Shown: piece by piece, positions 1-64,000 of the stretch
Layout: every line of letters begins with the position of its first letter
Numbering within the stretch: the stretch's first letter is position 1
Assembly (NCBI GenBank): GCA_003216725.1
Contig: QCIL01000001.1
Coordinates: 102,812-166,811 of the forward strand
Length of the DNA stretch: 64,000 nucleotides
Direction: 5' to 3'
Origin: Prochlorococcus sp. AG-402-L18
GTDB taxonomy: Bacteria > Cyanobacteriota > Cyanobacteriia > PCC-6307 > Cyanobiaceae
Notes under the pieces: model-generated
Databases searched by the model: none
Told to the model about the DNA's origin: nothing
Seen by the model: only the letters and a program-made list of their open reading frames with translations
Position numbers and translations under genes: made by a program

Positions 1-582
1 TCTCTCTGGTTTTTTCAAAAAATCTACTATTTCCGTTAGTTCGTCTTTTGCTTCATCTACTCCAGCTACATCATCAAAAGTTATCTTTGATTCATCATCT
101 GGCACATAAACTTTAGCCTTACTTTTTGTAAAACTTAATGCACCTTGAGCTCCTCCTCCTCCCATGCTTCTTCTTGCAAAAAATTGTAAAACTAAGATAA
201 AAATCAATGGAGGAACAACCCAACTAAGTATAGTGGAAAAGAAATTTGGCTTCTTTGGGGGAGCAGCTGCAAATTCTACACCTTTACTTTCTAATCTTTG
301 CGGTAAGTCCATATCAAAAATTGGAGTAGTTGCTAAAACAGAAGGTGCTCCTTCTTCAGCTCCGTTTAATTCGTATCTAATTTGTTCCTGAGTAATATAT
401 GCTCGCTTAACTTCACCATCATTTACCTGATCAATAAATAAAGAGTATGGAACCCTTGGTATCTGCATATTTTGATTAGGAAAAAGGCTACTGAATAAAA
501 GTAGAGCACCTACTCCAATCAGAATAATATTGACAATTCCAAATTTTCTATTAGGTTGATTATCGTCTTGTCTTATTGGCAT
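1..582 (-). CDS. ftsH: ATP-dependent zinc metalloprotease FtsH, N-terminal part (runs off the window start)
   Basis: Reverse-strand frame from ATG at 582 reads MPIRQDDNQPNRKFGIVNIILIG...RRSMGGGGAQGALSFTKSKAKVYVPDDESKITFDDVAGVDEAKDEL..., the FtsH N-terminal TM region and the conserved start of the AAA domain. Confidence 0.93.
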   Translation of the reverse strand, partial: MPIRQDDNQPNRKFGIVNIILIGVGALLLFSSLFPNQNMQIPRVPYSLFIDQVNDGEVKRAYITQEQIRYELNGAEEGAPSVLATTPIFDMDLPQRLESKGVEFAAAPPKKPNFFSTILSWVVPPLIFILVLQFFARRSMGGGGAQGALSFTKSKAKVYVPDDESKITFDDVAGVDEAKDELTEIVDFLKKPER

Positions 583-701
583 AGTTTTCGATTTTCTGAA
601 CTTATTATAAACTAAAGCAACAGATTCCGTACTCGTAAAATTTTTATTGGGTAAGAACCGTACGCTGTGACAAAATAGGGATTTTAAAACTTAAGTATTA
701 A

Positions 702-1793
702 TTACTTGAAGGAGCTTTTAACGCAAATGTCATCTCCAATAATACTAATTTCAGGTTCTTTTAAATTAAAAACATCATTCATGTCTCTAAATTCAAAATC
801 TAAGAGAGGATTCATACTGTTTGAACCCCCTAATATCTTTGGAGCAATGAAGGTAATTAATTCTTGAATGCAACCTGATTTAATAGCTGCTGTTGATAGC
901 TTTGGCCCACATTCCCATAAAACATTATTACATCCTTTTTCAGCTAGTAATTTAGAAAGCGATTGAGGATTATCAGTAGACAGCTTTTCGATCTCTACAT
1001 TATCAGGAATCCTCTTAAGATATTTTGTATTTGCCGTAGACGAATCATATACAACAAGTGTCCTTGCGACATTACAATCCCACAAATTAGATTTTTCTGG
1101 CAGGTCTAAAGTTTTTGTAAAAACTACTCTTAGAGGTTCTTGATTTTTTTTGCCTCTGGTAGTTAAGGTAGGATTATCTTTTCTCAAAGTATTTCCACCG
1201 ATAATTACAGCATCGTAGTCTGCCCTGTAAGAGTGGACTAAAGATCTTGAATAATTGTTTGTTATCCATTTACTCATTCCATTTTCAAGGCCTACCCTTC
1301 CATCAATACTCATTGCCCATTTTAAGGTTCCTAAAGCTTTACCAGTATTGTTCCTGTGAATAAAAGATCTATTTAATTCTAGAGACTCTTTCGCGCATAA
1401 TCCTAGATGTACCTGTATACCAGCATCTTTAATTTTCTTAATACCTTGTCCTGAAACCCTTTTATCAGGATCTTCAATAGATATAAATATTTTTTTGACT
1501 CCGGAAGAAATTACCTTATCAACGCATGGAGGAGTTAGTCCATGGTGACAGCATGGTTCTAGATTCACATAAATTGTTCCACCTTTTGCATCTTTCTTTA
1601 AATTGTTAAAAGCCATCACTTCAGCATGTGGCATACCCGATTTTGAGTGAAATCCTTCAGAGATTAAATTTCGATATTTATCTAAAATAACTGCACCAAC
1701 CAATGGATTAGGACTGGTTTGACCTTTACCTAATGAAGCCAAATAAATAGCTCTTTTCATCCATTTTATATCGATACAATCGCTATCAATCAT
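702..1793 (-). CDS. ribD: Bifunctional diaminohydroxyphosphoribosylaminopyrimidine deaminase / 5-amino-6-(5-phosphoribosylamino)uracil reductase
   Basis: Deaminase zinc motif HAEV...PCCHHGLTPPC followed by a RibD reductase domain (LKWAMSIDGRVG...ADYDAVIIGGNTLRKDNPTLTTR). Confidence 0.95.
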   Translation of the reverse strand: MIDSDCIDIKWMKRAIYLASLGKGQTSPNPLVGAVILDKYRNLISEGFHSKSGMPHAEVMAFNNLKKDAKGGTIYVNLEPCCHHGLTPPCVDKVISSGVKKIFISIEDPDKRVSGQGIKKIKDAGIQVHLGLCAKESLELNRSFIHRNNTGKALGTLKWAMSIDGRVGLENGMSKWITNNYSRSLVHSYRADYDAVIIGGNTLRKDNPTLTTRGKKNQEPLRVVFTKTLDLPEKSNLWDCNVARTLVVYDSSTANTKYLKRIPDNVEIEKLSTDNPQSLSKLLAEKGCNNVLWECGPKLSTAAIKSGCIQELITFIAPKILGGSNSMNPLLDFEFRDMNDVFNLKEPEISIIGDDICVKSSFK

Positions 1794-1811
1794 CTATTTA
1801 ATTTATTCTTT

Positions 1812-2312
1812 TCAATTTAATGATCTCCACTCTTCTACAACAAATGGTGGGACAGGTAAATCTGAAAAAACACCTGTCAGGGATAATCTCAAAGGTCTAT
1901 TTTTATCAATATTAATTATTAATTCATTAAGATCAAATTCTGCAGCAGCTTGTCTACTGTCATTAGCTAACTCTTTATTTTGGAGTGTTTCATCAGCTAA
2001 TAACCAATTTTTTCTTCCAGCATAAACTCTTAAGTCTGTAGGGTGATCGATCCTAAGGTTTCCTGGATAACCTATTACCCTTAGTATTAATTTATCATCA
2101 AAAATTGGAGATTTATATGCAACTAACTGCCAAGTTTCAAAATCTAAATCTCTTAAAAACTCACTACTAGCTTCTATTAACTCGCCATTAATTTCTGTTT
2201 CTGATACTTTCGCATAACCTTTTAAAGGATTAAAAATTAAGGAAATTAAAATTAATAAATATACTAGGCTTTTAAAAAAAATTTTTTCAATTAAATTTGT
2301 AATTTTCTTCAT
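1812..2312 (-). CDS. DUF3122-like conserved cyanobacterial secreted protein
   Basis: ORF with N-terminal hydrophobic signal; composition and length match a conserved cyanobacterial family; family call from memory. Confidence 0.6.
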   Translation of the reverse strand: MKKITNLIEKIFFKSLVYLLILISLIFNPLKGYAKVSETEINGELIEASSEFLRDLDFETWQLVAYKSPIFDDKLILRVIGYPGNLRIDHPTDLRVYAGRKNWLLADETLQNKELANDSRQAAAEFDLNELIINIDKNRPLRLSLTGVFSDLPVPPFVVEEWRSLN

Positions 2313-2538
2313 TTTCAGAATCCATAAGTGCGTCTAAAGTAACTGCTGTTCTTACAAGAGCTTGGTATTTCTTAATTATTTTACGATTTCTTTCTATAAC
2401 TTTAGATAGAATTTCTGAATCTTTATCAGAATAAATCGTAGTTAAATCATTAGAATCACCTTCTATTAACTCAAAATCGCTTTCTTTGTTAATAAGAGTT
2501 AACAATAGTTCGTGTAATCGTTTTCTCCTGTCCGACAA
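2287..2538 (-). CDS. Conserved hypothetical protein
   Basis: 83-aa ORF overlapping the start of the downstream same-strand gene (operon-like). Confidence 0.6.
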   Translation of the reverse strand: MSDRRKRLHELLLTLINKESDFELIEGDSNDLTTIYSDKDSEILSKVIERNRKIIKKYQALVRTAVTLDALMDSENEENYKFN

Positions 2539-2621
2539 GTAACTTATTATTATTACTCAAATAATAATAGGATAATTTTACAAAACATACAAATTCATTA
2601 TGTAATTCCTATGTAGAAGTC

Positions 2622-3902
2622 ATGACTGAAATAAAAAGAAAAATACACATAATAGGAATTAATTCTCTTGATTTCAAAGAATTATCTCTGAAGTTACAAA
2701 CTTTGTTTTTTGAAACCAGTAGTATCGCAGCACCAGAAAACTATATTGAAAAAATTAAATTGTGGCCTAAAAACAATACTCAAAATAAAAAAATATTTTT
2801 TGCAAGCAAAAGTGACCACAATCTTATTGATTGGCTTAAATCTCAAAAAAAAGATGCAATAGTTTTTTCAAGAGGTGATCCCCTTTGGTTTGGTATAGGA
2901 AGAATTCTTATTGAAAATTTTCCAAGAAACGAATTAAATTTCTATCCATCAAACACTTGCATTCAATTAGCTTTTAGTAAATTAAAGATTCCTTGGCAAA
3001 ATACAAGCTTATTAAGTATTCATGGTAGAGATTCTTACAAATTAGTCGAGACCCTAAAAGCAAAGCCAACGAGTTTAGCAATAATCACAGATTCTAAAAA
3101 TAGAGGCCTAGAAATTATCAAACAAAACTTATTAGAGTTAAAGCTGACTGATTTTTACGAATATTGGCTTTGCGAAGATATTGGTTTTGAAAATGAAAAG
3201 ATAAGAAAATTAGATTTACAAAATGACTTCCCTCAAGATATTTCAAATTTAAACATAGTTGTTCTTTTAAGAAAAGAAAATCATAAAAATAAAAAAGATA
3301 TTCCGCTATTTGGTTTAAATGACAGTATTTTTAAAACCTTTGAAGACAGGCCAAATCTTCTGACTAAAAGAGAAATTAGAATTCAAATTTTAGCTGACCT
3401 AGAACTCCCAGACAATGGCACGATCTGGGATATTGGTGCAGGATGCGGTTCAATTGGTTTAGAGGCATTAAAATTAAGGCCAAATTTAAAATTAATTTGT
3501 ATTGACAAAAGATTAGGTTCTAAAAATTTGATTATAGAAAATGCGAGAATATTAGGAGTAAGCCCTACAGATATTTATGAAGGTGATATAAAAAACTTTT
3601 TAAATTCATATCAAAATGTTCATATAAGTAATTTAAGTCGAATTATTATTGGAGGCTGCGATAAAAAAACTAAAATTCAGATTATTAATAATTTCTCAAA
3701 AAACTTAAATTCTGGAGGAATTATAGCTTTACCCCTAATTGATATTGAAGCCATTAATGATTTAAGTGCTGCACTAAAAGAAAACGACTTCGAAGTTAAT
3801 TTAAATTTAATTCAGACTTATAAAAGTTTAAGCATTGCTGAAGGAATAAGATTGGACCCAAACAATCCTGTTTTTATATTAAAAGGGAAAAAATTAATAT
3901 AA
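2622..3902 (+). CDS. cobL: Precorrin-6Y C5,15-methyltransferase (decarboxylating), CbiE/CbiT fusion
   Basis: N-terminal tetrapyrrole methylase features (FSRGDPLWFGIGR) and C-terminal CbiT-type SAM motif (IWDIGAGCGSIGLEAL). Confidence 0.88.
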   Translation: MTEIKRKIHIIGINSLDFKELSLKLQTLFFETSSIAAPENYIEKIKLWPKNNTQNKKIFFASKSDHNLIDWLKSQKKDAIVFSRGDPLWFGIGRILIENFPRNELNFYPSNTCIQLAFSKLKIPWQNTSLLSIHGRDSYKLVETLKAKPTSLAIITDSKNRGLEIIKQNLLELKLTDFYEYWLCEDIGFENEKIRKLDLQNDFPQDISNLNIVVLLRKENHKNKKDIPLFGLNDSIFKTFEDRPNLLTKREIRIQILADLELPDNGTIWDIGAGCGSIGLEALKLRPNLKLICIDKRLGSKNLIIENARILGVSPTDIYEGDIKNFLNSYQNVHISNLSRIIIGGCDKKTKIQIINNFSKNLNSGGIIALPLIDIEAINDLSAALKENDFEVNLNLIQTYKSLSIAEGIRLDPNNPVFILKGKKLI

Positions 3903-3910
3903 ATAAATTT

Positions 3911-4819
3911 TCACATATTAGGTTTTGCCACATGCGGTAATCCCCATCCTAATTTATTTCTCAGTACTTGAAAAAATTCATGATCTTCTAGTCTTATAAA
4001 CTTTACAGAATGTTTACTTTTTCTGATTAGAACTCTATCTTCAGGCCAAACATAACAACCAGCATTACCATCAACTACCATAACTAATCTTTCGGGTGTT
4101 GCTGGGAAAACTGTTACTGGCTCTGAATCATTAAAAACTAGTGCCCTTGATGCTAAGGAATGAGGGGCAATCGGTGTCAACTGCACAACTGGGCAATCAG
4201 GTGTAATTACTGGGCCCCCAGCGCTTAAAGAATATGCTGTTGAGCCTGTCGGAGTAGATAAGATTACTCCATCAGCTGAAATGTCCACAGGTGCATGTCT
4301 ACCTATGGATATCTCAAAGTGGCACATACTTGTTAATGGCTCTCTATGAAGAGCCATCTCATTTAAACAAAGAGACTCCCATCTTCTTTGTTCATTTCGC
4401 ATCACACTTATTATTAAACAAGTTCTTTCCTCAATTTCCCAATTGCCAATGATAAGTTTATCAATAGCTTCATTTAAATTAGATATATAAGCTTCTGCAA
4501 GAAAGCCTAGATGTCCAGTATTTATTGTGAGGATAGGTATTTTTGCAGGCGCTGTTTGCCTCGCAGCAGAAAGCACAGTGCCATCGCCTCCAAGAACAAT
4601 TGCAAATTCCATAGATGAATCAAACCCCTCAGGTACACAATTGGAATATCCCAAAGGACGAACATGTTGATCAGGATTGGCGAACCCTACCATCCCACCA
4701 GAGCTGCTTACTCTAACAACTTCATAATTAGAATTTTCTAATTTTTTTTGAACAGAAGTTGCAGTTTGAACAGCCAGTTCTTTACCATCATTGACGATTA
4801 GTCCTGCTTTACGTACCAA
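3911..4819 (-). CDS. nadK: NAD kinase
   Basis: GGDGT motif ([13 protein letters not shown]), NTGHLGFL and [16 protein letters not shown] motifs. Confidence 0.96.
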
Positions 4820-4890
4820 TCGATAAATTAAAAACTTATATTATTTTAAACTAATTTGTTTAAGAAACCTAATTTAAAATACTTGTTAAG

Positions 4891-5898
4891 CTAAAATTGT
4901 TCTAAGAATCTAAGGTCATTTGTATAAAATCTTCTAATATCATCAATTTGATGTCTTACCATACAAAATCTTTCGACACCTAATCCAGCGGCAAATCCCG
5001 TCCATTTCTCAGAATCTATGCCCAATTTTTCTAGTACGTTGGGGTCAACCATTCCGCAACCCATAACTTCAAGCCATTTCCCTTTCCACTTAACGTCCAC
5101 TTCAGCAGATGGTTCTGTAAATGGGAAATAACTTGCCCTAAATCTAACAGGAATATCTCCAAAAAAAGTCTTTAAAAAAGTAAGAACTGTTCCCCTTAGA
5201 TGACTAAAGTTTATATTTTGATCTATGCAAAGCACTTCAACTTGATTAAATACAGGAGAGTGAGTTGCATCTACAGCATCCCTTCTGAAAACTCTTCCAG
5301 GAGCAATAATTCTTGCAGGAGGTGGATTATTCTCAAGATATCTTATCTGAACAGGGGATGTATGAGTTCTTAATAGTCGATTTTCATCTAGGTAAAAAGT
5401 ATCCTGCATATCCCGAGCAGGATGATTTTTAGGAATATTAAGAGACTCAAAATTATAGAAATCACTTTCTATTTCTGGTCCGCTTTCAACGGAATATCCC
5501 AATCCACAAAAAATATCAATAATCTCTTCTTGAGTAGAAATTAAGGGATGTTTACTGCCTGGGGGAGTTCCTATTGAGGGAATTGTTACATCAATTTTCT
5601 CGTTTTTAATTTGTTGGTCTAGGGCTTGACTAGTAAGTTTGTTTTTTCTTTCAGTTATTAAATCTTGCAAATTTATCTTTATTAAATTAGCTTTTTGTCC
5701 CACGATTGGTCTATCAGTAGATGATAATTTACTCATATTTTTCAAAATAATTGATAATTCACCTTTTTTCCCTAATAAAGAAACTCTTAATTGATCCAAT
5801 TCATCGTAGTTATTAGCACTATTTATATTTTTTTTAGCTGATAGGGAAAGATTATTTAGTTTTTCCTCAATTTGACTTAATGATTCAATTTGACTCAC
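4891..5898 (-). CDS. pheS: Phenylalanyl-tRNA synthetase alpha subunit
   Basis: Class II aaRS motifs: [49 protein letters not shown]. Confidence 0.97.
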
Positions 5899-5967
5899 TG
5901 ATATAGTAAAAATAAGTATAGTTTTATCTTACTTAAATATCGTCAATAAATAAAATCCTTTAATTAC

Positions 5968-6777
5968 ATGGAGCCATTAAATATATTAATTAGTAATGAT
6001 GATGGCGTTTTTGCTGATGGTATTAGAGCATTAGCCAAATCAGCGAGAAGAAGGGGACATAATGTAACAGTAGTATGCCCTGATCAAGAAAGATCCGCGA
6101 CAGGGCACGGTCTAACTTTACAATCCCCATTGAGGATTGAGAGGGCGGATGAATTATTTGGAAATAATATTGTGGCTTGGGGATGTTCAGGAACGCCTGC
6201 TGATTGTGTGAAACTCGCTTTGTCAGAATTATTAAAAAATAAACCAGATTTAGTTCTCTCCGGAATAAATCATGGTCCAAATTTAGGAACAGACATATTT
6301 TGTTCCGGAACGGTCGCTGCAGCTATGGAAGGCACTTTAGAAAATGTTCCTTCTATGGCGATTAGCGTTGCAAGTTTCAAATGGAAAAATTTTGAATTTG
6401 CGGGGGAAATTGCTATAGATATCGCAGAACAAGCAATAAAAGATAGTTGGCCAAAGTCTCTACTTTTGAACTTGAATATTCCACCTTGTAAGAAGAATCA
6501 AATAAAAGAACTATCTTGGACAAGATTATCAATTAGAAAATATAAAAACCAATTTTCAAAAAGGGAAGATCCTAGAGGTGATGATTATTATTGGTTGGCT
6601 GGCGAAGCCGTATTAGATCTCAAGTCAAAGGGTTATGGCCCTAAAAATTGGCCAAGTGATGTATCCCAAATACAAAAAAATTATATTTCGCTTACCCCTT
6701 TAGAGCCAGATTTATTTTGGAGAGGTAATTTACATATATTGCCTAAAGTGAATACTTCATTTATAAATTCGTCTTAA
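5968..6777 (+). CDS. surE: 5'-nucleotidase SurE
   Basis: [33 protein letters not shown] and [25 protein letters not shown] motifs. Confidence 0.96.
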
Positions 6778-7290
6778 CAACCATAAAGATAAGCAAAGTC
6801 CAAAAAAATGAGCTGCTATAACTTGCGTATTACTTAGAACTGACAAGATTTCAAGTCCTGTTATTGGAATATCAGATGCTGCGGAAATAAGTTGACCTGT
6901 AGTTTGAGAGGAGGCCTGTATAAAAAGTGCCCCCATTAGTGCCTGATATCCAATTAATCCAAATAAAATTCCTAATAGGTCAACAATCAATCCTCTTTTA
7001 ATTAATCTGCTAGTCTGACCTCTAGAAGGTCTAGCGTTACTTGAAATTGCTCTACCAGTTCTTACTATTAACCAACCTTGCCAGAGACTTAGAAGTAGTA
7101 AAATAAGGGATATTGTTGTTAGTGATAGACCAGGAGTTAAGCCTAATTCCCCTTCACTATTATTTACAACATTTGAAAAGAGCAATACGGCAGCAACTAC
7201 AACACCTAAAATGGATTGAATCCAAAACCGTATCCATCCAATACGCCTCATTCCAAATGATAGGGATTGAAAATCAACCTTATCAGACAT
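6757..7290 (-). CDS. DUF3611-like integral membrane protein
   Basis: Four or more predicted hydrophobic helices; conserved cyanobacterial membrane protein pattern; converges on and slightly overlaps surE. Confidence 0.7.
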
Positions 7291-7358
7291 TCATTTGATT
7301 GAATAAATTATAATCAATTCAAATTTGCCATCTAATTCATAAAATTGCACGTTTTCTT

Positions 7359-8282
7359 GTGATCTCTTTAATATCTCCATCTGAAGTTAAGAACCCCACA
7401 TCAATAGCCATTGGTAGTTTTGATGGTTTGCATGCTGGCCATAGAAAATTAATAGAAAGTGTAGTTAAAGAAAATAAACATATCCCAACAATCGCTAGTT
7501 TTTGGCCACATCCTAGAGAAGTTCTCTATAAAGAAACTCGTTTAAGACTAGATTTACCGGAGGAAAAACTTCCTATCCTTGAAGCTCTTGGCATTCAACA
7601 ATTAGTACTAATTCCATTTAATAGGGAGCTCTCCAGATTAAGTGCTGATAGCTTTGTAAAAAATATTTTAATCAATCAATTAAAGGCAAAAAATATTTCA
7701 GTAGGGGCAAATTTTAGATTTGGTTTCAAAAGAAGTGGAGATATCGATACAATTAAAAACGCAACAAAAGATTTAGACATAAAACTCAATATTATTTCTA
7801 TTTTAGAGGACAAAAATGGAAGAGTTAGCAGCAGTAGAGTGAGAGATTTACTACAAAAAAGTGATTTTAAAAATGCTTTTGAGATTCTCAATAGACCCTA
7901 TAGTTTTACAGGAAAAGTAGTTAAGGGTAAAGGGATTGGTAAAAGTTTAGGTTTTCCTACAGCAAATCTAGAAATAGATGGAAGAAAATTTTTACCTAAT
8001 GTAGGTGTCTATGTAGCTTGGACTAAAATTAAAAATTCTAAAGAACAGATTGCCTCTATAATGAATATTGGTCCTCAACCAACTATAGACCCTCTACTAC
8101 CATCAGCAGTTGAAGTGCACTTAATTCATAAAGATGTAAGTCTTTATGGTTTAGATTTAACTATAGAACCAGTTCAAAGAATCAGATCTCAAATTAAATT
8201 CGAGAATATTGATCAGCTCACCTATCAAATTAAAGTAGATAGAGAAAATGCTTTGCAAATTCTTAAAAATCTCAAAAAATAA
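7359..8282 (+). CDS. ribF: Bifunctional riboflavin kinase / FAD synthetase
   Basis: IGSFDGLHAGHRKLI nucleotidyltransferase motif and kinase motif GKGIGKSLGFPTANLE. Confidence 0.95.
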   Translation: MISLISPSEVKNPTSIAIGSFDGLHAGHRKLIESVVKENKHIPTIASFWPHPREVLYKETRLRLDLPEEKLPILEALGIQQLVLIPFNRELSRLSADSFVKNILINQLKAKNISVGANFRFGFKRSGDIDTIKNATKDLDIKLNIISILEDKNGRVSSSRVRDLLQKSDFKNAFEILNRPYSFTGKVVKGKGIGKSLGFPTANLEIDGRKFLPNVGVYVAWTKIKNSKEQIASIMNIGPQPTIDPLLPSAVEVHLIHKDVSLYGLDLTIEPVQRIRSQIKFENIDQLTYQIKVDRENALQILKNLKK

Positions 8283-8290
8283 TCTTAAAT

Positions 8291-9349
8291 ATGAAAAATT
8301 TAAATTTGAGTAAACCAGATGATTTAAGGATAGCTCAAATTATTGATGCTAATCTAGACAGAGCGAGAGAGGGTCTAAGAGTATTAGAAGATTGGGCAAG
8401 ATTTGCCTTAGGCAAAGAAGATTTTGTTATACAAATAAAAAATTTCAGACAAATATTAGGCAAGAATCATTTAGAAATTTATAAATTGTCAAGAAATTAT
8501 ACCAATGACCAATGCAAAGGATTAACTCATGAAGAACAGTTTAAAAGAAACAATCCAGAAGAAATTATAAGTTCTAATTCAGCAAGAGTTCAGGAAGCCC
8601 TTAGAGTAATTGAAGAATTCACAAGGAATCAAAATAATTATCTATCCAAGATAGCTTCAAATATTAGATATGAAATTTATACTCTCGAGCTCAATTTATT
8701 AAATCATTGCAATCTTCAAAAAGCAAAAACATTAATTAATAAAAACAATCTATATTCCATAACAGATAAGAGAGAAAATTTGATACAAATAATAGAACAG
8801 ATACTGTTAGGTGGGGTGAAAATAATTCAGTATAGATTTAAAGATGGTAGCGATAAAATCCACCTAAAAGAAGCAATTAAAATAAAAAGTATATGCAAAA
8901 AATATGAATCTCTACTTATAATTAATGACAGAATTGATATAGCACTTGCATCAAACGCAGATGGGGTCCATCTTGGGCAAGATGATATTGACATATTGAC
9001 GGCAAGAAAGTTGCTTGGGCCCTCAAAAATTATTGGTATAACGGCAAATAATTCAAAGGATATTAATAATGCTATAAAAAATGGATGTGATTATGTTGGA
9101 GTAGGACCAGTTTTTGAGACAAATACTAAAAAAGGTAAAAAACCTCTTGGAATAAAAAAGATTAAAGATCTGACAAAAAGCATAGATATCCCATGGTTTG
9201 CTATTGGAGGTATTAACAAAGAAAATATTTCTTCTTTAAAAAAACAAGGGATTAATAAGGTTGCATTAGTTTCTGGACTCTTTAATTCTGAAGACCCAAA
9301 ACAAGAGGCTATTATGTTCTTAAAAGAATTAATAACTCATGAAACTTAA
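8291..9349 (+). CDS. thiE: Thiamine-phosphate synthase with cyanobacterial N-terminal extension
   Basis: C-terminal ThiE barrel motifs (LLIINDRIDIALASNADGVHLGQDD, GPVFETNTKKGKKPLG, FAIGGI); N-terminal domain typical of cyanobacterial ThiE. Confidence 0.93.
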   Translation: MKNLNLSKPDDLRIAQIIDANLDRAREGLRVLEDWARFALGKEDFVIQIKNFRQILGKNHLEIYKLSRNYTNDQCKGLTHEEQFKRNNPEEIISSNSARVQEALRVIEEFTRNQNNYLSKIASNIRYEIYTLELNLLNHCNLQKAKTLINKNNLYSITDKRENLIQIIEQILLGGVKIIQYRFKDGSDKIHLKEAIKIKSICKKYESLLIINDRIDIALASNADGVHLGQDDIDILTARKLLGPSKIIGITANNSKDINNAIKNGCDYVGVGPVFETNTKKGKKPLGIKKIKDLTKSIDIPWFAIGGINKENISSLKKQGINKVALVSGLFNSEDPKQEAIMFLKELITHET

Positions 9350-9548
9350 AGTAAACGGGAAAGAAAAAGATTTAGATTTAGATCTTCAAAAAGCTTGGTT
9401 ATCTAGTACTATAAATCTCCTTGGCTATAAGCCAAATACCATTATTGTTGAGGTAAATAATATAATTATCAGTTCAAATAAATGGGATGAAAAATTATTA
9501 AAAGAAGGAGATAGATTGGAAATTGTTTCGATTGTTGGGGGTGGTTAA
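9339..9548 (+). CDS. thiS: Sulfur carrier protein ThiS
   Basis: 69 aa ending in the VGGG diglycine tail; overlaps the 3' end of thiE. Confidence 0.93.
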   Translation: MKLKVNGKEKDLDLDLQKAWLSSTINLLGYKPNTIIVEVNNIIISSNKWDEKLLKEGDRLEIVSIVGGG

Positions 9549-9699
9549 TAAATTTTTTTAAGAATTAATGTAAAGATTAAAAAAATTTTTATTTTTAAAA
9601 AAAATTCTTAAAATCTTCATATTTTTTTAACTTTAAGCATGAAACAATAACCCAATTTTGATTTTTTTCATTTTATATTTCTATTACACAAATTAAAAA

Positions 9700-9870
9700 A
9701 TGGAAAAAAAGAATTTAAATCATGACTCAAGATCATTAAAATGGGAGTCAAATGGTGAATTGGCACAAAAAGATTTATCAGAACTTATCGAAAGATTAAA
9801 AAATGTAGAAAGTGAAGATACATCTTCAGAATTATCAAGATTAGGTACTAAATCGAACATTAAAAATTAA
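9700..9870 (+). CDS. Small hypothetical protein (56 aa)
   Basis: Not in ORF track. ATG at 9700: MEKKNLNHDSRSLKWESNGELAQKDLSELIERLKNVESEDTSSELSRLGTKSNIKN*. Protein-like composition. Confidence 0.55.
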   Translation: MEKKNLNHDSRSLKWESNGELAQKDLSELIERLKNVESEDTSSELSRLGTKSNIKN

Positions 9871-9937
9871 TTTTGTAACTAAGATCTTGTTTTTATAAAA
9901 ATCTGTACCAAATTATAATTACCATGTTTTTAAATAA

Positions 9938-10069
9938 ATGCGTAGAAGATTTCCAGAATGGGTTAATACTGAAGTTGTTGTAAAAGCGATCAAAATGAGA
10001 GAAGAAGGGAAACTTTCCAAACAACTTAATTTATGGATTGAAAATCTATTAGAAATTGACAAGAAATGA
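9938..10069 (+). CDS. Small hypothetical protein (43 aa)
   Basis: Not in ORF track. ATG at 9938: MRRRFPEWVNTEVVVKAIKMREEGKLSKQLNLWIENLLEIDKK*. Amphipathic, protein-like. Confidence 0.5.
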   Translation: MRRRFPEWVNTEVVVKAIKMREEGKLSKQLNLWIENLLEIDKK

Positions 10070-10076
10070 TTTTTTT

Positions 10077-10733
10077 TTAGCCCATTTTTTTAATAATTCG
10101 CAAAGTAGCCATTGCAGCCCCATAACCATTATCTATATTCATTACCGCAATCCCTGGAGAACAACTTGCCAACATACTATTTAAAGCAGTTACTCCTTGT
10201 GTACTTACGCCATAGCCTACTGATACAGGTACAGCAATAATTGGTTGTGGCAATAAACCTCCAACAACTGTTGCTAAAGCACCTTCCATTCCAGCACAAA
10301 CTATTAAAACATCATATTTATTAATTTCTTCTATCTGGCTAATTAATCGGTGAAGACCAGCCACTCCAACATCTATAAAAGTTTGGCAATTAATACCATA
10401 AATTTCTAAAGCTAATTTTGCTTCAAGTGTGACAGGTAGATCACTTGACCCACCTGAAATAATTGCAACCTTTTTATCAGTCTTTAGCTTATTAAAGTTT
10501 TCGCCAATTATTAGACATTTTGCTTCTTCATAAAATATTGCTTCTTCATAGATATCTAAAATAAACTTTGCTTTTTCAGAGTTAATTCTAGTTACGAAAA
10601 CAAGTTCGTTTCTATCTAAAACTTCCTTACAAATATTTTTTAATTGTTGAATATTTTTGTCAGCTCCCCAAATTGCTTCAATGAGACCAATTCTCTCTCT
10701 CCTTTGAAAGTCAAACCTAATATCAAAATTCAT
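10077..10733 (-). CDS. larB: LarB-like nickel pincer cofactor biosynthesis protein (PurE-related)
   Basis: PurE-like C-terminal core: IISGGSSDLPVTLEAKLALE...DVGVAGLHRL...VCAGMEGALATVVGGLLPQPIIAVPVSVGYG. Confidence 0.88.
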   Translation of the reverse strand: MNFDIRFDFQRRERIGLIEAIWGADKNIQQLKNICKEVLDRNELVFVTRINSEKAKFILDIYEEAIFYEEAKCLIIGENFNKLKTDKKVAIISGGSSDLPVTLEAKLALEIYGINCQTFIDVGVAGLHRLISQIEEINKYDVLIVCAGMEGALATVVGGLLPQPIIAVPVSVGYGVSTQGVTALNSMLASCSPGIAVMNIDNGYGAAMATLRIIKKMG

Positions 10734-11161
10734 CCTTGTTGAACCAATTCTCCCTCATAAATCAATTTAAAAGGGTTTTGATTTACATTCAATGCTGATT
10801 TGACACTTTCTTCAAATTTTTCTTGAATCAGCTCTACTTCATCCATCGAAATACTTTTCCAAAATTCTTTATTTTGCCACTTGACAAGTATTAGAGCCTC
10901 TTCTCTTACTTCATCCAAAAAAATTTGTCTCCCCAAATAACCATCTTTTGATGATAACCATGGATGCCAAATTTGCTTTTCAGCATCTAACCAGATTTTT
11001 TTTAAATTTACTGGTACTTTAATTCTTAATTCCTCAGTAATAAATTTATCTTGATTATTTAACATTGGAATAGCATTCAAAATTTGTAAATTATTTTGTG
11101 CAAATAATACTAATAAGAATATACATAAGAAAAAAATACTTTTCACTTTCTTGATAAACAT
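10730..11161 (-). CDS. Conserved hypothetical protein with N-terminal signal/TM segment
   Basis: 143-aa ORF with N-terminal hydrophobic segment; stop/start overlap with larB. Confidence 0.6.
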   Translation of the reverse strand: MFIKKVKSIFFLCIFLLVLFAQNNLQILNAIPMLNNQDKFITEELRIKVPVNLKKIWLDAEKQIWHPWLSSKDGYLGRQIFLDEVREEALILVKWQNKEFWKSISMDEVELIQEKFEESVKSALNVNQNPFKLIYEGELVQQG

Positions 11162-11171
11162 AGCATTTAAT

Positions 11172-11675
11172 TTAAATCTTTTCCCCCAGTAAAACTACTG
11201 AATAACAACTAATCCCTTCCTCTCTACCTTCAGGTCCCAAAGTTTCATTTGTTGTAGCCTTAATACCAATTAAATCCTTATCCAAATTTAAAGCTCTAGA
11301 AATATTTTCTTTCATATTATCTATATGAGGTAATATTTTTGGTCTCTCAGCAACAACGATGCTATCAATATTATTTATTATCCAACCTTTACTCTGAATT
11401 AATTCGATAACCTTAGTCAATAAAATTATGCTATTAGCATTTTTCCATTTCTCATCTGATGGAGGAAAATATTTACCAATATCTCCAAGTGATAAAGCTC
11501 CTAACATTGCATCCATTATTGAATGAACTAAAACATCTGCATCACTATGCCCATCTAGACCTAGTTTATTGGGATGGGTTAATTTTACTCCTCCAATAAT
11601 TAAGTCTCTATTTTTTACTAATTTGTGAATATCATACCCATTACCAATGCGGAATTTTGGAAAATTTTTATACAT
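11172..11675 (-). CDS. ispF: 2-C-methyl-D-erythritol 2,4-cyclodiphosphate synthase
   Basis: [48 protein letters not shown] and [17 protein letters not shown] motifs. Confidence 0.97.
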
Positions 11676-11828
11676 ATCAAGATTTCTGAAACTTAATTAA
11701 ATTATGGTTATCTAATTTCAAATCCCAACTTATTGTTTCACTTAACATTTATTAAAGAGGTTTGAATTAAAATTATTTTAACAAGTTAAAGACTATTTTC
11801 TAGTAGTCAATTTTAGATTGAAATTAAA

Positions 11829-13232
11829 ATGAAAAAAATTAAGCTATCAATATTATTGACAGGGATAGTTGGCGCATCAATTTATATATTTTCTAATATA
11901 GATATCTTGTATAGAAAAACCAATGTGGCTTCTTTTTTAAGTCTAGAGCAAAAGACATTTCTTAAAAATTATATCTTTCCACAAATAAAAATAAATCAAG
12001 AAGTTGAGCAGAAAGCGCAATCACTCAAAAAGTTAAATGAAATGAGATTTTACTTAGCTCAATTAGAATTAATAAAAAAAAATAGTGGTACAGATATTGA
12101 AACAGCTAAAAGTAATTTTGATTTAAAAGAAGTTACTAATTCCAAATTAGATAACTCTAATTTAGAAAAATATATGTTGACTTCAGGTTTCTATTCGGGA
12201 ATACATAGTGATTTTCCTGGTAGTGGTTATATTGACTTTCATAAAAATGACATGATAATAGTATCTTCAAGAGGTTTATTAGCATTCAGCAAAAATTTTC
12301 CTTCCAAAAAATATATTTTTAAACAAATAAAAAATAATATTGATCAATTTATAAATTTAAAACAATTTAAAAAATCAAATCATTTTTCCATTAAAGACTT
12401 ATTAATTTTCAAAAAAAATATATATATTTCTTATACAGAAGAAATAACTAACGATTGTTGGAATACAAGTATAATTTATGGTCAAATCAATTATAAAAAT
12501 ATAAATTTTCAGAAGTTATTTGCATCAAAAAAATGTATCCATTCAACTAAAAACCTAGATAATGAATTCGTTCCACATCAATCGGGAGGGAGGATGATAC
12601 CATTTGATGATAGTAATATTGTATTCTCAGTTGGTGATTATAGAAGCAGATATCTTGCTCAAGATTTGAATAGTATAAATGGGAAATTAATAAAAATTAA
12701 TTTAAATAATAAAAAATATAAGATCATTTCTATTGGTCATAGAAATCCTCAAGGTTTATATTTAGATACTGAAAATAATTTCATATTAGAAACTGAACAC
12801 GGACCAATGGGAGGTGATGAAATTAATTTATTAAAAGAAATAAAAACTAATAAAGATAATATTTATAATTTTGGATGGCCTACATCATCTGCTGGAGAAC
12901 ATTATGGCGGGAAAACTAAGGAAAACAAGAAAAAATATGAAAAATATCCGCTTTATAAATCACATTTAGATCATGGTTTTTTGGAGCCAGTAAAATCCTT
13001 TGTGCCTTCCATAGGTATATCCGAAATTGTTAAGGTTGGGAAGAATAATTATGTCGTTAGTTCATTAAAAGATAAATCACTATATTTTTTTGTATTAAAA
13101 GATAATGGATCTATACAAATTATAAATAAAATAAAAATCGGTGAAAGGATAAGAGATTTAGTATTTAAGAAAAATAACTTATATATGTTTCTTGAGGATA
13201 CAGCTTCAATAGGAATATTAAAAATAAATTGA
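11829..13232 (+). CDS. Membrane-anchored PQQ-type sugar dehydrogenase-like (beta-propeller) protein
   Basis: N-terminal TM anchor; GHRNPQGLYLD...ETEHGPMGGDEINLL and YNFGWPTSSAGEHYGG resemble soluble aldose/glucose dehydrogenase propellers. Confidence 0.75.
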   Translation: MKKIKLSILLTGIVGASIYIFSNIDILYRKTNVASFLSLEQKTFLKNYIFPQIKINQEVEQKAQSLKKLNEMRFYLAQLELIKKNSGTDIETAKSNFDLKEVTNSKLDNSNLEKYMLTSGFYSGIHSDFPGSGYIDFHKNDMIIVSSRGLLAFSKNFPSKKYIFKQIKNNIDQFINLKQFKKSNHFSIKDLLIFKKNIYISYTEEITNDCWNTSIIYGQINYKNINFQKLFASKKCIHSTKNLDNEFVPHQSGGRMIPFDDSNIVFSVGDYRSRYLAQDLNSINGKLIKINLNNKKYKIISIGHRNPQGLYLDTENNFILETEHGPMGGDEINLLKEIKTNKDNIYNFGWPTSSAGEHYGGKTKENKKKYEKYPLYKSHLDHGFLEPVKSFVPSIGISEIVKVGKNNYVVSSLKDKSLYFFVLKDNGSIQIINKIKIGERIRDLVFKKNNLYMFLEDTASIGILKIN

Positions 13233-13288
13233 ATATTATTAATTATTTCAAATATAATACAGAGATATAGAATTATAAAACTTAAAAT

Positions 13289-14272
13289 TTATTTTGCTTT
13301 TTTATGATTAATAAAGGCGATTACCTTTACTAGATCTAAAATGACTGAAATAAAAGAAAATTTCAAAAATTGAATTATATTAAACTTGAAAATATTTACT
13401 TTTTTATTAATCGGTAGTAAAAATAATCTATAAAATAAGTAAATAAAAATAATCAAAGAACAAAGTATTTTAGATATATGTGGAGCGTAAAGTATGCTGT
13501 TTTCGTCCCAATCTGCAACTTGATCGTTCCAGCTAAATGCTAAAAAAATTGAAAAAATTACTAAATAGCTAATATACAAAATTCTCTGGGAAACAAAAGA
13601 AGAAGTTAGATAAGTAGATTGGTAGTAAAGATACCATTTATTAATTAAATCAAGAAAATTTTTTCCTTTTAAGCCTTTATAAATAAGAGGACTAACTTTT
13701 GTTTGATTAATTCTTGGATGGAATAACTTTGCTCTGCTCCTCCACTCTGCATCCTCACCACTTCTGGTATAAGGTATAAAAAAACCTATTTCAGTTAATA
13801 ATTTTTTTTCTATTAAAGTTCCCGGTACAGTATAAAGAGGTTCACTTCCAAATGTTGCTGCAATAAAACATGTCTCGATTTCATTAATACCAATATATTT
13901 ACATCGTCCAAAAACGCCCCTTAAATTTTTTTCTTTTAAGATTTTTTTAGAATTAAAAAGCCAATCTTTATTAGGCAAAGGGTGAGAATCCAAAAAACAA
14001 ATATATTCACATTTACTTTCAATAATTCCAATATTCCTAGCTTCACCTGGCATGACAATCCTATCTAAAGAAATAATTTCAATTTTTATATTTAAAAGAC
14101 TTTTGAGAATTGATAAATCTTGCTTCTTTTCAATATTATTTACACCCGATACGACACATATTATCTCTCCCAAATGATCAATATTGTTATCTAAATGATT
14201 AAATAGTATTACTAATTCATCTAAGTCATCATATACAGAACCAATTACTAATGAAATTTCTTTTTTATCCAT
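13289..14272 (-). CDS. Glycosyltransferase family 2 with C-terminal membrane helices
   Basis: GT-A type core (MPGEARNIGIIESKCEYICFLDSHPLPNKDWL) plus two C-terminal hydrophobic segments. Confidence 0.8.
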   Translation of the reverse strand: MDKKEISLVIGSVYDDLDELVILFNHLDNNIDHLGEIICVVSGVNNIEKKQDLSILKSLLNIKIEIISLDRIVMPGEARNIGIIESKCEYICFLDSHPLPNKDWLFNSKKILKEKNLRGVFGRCKYIGINEIETCFIAATFGSEPLYTVPGTLIEKKLLTEIGFFIPYTRSGEDAEWRSRAKLFHPRINQTKVSPLIYKGLKGKNFLDLINKWYLYYQSTYLTSSFVSQRILYISYLVIFSIFLAFSWNDQVADWDENSILYAPHISKILCSLIIFIYLFYRLFLLPINKKVNIFKFNIIQFLKFSFISVILDLVKVIAFINHKKAK

Positions 14273-14420
14273 AAATATTAATCTTCTATTATTTCGATCA
14301 CTAATTATTTAAATTAAAACTCAATTTAATAAAAAAGTAATCCACATAGCTTTAAGATTATATACTAATAATCTAAAGATAATATCAAATATTTGATTTT
14401 CTTAAATCTTTAAAATATTT

Positions 14421-15596
14421 ATGAAAGTTTTATACATATCTCCAGATGGGATTCTTGACGATCTTGGACAAAGCCAAATCTTACCCTATATATATGGTCT
14501 TAATAACAAAGGCTATAAATTTGTTATTTTAAGTTTCGAGAGGACTTATAGAACAGGAGAAGAGTTTTTAAAACAAAAAAAGGTTCTAAAAGATAGAGGA
14601 ATTGAATGGTATTATTTACCTTTCTACCAAGCAAAATATAATAGGCTACTTAGAGTACTTTTTGGTGCAATTAAAATAAATATTATTTGCAGAAAACACA
14701 ATATAAATTTAGTTCATCTTAGGTCCATAAATGCAGGCATTATTTTTCTAGTTTCGGCTATAAGATGTCCTTATTTATACGATATAAGAGCATTTGCCGG
14801 ACAATTAGTGGACTATGGATTACTAAAAAAATCATGGTTTTCAAAACTAATCATTAATATTGAGAAAATTTTAATAAATAAATCAGCAGGAATAGTTGTA
14901 CTGGATGAGTCAGGTGCAAAATATTTAAATAATAGTTTCAATTTGAATATCCCTTTACAAATAATTCCAACAGCCACAAATATAAAAAAATTTAAGGTGG
15001 ATTTAGAGAGAATCGCGGACTTTACTAATGAAACGTTAAAGTTTGTTTTTCTAGGTGGTGCCCAATTCCCATATCTACCTAGAGAGGCACTAAAGTTTTT
15101 AAAAATATTATTAAAAAATAAAATTGATTGTAATGTTGACATAATTAATAAAAGTCATCACAAATTTATATATAAAGTTATTGAAGAATTAAATTTCCCA
15201 AGAGATAAAATAAGAATATTTTCTCTTGAACCAAGTAAAATTTTTAATTATTTACCAAATTATGATTGTGGTTTGGTTTTTATTGAAACAGGTGATTGGA
15301 TCAAGATGTCTTCTCCAACAAAAATTGGAGAATATCTTGCAGCAGGTTTACATATAGTTGGTCTTGAAGGTATTGAGATTCTTGATAGACTCTCAAAAGA
15401 ATCCATATCTGTTGATTTATTACCCAGAAATTTTGATTTTAAAGGAATAACTCTAAATGAAATAAAAGGGATTACTAAAAATATAAAAAATGAAAACAGA
15501 AAAAAAAATAGCATTTCAATTGCAAAAAAATTTTATGATATAGAATCTGCATTAAAAAAATATCTAAAAATTTACAAAAGTATTTTAAAAAAGTAA
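14421..15596 (+). CDS. Glycosyltransferase, GT4-like (GT-B fold)
   Basis: MKVLYISPDGILDDLGQSQILPYI N-terminal pattern and SSPTKIGEYLAAGLHIVG C-terminal donor-site motif. Confidence 0.8.
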   Translation: MKVLYISPDGILDDLGQSQILPYIYGLNNKGYKFVILSFERTYRTGEEFLKQKKVLKDRGIEWYYLPFYQAKYNRLLRVLFGAIKINIICRKHNINLVHLRSINAGIIFLVSAIRCPYLYDIRAFAGQLVDYGLLKKSWFSKLIINIEKILINKSAGIVVLDESGAKYLNNSFNLNIPLQIIPTATNIKKFKVDLERIADFTNETLKFVFLGGAQFPYLPREALKFLKILLKNKIDCNVDIINKSHHKFIYKVIEELNFPRDKIRIFSLEPSKIFNYLPNYDCGLVFIETGDWIKMSSPTKIGEYLAAGLHIVGLEGIEILDRLSKESISVDLLPRNFDFKGITLNEIKGITKNIKNENRKKNSISIAKKFYDIESALKKYLKIYKSILKK

Positions 15597-15617
15597 CTTT
15601 CTTATTTGCATAATATC

Positions 15618-16466
15618 TTATATATCACCATATGTTATTAAATTGAAATTCTTAAAAATTTCCTTATTTATAAGGATATTTTTTTCATAATCTGCCTTTC
15701 TAAAAAAATTAAGCTTTCTGTTAAATTTATTTCCATAAAAATCTTTTAATTCTTCCGAAATATCATAAACATGTATCATTAGTTCATGAATATTAGACTT
15801 TGATAACTTTGCTAATTGATAGTAATCAGATTCGCATGGTAATTGAAAGGGGTGGAAATCAAAAATAGAATTAAATGAATTATTAAACTTTAAAGAAATT
15901 TTTTCTGCATATTTAGCATTAATTTTAGATGCTAAAAAAAGTACAATTTGTTTAAAAATTTTATTTAAATTATATCCTCCATTTTTTCTTTTAATTATAT
16001 GAGGGAAAGCAATTCTTACTTTAATTCCTTTAGATTTAGCAAAATCAGCAACAATTTTAAAAATTTTGGGGTTCATATGAATGTGCTCATGACTATCTAT
16101 ATGAGTTATATATAATCCTTTTTTTTTCAAATAATCATACTGAGCTTCAAGCTCATCTAGTACATCATAAGTTTTGATTTTAAATAAATATAAGCCAAAA
16201 ATTAACTTAAATTTATCTAAAAAAATTCCTTCTGAATTCGTAAGTGTAGATCGACCTGAAATAGATTTCCCTTCGGTAATATTAAAATGGAGACCAATTC
16301 CAAGTCCTAAGTTATTTTTGGCAAGTTCCAATGCATAATCTGTGGCAGGAGTATTTACCATGATAGATGTACTACTTAAGTTGCCTTTTTTATAAATTTC
16401 AACAATACGATCTGATATATCTTTCGTTAATCCAAAGTCATCAGCATTAACTATTATTCTTTTCAA
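15618..16466 (-). CDS. ChbG/HpnK (YdjC) family polysaccharide deacetylase
   Basis: MKRIIVNADDFGLT, GIGLHFNITEGK and HIDSHEHIHMNP metal-binding motifs. Confidence 0.88.
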   Translation of the reverse strand: MKRIIVNADDFGLTKDISDRIVEIYKKGNLSSTSIMVNTPATDYALELAKNNLGLGIGLHFNITEGKSISGRSTLTNSEGIFLDKFKLIFGLYLFKIKTYDVLDELEAQYDYLKKKGLYITHIDSHEHIHMNPKIFKIVADFAKSKGIKVRIAFPHIIKRKNGGYNLNKIFKQIVLFLASKINAKYAEKISLKFNNSFNSIFDFHPFQLPCESDYYQLAKLSKSNIHELMIHVYDISEELKDFYGNKFNRKLNFFRKADYEKNILINKEIFKNFNLITYGDI

Positions 16467-17297
16467 TTACTTATAACCTCTTAGTACTAAATGTCCTGCA
16501 AAATTCTTATAAAATCCTGAAAAATATTGCCTTTTATTAATAATTTCAAGTAAAAGACAATAAAATCTTCCAAACTTTAAACCGAATTTGTAAGAGATTC
16601 TTATTGTCGCAAACATTCTTCCTGAAGCGAAGACTCTTTTAAAACCTATTTTTTTTATATTGATTATTTCTCTATTTGCATTTGTAAAATAACAATTATG
16701 ATAATTGATTCCTTTTAAAGTTTTTGAAAATTTTATAAGAAAATAATATATATAATAAAAATCTGTTGCCCATCTATTTACATGGGTAACATTAAAAAAA
16801 CCACTAGGCTTCAACACTCTAAAAATTTCTTTATAAGAATTTAAAACATCTTGTTTATGTAAGTACCTTAAAACTTCTATAGAAACTACATAATCAAAAG
16901 TATTATCTTCAAAGGGTAGTTTAACTGATATCGCATCAATAAAAGAGATTTCAGGAAAATTTTTCATTGCTAAAGATAGCATCTTCTTAGATGGATCTAT
17001 TCCTATAACTTCATGACCAAGATCAGATATAAACTTACTAAGATGACCAGTTCCGCAACCTAAATCTAAAATCTTAGAATTTGGTTTTAAATTTTTTAAA
17101 TCTTTTTTAACTTCTTCGAATATTTGGTATCTCCCATAAATAAATTCATCAGTGAGTCTTCCCAATTTAAAATTTACATATCGTCCCTGAAATATCCCAC
17201 TATCAATATCATGTCTTTTTTCTGCCATATGTCTGTCTTGCAAAGTTAAATCATTTTGATTCTTTTTATCTTTATTTGGATCTATCCTAAAATTCAT
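16467..17297 (-). CDS. Class I SAM-dependent methyltransferase
   Basis: Motif I ILDLGCGTGHLSKFI; motif II/III LPFEDNTFDYVVSIEVLRYL...EIFRVLKPSGFF. Confidence 0.85.
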   Translation of the reverse strand: MNFRIDPNKDKKNQNDLTLQDRHMAEKRHDIDSGIFQGRYVNFKLGRLTDEFIYGRYQIFEEVKKDLKNLKPNSKILDLGCGTGHLSKFISDLGHEVIGIDPSKKMLSLAMKNFPEISFIDAISVKLPFEDNTFDYVVSIEVLRYLHKQDVLNSYKEIFRVLKPSGFFNVTHVNRWATDFYYIYYFLIKFSKTLKGINYHNCYFTNANREIINIKKIGFKRVFASGRMFATIRISYKFGLKFGRFYCLLLEIINKRQYFSGFYKNFAGHLVLRGYK

Positions 17298-17491
17298 GGA
17301 AAAAATTTTTTAATTTATTCTATACAATAACCTCTGCATAGTATCAAGCAAAGAAAAAAAAGAGAATATTTTTATAGCTCCTATTAAATTTATAAAATCT
17401 TTTATTTGTTTTATAAATAGCATTTTAATTTGGTTGTTTATAGATTTATAATCTGCTAAGTTTATGAAAATTAAAAACGAAAAGAAAATAT

Positions 17492-18712
17492 ATGTTGAAT
17501 ATTGCGGTAATTAATGGCGGGCGAGGTGCATCAGGACTTATTACTGCTCTTTTAAAAAAACCCTATGTAAATTTAACTTCAATTGTCAATGCATATGATG
17601 ATGGCAAATCAACTGGAGAAATTAGAAAGGTTTTTGGAATGCTTGGACCTTCTGATATAAGAAAGGTCCAACAATTAATGCTTCCTGCTGATGATCCTCA
17701 ACATAAAACATATCAAAAACTTTTTAATCACAGATTTGCAAAAGATGTAAAAAGAGAATTTATTTTTGAAGAAATTAATTACTTTTTAAATAATGAAGAT
17801 GCAAAATTAGTGGGAGAAAAAATAGTTTCAGAAAATGTAAGGAGATATTTAAAAAAATTCTTAAAAAATTTTCTAGATTGTTTGAAATCTATTGAAAATC
17901 TTAAAAATATAAAATTTAATTTTTCTGATTGTTCAATTATGAATTGTGTTTATGCGGGAGCATTCCTTCATTTTAATAGAAACATAGCTGATTCAACCTT
18001 ATTTTTTGGGAAATTATTTAATTTAAGAGGAAATGTTATTGCAACAAGCATTGAAAATAAACATCTTGTTGCATTAAGAGAAAATGGAGAAATGCTTTAC
18101 TCTGAAGCAGAAATTGTTGAATTAAGATCAAACGTGAGAATTGAAAGAATATTTCTCTTAGATGAAAAATTACCTCAAGAATCATTTGAGAAGTTTTCTG
18201 CCAATGAAAAAAGATATTATTTAAATCAACATAATTGTCATGTTCCTATATCTCAATCTGTAATGCTTACTCTAAAGCAAGCTGACATAATAATTTATTC
18301 TGCGGGTACGCAACATTCTTCTCTTTATCCTAGCTACATAAGTACTGGCCTTTCAGAAACTATTGCCAATAATAAAAAAGCACTAAAAGTTTTTATTACT
18401 AATATTGGTGCAGATTATGAGACGCCACAATATAAGGCATCAGATTATTTTTTAGGTGCCTTTAAATACCTGAATCTAACTGACTCAAGAGATTACCAAA
18501 TGGAAGATTTATTCGATTATATTTTTATAAATAAAGGAGATAATCTAGATTCTTCCTCTTATGTAATATTTGATGAAGAAGCATTTAAAAATATAAATAT
18601 AAAAAAAATAATAAAGAATTTTGAATCAAAAGATTCTCCAGGTAAACATGATGGTGATTTATTAACTGAAGAAATTCTTAATTTAAATAAATTTTCAGAA
18701 AAAAATTTATAG
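17492..18712 (+). CDS. YvcK/CofD family (2-phospho-L-lactate transferase-like) protein
   Basis: NGGRGASGLITALLKKP...SIVNAYDDGKSTGEIRKVFGMLGPSDIRKVQQLM, a diverged version of the YvcK GGGTG...DDGGSSGRLR...PPGDIR pattern; SAGTQHSSLYPSYISTGLSE matches the GPGSLYTSI-type region. Confidence 0.78.
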   Translation: MLNIAVINGGRGASGLITALLKKPYVNLTSIVNAYDDGKSTGEIRKVFGMLGPSDIRKVQQLMLPADDPQHKTYQKLFNHRFAKDVKREFIFEEINYFLNNEDAKLVGEKIVSENVRRYLKKFLKNFLDCLKSIENLKNIKFNFSDCSIMNCVYAGAFLHFNRNIADSTLFFGKLFNLRGNVIATSIENKHLVALRENGEMLYSEAEIVELRSNVRIERIFLLDEKLPQESFEKFSANEKRYYLNQHNCHVPISQSVMLTLKQADIIIYSAGTQHSSLYPSYISTGLSETIANNKKALKVFITNIGADYETPQYKASDYFLGAFKYLNLTDSRDYQMEDLFDYIFINKGDNLDSSSYVIFDEEAFKNINIKKIIKNFESKDSPGKHDGDLLTEEILNLNKFSEKNL

Positions 18713-18719
18713 ATTATTA

Positions 18720-19349
18720 ATGAATATTTCAAACAAAATAAAAAATGCTAAATTTTTAATTTTTGATGTAGACGGAACTATTGCAGATACTTCCGAGATT
18801 CATGAAATTGCATTCAAAAAAATTTTTAACCCATTTTTAATTCCTATTCAATACAATAAGCTCGCTGGTAAGAGTACCAAATCAGCAGTAGAGCTCATTG
18901 CAAAAAATAATAAATTAAATTTAAATCATTATGAAATAATGGAATTAGTTTCAAAAAAACAATTATATGTAAGAGAAGCAATTAATTCTTCAACAAAATT
19001 AAAGTCTCTGCCTTTTGTTGAGGAATTTATAAAAGATGTGCATATGCACTATAAAATGGGCGTTGCATCTTCCGGGTCCAGAAAAACAATAGAGTTAGTT
19101 CTCAAAAGATTAAATTTATTTAACTATTTTCAACTAATATTATGTTCTGAAGATGTTAGAGAATCTAAACCTTCACCAGAAATATTTTTAAAAATTTGTG
19201 AGTTATCTAACTTTTCTAAAGAAGAATGTTTAATATTTGAAGACTCTCAAAATGGGATAGAGGCTTCCAGAAGTGCCAAAATTCCATATATCAATGTAAC
19301 AGTTCATCCTTTTAGTATTCTTTTAAAAAAGTTTAGAGATATTTTATGA
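18720..19349 (+). CDS. HAD superfamily hydrolase, beta-phosphoglucomutase-like
   Basis: FLIFDVDGTIADTSEIHE, ASSGSRKTIE, SEDVRESKPSPEIFL and FEDSQNGIEAS motifs I-IV. Confidence 0.87.
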   Translation: MNISNKIKNAKFLIFDVDGTIADTSEIHEIAFKKIFNPFLIPIQYNKLAGKSTKSAVELIAKNNKLNLNHYEIMELVSKKQLYVREAINSSTKLKSLPFVEEFIKDVHMHYKMGVASSGSRKTIELVLKRLNLFNYFQLILCSEDVRESKPSPEIFLKICELSNFSKEECLIFEDSQNGIEASRSAKIPYINVTVHPFSILLKKFRDIL

Positions 19350-20263
19350 ATCACCTGAAAACAGTCGCAATTGTAGTAACTCACAATAGATCTAAACTTC
19401 TTAAAAGATGTTTAATCAATTTAATGGGACAAACTTATAAACTTGATAAGATTTTGGTCATAGATAATGATTCTAAAGATAATACTCAGGAAGTATTATC
19501 TAATTTGAAAATTGATTGCATAAAACAACAAAATTTAGGTTCTGCTGGAGGTTGGAATACAGGATTAAAATATGCACTTAAAAATGGATTTGATGCAGCA
19601 TGGTTAATGGACGATGATGGCTATCCTGATAAAAAAGCATATGAGATTCTCAAGAAATCTTATTCAGCAGAAATGTCATGTATTTCTTCAGTAATAGTAA
19701 ACGATTCTGATAAATCTAAGTTTGTATTTCCTTATCCCATAATTAATAGATATGGAATACCCAAAAATGGAATCTATAGACAAAATATTAAATTTGTTTC
19801 TAGCTTACCAATTTATAGTAAAAATAATTTATATCCATGGATTCACCCTTTTAATGGAGTTTTAATTTCAATTAATGCTGTAAGAAAAATTGGGAATGTC
19901 AATACAGATTACTTTTTATATGGTGATGAAGTTGATTATTTTTTTAGACTTAGAAAAGTAGGAAAAACATTCTCGCATGTAAAAGCTTTACACTTTCACC
20001 CTGAAATATCTAAAAGACCCCTTACTAAAATAAAAATATTTTATTTTATCAGAAACAGCATAATTAATTATAAAAAATACTATAAATATAAAATCTTCAA
20101 ATGTTCCTTAGGTATTTTATATATTCTTTTCAAGATTTATCAGAAAAACAATTTTAAAACCATTATTTCTTTATTATTTGGAAAAAACAAAAAACTTTTT
20201 TATAAGAGTTTATACCAAGGCCTAAACAACAAATTAGGTATAAATTATGATATCAAAGATTAA
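19346..20263 (+). CDS. Glycosyltransferase family 2, galactofuranosyltransferase GlfT2-like
   Basis: VAIVVTHNRSKLLKRCL, NLGSAGGWNTGLKYAL, AWLMDDDGYPD and HPFNGVLIS pattern. Confidence 0.85.
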   Translation: MNHLKTVAIVVTHNRSKLLKRCLINLMGQTYKLDKILVIDNDSKDNTQEVLSNLKIDCIKQQNLGSAGGWNTGLKYALKNGFDAAWLMDDDGYPDKKAYEILKKSYSAEMSCISSVIVNDSDKSKFVFPYPIINRYGIPKNGIYRQNIKFVSSLPIYSKNNLYPWIHPFNGVLISINAVRKIGNVNTDYFLYGDEVDYFFRLRKVGKTFSHVKALHFHPEISKRPLTKIKIFYFIRNSIINYKKYYKYKIFKCSLGILYILFKIYQKNNFKTIISLLFGKNKKLFYKSLYQGLNNKLGINYDIKD

Positions 20264-20978
20264 GGTGGCTACTTTAATAGCAGCAGCAGGAAAAGGATCT
20301 AGAGCGAATCTTCCATATCCCAAAACTCTTTTTAGAATAAATGGTAAAGAAATATTATTAAGAATTCTTGATCTAACAAAAGAATATGATCCAAAACCAA
20401 CAATAGTAGTTAGCCCCAATGGGAAAAAAGATATAAATAATTTTTTATTAAATAATTCAAGAGAATCAAACATAGTTATCCAAGAAAAGCCAAGAGGAAT
20501 GGGTGATGCTGTACTTAAATTTGAGAATTCACCTTCCTTTAAAATGTGTGAGAATATTTTATTGATCTGGGGCGATGTACCCTTTATAAAAAAAATAACC
20601 ATTCAAAAAATGGTTGATAGACATTTAAAAAAAAATAATATTTTTACTTTCGTTACTTCCGAAACAGAAACAGCTTACACAAGAGTAAATCGAGATAAAA
20701 AAGGTAATATTATAAAAATCATAGAAACAAGAGAAGAGAACCTACCTATTGAAAAAGGTGAAAGAGATATAGGTCTTTTTATTTTTAAAAAGAAAGAAGT
20801 TTTTGATTTATTAAAAAAAGAATTACCTAAAAAATATAGCCAAAAAACAAATGAGCATGGATTCTTATATGTAGTTTCCTATCTCGTTAAAAATGGTCAT
20901 AAAGTTGAAGGCCTAAAAATAGCAAAAGATGAAGAATTAATTTCGCTAAATAAAATATCTGACCTAAGGAAAATATGA
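20247..20978 (+). CDS. Nucleotidyltransferase (GlmU N-terminal/NTP_transferase-like), no hexapeptide acyltransferase domain
   Basis: ATLIAAAGKGSRANLPYPKTLFRING signature; EKPRGMGDAVLKF; WGDVPFI; only about 243 aa. Confidence 0.82.
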   Translation: MISKIKVATLIAAAGKGSRANLPYPKTLFRINGKEILLRILDLTKEYDPKPTIVVSPNGKKDINNFLLNNSRESNIVIQEKPRGMGDAVLKFENSPSFKMCENILLIWGDVPFIKKITIQKMVDRHLKKNNIFTFVTSETETAYTRVNRDKKGNIIKIIETREENLPIEKGERDIGLFIFKKKEVFDLLKKELPKKYSQKTNEHGFLYVVSYLVKNGHKVEGLKIAKDEELISLNKISDLRKI

Positions 20979-21049
20979 AGGGAAATATCTAAGAATAATT
21001 TTTTTAACCAAAAAATATAAACTATCAATTGCAGAAAATTAATCTAATC

Positions 21050-21745
21050 CTAATTATTCAAATTTTTTTTTTTCATAATATCCATTCGTCTTTTAATTGT
21101 CCTTTCAATCATTTTTTTTTCTCTCCATAAATCAATTTCTTTATGATTACCACTTATTAAAACATCAGGCACTTTCATATTTCTGAAATTAAAGGGCCTT
21201 GTATATTGTGGATATTCTAGGAGTCCTGAATTATGGCTTTCATTAGATAAAGAATCTGGATCACCAATAGTACCAGGAATTAATCTTGATAATCCATTTA
21301 TAATTGTAATAGCAGGGATTTCGCCACCAGTTAAAATAAAATCTCCAATTGAAATCTCTTCATCTGCCAAAAATCTAACTCTTTCGTCGAAACCTTCGTA
21401 TTGACCACATATAATTATTAGTTGTTCTAGTGAAGACCATCTCAAAAAATCATTTTGCTTTAATACTTTTCCTTGGGGGGTCATTAATAATGTTTTACTT
21501 CTAGAAAGTTTCTTTATTGAATCATGGGCAGAATATATAGGTTCTGGTTTTAAAACCATTCCTGGACCTCCTCCGTAAGGCTTATCATCAACCTGTCGAT
21601 AAGATCCTTCACCATATTCCCTAAGATCATGCAACTTAATATCAATTACATTTTTATCTAGAGCTCTCTTTATAACTCCTAAGTTATTTACTAAATCAAA
21701 GGCTTTAGGGAATAGAGTAATTATGTCAAAATTTATCTTACTCAT
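21050..21745 (-). CDS. trmD: tRNA (guanine37-N1)-methyltransferase
   Basis: [52 protein letters not shown] motifs. Confidence 0.97.
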
Positions 21746-22657
21746 TTAAAACTCTTCCTCATAGCCAAACTCAACTAATTTAGACTCTTTTTTTCTCCAA
21801 TTTGGTACGACTTTTACGAACAATTCAAGATGAATAGGACCATCGATTAAATTCTTCATATTAGATCTAGCTGACTTACCTATATTTTTCAACATTGAAC
21901 CTTTTTTGCCAATAATTATTCCTTTTTGGCTCATTCTCTCTACGATAATGGTAGCTAGAATTGCCGTGAATTCTTTACCATTATTCCTTTTAATTTCTTT
22001 AATCTTTTCTATATTTACAGCAACACTATGAGGTACTTCCTCACGAGTATTTTTTAAAACTTGTTCCCTAACTAAATCAGATAATAGAGTGTTTATTGGT
22101 TGATCGCAAATTATATCCTCTTCATAAAGCATTGGTCCTCTCGGTAAAAACTCAAAAACGGTTTCAATAAGTTTTAAACACCCATCACCGTTAATTGCAC
22201 TAACTAAAAGAAAATCTTTATTTTTTCCAAATATCTCTTCATATTGATTTAAACGCAAATTTTTCATTTCTTTTCTAACTAAATCCCATTTGTTTAATAC
22301 AACTAGATAATCCTTTTCATTAGCTAATAAAAAATCTTTAATATATTTATCTCCTCTACCAGGGATTTCATTAGAATCTAGAATTAGCAAGACTATATCA
22401 ACACCATGAATAGATGATTTAGCATTATGAACTAACCTTTCACCTAATAAATGATGAGGTTTATGTACACCAGGTGTGTCAACAAAAATTATCTGCCCTT
22501 TTTTTGTAGATAGTATTCCTTTTAATTTATTTCTAGTAGTTTGAGCTACTGGGGAAGTTATAGTAATTTTTTCACCAATTAATTTATTTAGTAAAGTAGA
22601 TTTACCTACATTTGGTCTTCCTAATAAAGTTACAAAACCAGATTTATAATTGTCCAA
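21746..22657 (-). CDS. era: GTPase Era (probable TTG start at 22657; ORF is open to 22741)
   Basis: GRPNVGKSTLLNKLIG, DTPGVHKPHHLLGE, NKWDLV and KH domain (IIIGKKGSMLKNIGKSAR). TTG GAC AAT TAT AAA immediately precedes the conserved SGFVTLLGRPNVGKS. Confidence 0.92.
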   Translation of the reverse strand: MDNYKSGFVTLLGRPNVGKSTLLNKLIGEKITITSPVAQTTRNKLKGILSTKKGQIIFVDTPGVHKPHHLLGERLVHNAKSSIHGVDIVLLILDSNEIPGRGDKYIKDFLLANEKDYLVVLNKWDLVRKEMKNLRLNQYEEIFGKNKDFLLVSAINGDGCLKLIETVFEFLPRGPMLYEEDIICDQPINTLLSDLVREQVLKNTREEVPHSVAVNIEKIKEIKRNNGKEFTAILATIIVERMSQKGIIIGKKGSMLKNIGKSARSNMKNLIDGPIHLELFVKVVPNWRKKESKLVEFGYEEEF

Positions 22658-22696
22658 AATGCTATTAAAGTATCCATAATAAAATTTTGATAAAAA

Positions 22697-23224
22697 ATGA
22701 ACAAAAAAGCCATAAACTTTAAAAAAATAACTTTCTCTCAAGCAATTAATATTTCAGCTAAGTGGTGTAATGAGTGGGGGGAGGATCTTTTAAGCGAGGA
22801 AGTTTTAGCGGATAGGATATCAGAACTAATTAAAACTAAAAATGGATTAAGAGGTTTCTTTGCATATGCATTATCCGACCAGAATTGTTTTTTATTAGAT
22901 AAACTTCCATCCTCGATAGTCTTTATGTTTATAGAATATGGGAAAGATGTTGTTGAAATTATAGTCAAAAATCTTATAATGAGTTCTGCACAAATAATTT
23001 TCCATGAGCGCTCACATAATCATGAATACAAATTAAGTTCTGAAAATATTTCAGAAAGATGTAAAAATATACTGCGTGTTTTAGATACAAAATTAGTAAC
23101 GGAAAATATTAATAATATAATTAGAAATTTAGACAACTTAGGAAATAGCTTTGATAATTCAATGAAATATGATAGTAAGCAAAAAGAATTTATTAAACAG
23201 CAAATTTTTGATATCGCCAATTAA
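22697..23224 (+). CDS. Conserved hypothetical protein
   Basis: 175-aa ORF divergent from era; no recognised domain. Confidence 0.65.
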   Translation: MNKKAINFKKITFSQAINISAKWCNEWGEDLLSEEVLADRISELIKTKNGLRGFFAYALSDQNCFLLDKLPSSIVFMFIEYGKDVVEIIVKNLIMSSAQIIFHERSHNHEYKLSSENISERCKNILRVLDTKLVTENINNIIRNLDNLGNSFDNSMKYDSKQKEFIKQQIFDIAN

Positions 23225-23231
23225 GAGAATT

Positions 23232-23969
23232 TTAGTCTCTTCTTCCTCCGCCCTGAAGAGCAATCATTAATCTAAGAATAAATACAAAAAGATTAATATA
23301 TGTTAAATACATTCCTAAAGCACCTGCTAGGTATTGCTCATCGTTATATCTTCTTGGCATAGTATAGAAATCTACAAAAGACATTGCTACAAATAAAACT
23401 GTCCCAAAGCCTGCGATTATTAATTCAAGACCTGATCCACCAAAGACTCCTGGAGCAAAGAAACCTCCTATTAACTGTACAAACATTGCAATCAACAAAC
23501 CAATTAAGCCTAGGCCGACTACTCCACTTAGTGCCTGACCAACACTATCACTCATTCTTTGACCAGTGTAAGAGGCAATTACAAAAGTAATACCTGTAGC
23601 AAGTGCAGCTGTCCCTACAGATCCAATGCCGATAGTACCAATAGCAAGAGCTACTATTCCACTTAGAGTAAATCCAGTTAACAAACTAAATCCAGTAAGT
23701 AACGGTAAGGCTTTAGCATTATTTGCATTATTTGCGGCACTTGTTGCTATGAAAAATAAAACTAATTCAGCTATCAATGCAACAATAGATAAAGGTTGAA
23801 AAAGTGATGGGTTCGTAGCTATTAGTGAAACTCCTGCTAACACTCCCAAAGAAGTTAAAACCATGCCCCCTCCAACATATGGGAGAGCTTTTTGAACTAC
23901 ATTTGGGCCAATTATTGAACTTGTTTGAGCTTCACGTATAGCTTGATTAAAATTACTACTTGCAGGCAT
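23232..23969 (-). CDS. Bax inhibitor-1/YccA family membrane protein
   Basis: Seven hydrophobic segments; GTVLFVAMSFVDFYTMPRRYNDEQYLAGALGMYLTYINLFVFILRLM is typical of BI-1 C-termini. Confidence 0.87.
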   Translation of the reverse strand: MPASSNFNQAIREAQTSSIIGPNVVQKALPYVGGGMVLTSLGVLAGVSLIATNPSLFQPLSIVALIAELVLFFIATSAANNANNAKALPLLTGFSLLTGFTLSGIVALAIGTIGIGSVGTAALATGITFVIASYTGQRMSDSVGQALSGVVGLGLIGLLIAMFVQLIGGFFAPGVFGGSGLELIIAGFGTVLFVAMSFVDFYTMPRRYNDEQYLAGALGMYLTYINLFVFILRLMIALQGGGRRD

Positions 23970-24038
23970 CTTGTTTTATTTAACTAATAATATTCTACCA
24001 AATTTTTTAAAATTCAGTGTACGGATCTCAACAGATTT

Positions 24039-24995
24039 TTAATTGTAAGCTTCAATAATCCTTTGCACTAATGGATGACGTACTACATCCTCAACATTTA
24101 AATAACAAAACTTTATTTCTTTGATATGCTCAAAGATTTTTGGTGCTTCGACAAGACCGCTTAATTTTTCATTTTTTAAATCAATCTGAGTAATATCACC
24201 ATTAACGACCATTTTTGATCTTTCGCCTAATCGAGTTAAAAACATCCTCATCTGAGAAGTAGTAGTATTTTGAGCTTCATCTAAGATAATAAATGACTTA
24301 TCTAAGGTTCTTCCTCTCATGTAGGCTAAAGGAGCAATTTCAATGACACCTTTTTCAAGTAATGAATTAGTTTTTTCAAAACCAAAAATACTATTCAAGG
24401 AATCTAAAAGAGGTCTTAAGTATGGATCAACTTTTTGTTGTAAATCTCCAGGCAAAAATCCTAAGTTTTCGCCTGCTTCTACTACCGGTCTTGTTAAAAC
24501 AATTTTTTCAATTTTTTTCTCATTTAATAATTTAGCCGCACAAATAGTTGCTAAGAATGTTTTACCAGTTCCTGCTGGGCCTATTCCAAAGGTTAAATCA
24601 TAATTCTCAATTGATTCAACATATTCTTTTTGACGTATCGTTCTAGGTCTTAAATATCTACCCTCTTTAGACCGAGCTAGCACTTTCTTGCCAAGTTCAG
24701 CATGAGATGAAGATTCGCCCATGTTCAATGAACTTAGTGCTGCTTTTAGATCAACCTCTGGCACTTCTAAACCTTGTTCCCAAATTGGTCTCGTTAATTC
24801 TACTAATGCTGAAGCTCTTTCAAGCTTTGGGATAACTCCATTCATTTCAAGTTGGAGACCCCTAATAGTTAATGAGACCCCTGTAAGTGATTCAAATTTT
24901 TTTAAAAAAGAATTTCCAGGACCAGAGAGCGCCGTTGCGGCATCCGAACTTGGCAAATCGATTTTGAAGTGACCAGTTTTGGAAACTTCTTTCAT
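24039..24995 (-). CDS. phoH: PhoH-like ATPase
   Basis: GIGPAGTGKTFLA Walker A; LTRPVVEAGENLGFLPGDLQQKVDPYLRPLLD; FIILDEAQNTTTSQMRMFLTRLG. Confidence 0.95.
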   Translation of the reverse strand: MKEVSKTGHFKIDLPSSDAATALSGPGNSFLKKFESLTGVSLTIRGLQLEMNGVIPKLERASALVELTRPIWEQGLEVPEVDLKAALSSLNMGESSSHAELGKKVLARSKEGRYLRPRTIRQKEYVESIENYDLTFGIGPAGTGKTFLATICAAKLLNEKKIEKIVLTRPVVEAGENLGFLPGDLQQKVDPYLRPLLDSLNSIFGFEKTNSLLEKGVIEIAPLAYMRGRTLDKSFIILDEAQNTTTSQMRMFLTRLGERSKMVVNGDITQIDLKNEKLSGLVEAPKIFEHIKEIKFCYLNVEDVVRHPLVQRIIEAYN

Positions 24996-25037
24996 CTATT
25001 TCGTTGATTTATAAAAAACTTTAACAATTTATTAGCT

Positions 25038-25397
25038 TTAAGCTTCTTCACTTTTACTTTCTTTTTCTTTAATAGTACTTTCAGCTTCTTCACTTTTAGC
25101 TTTTGCAATTTTTTCTTTTTCCAAATTAGCCTTAGCTATATTTACTGAATTCCTCACTTTCTTCTCTATTAGGCCGCCTTTCTCTAATAGAGTTCTAACC
25201 ACATCAGTTGGTTGTGCTCCTTGTGTAAGTCTTTTTCTTAAAGCTTCTGTATCTAGCCTAGTTTCTTTGGTTCTAGGATTATAAAAACCTAATTCTTCAA
25301 GAGGTCTTCCATCTCTTCTGGAAGTACTATTGCATGCAACTATTCTGTAACTTGCTTCTTTTTTCTTTCCAAAGCGCTTAAGGCGCAATTTAATCAT
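25038..25397 (-). CDS. rpsP: 30S ribosomal protein S16 (probable start at 25397; ORF open to 25430)
   Basis: [45 protein letters not shown]. Confidence 0.96.
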
Positions 25398-25451
25398 TTT
25401 TAATAATAAGAATTTACCTAATAATATCACTATAAGGTTGCTATTTAAAAA

Positions 25452-26912
25452 CTATAAATCCGCAAAGCCTTTTTTCTTTTTATTTATTTTTTGTTTTTTA
25501 AATGATTTATTAATATTACCTCCACCCATTCCTGGCATTCCCATGCCGCCCATTCCTGGCATTCCCATTCCACCCATTCCTGGCATTCCCATTCCTCCCA
25601 TGCCTGGCATTCCTCCATTAGACATTTGTTTCATGAAACCTCTCATTCTTTGAAAATCAGCAAGAACTTTATCAACATCTTTTGCTTCGTAACCACTCCC
25701 TTGAGCAATCCTTTGCCTTCTAGAGGGTTGGGCGGCTAATATCTCAGGTTTTTGTTTTTCTTCTAAAGTCATTGAAGAAATCATTGACTCAATTTTTTTA
25801 AGTTGATCTTCTCCATTTTTTATCATTCCATCATCTATTTTATTCATACCAGGAATTAATTTTATTAATCCCCCAAGAGAACCCATTCTCTTTATCAATC
25901 TCATTTGCTTAACAAAATCATTAAAGTCAAAAGTCGCATCTTGAAGTTTCTTTTGCATTATTTCTGCATCAGCTAATTCCACCTCCTTTTGCGCTTTTTC
26001 AACAAGGGTTAAAACATCTCCCATCCCAAGAATTCTGCTTGCCATTCTCTCTGGATGAAATGGCTGTAATGCTTCAATTTTTTCACCAGTTCCAATAAAT
26101 TTTATTGGTTTCCCACTTATTTTTCTTATAGAAAGTGCAGCTCCTCCTCTAGAATCTCCATCCATTTTGGTTAAAATAGCTCCAGTTATACCGACCTTTT
26201 CATGAAATGATTTAGTTAAATCAGCAGCTTCTTGTCCAATCATAGAATCTACAACTAATAAAACTTCGTCAGGCCTAGTGACTTCTTTTATTCGCACCAT
26301 TTCATTCATCATGGAATCGTCTATTTGCAATCTCCCTGCTGTATCAATAATTAAAGAATCTACATTATTTTCATGAGCATAATCTAGTGCATCTTTTGCT
26401 ATCTCCTCTGGTTTACTATTACTTTTTTTAGATGAGAAAACTTCTAAGTCATACTGACTCCCAATGGTTTTAAGTTGTTCAACGGCGGCAGGTCTGTATA
26501 TGTCAGCCGCTACTAATAAAACCTTTTTTTCTTTTTCTTTTAAATAAAGACCTAATTTACCAGTCGCAGTTGTTTTCCCTGCTCCTTGCAATCCTGCCAT
26601 TAGTATAGTTTCAATCCCATCTTCCTTATCAATTAATGGAATATTCTCAATTCCCATTATGTTGATCAATTCTTTATTTACAACTTCTATAAATTTCTGA
26701 CCAGGATTTACACCTCTTACTACTTCTTCACCGATAGCTTTATTTTTAACATCAGAAATAAAATCTTTGACAACAGATAAACTAACATCTGCATCTAGTA
26801 ATGCCTTTTTTACTTCTTTTAAAGCATCATTAATGTTATTCTCACTAATTTTTGCATCACCTCTTAAGCCCTTAACTGCGTCTTCAAAGCGTGAAGAGAG
26901 TTCATCAAACAT
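25452..26912 (-). CDS. ffh: Signal recognition particle protein Ffh
   Basis: [61 protein letters not shown]; Met/Gly-rich C-terminus. Confidence 0.97.
25525..25617. repeat. 24-bp tandem repeat (about 4 units) in the 3' end of ffh encoding GMPGMGGM
   Basis: cccattcctggcattcccat(g/t)cc(g/a/t) repeated at 25525, 25549, 25573 and 25597 (last unit shorter/divergent). Confidence 0.9.
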
Positions 26913-26962
26913 TTATTCAAAGCTATTTTCTTAGATATTATAGATGATACAGAAATATATAC

Positions 26963-29071
26963 CTATATGCCGCTTACAAAATCGGCCAATTTCCATGATT
27001 TATCTGAAAAACCAAGTATGTATTTAACTTTAAGAGGATTAAAAGATGTCTCATTAATTAATTCTCCGGAATTTTTTATTATTTTTTCAGAATAATTCAA
27101 TTCAGCGACAACAACAATCCTTGAGGAACTTTGAGAAACTAAATCTAGTTTATTGATCTTTGTCCTAATTTCTTTGTAAATACCTTTTTTTATATCATCT
27201 TGTCTTGTCTCAATTGTTCGTTTTATCAAGCCAGATTTAGCAATCTTAGAGAGATTTATTTCACTTTTCCCAGACAAATAACTGCTTTTAAGAAAAAGCC
27301 AAGAATTAATTAAATTTTTTATTTGGTCAATAGATGGGGAAGCAAGTGAAAGCTCTTCAATGTTTGGGTTAAAGTTTTTAAATTGTTCTGATGAGCTTTT
27401 CTTTAACTCTTTAGAAGATATTTTTATTTCGGCATCAGAACGTTCTTCCATAGGTATATCTTTAACTTCATTTTGAACGATCAATGATTTTTCGATTTTA
27501 TTAACGTCTTGATTTGATTTTTTGAAATTATTTCTTAAAAATCCCATCCCTATGCCAAGAGAAAAAAGGATCAAAAAAGCGTATAAATAAATTATATAAG
27601 GAGATTTTTCAAATATTTTCTTATTTTCCAAAAATTCTCCAAAAACAAATTTTATTTCGGCAAATTTTTCTAGAGCAAATTTATAAAATTCTAGTGATTT
27701 ATTTTTAATACTATCATCACCATAAATCTTTTCTGGATAAGAACTTTCTTCATCTACTCTTACACCACCTGGCAAAGGTAATCTTCCGTCTTCAAAGCTT
27801 TCATTAACGATATCAGACTCATCATTTGATATACCTGTAACTTCTTTATCATCCTCTTTAAATTGACTTTGAAATTTAGATCTAATTATAGATCTATTTG
27901 ATTTTTTCTCCAATTTTTCAATAAATTCTTGAATCTCTCTATCGTCAAACCAAGAATCTAAATCAACTTCATTTAAATCAATATCTCTGTAACCTACCAA
28001 TACATCATTTTCCAACCAATTTTTGCAAAAAATGCATATTGCTTCAAGTTTTTCTCCAGGATAATTAATCAACCAATCTCTTAATTTTTCATCAGAACAG
28101 CTTAAAAACCTTGCAGAGGCTTGATCAGTATCTGCTAAAAGCAAATCAATACAACCGACTAAAGGCATTGAATCAAGACCTGATAAATTAAGTTTTTTTA
28201 ATATTTTCCTTGCTTCAAATAACCTTTCTGGTTTTCTTCTTGCAAAACCAATTGCTGTTAATGATATAAATGCTAAAAATCCTGCTTCAATTGAACCTCT
28301 TTTTTGCAATTCTAAAAACAAATCTATTTGCTCCTGAACTGTTAAAAAAGATCTTATTTGTTGAAAAAAGGATTCAAATTCTTTTTGATTTAGGTAATTA
28401 CTAAATTCAGATTTATTTTTGCCTTCCAAACCACCCCTTTTAATAATTAAATTTTCCAACATATTTAATCCCTTTTTATGAGATTCATAATCACTTAAAT
28501 CTCTACTCAATAAATCGAGAATCCTAAATGGGAGTAGGGCAGCAAAGTCTTCTTCTAGAACTTTTCTTAATTCAACAAGTTTTCCCATTCTCTGCAGAAT
28601 CTGAATACCTTCCTGTAAAAAGTCAGCTGCATTTGAATAACATCTATTGTCTTGTTCTTGAATTGCGGCATCTCTAGCTGTTAAAGCAGCCAACAAAGTC
28701 AGATCAGCCTCTCTAGAGCTACCTAATGCTGGTGTTTGAGGGGGCTGCAATGCTTTCTTAGTGATTTTAAAAGCCTCTTTGGGCGATCCGGATTCCCAAA
28801 GTAAAATCAATCCTGCAACTTCTCTATTTGAAGATATTTCTAAGCCCGAAGCTCCATTCAACAACAAATTTTCATAATGTCTCCGACTTTCAGGATCTGT
28901 AAGCAAATCTGCAGTATGCCGAAGCAACTCTGATCTTTGAGTCAATACCTCGTAAGTAAATCCTTCATCGGGTGTTTTGTCCAAACGTAATTGGAAAGCC
29001 CTCAAAATTTCCTCAGATGAGGCTGAAGGATTAACACCTATTAAACGAAAATGATCTAATGGAAGTTCCAA
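26963..29071 (-). CDS. ftn2: Cell division protein Ftn2/ZipN (ARC6 homologue; J-domain-like N-terminus, TM, IMS/DUF4101-like C-terminus)
   Basis: MELPLDHFRLIGVNPSASSEEILRAFQLRLDKTPDEGFTYEVLTQRSELLRHTADLLTDPESRRHYE J-like domain; single TM (YIIYLYAFLILFSLGIGMGFL); C-terminal IMS-like domain. Confidence 0.9.
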   Translation of the reverse strand: MELPLDHFRLIGVNPSASSEEILRAFQLRLDKTPDEGFTYEVLTQRSELLRHTADLLTDPESRRHYENLLLNGASGLEISSNREVAGLILLWESGSPKEAFKITKKALQPPQTPALGSSREADLTLLAALTARDAAIQEQDNRCYSNAADFLQEGIQILQRMGKLVELRKVLEEDFAALLPFRILDLLSRDLSDYESHKKGLNMLENLIIKRGGLEGKNKSEFSNYLNQKEFESFFQQIRSFLTVQEQIDLFLELQKRGSIEAGFLAFISLTAIGFARRKPERLFEARKILKKLNLSGLDSMPLVGCIDLLLADTDQASARFLSCSDEKLRDWLINYPGEKLEAICIFCKNWLENDVLVGYRDIDLNEVDLDSWFDDREIQEFIEKLEKKSNRSIIRSKFQSQFKEDDKEVTGISNDESDIVNESFEDGRLPLPGGVRVDEESSYPEKIYGDDSIKNKSLEFYKFALEKFAEIKFVFGEFLENKKIFEKSPYIIYLYAFLILFSLGIGMGFLRNNFKKSNQDVNKIEKSLIVQNEVKDIPMEERSDAEIKISSKELKKSSSEQFKNFNPNIEELSLASPSIDQIKNLINSWLFLKSSYLSGKSEINLSKIAKSGLIKRTIETRQDDIKKGIYKEIRTKINKLDLVSQSSSRIVVVAELNYSEKIIKNSGELINETSFNPLKVKYILGFSDKSWKLADFVSGI

Positions 29072-29219
29072 GCAAATATCCTATTGAAAATCCTTAGACA
29101 AATATTATCAATTTATAATTTTTTTTCATAAGGTCTTACAGAGTTATTAAAAAAAGTCATGAAAATTGGCCATTGCAGCTTAGAATGTTAACAAATCAAA
29201 ACTTCATTAAGGTATTTCC

Positions 29220-30257
29220 TTGGAAACACACGTTGAGAGAATTTCAAATCTTCAAGACTTAAAAAGAGCAGAGTTAGATCGTGAAACAGGATTATTTCTC
29301 TATGAGGATATGACTCTTGGTCGAAGGTTCGAAGACAAATGCGCTGAGATGTACTACAGAGGTAAAATGTTTGGATTCGTGCATCTTTACAATGGCCAAG
29401 AAGCAATAAGCACAGGCGTAATTGGTGCAATGAAGAAAAAACACGATTGGTTTTGTAGTACCTACCGAGATCATGTTCATGCTCTTAGTGCAGGTGTTCC
29501 ATCTTTCGAAGTAATGAGTGAATTATTTGGCAAAGCGACAGGCTGCAGTAAAGGACGTGGAGGATCAATGCATTTGTTTTCTCGAGAACATCATTTACTA
29601 GGGGGCTATGCTTTTATTGGAGAGGGCATTCCAGTTGCTTTAGGAGCTGCGTACTCTAGTAAATATAAAAAAGATGTAGTAGGCGATCAGAGTAGTGATG
29701 CAGTTACAGCAGCTTTTTTTGGTGATGGAACTTGTAATAATGGACAATTCTTTGAATGTTTGAACATGGCGCAGTTATGGAAACTACCAATAATTTTTGT
29801 AGTTGAAAATAATAAATGGGCCATTGGAATGGCTCATGATAGAGCCACAAGTAATCCAGAGATATGGAGAAAAGCCTCAGCTTTCGGTATGCATGGCGAA
29901 GAAGTTGATGGTATGGATGTTTTAGCTGTAAGAGGAGCCGCGCAAAGAGCCATCGAAAGGGCAAGATCAGGAGACGGGCCAACTTTGTTGGAATGCTTAA
30001 CTTATAGATTTAGAGGACATTCATTAGCTGACCCAGATGAATTAAGAGCTGAAAAAGAAAAAGAATTTTGGGCCAAAAGAGATCCTATTAAGAAATTAGC
30101 TAAAGAGTTAATAGAGGGAAATTTTGCGAAAGAAGAAGAGTTAAAAAGTATCGAAAAAAAGATAGATTTAGAAATTGATGAGTCGGTTAAAAATGCACTA
30201 AATGCCCCAGAACCACCATCTGAAGAACTAACGAAATATATTTGGGCTGAGGATTAA
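29220..30257 (+). CDS. pdhA: Pyruvate dehydrogenase E1 component alpha subunit (TTG start)
   Basis: TPP motif [62 protein letters not shown]. Confidence 0.95.
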
Positions 30258-30258
30258 A

Positions 30259-31200
30259 TCAAATCCCACTGGGAAGTTTTCTAGTTAAATTTCTCAATTT
30301 TCTCAGAGCTTTTAGCTCAACTTGTCTAACTCTTTCTCTTGAGACCTCCAATAATCTTCCTATTTCAGCTAAAGTATGTCTCTCATTTCCATCTAACCCA
30401 AATCTTAACTTAAGAACATGTTGTTCTTGCTCGCTTAGATGGCTTAACCATTTCCCAAGTTGCTCTTGATGCATTTTCTGCTCAACTTGATCTAAAGGTT
30501 CTTCATTATTACTATCTGCAATAAGATCACCAAGGAAACTCCTTCCATCATCACCATTAACAGGTGCATCTAAACTACTTGTAGATAATGCCTGTCTTAA
30601 AACTGAATCAAGTTCTTCTACATCAATTTCCATTGCTTCGGCAATTTCAATTCTACTTGGCATTGCTCCTAATTTATGGGCCAAATCTCTACTAACTTTC
30701 CTAATAGTTGCAAGTCTTTCACTCAAGTGAACAGGTAGCCGAATGGTTCTCGATTGGCATGCAATAGCTCTAGTCATACTTTGGCGAATCCACCAAAAAG
30801 CGTATGTAGAAAATTTGTATCCTCTTGTTGGATCAAATTTTTCAACTGCTCTTTCTAAACCTAAAGACCCTTCTTGCACTAAATCTAAAAGCTCTAGACC
30901 TTTACCTTGGTATTTCTTTGCAACACTAACAACTAATCTTAAGTTAGCTTTCATCATTCTCTCTTTCGCTCTTCTCCCAATTTTGATTTTTCTTTTTTCT
31001 TGGGAAGTAAATTCCTTATTTTTTTCAGTTAATTGACCATCTTCTGTAAGAATCATCATTTTCTGAACTTGGTTGCCCAATTCAATCTCTTCAGCTGGAG
31101 TCAACAAAGGGACTCTACCAATGTTTGATAAATACCAACTAATTGGGTCATTCCCTCTTCTTTTTTGTGGTTCAGCTTGTGCTGGAACAGATGAAACCAT
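30259..31200 (-). CDS. RpoD-like group 2 sigma-70 factor
   Basis: [21 protein letters not shown]; region 2 [42 protein letters not shown]; region 4 [29 protein letters not shown]. Confidence 0.95.
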
Positions 31201-31340
31201 ATTTGAGACCTTATTTGGTATTAAAACTTTCCTACACTTTTTCTAAAATGCCTAATTATTTAATGCGGGCTTCAGATTTCAGGTAACATTTGTATACTTA
31301 TGTGTTTAAAACTTAAAAAAACAGTCATTTATTGTTTCTT

Positions 31341-32906
31341 TCAAGATATTTCTCTCATTTTTCTAATCCTCATTAATTTTGATAATTCATCACCTATAGC
31401 ATTTGCGTTTGAACCCTTTTTACAATTTGAGGCCGCAAATGAATGTAAAAGTACATATTTAGCAAAACATTCAGTTGGGATATTTCTATTAAATGTTAAA
31501 TCAATAGCAGAACTGCCAGCAATAAATCCAGATAAAAGATCGCCCAATCCAGCTCTAGCTGTGTGAGAATCTGTCCCAAAAAGTTGCCATGCTTTTTTAT
31601 TATTAGCAACTATACTGTTAGCTCCCTTAAGCAAAACGCTAATATTAAATTCTTTTGCAACTTTAAGAGCTAGTTCAATATTAGTTTCACATTTTACCTT
31701 AGGGAATAACCTTATAAATTCCTTGCTATGAGGTGTAATCCATGTTTTAAATTTTCTCTCTAAAAAGAATTTTGAACCTAATTTAGATTCCGAAATTCTA
31801 TTGAGAGCATCTGCATCCAAAATCAATAATCCTTCAAAACCTAAAAGATAGTCTTTTGATTTTTGCCAATCATCATTATCAATTCCTATTCCTGGGCCTA
31901 CAGCTAATGAATCAAATGCATTTAAATCAACATTCTTTAATGCGCTGAATAAAGATGCATTTCCATTTTGATTAGATTTCATAGTTCCTTTCAAAACTAT
32001 TTCTGGGGCGACTTGCCAGATAGATTCTGCAACTAACTCAGGCAGAACCGCAGAGATAAAACCCGCTCCACTTGATATAGCCCCTTTTAATGCTAAGTAT
32101 GCAGCACCAGGATATTTTTCACTCCCGGCGATTAATAATGTTCTTCCTCTCTTATATTTATTAAAATTTTTTGGTAAAGAAGGTAAATCGATAGTTTTTA
32201 AATCTTTGTAAGTAACCTTAAAAATCTTTTTATCAACTTTGGATAGTTTACTAAAAGGTACCCCAAGATCTATATGGTGCAATTCTCCAATAAAAGGTAA
32301 AGCAGAATCTTGGGTCAGCCCAATCTTATGAAGACCAATGACCAAGGTATAATCTGCCTTTACTGCATTATCTAAAAAAGGCTCTCCTTTATTAGGACAT
32401 AATCCTGTTGGAATATCAATACTTATTACCTTTCCAGATTTTTTATGAAATTTTTGATTAAACAGTTTAATTAAATTATCATCAACCTTTCTTGTTTGAT
32501 TATTACCAAAAACTCCATCAATCCAAAGCTCTTTCCCATTTGCATCAGGAGGCTCTACTAATTTTGTGACACCAATAGATGTAAGATAATTAAGGTGGTT
32601 ATTTGTTAATGTTTTTTTTATCGGGAATGGACACCATACCTGAACATGAAAACCTTTTAAAAAAAGCTCCCTAGCTATTACTGCACCATCCCCACCATTA
32701 TGCCCAGGACCTATAAAAACAGTTATTCCATTCTTGAGGAGAGATTTCTTTTTTAAGAGCCATCTACTAATTTGGATACCAGCTTTTTCCATCAATGCTT
32801 CTTGAGGCATTCCATCAGAGAACATTTCTTTCTCTAATATCAACATTTGCTTTGAATCAACAATTAAATGTTTTGAGTCAATTGTTGGCCATACAATTTC
32901 GTTCAT
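31341..32906 (-). CDS. nnr: Bifunctional NAD(P)H-hydrate epimerase / ADP-dependent dehydratase
   Basis: N-terminal YjeF domain (VFIGPGHNGGDGAVIARELFLKGFHVQVW); C-terminal kinase-like domain (GSEKYPGAAYLALKGAISSGAG, ARAGLGDLLSGFIAG). Confidence 0.92.
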   Translation of the reverse strand: MNEIVWPTIDSKHLIVDSKQMLILEKEMFSDGMPQEALMEKAGIQISRWLLKKKSLLKNGITVFIGPGHNGGDGAVIARELFLKGFHVQVWCPFPIKKTLTNNHLNYLTSIGVTKLVEPPDANGKELWIDGVFGNNQTRKVDDNLIKLFNQKFHKKSGKVISIDIPTGLCPNKGEPFLDNAVKADYTLVIGLHKIGLTQDSALPFIGELHHIDLGVPFSKLSKVDKKIFKVTYKDLKTIDLPSLPKNFNKYKRGRTLLIAGSEKYPGAAYLALKGAISSGAGFISAVLPELVAESIWQVAPEIVLKGTMKSNQNGNASLFSALKNVDLNAFDSLAVGPGIGIDNDDWQKSKDYLLGFEGLLILDADALNRISESKLGSKFFLERKFKTWITPHSKEFIRLFPKVKCETNIELALKVAKEFNISVLLKGANSIVANNKKAWQLFGTDSHTARAGLGDLLSGFIAGSSAIDLTFNRNIPTECFAKYVLLHSFAASNCKKGSNANAIGDELSKLMRIRKMREIS

Positions 32907-32952
32907 AATGAATACAAAACAATTGAAGAACTGTTCAAAAATCTAAACTTCC

Positions 32953-34110
32953 ATGTTAAAGACACAAAAGGATAAAAAATTAGAGAACTTTTTTTCTTCT
33001 AATAATAAAACTAAAAAGAAGAAAAATATTATTGTAGGTCTTTCTGGTGGCGTAGATAGTTCCCTTTCTGCTGCTCTTCTTCTAGAAAGAGGCTGGAACG
33101 TTGAGGGACTAACTCTTTGGCTAATGAAAGGACAAGGCTCTTGTTGTTCTGAAGGATTAGTAGATGCTGCTGGCCTTTGTGAAGATTTGGGAATTAATCA
33201 TAAAATAATAGACTCAAGAGAAATTTTCGAAAGAGAGGTAATTAAAAAAACTACTGAAAGCTATGAGAAAGGAATCACTCCACTTCCATGTTCGATGTGC
33301 AACAAGAATGTGAAGTTTGAAGAGATGCTTAATTACGCAATAAACAAAAAAGACTTTACTCATATTGCGACCGGACATTACGCAAGGATAAAAAAATCAT
33401 CCTATGCTGAAAAAATTGATTGCAAAAGCTTAGTATTTAAGGACTTCCTTCTTCTCAGAGGTGCTGACGAAAATAAAGACCAAAGTTATTTTCTTTATTC
33501 TCTTTCACAAGAAGTACTAAGCAGATTAGAATTTCCTCTTGGTGAAATGAAAAAAGAAGAAACAAGAAAGGAAGCTCTGAGATTAGGTCTGAGAACTGCT
33601 CAAAAACCAGAAAGTCAAGATCTATGTTTAGTTGAACATTATGGATCAATGCAGAGATTTATCGATAAACACATCGAAACCAAAGAAGGAAAAATTATGC
33701 ATGTAAATGGTAAAGTCCTTGGAACGCACAAGGGTATTCAGCACTTTACGGTTGGACAAAGAAAAGGTTTAGGCATCGCTTGGCCGGAACCACTATATGT
33801 AAAAAGTTTAGACGGGGTAAAAAACATAGTCTATGTAGCAGATAAAAGTGATCTATTTAAAAGAGAAACAATAATTAGTAAGGTTAACTGGGTCTCTATT
33901 GAAGAACCTAAGCAAGAGATAGAAGTAGAAGCACAAATAAGATATAGGAGTTGTCCAGTAAAAGGCACTTTAATACCTTTGAAAAATTTAGATAATACAA
34001 CTAAAACATTTAAATTAATTTTTGAAGAAAATCAAAGTTCGGTAACACCTGGACAAGCTGCAGTTTTTTATAAAGGAGAAATTCTATTAGGTGGCGGATT
34101 AATTAATTAA
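32953..34110 (+). CDS. mnmA: tRNA-specific 2-thiouridylase
   Basis: [56 protein letters not shown]. Confidence 0.95.
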
Positions 34111-35593
34111 TTAATTTCCAAAAGAAATTTAATCCCATAAAAAATATAAATAATAACAAAATAGGTTTATCTCCAAATTTTGTGTAGAAGGTCTTGTCGG
34201 ATGAAAAATTAGGGAAAACTACTTTATTTTGCTCCACATTAAAATCTAGAAGTTGAATTATTTTCCCATCATCTTTAACTAAACCCGAAGGACCAGTGTT
34301 TGATACAAGTAGATTATCTTTTTTGTTTTCAATACTTCTCAATCTTGCCAAAGACAGGAATTGATTATAAAGCTTAGTTGGATAGGGATCTAAATTTGCT
34401 GCAGTTATTATTAGTTTTGCACCACTATTAATAGCCTTTCTTATTTTCAATCCATCACTAATTTCATAACAAATAGCCACTGCTAGAGGTTGTGTAAAAT
34501 TAGGATCAAAAAATCTTGAATCAGAGCCTGGTTGGATTCCTCCTACTGCAGATAATCCTATTGGAAAACTATCTAGAAATCTAGGTATTTTTTCACCTAA
34601 TGGAACAAGTCTATTTTTATCTATAAATGAGGTAAAAGATTTATCTCCAATTTGAAATCCTAGTAAAGAACTTCTTAACTCATTATCGGAATTTCTGAAA
34701 CCTCCTGCCAAGGTATTAACCTTAAAGCCTTTAGATAAATAAAAATTATTATATAGAGTCCCTTCAGGTGCAACGAGAAGTTTTACTTGATTGGCTAAAG
34801 CATACTTTTGAGCAATAGATTGTTTTTCTTTAATAAATTCATCATCTATGTTTAATTTTTCTCTTGTTGGGAGGTTGGTTTGCCAAATAGCCACAGGATA
34901 TTCATAATTTCTTTTAATTGGCGTTGTTAAACCCCCAAATAGATGTAAGAAAAAAATAATAAAAAGTCCGAAAATAAATATTTTTTTAAAATGAAGTTTT
35001 CTTCTCCATCTACCGTGACTAAAAAATATCCAAAATCCAATCAATATTTGTAATACGCATAAACCACTTGCGCCAATCCATCTTGCCAAACCAGCAAGAT
35101 AAATATCACCTGGAACAAGACTCTCGCCTAAACCTATCCAAAAAAAAGGTGTTTGAGAAAGTATCAATTCACCAATCCCCCAAGTCAAAGACAAAAAAAA
35201 TACTTTTACGGTTAAAGGTAATATTTTCATTTTAAAAACATCCTCTTTCCACAGAATAATTTCAACTAACAAACCCCATAAATAAACTAATAACCCACCA
35301 AGAAAAGCACAAAATGATAATATTGAAATGGTGATTATTAAACTTGCAAGCCATGGAAAACCTAGCCATGTTAATGGATGAAGATCATAAAGCCAAGAAT
35401 GACTTATCAAGATAAAGAAAAACCCCCAACAAAAATTTGCTATCCTTCTTTCACTTCCCTTCCATAAAATAAATAATGATATCGGCATAAAAATCAGCCA
35501 AAAATGGGTTGCAACAGAAATACCTCCTATGATGCCACCTAAACATGAGTAAAAATATTGTTTTAAACTTTTAACTTGAGTTGGGTTTAACAA
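34103..35593 (-). CDS. lnt: Apolipoprotein N-acyltransferase
   Basis: N-terminal TM bundle and C-terminal CN-hydrolase domain ([42 protein letters not shown]). Confidence 0.88.
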
Positions 35594-35678
35594 TCTAAAA
35601 TTTCAAATTAAATTTAAAATTACCCGTTTATTGTACCTTTATTCTGTAGTATTAGTTTTAGTAACAATCAAAATCTAG

Positions 35679-36251
35679 GTGAAAGAAGTATTTATCAGTT
35701 TTGCAGTTTTTGTTTTTTGTGTTTCATTAACTATTTTCAGTCAATTTAATTCACCTCAAGTTGTTAATGCTGCTGAATCAGAAAATCAATTAATTCAACA
35801 AAAGCCTCTTGCAAAATCATCAAATATTTCAAATAATAATTTATTTGAACTAGACCCATCAGATCCAAATCCTATACTTTTCGCTATGGCAGAAGAAACA
35901 TCATCAGACATCAATTCAAGGACTACAGAAAGTGGTCTAATTATCGCAGATATCGTAAATGGGGAAGGAGATGAAGCTAGTGCTGGGCAAACAGTTACTG
36001 TAAATTACACAGGAACTTTAGAAGACGGGACACAATTTGATACCAGTATCGGAAGAGCTCCATTCAGCTTTCCCTTGGGTGCTGGACGAGTAATAAAAGG
36101 TTGGGACGAAGGTGTAGCAGGCATGAAAGTTGGAGGTAAAAGAAAATTGACAATACCCCCGGAACTTGGATACGGATCGAGAGGAGCAGGAAATGTAATA
36201 CCCGCTAATGCGACTTTAATATTTGAAGTTGAATTATTAAAAGTCAATTAA
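35679..36251 (+). CDS. FKBP-type peptidyl-prolyl cis-trans isomerase, exported
   Basis: [65 protein letters not shown]-terminal signal. First codon is GTG at 35679. Confidence 0.94.
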
Positions 36252-36329
36252 ATTAAGTAAGAAAAATATCTAAGACTTTTCAATTTAGTTAATCTCCAAG
36301 TAGTATATATACAACATCAAATATTTGAA

Positions 36330-36803
36330 ATGTTAAGTAAATTCATCAATTCTTTTCTAAATAAAAAATCCCCAATGACAGTCCATGCTCACTGTGATGG
36401 TCCTTGTGGTGTTTACGACCCGGCATCTACGAGAGTTGCAGCTGAAGCAGTTTTATCAATGACAAAAAAACTTATTGCATTAGAAGCTCCCGCTAGCACT
36501 GATTCAGCAGAGTGGGCTGCATACAGTAATACATTTTCTAGATATGTTGCAGTTAAAGAAGAGCAAGCAAAAGAAACAAAGAAAGAAATTCTAATTCTGT
36601 GGACAGATTATTTTAAACCAGTTCACCTAGAAACTTATCCCGACTTACATGAAACCATTTGGAAGGCGGCCAAATTATGCAGTGCATGCAAAGTTAATAT
36701 TGACTTAGCTCAAGCTGAAGAACTCATGAGTTATGTAGAAAAGATTCATAGTATTTTCTGGGCTTCAAAAGGAAGATCAGACGCTTTTGTAAAAGCTAGT
36801 TAA
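36330..36803 (+). CDS. sodN: Nickel superoxide dismutase
   Basis: Ni-hook HCDGPCGVYDP following a short N-terminal propeptide (MLSKFINSFLNKKSPMTVHA). Confidence 0.97.
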   Translation: MLSKFINSFLNKKSPMTVHAHCDGPCGVYDPASTRVAAEAVLSMTKKLIALEAPASTDSAEWAAYSNTFSRYVAVKEEQAKETKKEILILWTDYFKPVHLETYPDLHETIWKAAKLCSACKVNIDLAQAEELMSYVEKIHSIFWASKGRSDAFVKAS

Positions 36804-36835
36804 TCAGAATTATTTTCAAAAGTTTTTTTGATTTT

Positions 36836-37204
36836 ATTTTATATTTTTTAGGTTTAAGAAAAACTGCCATTATTAGTGGTGAATCGATGTTACCTTACCT
36901 AAAAGAAGGAGATATTGTATTCTTTAAAAAATATAAAAAGAATAAATCAATACTTAAAAATCGACAAATAGTTATTTTTAATCATCCACTCAAAAATAAA
37001 AACCTTATAAAAAGGATAAATTCAGTAAATCAAAATAATATTGAAGTTTTTGGAGACAATATTGAATTTAGCGAAGATAGTAATAAATTTGGATTAATCG
37101 ATAACGAAAAAATAATTGGGATTGTCACCTCTAAATTAATTATTCCTAAATTAAAAAATTTTTTAACTCAAAAAAACAGAAGCACTTCTTTGAATCCAAA
37201 ATAA
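36836..37204 (+). CDS. sodX: Nickel-type SOD maturation protease SodX (signal-peptidase-like); 5' boundary uncertain
   Basis: ORF track begins at ATG 36887, but the conserved catalytic motif IISGESMLP lies in frame upstream. The frame is open back to 36800 with no ATG/GTG/TTG; an ATT at 36836 is one possible start. Confidence 0.75.
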   Translation: MLYFLGLRKTAIISGESMLPYLKEGDIVFFKKYKKNKSILKNRQIVIFNHPLKNKNLIKRINSVNQNNIEVFGDNIEFSEDSNKFGLIDNEKIIGIVTSKLIIPKLKNFLTQKNRSTSLNPK

Positions 37205-37834
37205 TCCCAAAGAAAAGGAAAGCCCTCCTGCTACAGCTATTAATCTTTTAATAAATTTTTGACTTGCTTTAAAGGTGGTAAAAGATATTAAACAAGTAAA
37301 AAGATTCATACTTATTAGTGAACCAATCAAATATGAAATCAAATATAAGCAAGCGCTTGTTAAAGGAAGTGCTAAAGCAGGAAGAACTGCAAGAAAATGT
37401 GAACCTCCAGCTATACCGTGTAGCAAGCCTAAACCAGTCAAAGCATGTGAGTGCTTATTATTAATTTTTTGTTCCTTAACATGAAAGTGAAAGTGACGAT
37501 GGGCAATTCCATTATCATGCTTATGGGAATGCGAGTGGATACTTAATTGAAAAGAATTTTTAATAGCAAATAATCCAACAATTAGAAGAGAAATTCCAAC
37601 TAGGAATTCGGCAATATTAGAAAATTTGTTTAATGGCGTAATATCCTTAATAAAAATCGCCAGAAAAGCTAACAAAAAGACACCTGAAGAGTGTCCTAAG
37701 GCCCATGAGAAACTATTTTTAAGAGCTTTATGGGGATTATTAATCGCTGATGGTACCATTGCAATTAAATGATCAGCGCCACTTACTACATGCACAAATC
37801 CTGCAACTATACCTGTTAAAATTACAGCCTGCAT
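37163..37834 (-). CDS. Putative nickel transporter (SodT-like, HupE/UreH/NicO-type membrane protein)
   Basis: Multi-TM protein with VVSGADHLIAMVPSA, His-rich loop HSHSHKHDNGIAHRHFHFHVKEQ and LLHGIAGGSHFLAVLPAL; convergent with sodN/sodX. Confidence 0.78.
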   Translation of the reverse strand: MQAVILTGIVAGFVHVVSGADHLIAMVPSAINNPHKALKNSFSWALGHSSGVFLLAFLAIFIKDITPLNKFSNIAEFLVGISLLIVGLFAIKNSFQLSIHSHSHKHDNGIAHRHFHFHVKEQKINNKHSHALTGLGLLHGIAGGSHFLAVLPALALPLTSACLYLISYLIGSLISMNLFTCLISFTTFKASQKFIKRLIAVAGGLSFSLGLFWIQRSASVFLS

Positions 37835-37889
37835 ATATATTCAGTACAACTCTGTTTAATCAATTTTATAGCACGATTTGAAGTCATTA

Positions 37890-38777
37890 TTAAATTGAGT
37901 TAAATAATTTCTTGAACGATTGTTTAATATCAGTTTCTCTCATAAAAGTTTCACCAATTAATACTCCCTTGATTCCAATAGATCTAAGCGATTCTAAATC
38001 TTCGGCACAATTAATTCCAGATTCACTTATGGGAATAATATTTTGTTTTAAAAATATATCTGCATATGTATGCATCAATTCTATTGATGTTTTTAAATCC
38101 GTTTTAAAAGTTTTTAAGTCCCTATTATTTATTCCAATCAAATTAAAAGATTTTAACTTTAGAATCCTTTCTAATTCATTAGAGTTATGGACTTCAACAA
38201 GAACACTCATCTTTAAATTATCAGCTATTTTCTTTAAATAAATTAAATCGTCATCACTTAATATCGCAGCAATTAATAATATTGCATCAGCACCAAATAC
38301 CCTTGCTTTATAAATCTGATAAGCAGAAATAATAAAATCTTTGCAGAGTAGAGGGAGATTAGTTGATCTCCTTACAGTTTCGAGTATTTCATAACTACCT
38401 TGAAAAAACCTTTTATCGGTAAGTACTGAAATACATGATGCACCTAATCCTTCATAACAAATTGCTATGTTTTCAGGGTTAAAATCTTTTCTAATAACTC
38501 CTTTACTCGGACTAGCTTTTTTTATTTCAGCAATAACTCCTGGTTTTATTTTTGACTCCAAAATATTTTTATAAAAATCTTTCGGAGTAGGAAGTTTTTC
38601 AATTTTTTTGATGAGATCTTCTAAAGAGACTATTTTTTTAAAATTCTTAATTTCAATATCCTTATGCCATACAATTTCTTCCAGAATATTTTTTGCTTGT
38701 GCTTCTTTATGAGGTACAGCATATTCTAAATTTTCTACCCTTACTGTTGGATTTGGTGGCCTGCGTCTTATATCCAT
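37890..38777 (-). CDS. trpC: Indole-3-glycerol phosphate synthase
   Basis: [61 protein letters not shown] motifs. Confidence 0.95.
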
Positions 38778-38789
38778 TAATTTTAGATA

Positions 38790-40229
38790 TTATTTTATTT
38801 GAGAAGCCGCTTGTTTATATGCGACCTCAACTACTTCACTTAGAGTAGGATGAGTATGAACTTCTTTAGATAATTCAATTACATCTTGGTTCCTTGAAAT
38901 AGCGTTCGAAATTTCTTGAATTAAATCAGCTGCATGTAACCCGAAAATATGAGCACCTAATACTTTCCCATTATCTTTATTGAAAATCAACTTTAGCAAT
39001 CCATCACTCTCCAATTCAGCCAACGCTTTTGAATTAGCCTTAAAGAAACTTTTGACGATTCCCAAAGTAAAATTTTCTTTTGCCGATATTTCTTTAGCTT
39101 CAGCTTCAGAGAGACCAACTGAACTAATCTCAGGGTGAGTAAAGGTTGCAGCAGGGATAGTTTTATAATTAATTTCGACGTCACCACCGCAGATATTATC
39201 AACAGCAATAGTACCTTGCGCTGCCGCTGTGTGAGCAAGCATTAGTTTACCAGTCACATCTCCAACAGCCCATATGTTAGGTATTATTTCCTCACCATTT
39301 TTAACCCTCATTTGATCATCGATAGGAATAAACCCTTTAACTGTCTCGATCCCAACAGACTCAAGATTTAGATTATTACTATTTGGACTTCTGCCAGTTG
39401 CTACAAGTACAGCGTCAACTTCTAAAGTATCTACAACTTCTTTAGATTTTGCATCTGTTAGTTCTATTTTTACTGGGCATCCAGGTATTATTTTTGTCGC
39501 AAAGACATTTGATTTTGTATCTATATCTCTTGATTGAATAAGGTTCTTCTTAGCAATTTTTGTAATGTCTGGATCAAATGTTGGCATGATATTGTCCAAA
39601 GCCTCAATCATTGTAACTTCACAACCTAATGCGGTATACACATCAGCAAATTCCAATCCTATATAACCACTTCCAATAATAGCTATCCACCTTGGTAGCC
39701 ACTCAAGTTTAACCGCATCATCACTAGTAAATACAGTCCTATTATCCAAAGTTATTCCTCGAGGCACAAAAGGAGAAGAACCAGTTGCAATAACAATATT
39801 TTTTGATGTGAAGATTTTGTCAATTCCGTTTTTATCTCTCACACCAACCTTTTGATTTCCTTCTAGTCTTCCAATACCGAAAATAATTTCAACTCCACTC
39901 CTTTTGAGAGTTTTTGTTAAATTTTCTCTAACATTTAAAACTAAATTATTTGCATGATCAGCAATTTTCGATCTCTCAAACCTTACTGGGGAGACATGAA
40001 TTCCAAATTTAGCTAAGTGTTCATAATCAGCCATTTCTCTGACTTTACCACTGGCAGCCAAAAGAGCTTTAGAGGGTACACACCCCTTATTAACACAAGT
40101 GCCTCCCATATCAGAAGATTCAACTATAGCAACTTTTAGTCCCTTACTAGCAGCATGTTTGGCGGCATCAAAACCTCCATAACCTGCACCTATTACAATT
40201 AAATCAAAATCAAAACTTGAATCAGTCAC
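38790..40229 (-). CDS. lpdA: Dihydrolipoamide dehydrogenase (probable GTG start at 40229; ORF open to 40274)
   Basis: FDLIVIGAGYGGFDAAKHAASKGLKVAIVESSDMGGTCVNKGCVPSKALL; GTG start avoids overlap with the upstream gene. Confidence 0.95.
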   Translation of the reverse strand: MTDSSFDFDLIVIGAGYGGFDAAKHAASKGLKVAIVESSDMGGTCVNKGCVPSKALLAASGKVREMADYEHLAKFGIHVSPVRFERSKIADHANNLVLNVRENLTKTLKRSGVEIIFGIGRLEGNQKVGVRDKNGIDKIFTSKNIVIATGSSPFVPRGITLDNRTVFTSDDAVKLEWLPRWIAIIGSGYIGLEFADVYTALGCEVTMIEALDNIMPTFDPDITKIAKKNLIQSRDIDTKSNVFATKIIPGCPVKIELTDAKSKEVVDTLEVDAVLVATGRSPNSNNLNLESVGIETVKGFIPIDDQMRVKNGEEIIPNIWAVGDVTGKLMLAHTAAAQGTIAVDNICGGDVEINYKTIPAATFTHPEISSVGLSEAEAKEISAKENFTLGIVKSFFKANSKALAELESDGLLKLIFNKDNGKVLGAHIFGLHAADLIQEISNAISRNQDVIELSKEVHTHPTLSEVVEVAYKQAASQIK

Positions 40230-40236
40230 TTTTTCT

Positions 40237-40950
40237 TTATGTATTAGAGGTGTATGCGACTCTTTTTCGTTCAAGTAATAATGGAACTGCTACACAAGCC
40301 ACATTCAATGATTCTACAAGCTCACTATGCGGAATTGAAATTGTTTCATTAAAAGCTTCTTGAATTTTTTTATGAATACCCTGACCTTCGTTACCCAAAA
40401 TTAATGCAGTACGTTTTGTCCAATCAATTTCCCAGTAGGGCTTTGAAGAATTTTTAAATTTTTTACTATAACTACTAGTAGAAAATATATTAAATCCAAT
40501 ATTTGACAATTTAGACAATGAGTCTAATAAAGAATTGATTATTTCTTCCTCAGCTCCTTCAAATCTTAGAAATGGTAGGTGAAAGACGGCACCAGATGAT
40601 GCTCTTAATACTTTTTGGTTCAGAGGGTGAGCACCTCCAGCTAAAAGGATTGAATCTACCCCTGCTGCTAGAGCAGTTCTAAAAAGATTCCCCATGTTCC
40701 CAGGATCTTGAATCCTATCAAGAACAAGAACTAAATCATCTTTAATATTAAATTTGTAATTAGGGATTGATGAGGTTTCGACTAATGCAGCAATACCATC
40801 TGGATTAATTGTTGATATTGCATAAGCTAAAACCTCTTCTGAAACAATAGTTTTTAATGATTTACCAAACTGTTTGCTAAGATTTTGATTCTTTCTAAGC
40901 CATTTTTCAGTAACTAAAATTTTAGAAGGAGTATTTCCAGACTTCAACAA
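40237..40950 (-). CDS. TrmH/SpoU family RNA 2'-O-methyltransferase; true start probably upstream near 41061
   Basis: LVLVLDRIQDPGNMGNLFRTALAAGVDSILL, LILGNEGQGI, IPHSELVESLNVACVAVPLLLE. Upstream in-frame sequence continues the family N-terminus (see findings). Confidence 0.88.
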   Translation of the reverse strand: MLKSGNTPSKILVTEKWLRKNQNLSKQFGKSLKTIVSEEVLAYAISTINPDGIAALVETSSIPNYKFNIKDDLVLVLDRIQDPGNMGNLFRTALAAGVDSILLAGGAHPLNQKVLRASSGAVFHLPFLRFEGAEEEIINSLLDSLSKLSNIGFNIFSTSSYSKKFKNSSKPYWEIDWTKRTALILGNEGQGIHKKIQEAFNETISIPHSELVESLNVACVAVPLLLERKRVAYTSNT

Positions 40951-41270
40951 TTCTTCGATGAGATGAGTGCCCTCTATGCAAAAAAAGTCTTTTTCTTTGC
41001 GCGAAGATCCTCTTTTAAATGATCTAAATCTTTTAACTAGATTATTATTTTTACTAGTTATTTTTAAAAAAGTATTTTCTATGAGAAATTTGAGAATTTT
41101 GTTATCATTTATATTTTAATTTCCATAAAAGTTTTGATCAATAATTTTTTAGATTTAATTTCCAAAAATTCGAATAATACATTTTTACTTTTAATTAATA
41201 TTCAGGGCGTTACATTAGGTGGACTTAATAATGTTAGTTTGTCATTATAAATTTAATAAATTAAGTCTTA

Positions 41271-42641
41271 ATGATTTGCGGAAGCAAAAATAAGTCATAT
41301 CTTAAATCGCAAAATTTAAAGATTTTTGGCCAAGGTAAATTAAATGGAAGAATTGAGATAAGTGGCGCGAAGAATTCGGCCTTAGTTTTACTTGCAGCAA
41401 CATTATTAACTAATGAAAGAATAATTCTTGAGAATGTTCCCCGTCTTACTGATATTGAAAAAATGAGAAATATCCTTAAGAATTTAGGCGTTAATATATT
41501 AGATAAAAACAATACATTAGAGATAGATTCAAAAAATATTTCCATTAAAGAGCTTCCATATAAACTTGTTAATAGATTAAGAGCTAGTTTCTTTTGTATC
41601 GGTGCACTATTAAGCAAATTTGGAGAGGCTAAAGTCCCCTTACCTGGAGGGTGCAATATTGGTTTAAGGCCAATAGATGAGCACATTAATGGACTCAAAG
41701 CATTAGGAGCTGAAATTATTATTGAAGAAGGAATTGTTAAAGCAAAAATAAAGGACAAGAGGAAAAAACTTTGCGGTACTAATATCAAATTAAAATGTCC
41801 AAGCGTTGGAGCAACTGAAACTTTAATAATGGCAGCATCTCTAGCAGAGGGCAGGACTATTATTGAGAATGCTGCGAGAGAACCCGAAATTCAGGATTTA
41901 TGCCAAATGCTTAATAAAATGGGGGCAAAAATTTTCGACTCTGGTAAAGAAAAAATAATTATTGATGGTGTTAATAAACTTGGTGGTTGTACTCATAAAG
42001 TAATTCCAGACCGAATAGAGGCTGGAACTTTTCTAATCGCTGCTGCTGCAACTTCCTCTTCAATAACAATTTATCCTGTAATTCCTAATCATCTTGAAGC
42101 TGTTACAAATAAGCTTCAAGAGAGTGGGAGTAAAATTACAATTAAAGGTAATTCAATAACAATTAATGGTAAAGAGATTAAAGGAGTTGATATTGATACA
42201 GCACCCTTTCCCGGATTTCCTACTGATTTACAGGCACCATTTACAGCTTTAATGACCATCGCTAAAGGTGAATCAAAGATTACTGAAACAATTTTCGAAA
42301 ACAGAATGAATCATATTCATTTACTTAATAAAATGGGTGCATGTATAAAATTAAATAAAAACGTCGCTCATATTAAAGGCGTTAAAACAATTAAGGGGAT
42401 GGATCTTGTTGGCTCAGATTTAAGGTCATCTGCTGCATTAATAATTGCTGGGATTATCGCTAAAGGGAATAGTAATATCTATGGTTTAGAGCATTTGGAT
42501 AGAGGTTATGAAAATTTTGAATCAAAATTGAAAATGCTAGGTATTAATATAAAAAGAGAATTTAAAAAAAGAACCTTAAATGATGAAGAATATAAAGTTA
42601 ATTCTGAAACTGATGAAATTCCAAAATTCAGAGCAGCCTGA
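41271..42641 (+). CDS. murA: UDP-N-acetylglucosamine 1-carboxyvinyltransferase
   Basis: LNGRIEISGAKNSALVLLAATLLT; GALLSKFGEAKVPLPGGCNIGLRPIDEHI; DLRSSAALIIAGIIAKGNSNIYGLEHLDRGYE. Confidence 0.96.
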   Translation: MICGSKNKSYLKSQNLKIFGQGKLNGRIEISGAKNSALVLLAATLLTNERIILENVPRLTDIEKMRNILKNLGVNILDKNNTLEIDSKNISIKELPYKLVNRLRASFFCIGALLSKFGEAKVPLPGGCNIGLRPIDEHINGLKALGAEIIIEEGIVKAKIKDKRKKLCGTNIKLKCPSVGATETLIMAASLAEGRTIIENAAREPEIQDLCQMLNKMGAKIFDSGKEKIIIDGVNKLGGCTHKVIPDRIEAGTFLIAAAATSSSITIYPVIPNHLEAVTNKLQESGSKITIKGNSITINGKEIKGVDIDTAPFPGFPTDLQAPFTALMTIAKGESKITETIFENRMNHIHLLNKMGACIKLNKNVAHIKGVKTIKGMDLVGSDLRSSAALIIAGIIAKGNSNIYGLEHLDRGYENFESKLKMLGINIKREFKKRTLNDEEYKVNSETDEIPKFRAA

Positions 42642-42676
42642 AGAATAAACAAAGAACCTATTTAAGCAATACTAAT

Positions 42677-42784
42677 TCAAACGTAAGCAATATTGATAAG
42701 TGATATACAACCAAGAAATAAAAGCAACAATACTAAAAAACGATTGGACCAAATTCTATTTAAACCACTAAACTTGAAATTCAT
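42677..42784 (-). CDS. Predicted 35-aa membrane microprotein
   Basis: Not in ORF track. MNFKFSGLNRIWSNRFLVLLLLFLGCISLINIAYV*: single hydrophobic helix; ATG overlaps the stop of the preceding microORF (TAATG). Confidence 0.45.
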   Translation of the reverse strand: MNFKFSGLNRIWSNRFLVLLLLFLGCISLINIAYV

Positions 42785-42891
42785 TAAACCCAAGTCCCAC
42801 CATTAGTTACTAATACTGTCATAGTTGTTACTACGACAAAAAGAAAAGGAACAAATTTTAAAGATAACTTTTTAGCTTGAATCTTAGACAT
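42784..42891 (-). CDS. Predicted 35-aa membrane microprotein
   Basis: Not in ORF track. MSKIQAKKLSLKFVPFLFVVVTTMTVLVTNGGTWV*: basic N-terminus plus single hydrophobic helix. Confidence 0.5.
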   Translation of the reverse strand: MSKIQAKKLSLKFVPFLFVVVTTMTVLVTNGGTWV

Positions 42892-43297
42892 AATTTTTTC
42901 TTCAACTATAACATAATATTACTAATCGTGAAGCGTCTAACACGAAATAAAGTCTTTTACTAAAAAATATCTACATAACTGTAACCATTCTGTGTATTAA
43001 TACACATATTTCCTTCCTCTTGTCATTAATCTTGGTATTGACATCGTTTTTTGCAAGATGGTTGACTGCGAGACATAAGGCCAAGTTCTTCGTTGCTATC
43101 TAGATGTAAGATCCATGCAAATATTACTAATTAGATAAGAATTCTGTTTATCATTTTTTACCTTTTAGAATTTATGTGTGGATATTCTGCATTTAAAATT
43201 TAAAAAAAAATGCGGTACTTCCATAGACCCCAAAATAGTGCCAAAAAAGCCTATTTTTGCTATTATTTTCTTAGTTGTTAATTGCTGAGAAAGCAAT

Positions 43298-43379
43298 GGG
43301 AGCGTGGTGAAATTGGTAGACGCACCGCACTCAAAATGCGGCACCTTCGGGTATGTCGGTTCAAGTCCGACCGCTCCCA
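43298..43379 (+). tRNA. tRNA-Leu (anticodon CAA)
   Basis: Acceptor GGGAGCG/CGCTCCC; anticodon arm CCGCA-CTCAAAA-TGCGG; variable arm; T arm GTCGG-TTCAAGT-CCGAC; no encoded CCA. Confidence 0.95.
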
Positions 43380-43384
43380 CTTTG

Positions 43385-44560
43385 ATGAATACTTATAGTC
43401 GATTCAATATATCTTTCAAAAGAGGAAAAGGTTGTTGGTTGTGGGACAAAACAGGTAAAAAATATCTTGATGCAGTTGCGGGTATAGCAACGTGTAGTTT
43501 AGGACATAGCGATGGAGTTTTAAGAAGAAAGTTATCTTCTCAACTAAAAAAGATTCAACACATTTCAAATCTCTATAACATTGAAGAACAAGAACAATTA
43601 AGCAAAACTTTAACGAATATTAGTTGTGCTGAAAGCGTTTTTTTCTGTAACAGTGGAGCGGAAGCAAATGAATCAGCTATTAAATTAATCAAAAAATACG
43701 GAAATAAAACAAATGAAGGTAAAGAATCAATTATTCTTGCAGCAGAATCTAGTTTTCATGGAAGAACATTAGCAGCCTTAAGTGCGACTGGTCAGCCAAA
43801 ATACCACAAAGGTTTCGAACCCATGATTAGAGGGTTCAAATTTTTTAAATTTAATAATTTTGATTCGGTAAAAAAATTATTTGAAGAATGTGAAAATAAT
43901 GATCAAAAAATTTCTGGTGTTTTGGTTGAACCTATACAAGGAGAAGGTGGGGTAATCCCTGGGAATAAAATATTTTTTAAAAGTTTAAGAGAAATATGCG
44001 ATAAATTTAATTCCCTTCTAATATTTGATGAGGTCCAAAGTGGAGTAGGTCGCACTGGGAAAATGTGGGGTTATGAGAATTTAGGAATAGAACCTGATGG
44101 ATTCACTCTTGCTAAAGGTTTAGGCGGAGGTCATGCAATTGGTGCATTATTGGTAAAAGAAAAAGCTAATATTTTTTCTCCTGGAGAGCATGCAAGCACT
44201 TTTGGAGGGAACCCATTCGCCTGTAGGGCTGCCTTAACTGTTTTGGAAGAAATCAATAGAAGAAATCTTCTCAATAATGTTTATTTGAGAGGAGAACAAT
44301 TAAGCGTCGGATTTGAAAAATTGTCAAAAAAATATTCCAATATTATTATCGGTAAAAGAGGTTTAGGTCTCATACAAGGTCTTGTTATAAATGATAAATA
44401 TTTGGATGCAAAAAAAATCACCTTAAAAGCTTTTGATAAAGGATTACTTGTAGTTCCTGCAGGTGGAAACGTCGTTAGAATAGTTCCTCCATTAACTATA
44501 TCTAGACGAGAAATAAACATCCTTTTGGATAAGCTAAATTCTATTTTTGAGGAGATATAG
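43385..44560 (+). CDS. argD: Acetylornithine aminotransferase (start at 43385; the ORF track extends it into the tRNA)
   Basis: MNTYSRFNISFKRGKGCWLWDKTGKKYLDAVAGIATCSLGHSD; FFCNSGAEANESAIKL; LIFDEVQSGVGRTGKMW; TLAKGLGGG; HASTFGGNPFACRAAL. Confidence 0.95.
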   Translation: MNTYSRFNISFKRGKGCWLWDKTGKKYLDAVAGIATCSLGHSDGVLRRKLSSQLKKIQHISNLYNIEEQEQLSKTLTNISCAESVFFCNSGAEANESAIKLIKKYGNKTNEGKESIILAAESSFHGRTLAALSATGQPKYHKGFEPMIRGFKFFKFNNFDSVKKLFEECENNDQKISGVLVEPIQGEGGVIPGNKIFFKSLREICDKFNSLLIFDEVQSGVGRTGKMWGYENLGIEPDGFTLAKGLGGGHAIGALLVKEKANIFSPGEHASTFGGNPFACRAALTVLEEINRRNLLNNVYLRGEQLSVGFEKLSKKYSNIIIGKRGLGLIQGLVINDKYLDAKKITLKAFDKGLLVVPAGGNVVRIVPPLTISRREINILLDKLNSIFEEI

Positions 44561-44571
44561 CTTTTAAAATT

Positions 44572-45804
44572 TTGAAAAATACTAATTTAAAATTTTTTGA
44601 ATCAATATCACCTAAATATGAAAGGGATAATATCAAGTTGGGTTTATTAAGAGTAAAAAAAGTTATTCAAAAAATGGGTAATCCTTGCAGAAATATTCCT
44701 GCTATACAAATTGTTGGAACCAACGGGAAAGGGTCAATTGCAGCATTTTTAGAAAGTATACTTTTTGTAGCCAATAAGAATTTTGGTGTAACAACTTCTC
44801 CTCACCTTTTTGATATATCTGAGAGGATAAGAATTAATAAGGTAAATATTAACAAAACTGATTTTGAAGAAATTTATAGAAGAATAGAAAAAAATTTTTC
44901 AAATTATGGATTAACTCCTTTTGAAAAAATTATTTGCTGTGCACTCAATCATTTCAATGAAAAGAAAGTTGAACTGCTCATTCTTGAAGCAGGCTTAGGG
45001 GGACGATTAGACGCGACAACAGCTCATAAATTAAGGCCAATAATAGCTATTGGGAACATTGGCCTAGATCATAAAGAATTTCTGGGAGATACAATTGAAA
45101 AAATTGCCAAGGAAAAATTAGCTGTTATTGAAAAAGACTCAATTGTTATCTCTAGCAATCAAAACAGTCAAGTTGAAAATTTAATAAATAAAAAAGTTAA
45201 AGATGTTGGAGCAGAAATAATCTGGAAAGATTCAATCTCAAGCCGGTATGAGCTTGGATTAAGAGGAACTTTCCAAAAGCAAAATGCATCAGTCGCTGTT
45301 GGGGCAATTGAAGCTCTAAATAAATTGGGATTTAAGATTAAAGAAAAATATATTTATGAAGGTCTGAAAAAAGCAACTTGGAATGGAAGGCTAGAAATAA
45401 TTAATTATTTAAACAAAAAAATACTTGTAGATTGTGCGCATAATTATCCTGCCGCAAAAGCTCTCTCAAATGAACGGAACAATTGGGAAAATGAACAGAA
45501 AGGAATTTATTGGATTTTAGGTGTGCAAAAACAAAAAGATATTTACTCAATACTAAAAACACTTCTAGATAAAAATGATCACTTATTACTTGTGCCAGTA
45601 CCCAACCAACCTAGTTGGAAGTTAAAAGATTTATCCGAGATTAACGATATTAACTTTCAAAAAATAATTGAGTTTGAGTCATTTGAGTTTGCAATTAAAT
45701 ATTTATTTACCCTTGAAAAATGGCCAATTAATCATCCTGTTCTAACAGGTTCTATTTTTTTAGTCGCAGAATTTATTAAATTTTCAAATACACGTAAATA
45801 TTAA
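44572..45804 (+). CDS. folC: Folylpolyglutamate synthase / dihydrofolate synthase (TTG start)
   Basis: IQIVGTNGKGSIAAFLESIL; TSPHLFDISERIRIN; LEAGLGGRLDATTA; NIGLDHKEFLGDTIEKIAKEKL. Confidence 0.94.
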   Translation: MKNTNLKFFESISPKYERDNIKLGLLRVKKVIQKMGNPCRNIPAIQIVGTNGKGSIAAFLESILFVANKNFGVTTSPHLFDISERIRINKVNINKTDFEEIYRRIEKNFSNYGLTPFEKIICCALNHFNEKKVELLILEAGLGGRLDATTAHKLRPIIAIGNIGLDHKEFLGDTIEKIAKEKLAVIEKDSIVISSNQNSQVENLINKKVKDVGAEIIWKDSISSRYELGLRGTFQKQNASVAVGAIEALNKLGFKIKEKYIYEGLKKATWNGRLEIINYLNKKILVDCAHNYPAAKALSNERNNWENEQKGIYWILGVQKQKDIYSILKTLLDKNDHLLLVPVPNQPSWKLKDLSEINDINFQKIIEFESFEFAIKYLFTLEKWPINHPVLTGSIFLVAEFIKFSNTRKY

Positions 45805-47156
45805 ATATTAAATTTTTCTTTTATTGCCCAACCCTCCAATTTCCCTGGATTTAATAGCCCTTTATCATCAAATTTTAATTTCGCTTTTACCTGGTCAGCG
45901 TCAACCACTCCAAGGCCTCCGCCTTCGACAGTTAAAACATGGGGATTAAAAATAAACGCACCAAGTTTTTTACAATCATTCATTATTTCGTTTAATTCCT
46001 CTACCCCATTCCACTTTAATACTGGCAAAGCAGCTAATCTTGGTGATCCTTGCTGAGAGACTGCCTCTATATGCCAAAGAACTTTTTTACCCCATTTTTT
46101 TCTCAAAAAATTAATTAATTCAAATTCATTATTCTGTGGCAGAAGCATCTGTAAATATGTCCAATTTTTATCCCTAGACCTCATATGGAGAGTTGTATGA
46201 TTCCATACGACTTCAGAAATTCCATTAACTAGTTTTTCTTCTTCTCCCAGGAGCGAAGATTCAACTTTAAATTTTTTACAAATCATATCTATTGTTTTGA
46301 TTCCTCCAAGAGTAGATTGAATTAATATCTTGTGACTTATCGATTTACTTTTAAACCATCTTGGCATTTGATCTACAATTTCTTCTTCAAGAATTGCTCC
46401 AAGTTTTAGATCAATTGCTGCACTAGTAAGAGTTTTTAATATTTTTATTGCTTTTTCAAGTTCAGTACAATCTATAACTATTGAATACCAACTATGTTTA
46501 ATATCAGTAGCAAGTAATAAAGAAGTAATAATTCCATTGGTCCCGTAAGCATGATTTAGAGGTTCAGATTCTTCTGCATCAAACTTTAATAATTCAGGTT
46601 TCTCATTCATTGTTATTGCTTCTAAACCTATAAGATTGCCAGGATCTCTCAAGAATCCCCATCTAATCGATCCAATACCTCCTGATCCACCTGCAATAAA
46701 TCCTCCAATTGTAGCGGTTTTCCAAGTACTTGGAAGCAACCTTAATTCCCTCCCATATTTCTCTAATTGTTTGTTCAAATCTACCATTAAACAACCAGAC
46801 TGTACTTTCACAAAACCCGTTTCAGGATCAAAATCTTCTAGCTTATTAAATCGACTCATCTGCATAACAACTCCTTTGAACAAAGGAACCGCTTGTCCAT
46901 AATTGCCTGTACCTGAACCTCTTAAAGTAAGTGGTATATCAAATTCCCAACAAATTTCTGCTACTTTTTTCACTGAACTATGATTACCTGGTCTTACTAC
47001 CAAATCAGCGATACATCCATCCAATTTTTCAGAAAGAATTGGAGAATAATTATAAAAATCTTTTGAGAGTCTTTTTACGTCTGATTCGCTCTCAATAATC
47101 TCTAAATTATCCACTGTCTTTAATTTATTTATAAATTTTAAATTACTTAATGTCAT
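45801..47156 (-). CDS. FAD-binding (GlcD/glycolate oxidase-like) oxidoreductase
   Basis: FAD_binding_4 motifs: VVRPGNHSSVKKVAEICWEFDIPLTLRGSGTGNYGQAVPLFKGVVMQMSRFN; TIGGFIAGGSGGIGSIRWGFLRDPG. Confidence 0.85.
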   Translation of the reverse strand: MTLSNLKFINKLKTVDNLEIIESESDVKRLSKDFYNYSPILSEKLDGCIADLVVRPGNHSSVKKVAEICWEFDIPLTLRGSGTGNYGQAVPLFKGVVMQMSRFNKLEDFDPETGFVKVQSGCLMVDLNKQLEKYGRELRLLPSTWKTATIGGFIAGGSGGIGSIRWGFLRDPGNLIGLEAITMNEKPELLKFDAEESEPLNHAYGTNGIITSLLLATDIKHSWYSIVIDCTELEKAIKILKTLTSAAIDLKLGAILEEEIVDQMPRWFKSKSISHKILIQSTLGGIKTIDMICKKFKVESSLLGEEEKLVNGISEVVWNHTTLHMRSRDKNWTYLQMLLPQNNEFELINFLRKKWGKKVLWHIEAVSQQGSPRLAALPVLKWNGVEELNEIMNDCKKLGAFIFNPHVLTVEGGGLGVVDADQVKAKLKFDDKGLLNPGKLEGWAIKEKFNI

Positions 47157-47193
47157 TAAAATATTTTACAATGTTTTTTTATAAATTAGTCTA

Positions 47194-48426
47194 TTAGCGA
47201 TATAAAACGCCTTTTATAAATACTTTTCTTTTTAAACTGCTTGCAAAAACATCTGCCCAACGCTGTCCATCTAATATCACGAAATCAGCAGGGCAACCTT
47301 TTTTAACTAAACCATCCCAACTTAAATTTAATAATCTGCTTGGAGCTAAAAAAAGAGAAGATAGTGTCATTCTCTCCCAAGGATTAAGTTGAAGCATAGG
47401 TATTGCACAGGACATCATATAAAAGGGATCAAAATTACCAAATGGGTACCATGGATCCTGAACATTATCACTTCCGATAGAAACATCAACAAATGATTTT
47501 TGTAATTGCTTTATTGGAGCAACTGGTCTTTTTAAAGAGTTAGTTTTACAATTACGATTAAGCAACCAAAAGTTCGTCAAGGGTAGAGCAATAACTTTAA
47601 TATTCTTATCAGCCATTTTTTTTCCAAAATATATTATCTCTCTATCTTTAAGAAACATAAGACTACTCAAATGACTACAAGTAACTGGAACACTAATTTG
47701 AAATTTGTCCATTGTTTCTAATAAAACTTTTATTCCTGCTCCAGGTTTAATAATTGATTCGTCTATATGTAAATCAATTTCTAATTTATATTTATCAGCG
47801 AGAATAAGCATCTTTGAGAGAAATTTGGTTGTCTCTTTCTTATTAAAAGGGGGCACAACAACCCCTCCTAAAATTCCTCCATGAGAAGATAGTAATCTTG
47901 CCAATTCTTCTCCATTTGAAGAATCCCAGAATTTCAATGGGGCTAAAGCAACTAATTGCAATATCAACTCAGAAGATAATTTTTTTTGTAATTTAAAAAG
48001 TTCAATCCAGATATCAATTCCTTGACTTTGATATGTATCAATATGACTTCTAATAGCTCTGTAACCATTTTTTATAGCAATTGATAATGATTTCTCAACT
48101 CTCTCAATGACCTTATCTGTAGTTCTAGTTTTATGTTCTTTAAGATTTACTGATAATGCATCTCCATAGTTTGATGCGAGATTAGGAAAAGCCTCCCATG
48201 TGAAAGATTTATCAATATGTGAGTGAGTTTCAACGAATCTTGGAAAAAGAAGATTTTTTGGCCTCTCATTTTTATTTTTTAGAGGCTTTAATTCAGTAAC
48301 AAATCCATTATCCCAAGTTATTGAAACTGAACATAAACCCTCTATATCAGTATTGAGGTTATTAAAGTCTTCTATTGAACAAAGGGTTCTGGGAATTAGA
48401 ACCTCAGCTTTACCGGAATTATTCAA
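47194..48426 (-). CDS. Amidohydrolase, cytosine deaminase-like
   Basis: FPRFVETHSHIDKSFTW; HIDESIIKPGAGIKVL; VTCSHLSSL; SIGSDNVQDPWYPFGNFDP. Confidence 0.82.
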   Translation of the reverse strand: MNNSGKAEVLIPRTLCSIEDFNNLNTDIEGLCSVSITWDNGFVTELKPLKNKNERPKNLLFPRFVETHSHIDKSFTWEAFPNLASNYGDALSVNLKEHKTRTTDKVIERVEKSLSIAIKNGYRAIRSHIDTYQSQGIDIWIELFKLQKKLSSELILQLVALAPLKFWDSSNGEELARLLSSHGGILGGVVVPPFNKKETTKFLSKMLILADKYKLEIDLHIDESIIKPGAGIKVLLETMDKFQISVPVTCSHLSSLMFLKDREIIYFGKKMADKNIKVIALPLTNFWLLNRNCKTNSLKRPVAPIKQLQKSFVDVSIGSDNVQDPWYPFGNFDPFYMMSCAIPMLQLNPWERMTLSSLFLAPSRLLNLSWDGLVKKGCPADFVILDGQRWADVFASSLKRKVFIKGVLYR

Positions 48427-48554
48427 GTTTTTGATTTTTATTTTATTTTAAAACATAAGAAAACTTACTGAATAAAAAAAATAATTCAAATTTCCCAAAA
48501 AGATAAAAATAACTATGAAATATTGCCCTTTAGTTGTTAAATTTATAGATGTGA

Positions 48555-48628
48555 GGCGGGCGTCGCCAAGTGGTTAAGGCAGCGGCTTGTGGCGCCGCTA
48601 TTCGGGGGTTCGAATCCCCTCGCTCGCC
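48555..48628 (+). tRNA. tRNA-His (anticodon GTG)
   Basis: Acceptor GCGGGCG/CGCTCGC with extra 5' G opposite C73; anticodon arm GCGGC-TTGTGGC-GCCGC; T arm GGGGG-TTCGAAT-CCCCT/C. Confidence 0.94.
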
Positions 48629-48699
48629 CTTAAAAAATTACAGCAAAATCTTAAAATTGTAATTTTAAAATTTAAGAATCATTAGAATTTCTTGGCAAA

Positions 48700-50091
48700 G
48701 TGCTCACAACAACAAAACTAGACAAAACAAATTTTCAAAAAAACTCAACTATTGGAAGTTATTGGATAACAACATTTGGATGTCAAATGAACAAAGCTGA
48801 TTCTGAGAGAATGGCTGGAACTTTAGAAAAAATGGGTTACACCAAGGCAACTGATGAACTAGAAGCTGATTTGGTCCTATATAATACATGCACAATTAGA
48901 GATAATGCGGAACAAAAAGTTTATAGCTTTCTTGGAAGACAAGTAAAAAGAAAGCACAAACTACCAGGTTTAAAACTTGTTGTTGCAGGTTGCCTTGCTC
49001 AGCAAGAAGGAGAGTCATTACTCAGAAGAGTGCCAGAACTTGATTTGGTAATGGGTCCTCAGCACGTCAATAATCTTGAGAATCTTCTAGGGAGAGTTGA
49101 TTTAGGTAATCAAGTTGCTGCTACAGAGGAAACCTTTATTTCTGAAGACATAACAAATGCGAGGAGAGAAAGCTCTATTTGTGGTTGGGTTAATATCATC
49201 TATGGATGTAATGAAAGATGTTCTTACTGTGTAGTTCCTTCAGTAAGAGGGAAAGAGCAATCAAGATATCCTAATGCGATAAAAAGTGAAATACAAAAAT
49301 TAGCGGATAATAATTTTAAAGAAATTACTCTTTTGGGACAGAATATTGATGCTTATGGAAGGGATCTTCCCGGCACTACAAAAGAGGGAAGAAAAGAAAA
49401 TACCCTAACTGATCTTTTATATTATATTCATGATGTTAATGGAATTAGCAGAATAAGATTTGCGACCAGTCATCCAAGATATTTTTCAAAAAGATTGATT
49501 AAAGCATGTTACGAACTAGATAAAGTTTGTGAACATTTTCATATCCCTTTCCAAAGTGGAAATGATGAAATTTTAAAGTTAATGTCTAGAGGATACACTA
49601 TTAAAAAGTATAAAAACATCATTGAAAATATAAGATCATTAATGCCCGATGCATCAATTACAGCAGATGCTATAGTTGCTTTCCCAGGTGAAACAGAACA
49701 ACAGTTTCAAGATACATTGAGCTTAATAACGGATATTGGATTTGATCAAGTAAATACAGCAGCATACTCGCCTAGACCAAATACTCCAGCAGCACTTTGG
49801 ACTAATCAAATCCCTGAAAAAGTAAAAAAAGCTAGATTACAGGAAATTAATGCATTGGTAGAGACAACTGCCAGGAAAAGAAACGAAAGATACATAAATA
49901 ATATTGAAAGCATTTTAATTGAGGGTTTAAATCCAAAAAATTCTTCACAAATAATGGGTAGAACGAGGACGAATAGATTAACTTTCGTAGAGATCCCTAA
50001 AAACATCAAATTTAACTTTTTATTAGGTGATGAGATCGATGTCAAAATCAATAAGGCGCGACCTTTTTCTTTGACAGGTGAACTCTGCTAA
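48700..50091 (+). CDS. miaB: tRNA-2-methylthio-N6-dimethylallyladenosine synthase
   Basis: [23 protein letters not shown]; radical [45 protein letters not shown]-like C-terminus. Confidence 0.96.
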
Positions 50092-50104
50092 TGAGTTTTT
50101 TTAA

Positions 50105-51172
50105 ATGATAAGGGAAAAGAAAAAATGTGTTGGACTAATATTTGGTGGTTATTCCAATGAACATAATGTATCTATATCCTCTGCTAAAACTGTTTTTAAG
50201 GCCTTTAATTCAAAACTAAATAAAGATTCCTATACGATTAAAGCCTTTTACATTAACAAATACGGTGATTGGCTTGATAGTGATCTATCACTGAAAATTC
50301 TAATTGGTGAAATAAAAAACAATACAACAAAAGAAAAAGTGATTTTTAATCAAGAAAAAATTAACTTCCTTGATGGAATTGAATTTGAAAATGTCGATAT
50401 CTGGTTTCCTATTCTACATGGACAAAATGGTGAAGATGGATCAATTCATGGATTACTTAAATTTACGAAAAAACCTCTAGTCGGATGCGGAATTTTAGGC
50501 TCTGCTCTTGGGATGGATAAAATATTAATGAAAACAATCTTCTCAAATCTTAAAATTCCACAAGTTAATTTTCTAGTTTTTCAAAATAATGACTTTAAAA
50601 ATAAAAAAGTAAAAAATAATTTAATTAACGAGATTATCAAACAACTAAAATTTCCTGTTTTTGTTAAACCTTCCAATTCTGGCTCATCTCTAGGGATTTC
50701 AAAAGTGATAAATAAATCAGAAATTTCCCAAGCTTTAGAAAAAGCTTGGGAAATAGATTCAAGAATTCTGATAGAAGAGGGATTAGAGGTTAGAGAACTT
50801 GAATGCGGTATTATTGGAAATTCAAAACTTTTAATGTCTGAGATTGGTGAGGTGACATATGAAACTGATTGGTATGATTACAATTCAAAATACAATTTAA
50901 ATAATAAAATAACTATCCCAGCAGAAATAAATTCTGAAATCAAAGAACAAATAAAAGAAATTGCTATAAAAAGTTGTAAAGCATTAAATATTTTCGGTTT
51001 TGCAAGGGTAGATTTTTTTTTAGAAAAACATTCAAACAAAATTTTTTTAAACGAAATAAATACAATCCCTGGTTTTACCAACAAAAGTATGTTTCCAATG
51101 CTTTGGAATGCTTCAGGTTTAAATATTGATCAACTTATAGCTAAACTGATAGATATATCTCTAGATTCATAG
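50105..51172 (+). CDS. ddl: D-alanine--D-alanine ligase
   Basis: GLIFGGYSNEHNVSISSAKTV; FPILHGQNGEDGSIHGLL; FVKPSNSGSSLGISKV; FLNEINTIPGFTNKSMFPMLW. Confidence 0.96.
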   Translation: MIREKKKCVGLIFGGYSNEHNVSISSAKTVFKAFNSKLNKDSYTIKAFYINKYGDWLDSDLSLKILIGEIKNNTTKEKVIFNQEKINFLDGIEFENVDIWFPILHGQNGEDGSIHGLLKFTKKPLVGCGILGSALGMDKILMKTIFSNLKIPQVNFLVFQNNDFKNKKVKNNLINEIIKQLKFPVFVKPSNSGSSLGISKVINKSEISQALEKAWEIDSRILIEEGLEVRELECGIIGNSKLLMSEIGEVTYETDWYDYNSKYNLNNKITIPAEINSEIKEQIKEIAIKSCKALNIFGFARVDFFLEKHSNKIFLNEINTIPGFTNKSMFPMLWNASGLNIDQLIAKLIDISLDS

Positions 51173-51182
51173 ATAAAATCAA

Positions 51183-51593
51183 ATGTTGCATGGACTTCTC
51201 TGGTTACCATTACTTTTAATCTTTGTTTTATTAACTGCGCTTGGGTGGTTAGAGAGGAGAAGGCAAAATCTTTTTAGGAATTGGGCTGACGGTTCTGAAC
51301 TATGTAAGCTAGATAGTTCGGGAGCAGCTTATCTAAAAAATGGAGAATTAAAATGGAGTGCTTTTGAAGCAGGCATGTTCGAAGAAAAAGATAGTTTTGT
51401 AATCAAAAAACTTGAATTAGTGGAATTAATGGCTTTGACATCCGGCGACGCTCCGCTTACAAATGAATCCCAAGGGAAATGTAGACTGAGACTTGTAGGA
51501 GATGGGAAAGAGATGGATGTGCCATTTTCAGATGCAGACAGAGCTCGAGAATGGATGGATCAACTTATGGAAAAGGCTAGATGTGATTTGTGA
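51183..51593 (+). CDS. Conserved cyanobacterial hypothetical membrane-anchored protein
   Basis: 136 aa with N-terminal TM; located between ddl and ftsQ. Confidence 0.7.
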   Translation: MLHGLLWLPLLLIFVLLTALGWLERRRQNLFRNWADGSELCKLDSSGAAYLKNGELKWSAFEAGMFEEKDSFVIKKLELVELMALTSGDAPLTNESQGKCRLRLVGDGKEMDVPFSDADRAREWMDQLMEKARCDL

Positions 51594-52309
51594 AAGTTCG
51601 ACGTAGATCCAAAAAAAATAACCCAATCTTATTAATCTTATTATTTTTAACAACTTTTTTAACGATGAAAATCTTTAAAAAAGTTGAAATTAATAATATT
51701 AAAATCTACGGAAGTGAATTATTTTCAAAAGAAGATCTTGTTGCAAACTCTTCTTTAAATCTACCAACCAAATTAATATTTGTTAAAACCAGATATGTTG
51801 AAACAGAGTTAAAAAAAAATTTATTTCTTGAAGATGTTTCTGTCAGAAGAGAAATATTACCTTTTGGTTTAAAAATTCGTATTCAAACTAGAACCCCAGT
51901 AGCTTTAGGTGTAACCATCATTCAAGGTAAAAATATAAAGGGTTTTGTAGATGAAGAAGGATATTTTATAAAAAAAAATTATACTGATAAAAATCTTAGT
52001 GAATTTCCATGTAAAGTTCTTGGTTGGAAAGAAGAATATAGAAAACAATTATCAAAAATTCTTAGTTATCAAAAAAATAATGATATTCAATTTATAACTA
52101 TAAATTTCTCCCCTAATGGTTTTTTAACATTAGAGGAAAAAAGTTTGAAAAAATTATTACTTGGATTTAATCCAAACATCATAGAGACTCAATTGAAGAT
52201 AATAAGTGAGCTTAAAAATCAACCTAAGGTTATAGGCTTATACGAAAAAATTGATAATATCGATCTGACTGACCCTAGAAATCCAAGAATTAAAGTGTTC
52301 AAACCCTAA
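51590..52309 (+). CDS. ftsQ: Cell division protein FtsQ (POTRA domain)
   Basis: N-terminal TM; POTRA-like VEINNIKIYGSELFSKEDLVANSSLNLP...; position between ddl and ftsZ. ORF begins with GTG. Confidence 0.85.
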   Translation: MKVRRRSKKNNPILLILLFLTTFLTMKIFKKVEINNIKIYGSELFSKEDLVANSSLNLPTKLIFVKTRYVETELKKNLFLEDVSVRREILPFGLKIRIQTRTPVALGVTIIQGKNIKGFVDEEGYFIKKNYTDKNLSEFPCKVLGWKEEYRKQLSKILSYQKNNDIQFITINFSPNGFLTLEEKSLKKLLLGFNPNIIETQLKIISELKNQPKVIGLYEKIDNIDLTDPRNPRIKVFKP

Positions 52310-52486
52310 TATTTGAAAACAAATTTTATATAAACTTTTTTGATAAGTAAAGTATTTATGGGGGTTTTGCTTACTAACTTGCTTTTTAAAGAAATTAATT
52401 TTTAAGGACTTATATCAAAAAAATCCTAAATATGAGCTTAGTGTGTTCATAATGCACCCAATACTAGTATTTGATTTTATTTAGAG

Positions 52487-53602
52487 ATGAGCTTCGGAAA
52501 CAATCCAAACTTTGATCAATCAAAAGAAATTCTTCCAAGTCAAAATGCCAAAATTGAAGTAATTGGTGTTGGAGGTGGTGGGAGTAATGCCGTTAATAGA
52601 ATGATTGACAGTGACCTTGAAGGGGTTTCATTCAGAGTTCTAAACACTGATGCTCAAGCATTATTGCAGTCCTCTGCTGAAAGAAGAGTGCAACTAGGCC
52701 AAAATTTAACTAGAGGACTTGGTGCAGGTGGAAATCCTAGTATCGGTCAAAAAGCTGCTGAAGAATCAAAAGAAGAACTACAACAAGCATTAGAGGGGTC
52801 AGATTTAGTTTTCATAGCCGCCGGAATGGGAGGAGGTACTGGGACTGGAGCAGCACCAGTTGTTGCAGAAGTCGCCAAACAAAGTGGAGCACTGACAGTA
52901 GGGATAGTAACAAAGCCATTCTCATTTGAGGGTAAAAGGAGAATGAGGCAGGCTGAAGAAGGTATTGCAAGATTAGCTGAAAATGTCGATACTCTTATAG
53001 TTATTCCTAATGATCGATTAAAAGATGTTATTGCAGGTGCCCCACTTCAAGAGGCATTCAAAAATGCTGATGATGTGTTAAGAATGGGTGTAAAAGGAAT
53101 AAGTGATATTATTACATGTCCAGGTTTAGTCAATGTTGATTTTGCTGATGTTAGGTCAGTTATGACTGAAGCAGGAACAGCTTTGCTAGGGATTGGTATT
53201 GGTTCTGGAAGATCAAGAGCACTAGAAGCTGCCCAAGCAGCAATGAATAGTCCGTTGCTAGAAGCAGCAAGAATTGATGGAGCCAAGGGATGTGTTATCA
53301 ATATCACAGGTGGTAAAGATATGACTTTAGAGGATATGACTTCAGCTTCAGAAATTATTTATGATGTCGTAGATCAAGAAGCAAATATAATAGTTGGTGC
53401 TGTTGTCGACGAATCAATGGAGGGGGAAATACAAGTTACTGTCATTGCAACAGGATTTGAAACTAATCAACCATTAAGGCAGCAAAGAATAAAAAACAGA
53501 TTATCTAATCAACCTCTATATAATAATTCTGATAATAAAGAAATAGGTGCCAACATCCCAGAGTTTTTAAGATTAAGGCAAAATAAAAAAGATATCGAAT
53601 AA
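52487..53602 (+). CDS. ftsZ: Cell division protein FtsZ
   Basis: [45 protein letters not shown]. Confidence 0.98.
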
Positions 53603-53617
53603 AAGTTAGAATAAAGT

Positions 53618-53711
53618 GACTCGGTTATCTCGCCTGCCTCAAGCATCCCTTGTGGCTGCTACCTTCCGGTCCTGACCAGGTTTAGGCGTTAAAACCGCGA
53701 AAGGCCGAGTC
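53618..53711 (-). ncRNA. ffs: Signal recognition particle RNA (small bacterial, 4.5S-type)
   Basis: Reverse complement contains GGTCAGGACCGGAAGGTAGCAGCCACA (SRP apical-loop consensus); ends pair GACTCGG...CCGAGTC. Confidence 0.93.
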
Positions 53712-53756
53712 TCAATTAGTTTAGCAATTTTTGATTAAAAAAGATACATAGCCATT

Positions 53757-54530
53757 ATGTTGCCATTAGAACTAGTTAAATATAAAAAAAATTCTCAAAA
53801 AATTATTGCACTTACTGCATGGGATTGTATAACAGGATCTCTAGCGGAAGAATCTGGTGCTGACATTGTTTTAGTAGGTGATTCTCTCGCAATGGTTTGT
53901 TTAGGGTATAAGTCAACACTCCCTGTGACCTTAGATAATATGATTCATCACACAAATGCAGTTTCAAGAGGTTTTACCAAAAGTATTGAGGATCAGCCGT
54001 TGCTAGTATGTGATATGCCTTTTCTTACCTATCAATGTGGGGAAGATAAGGCGGTGGAATATGCAGGTAAAATAATCAAGAATACTTATGCAAAAGCAGT
54101 AAAAATTGAAGGAGCAGAACCTGAAATTCAAAATGTTATTTCTAGATTAATTAGGATGGGTATACCAGTTATGGGTCACTTAGGACTTACTCCACAAAAC
54201 TATTTAAATTTGGGTTTAAGAAAACAAGGCGAAAAACTAGAAAGTCAAGAAAAAATTAAAAGGGATGCTGTTGCACTTGAAAAATTAGGATGTTTTTCTT
54301 TGGTTTTAGAACACATTCCAGAAATACTAGCAGTGGAAATTAAAACATTATTAAAAATACCAACAATAGGAATAGGAGCCGGCAATTCTTGTGATGGACA
54401 AATAAGAGTAACAGCTGATTTACTAGGTTTAAACGAAAAACAACCCCCATTTTGTCAACCAATGATTGAAGGAAAAAAATTACTTGGAAAAAAATTAAAA
54501 GAATGGGTAGCTTCTGAGAGACTTAATTAA
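53757..54530 (+). CDS. panB: 3-methyl-2-oxobutanoate hydroxymethyltransferase
   Basis: [64 protein letters not shown]. Confidence 0.96.
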
Positions 54531-55746
54531 TTTCATCCCACCATTTAAACATTGAAATAAGAACTTGATTGCTTAATTCCATACCTTTTGGATCACTTAA
54601 GAAAAATCTATTACCGCATTTATTTAACAAACCACTATCAATAAATATTTTCCATTTTTTTAGTAATTTTCCATAATTAATTACACATTTTTGTTTCTCC
54701 CAATTATGTTCATTAAATAAACTGTAGATATTTATACCCTCTTTGAGCCTTATACCTAACATGATTTTCTCATCCAATTCGTTAAAAAAATGATCTTTAT
54801 CAACAAGAGAAGAATCTAACATTTTTTCACATTGATTATTAACCCATTCTTTATATTTGAAGCTTACTTTTGGCCTAGTAAGCTTCTTACCCCAAGGAGA
54901 ACTAGTAGAGCCTTGGCCAAACCCCCACCAACCTAAACCTTTCCAATAGACTCTATTGTGTCTTGATTGATGACCTGGAAGAGAATAATTCGAAATTTCA
55001 TATCTTGAATATCCAAAATGTTTTAAAAGAGAACTCGTTAATTTACTATTTTCATAAGATTCATCTTCACATGGAGGTGATAATTTACCAGAATCATATT
55101 GTTTCTTAAAGACAGTCCCATCTTCGATACTCAAATCATAAATTGATAAATGTGGAGGACAATAACTTAAGGTTTTATGCAAATCTTCTTTCCACTCTTT
55201 AAAATTACTTAATGGAAGATTTTGAATTAAATCTATGCTCCAACTTTTGATAGAACCTGCTTCATATTCTTTTTTCAACCAAAAGCAAGATTTTTCAACA
55301 TCTTCACGAAGGTGTCTTCTTCCAGCTTTTTTGAGTATCTTATTATTAAAACTTTGTGCCCCAAGGCTAAATCTATTTATTCCAGATTTTATAAATCCAT
55401 AGAGATCATCTGCACTAAAACTTGCAGGATCAACCTCCATAGTTATTTCGGCACCATAATCAATCCCATAATTATCTCTAAATAAATCAATTAAACCTTT
55501 AATGTGTTTAGGATCTAAAATTGATGGTGTACCACCACCTATATAAATAGTTGAAAGAGGTGATTTATCTTTAATTGACAATATTTCTTTATGCAAAAAA
55601 TATAGGTATTCATTGATTGTTTTACTTCCATATCCTTTGAGAGGTTCAATTTTATCCCCTAAAGGAATAACTGTAAAATCGCAATAGAAGCATCTTCTAT
55701 GACAAAAAGGTATATGAACATATGCACTTCTTGGAGATTTATTCAT
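54523..55746 (-). CDS. hemW: Radical SAM HemW (HemN-like) protein
   Basis: [51 protein letters not shown]. Confidence 0.92.
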
Positions 55747-55843
55747 AATAATAAAAACATTTTTATTCTCAAAAAATAATTTTAGGATCTAAAAAAATAA
55801 AATCCTTATTTACTCAATTAATAAATCCTAGTAGATTAGATAT

Positions 55844-56953
55844 ATGACAGATATCTTAGTACTAATTTTATTTGTATTGTCTGGAGCGGCTTCAGGTTGG
55901 CTTGGAGTTGATCTATTACCAGTTGACATACTCAAACAGGTATCGAATGTGGAGGGGTTTAGGGTTGTATTAGCAATAATTGGTTTTTTTGTAGGACTAG
56001 CAGCTGGTTTTGTATTTTTGCAACTTAGGAAGACATTTCTTGATCAAATAAGAACAATGCCAACAGATTTACTCATAAGTAGATCTGTTGGCTTGATTTT
56101 AGGATTACTAGTTGCAAATCTTCTTCTTGCACCAATATTATTGATCCCCTTTCCTAGAGAAGTATTTTTTGCAAAACCATTAGCAGCTATTTTGAGTAAT
56201 ATTTTCTTTGGTGCTCTTGGTTATAAATTAGCTGATACACATGGAAGAACATTATTGAGACTTTTTAATCCTAATAATACGGATGCTTACTTAGTCAATG
56301 AAGGTATACTACCTGCTGCAAGTCCTAAGATTCTTGATACAAGTGTAATAATAGATGGGAGAATAAATGGTTTGTTAAGTTGTGGGCTCTTAGAGGGACA
56401 ATTAATTGTGGCTCAAAGTGTAATTGATGAATTACAAACTCTCGCTGACTCAAGCAGTAATGAAAAAAGGTCTAAAGGAAGAAGAGGCCTTAAATTATTG
56501 AGAGAACTAAGAGATTTATACGGGAGAAGACTTGTAATAAATCCTACAAAGTATGAGGGTAATGGAGTTGATGAAAAGCTTTTAAAAATTACTGAAGATA
56601 TGTCAGGAACTTTAATAACAGCAGATTATAATCTTTCTCAAATTGCTGAAGTAAAAGAATTAAAAGTTATGAATTTAAGCGATTTAGTTATTGCTTTGAG
56701 GCCAGAAGTTCAACCAGGAGAATCACTCAATATAAAAATTGTTAGAGAGGGCAAGGAAAAAATGCAAGGAATTGGATATTTAGATGATGGAACAATGGTT
56801 GTTATTGATGAAGCAAAGAAATTTGTTGGTGAAAGGTTAGACATTGTAATTACTGGCGCATTACAAACTCCTACTGGAAGAATGGTATTCGGGAAACTAA
56901 TAAATAATGCTGAGTCAAACAAATCTTTTCAATCTCCAGCAACACAGGGCTAA
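55844..56953 (+). CDS. PIN/TRAM domain membrane protein (YacL-like)
   Basis: Four N-terminal TM helices; PIN domain KILDTSVIIDGRINGLLSCGLLEGQLIVAQSVIDELQTLADSSSNEKRSKGRRGLKLL; C-terminal TRAM-like region. Confidence 0.9.
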   Translation: MTDILVLILFVLSGAASGWLGVDLLPVDILKQVSNVEGFRVVLAIIGFFVGLAAGFVFLQLRKTFLDQIRTMPTDLLISRSVGLILGLLVANLLLAPILLIPFPREVFFAKPLAAILSNIFFGALGYKLADTHGRTLLRLFNPNNTDAYLVNEGILPAASPKILDTSVIIDGRINGLLSCGLLEGQLIVAQSVIDELQTLADSSSNEKRSKGRRGLKLLRELRDLYGRRLVINPTKYEGNGVDEKLLKITEDMSGTLITADYNLSQIAEVKELKVMNLSDLVIALRPEVQPGESLNIKIVREGKEKMQGIGYLDDGTMVVIDEAKKFVGERLDIVITGALQTPTGRMVFGKLINNAESNKSFQSPATQG

Positions 56954-56980
56954 ATCTAGCTAGAATCAAATTATATTTAC

Positions 56981-57658
56981 TTGGTGGTACATATGACTGT
57001 ATCTGCTCCATATTACGGCGAAAATACCGTTATGAGGACCCCACCCCCAGATCTACCCTCTTTGTTACTTAAGGAAAGAATTGTTTATCTTGGGTTGCCT
57101 TTATTTTCAGATGATGATGCAAAAAGGCAACTTGGTATGGATGTTACAGAGTTAATTATTGCTCAGCTTCTTTATCTAGAGTTTGAAGATCCAGAGAAAC
57201 CAATTTATTTTTATATAAATTCAACAGGAACTAGTTGGTATACTGGAGATGCTGTTGGATTTGAAACAGAAGCTTTTGCTATTTGCGATACTATTAGTTA
57301 CATAAAACCACCAGTTCATACAATTTGCATCGGGCAAGCAATGGGGACAGCCGCTGTTATCCTTTCATCAGGCACAAAGGGGCAAAGAGCTGCTCTCCCT
57401 CACGCTTCTATCGTGTTGCATCAACCTATAAGTGGCGCTAGAGGTCAAGCCACAGACATACAAATAAGAGCAGAGGAAGTATTGAAGAATAAAAAATCAA
57501 TGCTTGAGATATTATCTCGTAATACCGGGAAAACTATTCAAGAGCTCTCTAAAGACTCTGACAGAATGAGTTACCTCAATCCTCAAGAAGCTTTAGAATA
57601 TGGAGTTATTGACAGAATACTTTCTAGTCAAAAAGATTTACCAAAAAAACTAAATTAA
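56981..57658 (+). CDS. clpR: ClpP-like protease subunit lacking the catalytic Ser (ClpR)
   Basis: ClpP fold motifs (RIVYLGLPL, YFYINSTGTSWYTGDAVG, HASIVLHQP) but IGQAMGTAAVILSSGTKG in place of [11 protein letters not shown]. A later ATG in MVVHM is an alternative start. Confidence 0.9.
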   Translation: MVVHMTVSAPYYGENTVMRTPPPDLPSLLLKERIVYLGLPLFSDDDAKRQLGMDVTELIIAQLLYLEFEDPEKPIYFYINSTGTSWYTGDAVGFETEAFAICDTISYIKPPVHTICIGQAMGTAAVILSSGTKGQRAALPHASIVLHQPISGARGQATDIQIRAEEVLKNKKSMLEILSRNTGKTIQELSKDSDRMSYLNPQEALEYGVIDRILSSQKDLPKKLN

Positions 57659-57682
57659 CACTACCAACAACTTTTTAAAATC

Positions 57683-58291
57683 ATGCCAATAGGAACTCCA
57701 AGCGTCCCTTACAGACTTCCAGGAAGTCAATACGAAAGATGGGTAGATATTTATACAAGATTAGGAGTTGAAAGAATTCTTTTTCTTGGACAGGAGGTAA
57801 ATGATGGGATTGCCAATAGTCTTGTCGCGCAAATGCTTTATCTTGATTCTGATGACAATTCAAAACCTATATATTTATACATAAATAGCCCAGGGGGTTC
57901 AGTTACAGCTGGTTTAGCAATATATGACACGATTAAATACGTAAAAAGTGATGTAGTAACAATTTGTGTTGGCCTAGCAGCATCAATGGGTGCATTTCTA
58001 TTAGCTGCGGGAACTAAAGGTAAAAGAGTAGCTCTACCACACAGCAGAATAATGATACATCAACCTCTTGGTGGAACATCACAACGCCAAGCTAGTGATA
58101 TAGAAATCGAGGCAAAAGAAATTTTACGAATAAAAGATATGTTAAATATGTCCATGGCAGATATGACTGGACAATCATTCGAAAAAATTGAAAAAGACAC
58201 TGATAGAGACTATTTCCTTAGCGCTGAAGAAGCAAAAAATTATGGACTTATTGATAGAGTCATTTCGCATCCTAGCGAAGCTAATCAATAA
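57683..58291 (+). CDS. clpP: ATP-dependent Clp protease proteolytic subunit
   Basis: [84 protein letters not shown]. Confidence 0.96.
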
Positions 58292-58393
58292 TAATTAATT
58301 TAAATATTAAATTTTTAAATTAGTTATTTATTGGTTTATTTGCACTTTTAATGTCTAAAATACTAATTATCATGATTTTAGAAATTACAACTA

Positions 58394-59383
58394 ATGACCC
58401 AACTCTTTTATGATTCAGATGCAGATCTAAGTCTCTTAAATAATAAAACAATTGCAATAATAGGTTATGGATCTCAAGGACATGCCCACGCTTTAAATCT
58501 AAAAGATAGTGGGATCGATGTAATCGTTGGTTTGTATGAGGGAAGCAAATCTGAAAGCAAAGCTATCAATGATGGATTACAAGTATTCAGTGTTTCTAAG
58601 GCATGCGAAAAAGCAGATTGGATAATGATTCTTCTACCAGATGAATTCCAGAAAGACGTTTATCTTAAAGAAATTGAGCCGAATTTAAAAGAGGGGAAGA
58701 TATTAAGTTTTGCTCATGGATTCAACATAAGGTTCGAGCTCATAAAACCTCCAAGCTACGTAGATGTTGTAATGATTGCCCCAAAAGGTCCTGGCCATAC
58801 GGTGCGTTGGGAATATCAGAATGGGCAAGGAGTTCCAGCTTTGTTTGCCGTAGAGCAAGATGCTTCTGGGAATGCAAGATCCCTCGCAATGGCTTACGCT
58901 AAAGGTATTGGTGGAACTAGGGCAGGGATTCTTGAAACAAATTTTAAAGAAGAAACTGAAACTGATTTATTTGGAGAACAAGCTGTTTTATGTGGAGGCC
59001 TATCTGAACTTGTTAAATCAGGATTTGAAACTCTTGTAGAAGCAGGCTATCAACCTGAACTTGCCTATTTTGAGTGTCTACACGAAGTAAAACTTATTGT
59101 CGATCTTATGGTGAAAGGAGGATTATCTCAAATGAGAGATTCAATCTCAAATACTGCAGAATATGGTGATTACGTAAGTGGCAAAAGACTTATAAATAGT
59201 CATACGAAAAGGGAAATGCAAAAAATCCTTAAAGATATTCAAAATGGTACTTTTGCTAAAAATTTCGTAGAGGAATGCGATAAAAACAAACCTTTAATGA
59301 CAAAATTAAGAGAAGAAAACTCGAAACACGAAATTGAAAAAGTAGGAAAAGGTCTTAGAGCTATGTTCAGTTGGCTCAAATAA
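58394..59383 (+). CDS. ilvC: Ketol-acid reductoisomerase
   Basis: [71 protein letters not shown]. Confidence 0.97.
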
Positions 59384-60384
59384 ATTTACTTTTAATATTT
59401 ATTTGCTCAATTGGTTTTGATTTATTAATCGGGGACCCAAAGTTTTTAATCCACCCTGTTCAAATAATTGGAATTTATATAAAAAAAATCTCTAATTTCT
59501 TCATTTACCAATATGGGGCAAATAAAAAAATTTTATTTTGGGGTGGATTATTCATCTCTCTTTCTACTATTTGTGTAAGTTTTTGTTTTGGGAAATTGAT
59601 AGAATTAAGCTATTTTCAATTTGAAAATAATCATTTTTTTGGAATTCTAATATTGTTAGGTTTATCAAGTTGCATAGCCTCAAAAGGACTTATTTCTAGC
59701 GTTAAGGAGATTGCAGGTTTAATAGAAAATAAAGAAATTAATAAAAAAAATAAAAAATTAATAAAAACTAAAGTTCAAAGAATTGTTAGTAGGGATGTAA
59801 GTGAATCCTCGTTAAAGCATCTTTTGAGATCTAGTACCGAAAGCCTTACCGAAAATGCTGTTGATGGAATATTTGGACCGCTCTTTTGGATATTTATTGG
59901 GATAATTTTGATGAAGTTTTCAATTTTTCTTCCAGGTCCTTTATCTCTTGGTTTTTCTTACAAAGCCATTAGTACTCTTGATTCAATGATAGGTTACAAA
60001 TATAATCACTTTAAATATTTAGGTTTTTTCAGTGCAAAAATTGAAGATATTCTTACCTTTATTCCATCTAGAATAGTTTTATTAACGCTTCCCTTGGTTA
60101 GTTCTAAAGTTAATCAATACATATCAATAATAAAACAAAGCTATAGGGATGGTAAAAGATATGATTCTCCAAATTCTGGTATTTCAGAGGCTGTATTTGC
60201 ATATACATCAAATATAAAGTTAGGTGGTAAGAGTATGTACAACAATAAAGTTATTTTAAAACCAATAATCAACTCAAAAGGAGATATTTGTACCGAAGAA
60301 AAAATTAAATTAATTTGTCACTTAATTATAAAATTACAATTTTTATGGGTAATGATTTTTATCTTAATTTTCTTCATAATCTGA
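59371..60384 (+). CDS. cobD: Adenosylcobinamide-phosphate synthase (TTG start)
   Basis: [83 protein letters not shown]. Confidence 0.93.
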
Positions 60385-60440
60385 TCTCTACTAGACTTAT
60401 TAATTTGTTTTAATGACTATTATTAAAAGAAAGACTTTTT

Positions 60441-60719
60441 ATGAAAGAAGAAAATTCTCCATTGGGAAAGCCGACTGAAAATTTAGAAAATTCTCAAATT
60501 GTGAATCAAAATGACGATTCAAAGAATCTTTCCTCACTTAGAAATTACTCTAAATGGGTTAATAATCAAGGTGATGAAGTTAAAAATGTTTTTGGCTTTA
60601 ATACCAGTGCTGAATTAGTAAATGGCAGAGCTGCCATGATTGGATTTTTAATGCTGATATTAACTGAATTAATCTTTCAAGGAAGACCTGTTACATCTTC
60701 GATCTTTGGTATAAATTAA
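60441..60719 (+). CDS. High-light-inducible (Hli/Scp) chlorophyll-binding-type protein
   Basis: AELVNGRAAMIGFLMLILTELI, the Hli/ExxNxRxAMIGF motif. Confidence 0.92.
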   Translation: MKEENSPLGKPTENLENSQIVNQNDDSKNLSSLRNYSKWVNNQGDEVKNVFGFNTSAELVNGRAAMIGFLMLILTELIFQGRPVTSSIFGIN

Positions 60720-60722
60720 AAA

Positions 60723-60935
60723 ATGGAAGAAAAAAAATCTAATTCAATAAAAATAATTCTATATATATCCGCTTGGGTCATGATTTGGGGAACAATAGGT
60801 TCCCTAGTAGACTATCCTCTCTACAAAAATAATGTTTACCAAGAAGGCAGTTTTTATCAATTCCTTACTTTTACAATCTCTGCGATTTTATCAATTATAG
60901 GTGCCAAATACTTTTACACAAGAATCAAACTATAA
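60723..60935 (+). CDS. Small two-TM hypothetical protein downstream of hli
   Basis: 70 aa starting 3 bp after the hli stop codon; two hydrophobic segments. Confidence 0.65.
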   Translation: MEEKKSNSIKIILYISAWVMIWGTIGSLVDYPLYKNNVYQEGSFYQFLTFTISAILSIIGAKYFYTRIKL

Positions 60936-61187
60936 AAACTTATATCTAAATTTTTTGATAATTTGGGCTGGGTTTTCATCCTTTTGGTCATTATATAAAA
61001 TCCATTGATGTGTTTCAGTATCATGATCACAACCATAATTTCCAGATTGGTTCTCAAAAGTAGCGAGATATGAATGACATGATTGATCTGCCTCAAAAGC
61101 AGAATCATAACCAGTTAAAAAATAAATTACAAATGCTGCCAAGATTACCGACAAAAATACTTTTAAAAACCAATTAACTATCTTCAT
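60930..61187 (-). CDS. Hypothetical small exported/membrane-anchored Cys-containing protein
   Basis: 85 aa with N-terminal hydrophobic segment and two Cys; the overlapping 64-aa frame is rejected. Confidence 0.55.
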   Translation of the reverse strand: MKIVNWFLKVFLSVILAAFVIYFLTGYDSAFEADQSCHSYLATFENQSGNYGCDHDTETHQWILYNDQKDENPAQIIKKFRYKFL

Positions 61188-61247
61188 ATCAAATACTAAA
61201 ATTTAAATATATCATTTCCTATAAATCTTTTTATCTAAAAACTATAG

Positions 61248-61493
61248 CTAACGACCAACTTTGAATACAAAATCATGGAATTCATCATTATTTAGATACA
61301 AAATTACTAAGATTACTAACAATAAATTTAGACCTAGGACAATTGACCCAAATATATTAATTTGTTTTTTACCCGGTAAGGTGTAAGTAAATTTCTTGCC
61401 TTTAAGAAAAGCAGCTAAACCTTTTTTTTTATTTTTAGAGTCCTTTAAGGGTGTTTCATTTTTAACTTCACTTTCAGAAAAACCTTTAACCAT
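61248..61493 (-). CDS. Hypothetical single-TM protein
   Basis: 81 aa; basic N-terminal half, C-terminal hydrophobic helix IFGSIVLGLNLLLVILVILYL. Confidence 0.55.
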   Translation of the reverse strand: MVKGFSESEVKNETPLKDSKNKKKGLAAFLKGKKFTYTLPGKKQINIFGSIVLGLNLLLVILVILYLNNDEFHDFVFKVGR

Positions 61494-61547
61494 TAAACCC
61501 TGAATAACAAATATATAATATTCTAAAAGGAGTAATTATGAAATGGA

Positions 61548-61859
61548 TTAACAATTCTTTTTCACATATGGAATCATAATCTTTTTAAGCTTTGTTGAAC
61601 TACTTTCAAGCAATTTAGATTCAATAAGTGTACTCTGCAAACCTAAAAGACTAGATTGACATTTGAATCTATTTCTTTCAAATTCAACTACCTGAAGTTT
61701 CTCTATCTGTAGTATTAATTTTTTACATTCTTGCTTTTCTGAAATATTAAAGCATTCATTTGATTTTTTTAAAATTTCTGATTTAGTTGGCATTATTTCA
61801 GTGATACCAGGGCTAGATAATAAAAAACTATTCAGGAATAAAAAAATTAATAATTTCAT
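61548..61859 (-). CDS. Hypothetical small secreted Cys-containing protein
   Basis: 103 aa with N-terminal signal-like segment and four Cys. Confidence 0.55.
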   Translation of the reverse strand: MKLLIFLFLNSFLLSSPGITEIMPTKSEILKKSNECFNISEKQECKKLILQIEKLQVVEFERNRFKCQSSLLGLQSTLIESKLLESSSTKLKKIMIPYVKKNC

Positions 61860-61962
61860 TAATTTAAAAGAGAATATATTTTTAATATGCTGAAAAAAGT
61901 TTTTGGCATTACTTTTATAAAGTACTATAAATTTTAAAATCTTAATTTTTTTTGTAATTCAT

Positions 61963-61989
61963 AAAAAAAGTGCTCTTTTAGAGCACCTT
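61963..61989 (-). terminator. Rho-independent terminator downstream of hupB
   Basis: Reverse strand reads GGTGCTCTAAAAGAGCACTTTTTTT: 6-7 bp stem plus T tract. Confidence 0.85.
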
Positions 61990-62020
61990 AATATTTAAAA
62001 AAGATCGGGATTCCAAAGTA

Positions 62021-62296
62021 TTAACCTTGAACTCTATCCTTAAAAAGTTTACCTGCGGAAAAAGTTGGAACTCTTTTAGCAGGAATTGCTATTTTTTCGC
62101 CTGTCTTAGGGTTTAAACCCTGTCTAGCAGAACGATCTCTTGGTTCAAAAGAACCAAATCCTAGTATGGAGACTTTTTTGCCTTCCACTACTGAATCAAC
62201 AATAGTTTCGATAGCTGCATCAACAACTAAAGAAACATCAGTTTTTGTGAGCTCAGTACGAGCAGCAACAAGATTAACTAAATCAGCTTTGTTCAT
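62021..62296 (-). CDS. hupB: DNA-binding protein HU
   Basis: MNKADLVNLVAARTELTKTDV...VSILGFGSFEPRDRSARQGLNPKTGEKIAIPAKRVPTFSAGKLFKD. Confidence 0.97.
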   Translation of the reverse strand: MNKADLVNLVAARTELTKTDVSLVVDAAIETIVDSVVEGKKVSILGFGSFEPRDRSARQGLNPKTGEKIAIPAKRVPTFSAGKLFKDRVQG

Positions 62297-62910
62297 TGAA
62301 TTGTTTATAAAGCAGAGATTAAAATGATAAGAGTTTTAAATCAAACCAAAAAACCTCGAACTTGCATATCATATGGAGCAAATACGAATACGGCAACCGA
62401 AAATGCCGGTGGCGCAAAGCTTTATACAATATTGAGGGACATTTTTAGCTTCAGAATTTTATTCTAAAGTCGCTAGTTGTTCAGTTTTCAAGTAAATGGA
62501 ATTTCCAAACTAAATCCCCAAAAGGCTTGTGCTCACTAGTTTTATTAATAGAACGAACAATTTATTCTTTTATTAAAACTAATCTCCAAATAGATTAAAT
62601 TTAAGAATTTCTGCTATTTATTATTTTTTATTAACTTTAAGATATATTTCCTTCTCAGCACATGAATAAGCAAAATTTATGTTTTTGAATCAAGAAAAAC
62701 AATTTTTTCGGACTATCAATTTAAGCTTATAAAATTTTTCTAATAAGCTATTAGATAATTAAAGATGAGTTATTTACATAATATAAAACTTAGAAAAATT
62801 GATAAAAGAAGCAAAAAATATAAGTTTTTTTTTAATTTTACATCTATGATTTAGTTATCGAACAATTTGATGAAATTATCTCATCATTAAATCAATCAAT
62901 GATTTAAAAA

Positions 62911-64000
62911 GTGCATAATATTCATAAAGGTAGCCCTTTACCTCTGGGTAGTTCTCAAACTTCAAAAGGTGTAAATTTCTCATTAATAGCTACTAATGCA
63001 GAATATGTTGAAATTTTGTTGTTTGATAATAAAGATTCAATTAGTCCAAATTCAATATTTAAATTAGATCAAAGACATAAAACAGGTCATTACTGGCATG
63101 CTGAAATATACGATTTAGGTGAAGGTTGTATTTACGCATTTAAAGTAACCCAAAAAAGCAATGGAGTGAATACTAATTATGAGAGGAAAATTTTACTCGA
63201 TCCTTGCTCAAGAGGGATCACTGGATGGGGGAAATATGAAAGAAAAAAAGCATTGAACAATAATGATAATAGTAATTCATGTCTTAAAAGCGTAGTTTGT
63301 GATAGGAAATTATTTAATTTTAAAGATTACCCAAGGCCGAATCATTCTTGGGAAGACACAATTATTTATGAACTTCATATTAAAGCCTTTACTGAATCTA
63401 TTGATAGTGATGAAAGTTGTTTTAAAAAGTTTTTAAAAAAAATACCATATCTTAAAAAACTTGGTATTACTACAATTGAGTTATTACCAGTATTTTGTTT
63501 TGATCCTAGTGATGCTCCTAATGGGTTAAAGAATTTTTGGGGTTATAGTCCGATAAGTTGGTTTACTCCGCACTTCGAGTATCTTTCTAATGAATCTGCT
63601 AAAAAAAACCGAGAAGAATTTAGAAATTTAGTGGAAGAATGTCATAAAGAAAAGATTGAAGTTATTTTGGATGTCGTTTATAACCATACATCTGAAGGGA
63701 ATTCTCAAGGACCTGTATTATCTTGGAAAGGTATTGATGAAAATCTTTATTATTTCATCGATAAAAATAAAAATTACCAAGACGTCTCAGGTTGTGGCAA
63801 TACCATTGCAGCCAATAGAGGATTAGTAAGAAAAATAATAATTGAATCATTAAAGTGTTGGGCGAATGAATTAGGAGTGGATGGTTTTAGATTTGATTTA
63901 GGAATTGCATTATCAAGGGGAGAAAATCTCAATCCTCTTGATAATCCACCAATCTTTGAAGATATTGAATGTGAACCTGAACTTTCCGATATTAAATTAA
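62911..64000 (+). CDS. glgX: Glycogen debranching enzyme / isoamylase-type GH13, N-terminal part (runs off window end; GTG start)
   Basis: MHNIHKGSPLPLGSSQTSKGVNFSLIATNAEYVEILLFD... IIYELHIKAFTES, NFWGYSPISWFTPHFEY, VILDVVYNHTSEGN, DGFRFDLG. Confidence 0.92.
   Translation, partial: MHNIHKGSPLPLGSSQTSKGVNFSLIATNAEYVEILLFDNKDSISPNSIFKLDQRHKTGHYWHAEIYDLGEGCIYAFKVTQKSNGVNTNYERKILLDPCSRGITGWGKYERKKALNNNDNSNSCLKSVVCDRKLFNFKDYPRPNHSWEDTIIYELHIKAFTESIDSDESCFKKFLKKIPYLKKLGITTIELLPVFCFDPSDAPNGLKNFWGYSPISWFTPHFEYLSNESAKKNREEFRNLVEECHKEKIEVILDVVYNHTSEGNSQGPVLSWKGIDENLYYFIDKNKNYQDVSGCGNTIAANRGLVRKIIIESLKCWANELGVDGFRFDLGIALSRGENLNPLDNPPIFEDIECEPELSDIKL

Follow-up and report, generated by a model that had tools for sequence, protein, structure and literature searches.

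The CofD/YvcK fold is known from a phosphotransferase of F420 synthesis and from a cell-wall protein to which both a regulatory role and uridyltransferase activity have been ascribed. What, then, is a protein of this fold doing in a tight row of sugar genes in Prochlorococcus sp. AG-402-L18? The question is addressed here for a 64,000-nucleotide stretch of its genome (the window). The four-gene cassette found in it represents a real, apparently undescribed NDP-sugar module and a third apparent setting for the fold; with a probability of about one half, it makes one unusual activated sugar (NDP-sugar) and transfers it. We found nothing in the open-access literature that links CofD-like proteins to polysaccharides or to the modification of phage DNA, and the word “undescribed” reaches as far as that literature does.

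Genes of the cassette and the identity of gene A

The cassette genes (A to D) and three genes upstream of them are the following:

14421..15596, + strand: GT4-family glycosyltransferase, 61% identical to positions 2136-3308 of locus L032; orthologue of the GT4 that usually lies just upstream of A
15618..16466, - strand: YdjC-like carbohydrate deacetylase (Pfam), between GT4 and A; putative member of the module only
16467..17297, - strand: SAM methyltransferase (Pfam), between GT4 and A; putative member of the module only
17492..18712, + strand: gene A, CofD/YvcK-fold protein of 406 aa (Pfam, NCBIfam, AF2 model, invariant Asp36/Asp55)
18720..19349, + strand: gene B, HAD-IA phosphosugar phosphatase/mutase of the beta-phosphoglucomutase type, 209 aa (Pfam, NCBIfam, alignment)
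19346..20263, + strand: gene C, GlfT1-like GT2 glycosyltransferase, 305 aa (Pfam, NCBIfam, alignment)
20247..20978, + strand: gene D, GlmU N-domain-like nucleotidyltransferase without an acetyltransferase domain, 243 aa (Pfam, NCBIfam, alignment)

All four ORFs of the cassette are intact and lie on the + strand at the positions that an earlier note on this DNA had given them. The distances of +7 (A/B), -4 (B/C) and -17 bp (C/D) confirm its description of co-directional, near-touching or overlapping genes that form an operon-like unit. Pfam agrees with its domain calls for all four genes: a diverged CofD/YvcK protein (A: CofD, 3e-30), a HAD sugar-phosphate enzyme (B: HAD_2, 8e-34), a GT2 transferase (C: Glycos_transf_2, 6e-19) and a pyrophosphorylase lacking the acetyltransferase domain (D: NTP_transf_3, 2e-10, and NTP_transferase, 6e-8). 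The designation of C as GlfT2-like stands for the GT2 family but not for the subtype, as the closest model is the GlfT1 galactofuranosyltransferase (NF050113; C scores 110 bits, cut-off 330). Gene B, which has the HAD catalytic Asp pair, scores 114 bits with beta-phosphoglucomutase (TIGR01990, cut-off 189), and D is closest to GlmU (98 bits, equivalog cut-off 450), with no match to CofC in NCBIfam. Since all NCBIfam equivalog cut-offs are missed by A–D, each of them represents a diverged member of its superfamily. The GT4 gene of the window is split from A by the two - strand genes, and the methyltransferase has no counterpart at the matching place in L032–L034.

Structure prediction gave the 406-aa protein the YvcK/CofD/FbiA fold, in line with its earlier reading as a CofD/YvcK relative. 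The best PDB match of the AF2 model (pLDDT 89.5) is YvcK 2o2z (TM 0.86 by target length), followed by CofD and FbiA. With YvcK/GlmR (TIGR01826), A shares this fold, the GG-x-G loop, the DD motif, the Asn motifs and the domain layout. However, it scores 96 bits with this family (its relatives, 96–117; cut-off 196), does not keep N198, is about 400 aa long while the solved YvcK structures have about 310–330 aa, and resides in a glycan cassette. It also carries GGRG and the YDDGKSTG/GTQHSSL signatures, the latter belonging to a clade signature that comprises VNAYDDGKSTG...LGPSDIRK, (S/A)(A/P)GTQHSSL, TNIG(A/E)DYETP and PGKHDG.

Simple orthology of A with the housekeeping YvcK, which would have counted against the reading of the earlier note, can be rejected, because relatives with the cassette have both genes and the clades are separate. 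Four other cassette-bearing Prochlorococcus genomes (those of L032, L033, L042 and L064) possess A together with a YvcK (loci L074–L077, 360–367 bits to the CofD model). In the window's own assembly, which is 84.8% complete, A was the only CofD-fold gene seen, and the YvcK of this genome probably lies in an assembly gap. In a tree that was built by a quick method and has long branches, which makes its deep joins unsure, four groups stand apart: YvcK (SH-aLRT 97), the F420-CofD proteins (100), the A family (93) and a group of phage domains that includes one phage-like MAG contig (99). Genes B, C and D were not seen beside the housekeeping YvcK in control loci of about 2–4 kb, covering about 1 kb on each side.

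The best NCBIfam match of A, near full length, is the CofD-like protein of the GAK system (TIGR04357), with 110 bits and a cut-off of 340. Membership in this system was rejected on account of this score and of the neighbourhood: the neighbours at an annotated GAK locus are an HprK-related kinase, an ATP-grasp protein and phosphatases, none of which was seen near A in the window. With CofD/FbiA of F420 synthesis, A shares the superfamily and both catalytic metal ligands, but it belongs to a separate clade, its partner D is GlmU-like, and there are no F420 genes nearby in the window; CofC and CofE were found neither among the Pfam-scanned window neighbours nor among the scanned recurrent neighbours of A.

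The catalytic metal of FbiA is bound by D45 and D57 (PMC7253369). In a motif alignment allowing for an insertion (NTGDD...SPD versus NAYDDGKSTG...PSD), these residues correspond to D36 and D55 of A, which are invariant in 35 of 35 sequences and conserved in the phage domains described below. As judged by this alignment, the pair of metal-binding residues known from the phosphotransferase FbiA/CofD is retained in A. The UTP-site residues of GlmU (K25, Q76 and D105; PMC10128056) match K26, Q79 and D110 of D, which are invariant in 23 D sequences, as is N235. Retention of these residues makes both A and D look like active enzymes.

This residue comparison also bears on the possibility that A is itself a nucleotidyltransferase, converting a sugar-1-phosphate and NTP into an NDP-sugar and leaving to D a second sugar or a second step. 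GlmR/YvcK proteins reportedly form UDP-GlcNAc out of GlcNAc-1-P and UTP and require the catalytic residues D40, D41 and N198 for this (PMC10128056). D40 and D41 correspond to the invariant D36 and D37 of A, and a fusion of a mutase with a nucleotidyltransferase would be logical. However, the N198 position, mapped by residue counting in the PDB alignment, is Thr/Ser in A, while D37 is replaced by Asn in some phages. Moreover, the well-conserved dedicated nucleotidyltransferase D is nearly always there, which would make A redundant at loci with a single glycosyltransferase. We consider this role of A quite improbable.

Distribution and neighbourhoods in bacteria

Relatives were sought with gene A alone in a peptide-seeded scan across 84,980 species genomes, so the frequencies given here are not census values. 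The scan revealed 35 full-length relatives of 40–79% identity and two further matches of only about 27%. They were found in groups including Cyanobacteria, Proteobacteria and Geobacteraceae, namely in Prochlorococcus, SAR86, Pelagibacteraceae, Accumulibacter, Competibacter, Burkholderiales, Geomonas, sphingomonads, Myxococcota, Bacteroidota and Clostridia. Of the 35 loci, 25 have A-B-C-D in this order, sometimes with an inserted methyltransferase or glycosyltransferase; the others are A-C-D (three), C-A-B-D (one), A-D (one), truncated contigs (two) and, in Clostridia, A-B only (three). The recurrence of one order in several phyla argues that the arrangement is not due to chance, and the homologues of A are not scattered without their cassette neighbours, which agrees with the cassette proposed in the earlier note.

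B is not next to A at four loci from SAR86, Pelagibacteraceae and one alphaproteobacterium (L050, L056, L057 and L060). In three of these genomes there are B-like HAD proteins elsewhere that match weakly to moderately; the fourth yielded none. In the clostridial loci, A and B adjoin a UGT-type glycosyltransferase, and D is missing. A 297-aa neighbour in these loci (cl18) has no Pfam, NCBIfam or convincing PDB match; its HxH-like motif presumably hints at an enzyme of the HIT/GalT type.

A fifth gene, the GT4 glycosyltransferase, frequently belongs to the conserved unit: of the 37 analysed loci with a CofD-like gene, 27 contain it, and it usually lies directly upstream of A. Frequent further neighbours are an AsnB-type amidotransferase and an EpsG-type polymerase, which points to surface-glycan synthesis as the bacterial context. 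The distance matrices of A, B, C and D correlate with each other (rho 0.65–0.84; none of 500 permutations was as high), and that of the upstream GT4 correlates less with the cassette (rho 0.21–0.54). Since AsnB, which is outside the cassette, matches B in its correlation with A (rho 0.73), these values partly reflect shared ancestry of the locus.

Within the genus Prochlorococcus, A occurs in 5 of 266 genomes, and in a sample of 339 genomes from across the phylum the window's own is alone in having it. The nearest relatives of the window genes, by record titles and the tree, come from records named Prochlorococcus and Synechococcaceae. The cyanobacterial A sequences nest among the proteobacterial ones in the tree, as expected of horizontal transfer; the cassette is mobile and moves between distantly related bacteria. 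For Prochlorococcus it represents a mobile surface-glycan trait present in few genomes, of the kind that is expected in host–phage interaction.

The module in large phages

When viral contigs were scanned with the A alignment, an A-like domain with a HAD fused to its C-terminal side turned up on three of them, and a scan with these CofD-HAD fusions gave 38 loci. After removal of near-copies and one partial locus, and with the addition of a 462-kb phage record, 32 distinct metagenomic phage contigs (up to 462 kb) were available. In them a HAD resembling phosphomannomutase comes after the CofD domain, in most cases as part of one fused protein. A D-like nucleotidyltransferase is present in 31 of the 32, nearly always immediately downstream. 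A DNA-type glycosyltransferase occurs in 28, of which 24 cluster with T4 beta-glucosyltransferase-like proteins and four more with a TET-associated protein; a gene from a cluster with thymidylate-synthase-like proteins is found in 19 contigs, and one from the cluster of a nucleotide-kinase-like protein in 17. The Pfam names of these clusters were checked on representatives, and the kinase was read from the sequence only.

In hhalign the phage CofD domains cover the full profile of A (E 1e-55), and both domains of the fusion were matched in its AF2 model by Foldseek. The phage HAD is of the phosphomannomutase/alpha-phosphoglucomutase type (Foldseek; profile E of 1e-16 to a solved PMM), and the phage and bacterial versions of B belong to different HAD groups. 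Two loci depart from the usual fusion: L118 has CofD alone together with a HAD-nucleotidyltransferase (B-D) fusion, and L068 has three adjacent separate genes in the order A, B, D. No match to the phage CofD part was obtained from PHROGs or from the BFVD structure library. When annotated phages were searched with the window's A, the only matches were the uncultured phage of 462 kb and Listeria records, the latter over 82 aa that resemble YvcK.

These neighbours suggest that the phage module probably serves DNA-base glycosylation, and it predicts this modification in many uncultured large phages. A comparable arrangement is described for the DNA pentosylation genes of phages RB69 and Thanatos, which encode a nucleotidyltransferase–phosphotransferase fusion and a sugar isomerase (PMC6024577, PMC12838424). 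There, too, sugar-activating enzymes reside beside DNA-modifying ones. However, neither paper mentions CofD and the phosphotransferase is described as being of another type, while the phages found here use CofD-HAD with a separate nucleotidyltransferase. Judged by these published descriptions, which give NTP-transferase and phosphotransferase domains and no CofD, this arabinose-type system was rejected as a homologue.

The phage loci also weigh on the view that A is a UDP-sugar sensor tuning the pathway, as proposed for YvcK/GlmR in Bacillus. YvcK is the closest solved fold to A, and binding of UDP-sugars by YvcK has been reported (PMC5482804). At the same time, the catalytic metal ligands of A are invariant, and A is fused to HAD in phages; it also occurs in phage DNA-modification loci and in a cluster of natural-product-like type, settings in which a host-specific regulator is unlikely. 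A purely regulatory A is very unlikely.

A proposed order of action

As the neighbourhoods and fusions indicate, a glycosyltransferase works jointly with A, B and D, in bacteria at surface-glycan loci and in large phages at DNA-modification loci. The A-B fusions, the B-D fusion of L118 and the gene order of L068 identify B as the middle enzyme linking A and D, and support a step order for an undescribed sugar-activation pathway, which we infer to be A, B, D and C. The enzyme type of D acts on sugar-1-phosphates; hence a sugar-1-phosphate is expected from B, and the substrate of B from A. Both HAD groups used as B include enzymes working via sugar-1,n-bisphosphates. A would take a phosphate from a nucleotide and add it to a sugar or a sugar phosphate, with a sugar-1,n-bisphosphate as the most likely product; B would convert this product to a sugar-1-phosphate, either as a phosphatase or as a bisphosphate-primed mutase; and D would form the NDP-sugar, probably with UDP. 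C, often with the neighbouring GT4, would then add the sugar to a surface polysaccharide, and in phages a DNA glycosyltransferase would use the NDP-sugar in place of C.

The simplest and most likely role for A is that of a phosphotransferase making a sugar (bis)phosphate, which would be chemically close to the reaction proposed for FbiA/CofD, where a hydroxyl attacks the beta-phosphate of the nucleotide (PMC7253369). It counts against this role that FbiA/CofD moves a whole phospho-organic group and that GlmR is reported to transfer uridyl groups, which would make a kinase-like reaction a novelty for this fold. Separately, the absence of B beside A at four loci, the absence of D in Clostridia and the different HAD groups of the bacterial and phage B count against the pathway.

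A closer analogy to F420 synthesis may also be considered: D would activate a phospho-compound X with NTP, A would transfer phospho-X from NDP-X to a glycan or lipid acceptor with release of NMP, B would trim a phosphate, and C would add a neighbouring sugar. The CofD/FbiA metal ligands kept in A speak for such a phosphodiester route, as do the joint occurrence of A and D at nearly all bacterial and phage loci, even without B, and the same broad NTP-transferase fold class of D and CofC. However, the A-B and B-D fusions set B between A and D, which fits direct feeding from D to A poorly; D is closest to GlmU and has no CofC match; and the phage partners are DNA glycosyltransferases, which need an NDP-sugar rather than a phosphodiester donor. 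We regard this route as unlikely. Neither a phosphodiester-installing role for the CofD-fold protein, close to what the earlier note had in mind, nor sensing of UDP-sugars is supported as the best reading, as the phage CofD-HAD and HAD-nucleotidyltransferase fusions place A upstream of the HAD and the pyrophosphorylase in an NDP-sugar pathway.

Returning to A as a phosphotransferase, the ADP/GDP-heptose pathway offers a parallel, as it consists of an anomeric kinase, the HAD phosphatase GmhB and a nucleotidyltransferase. By analogy, the cassette would share with it anomeric phosphorylation, removal of the distal phosphate by a HAD enzyme and nucleotidylation; unlike the heptose pathway, its presumed phosphotransferase has the CofD fold and not a known sugar-kinase fold. 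The occurrence of a CofD-fold enzyme both in a bacterial cassette and in very large phages, where it is fused to a sugar-phosphate enzyme and lies next to enzymes that glycosylate DNA, points to undescribed sugar activation. It is conceivable, though rather doubtful, that A is the first of a new class, the CofD-fold sugar (phosphate) anomeric phosphotransferases, which with HAD and a nucleotidyltransferase would constitute a general NDP-sugar module for bacterial surface glycans and for glycosylation of very-large-phage DNA with an undescribed sugar. The enzymes concerned are a small soluble set, and their product would identify the sugar.

The segment between GT4 and gene A

Two genes lie in the window between the glycosyltransferase gene GT4 and gene A, which encodes the CofD/YvcK-fold protein of the four-gene cassette:

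15618-17297 (-), YdjC deacetylase and methyltransferase

No genes separate GT4 from A in the matching interval of the three nearest relatives. The pair is a recent insertion or a local rearrangement of the glycan locus.

Phage and phage-like records

The unfused trio of A, B (HAD) and D (nucleotidyltransferase) is found at 80-4460 of L068, a contig binned as a Firmicutes MAG, which looks like phage DNA with its dUTPase-, deaminase- and sliding-clamp-like genes. Four unannotated Listeria phage records of 14-21 kb (OR848133.1, OR848159.1, OR846781.1 and OR846774.1) match only the first ~82 residues of A (43%), a match resembling that of host YvcK, the housekeeping relative, and may include bacterial DNA.

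Related genes in other bacteria

In Clostridium/Anaerocolumna loci (L061, L062, L066; about 1-13450), A and B adjoin a 2300-aa ORF, NRPS-like by eye, and a 297-aa protein without any family match; the other neighbours are a UGT-type glycosyltransferase, an enoyl-CoA hydratase and an HMG-CoA-synthase-like protein. This is apparently a natural-product cluster employing the same A-B pair as the cassette.

Two cassette-bearing SAR86 genomes (L087, L090) also encode a protein with F420-type CofD motifs, which suggests that SAR86 has F420 or related chemistry.

A very diverged CofD-like gene with the motif VNAYDDGKSTG, with no adjoining HAD, overlaps a GlmU-like nucleotidyltransferase gene followed by an NAD epimerase gene on a Ktedonobacteraceae contig (L067, 4167-7461). 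On Rhizobium leguminosarum plasmid pR132504 (L155, 3830-9798), the genes around a distant CofD-like gene encode a HAD phosphatase, an inositol monophosphatase and two NUDIX hydrolases; this may be a further context for the CofD fold that has not been described.
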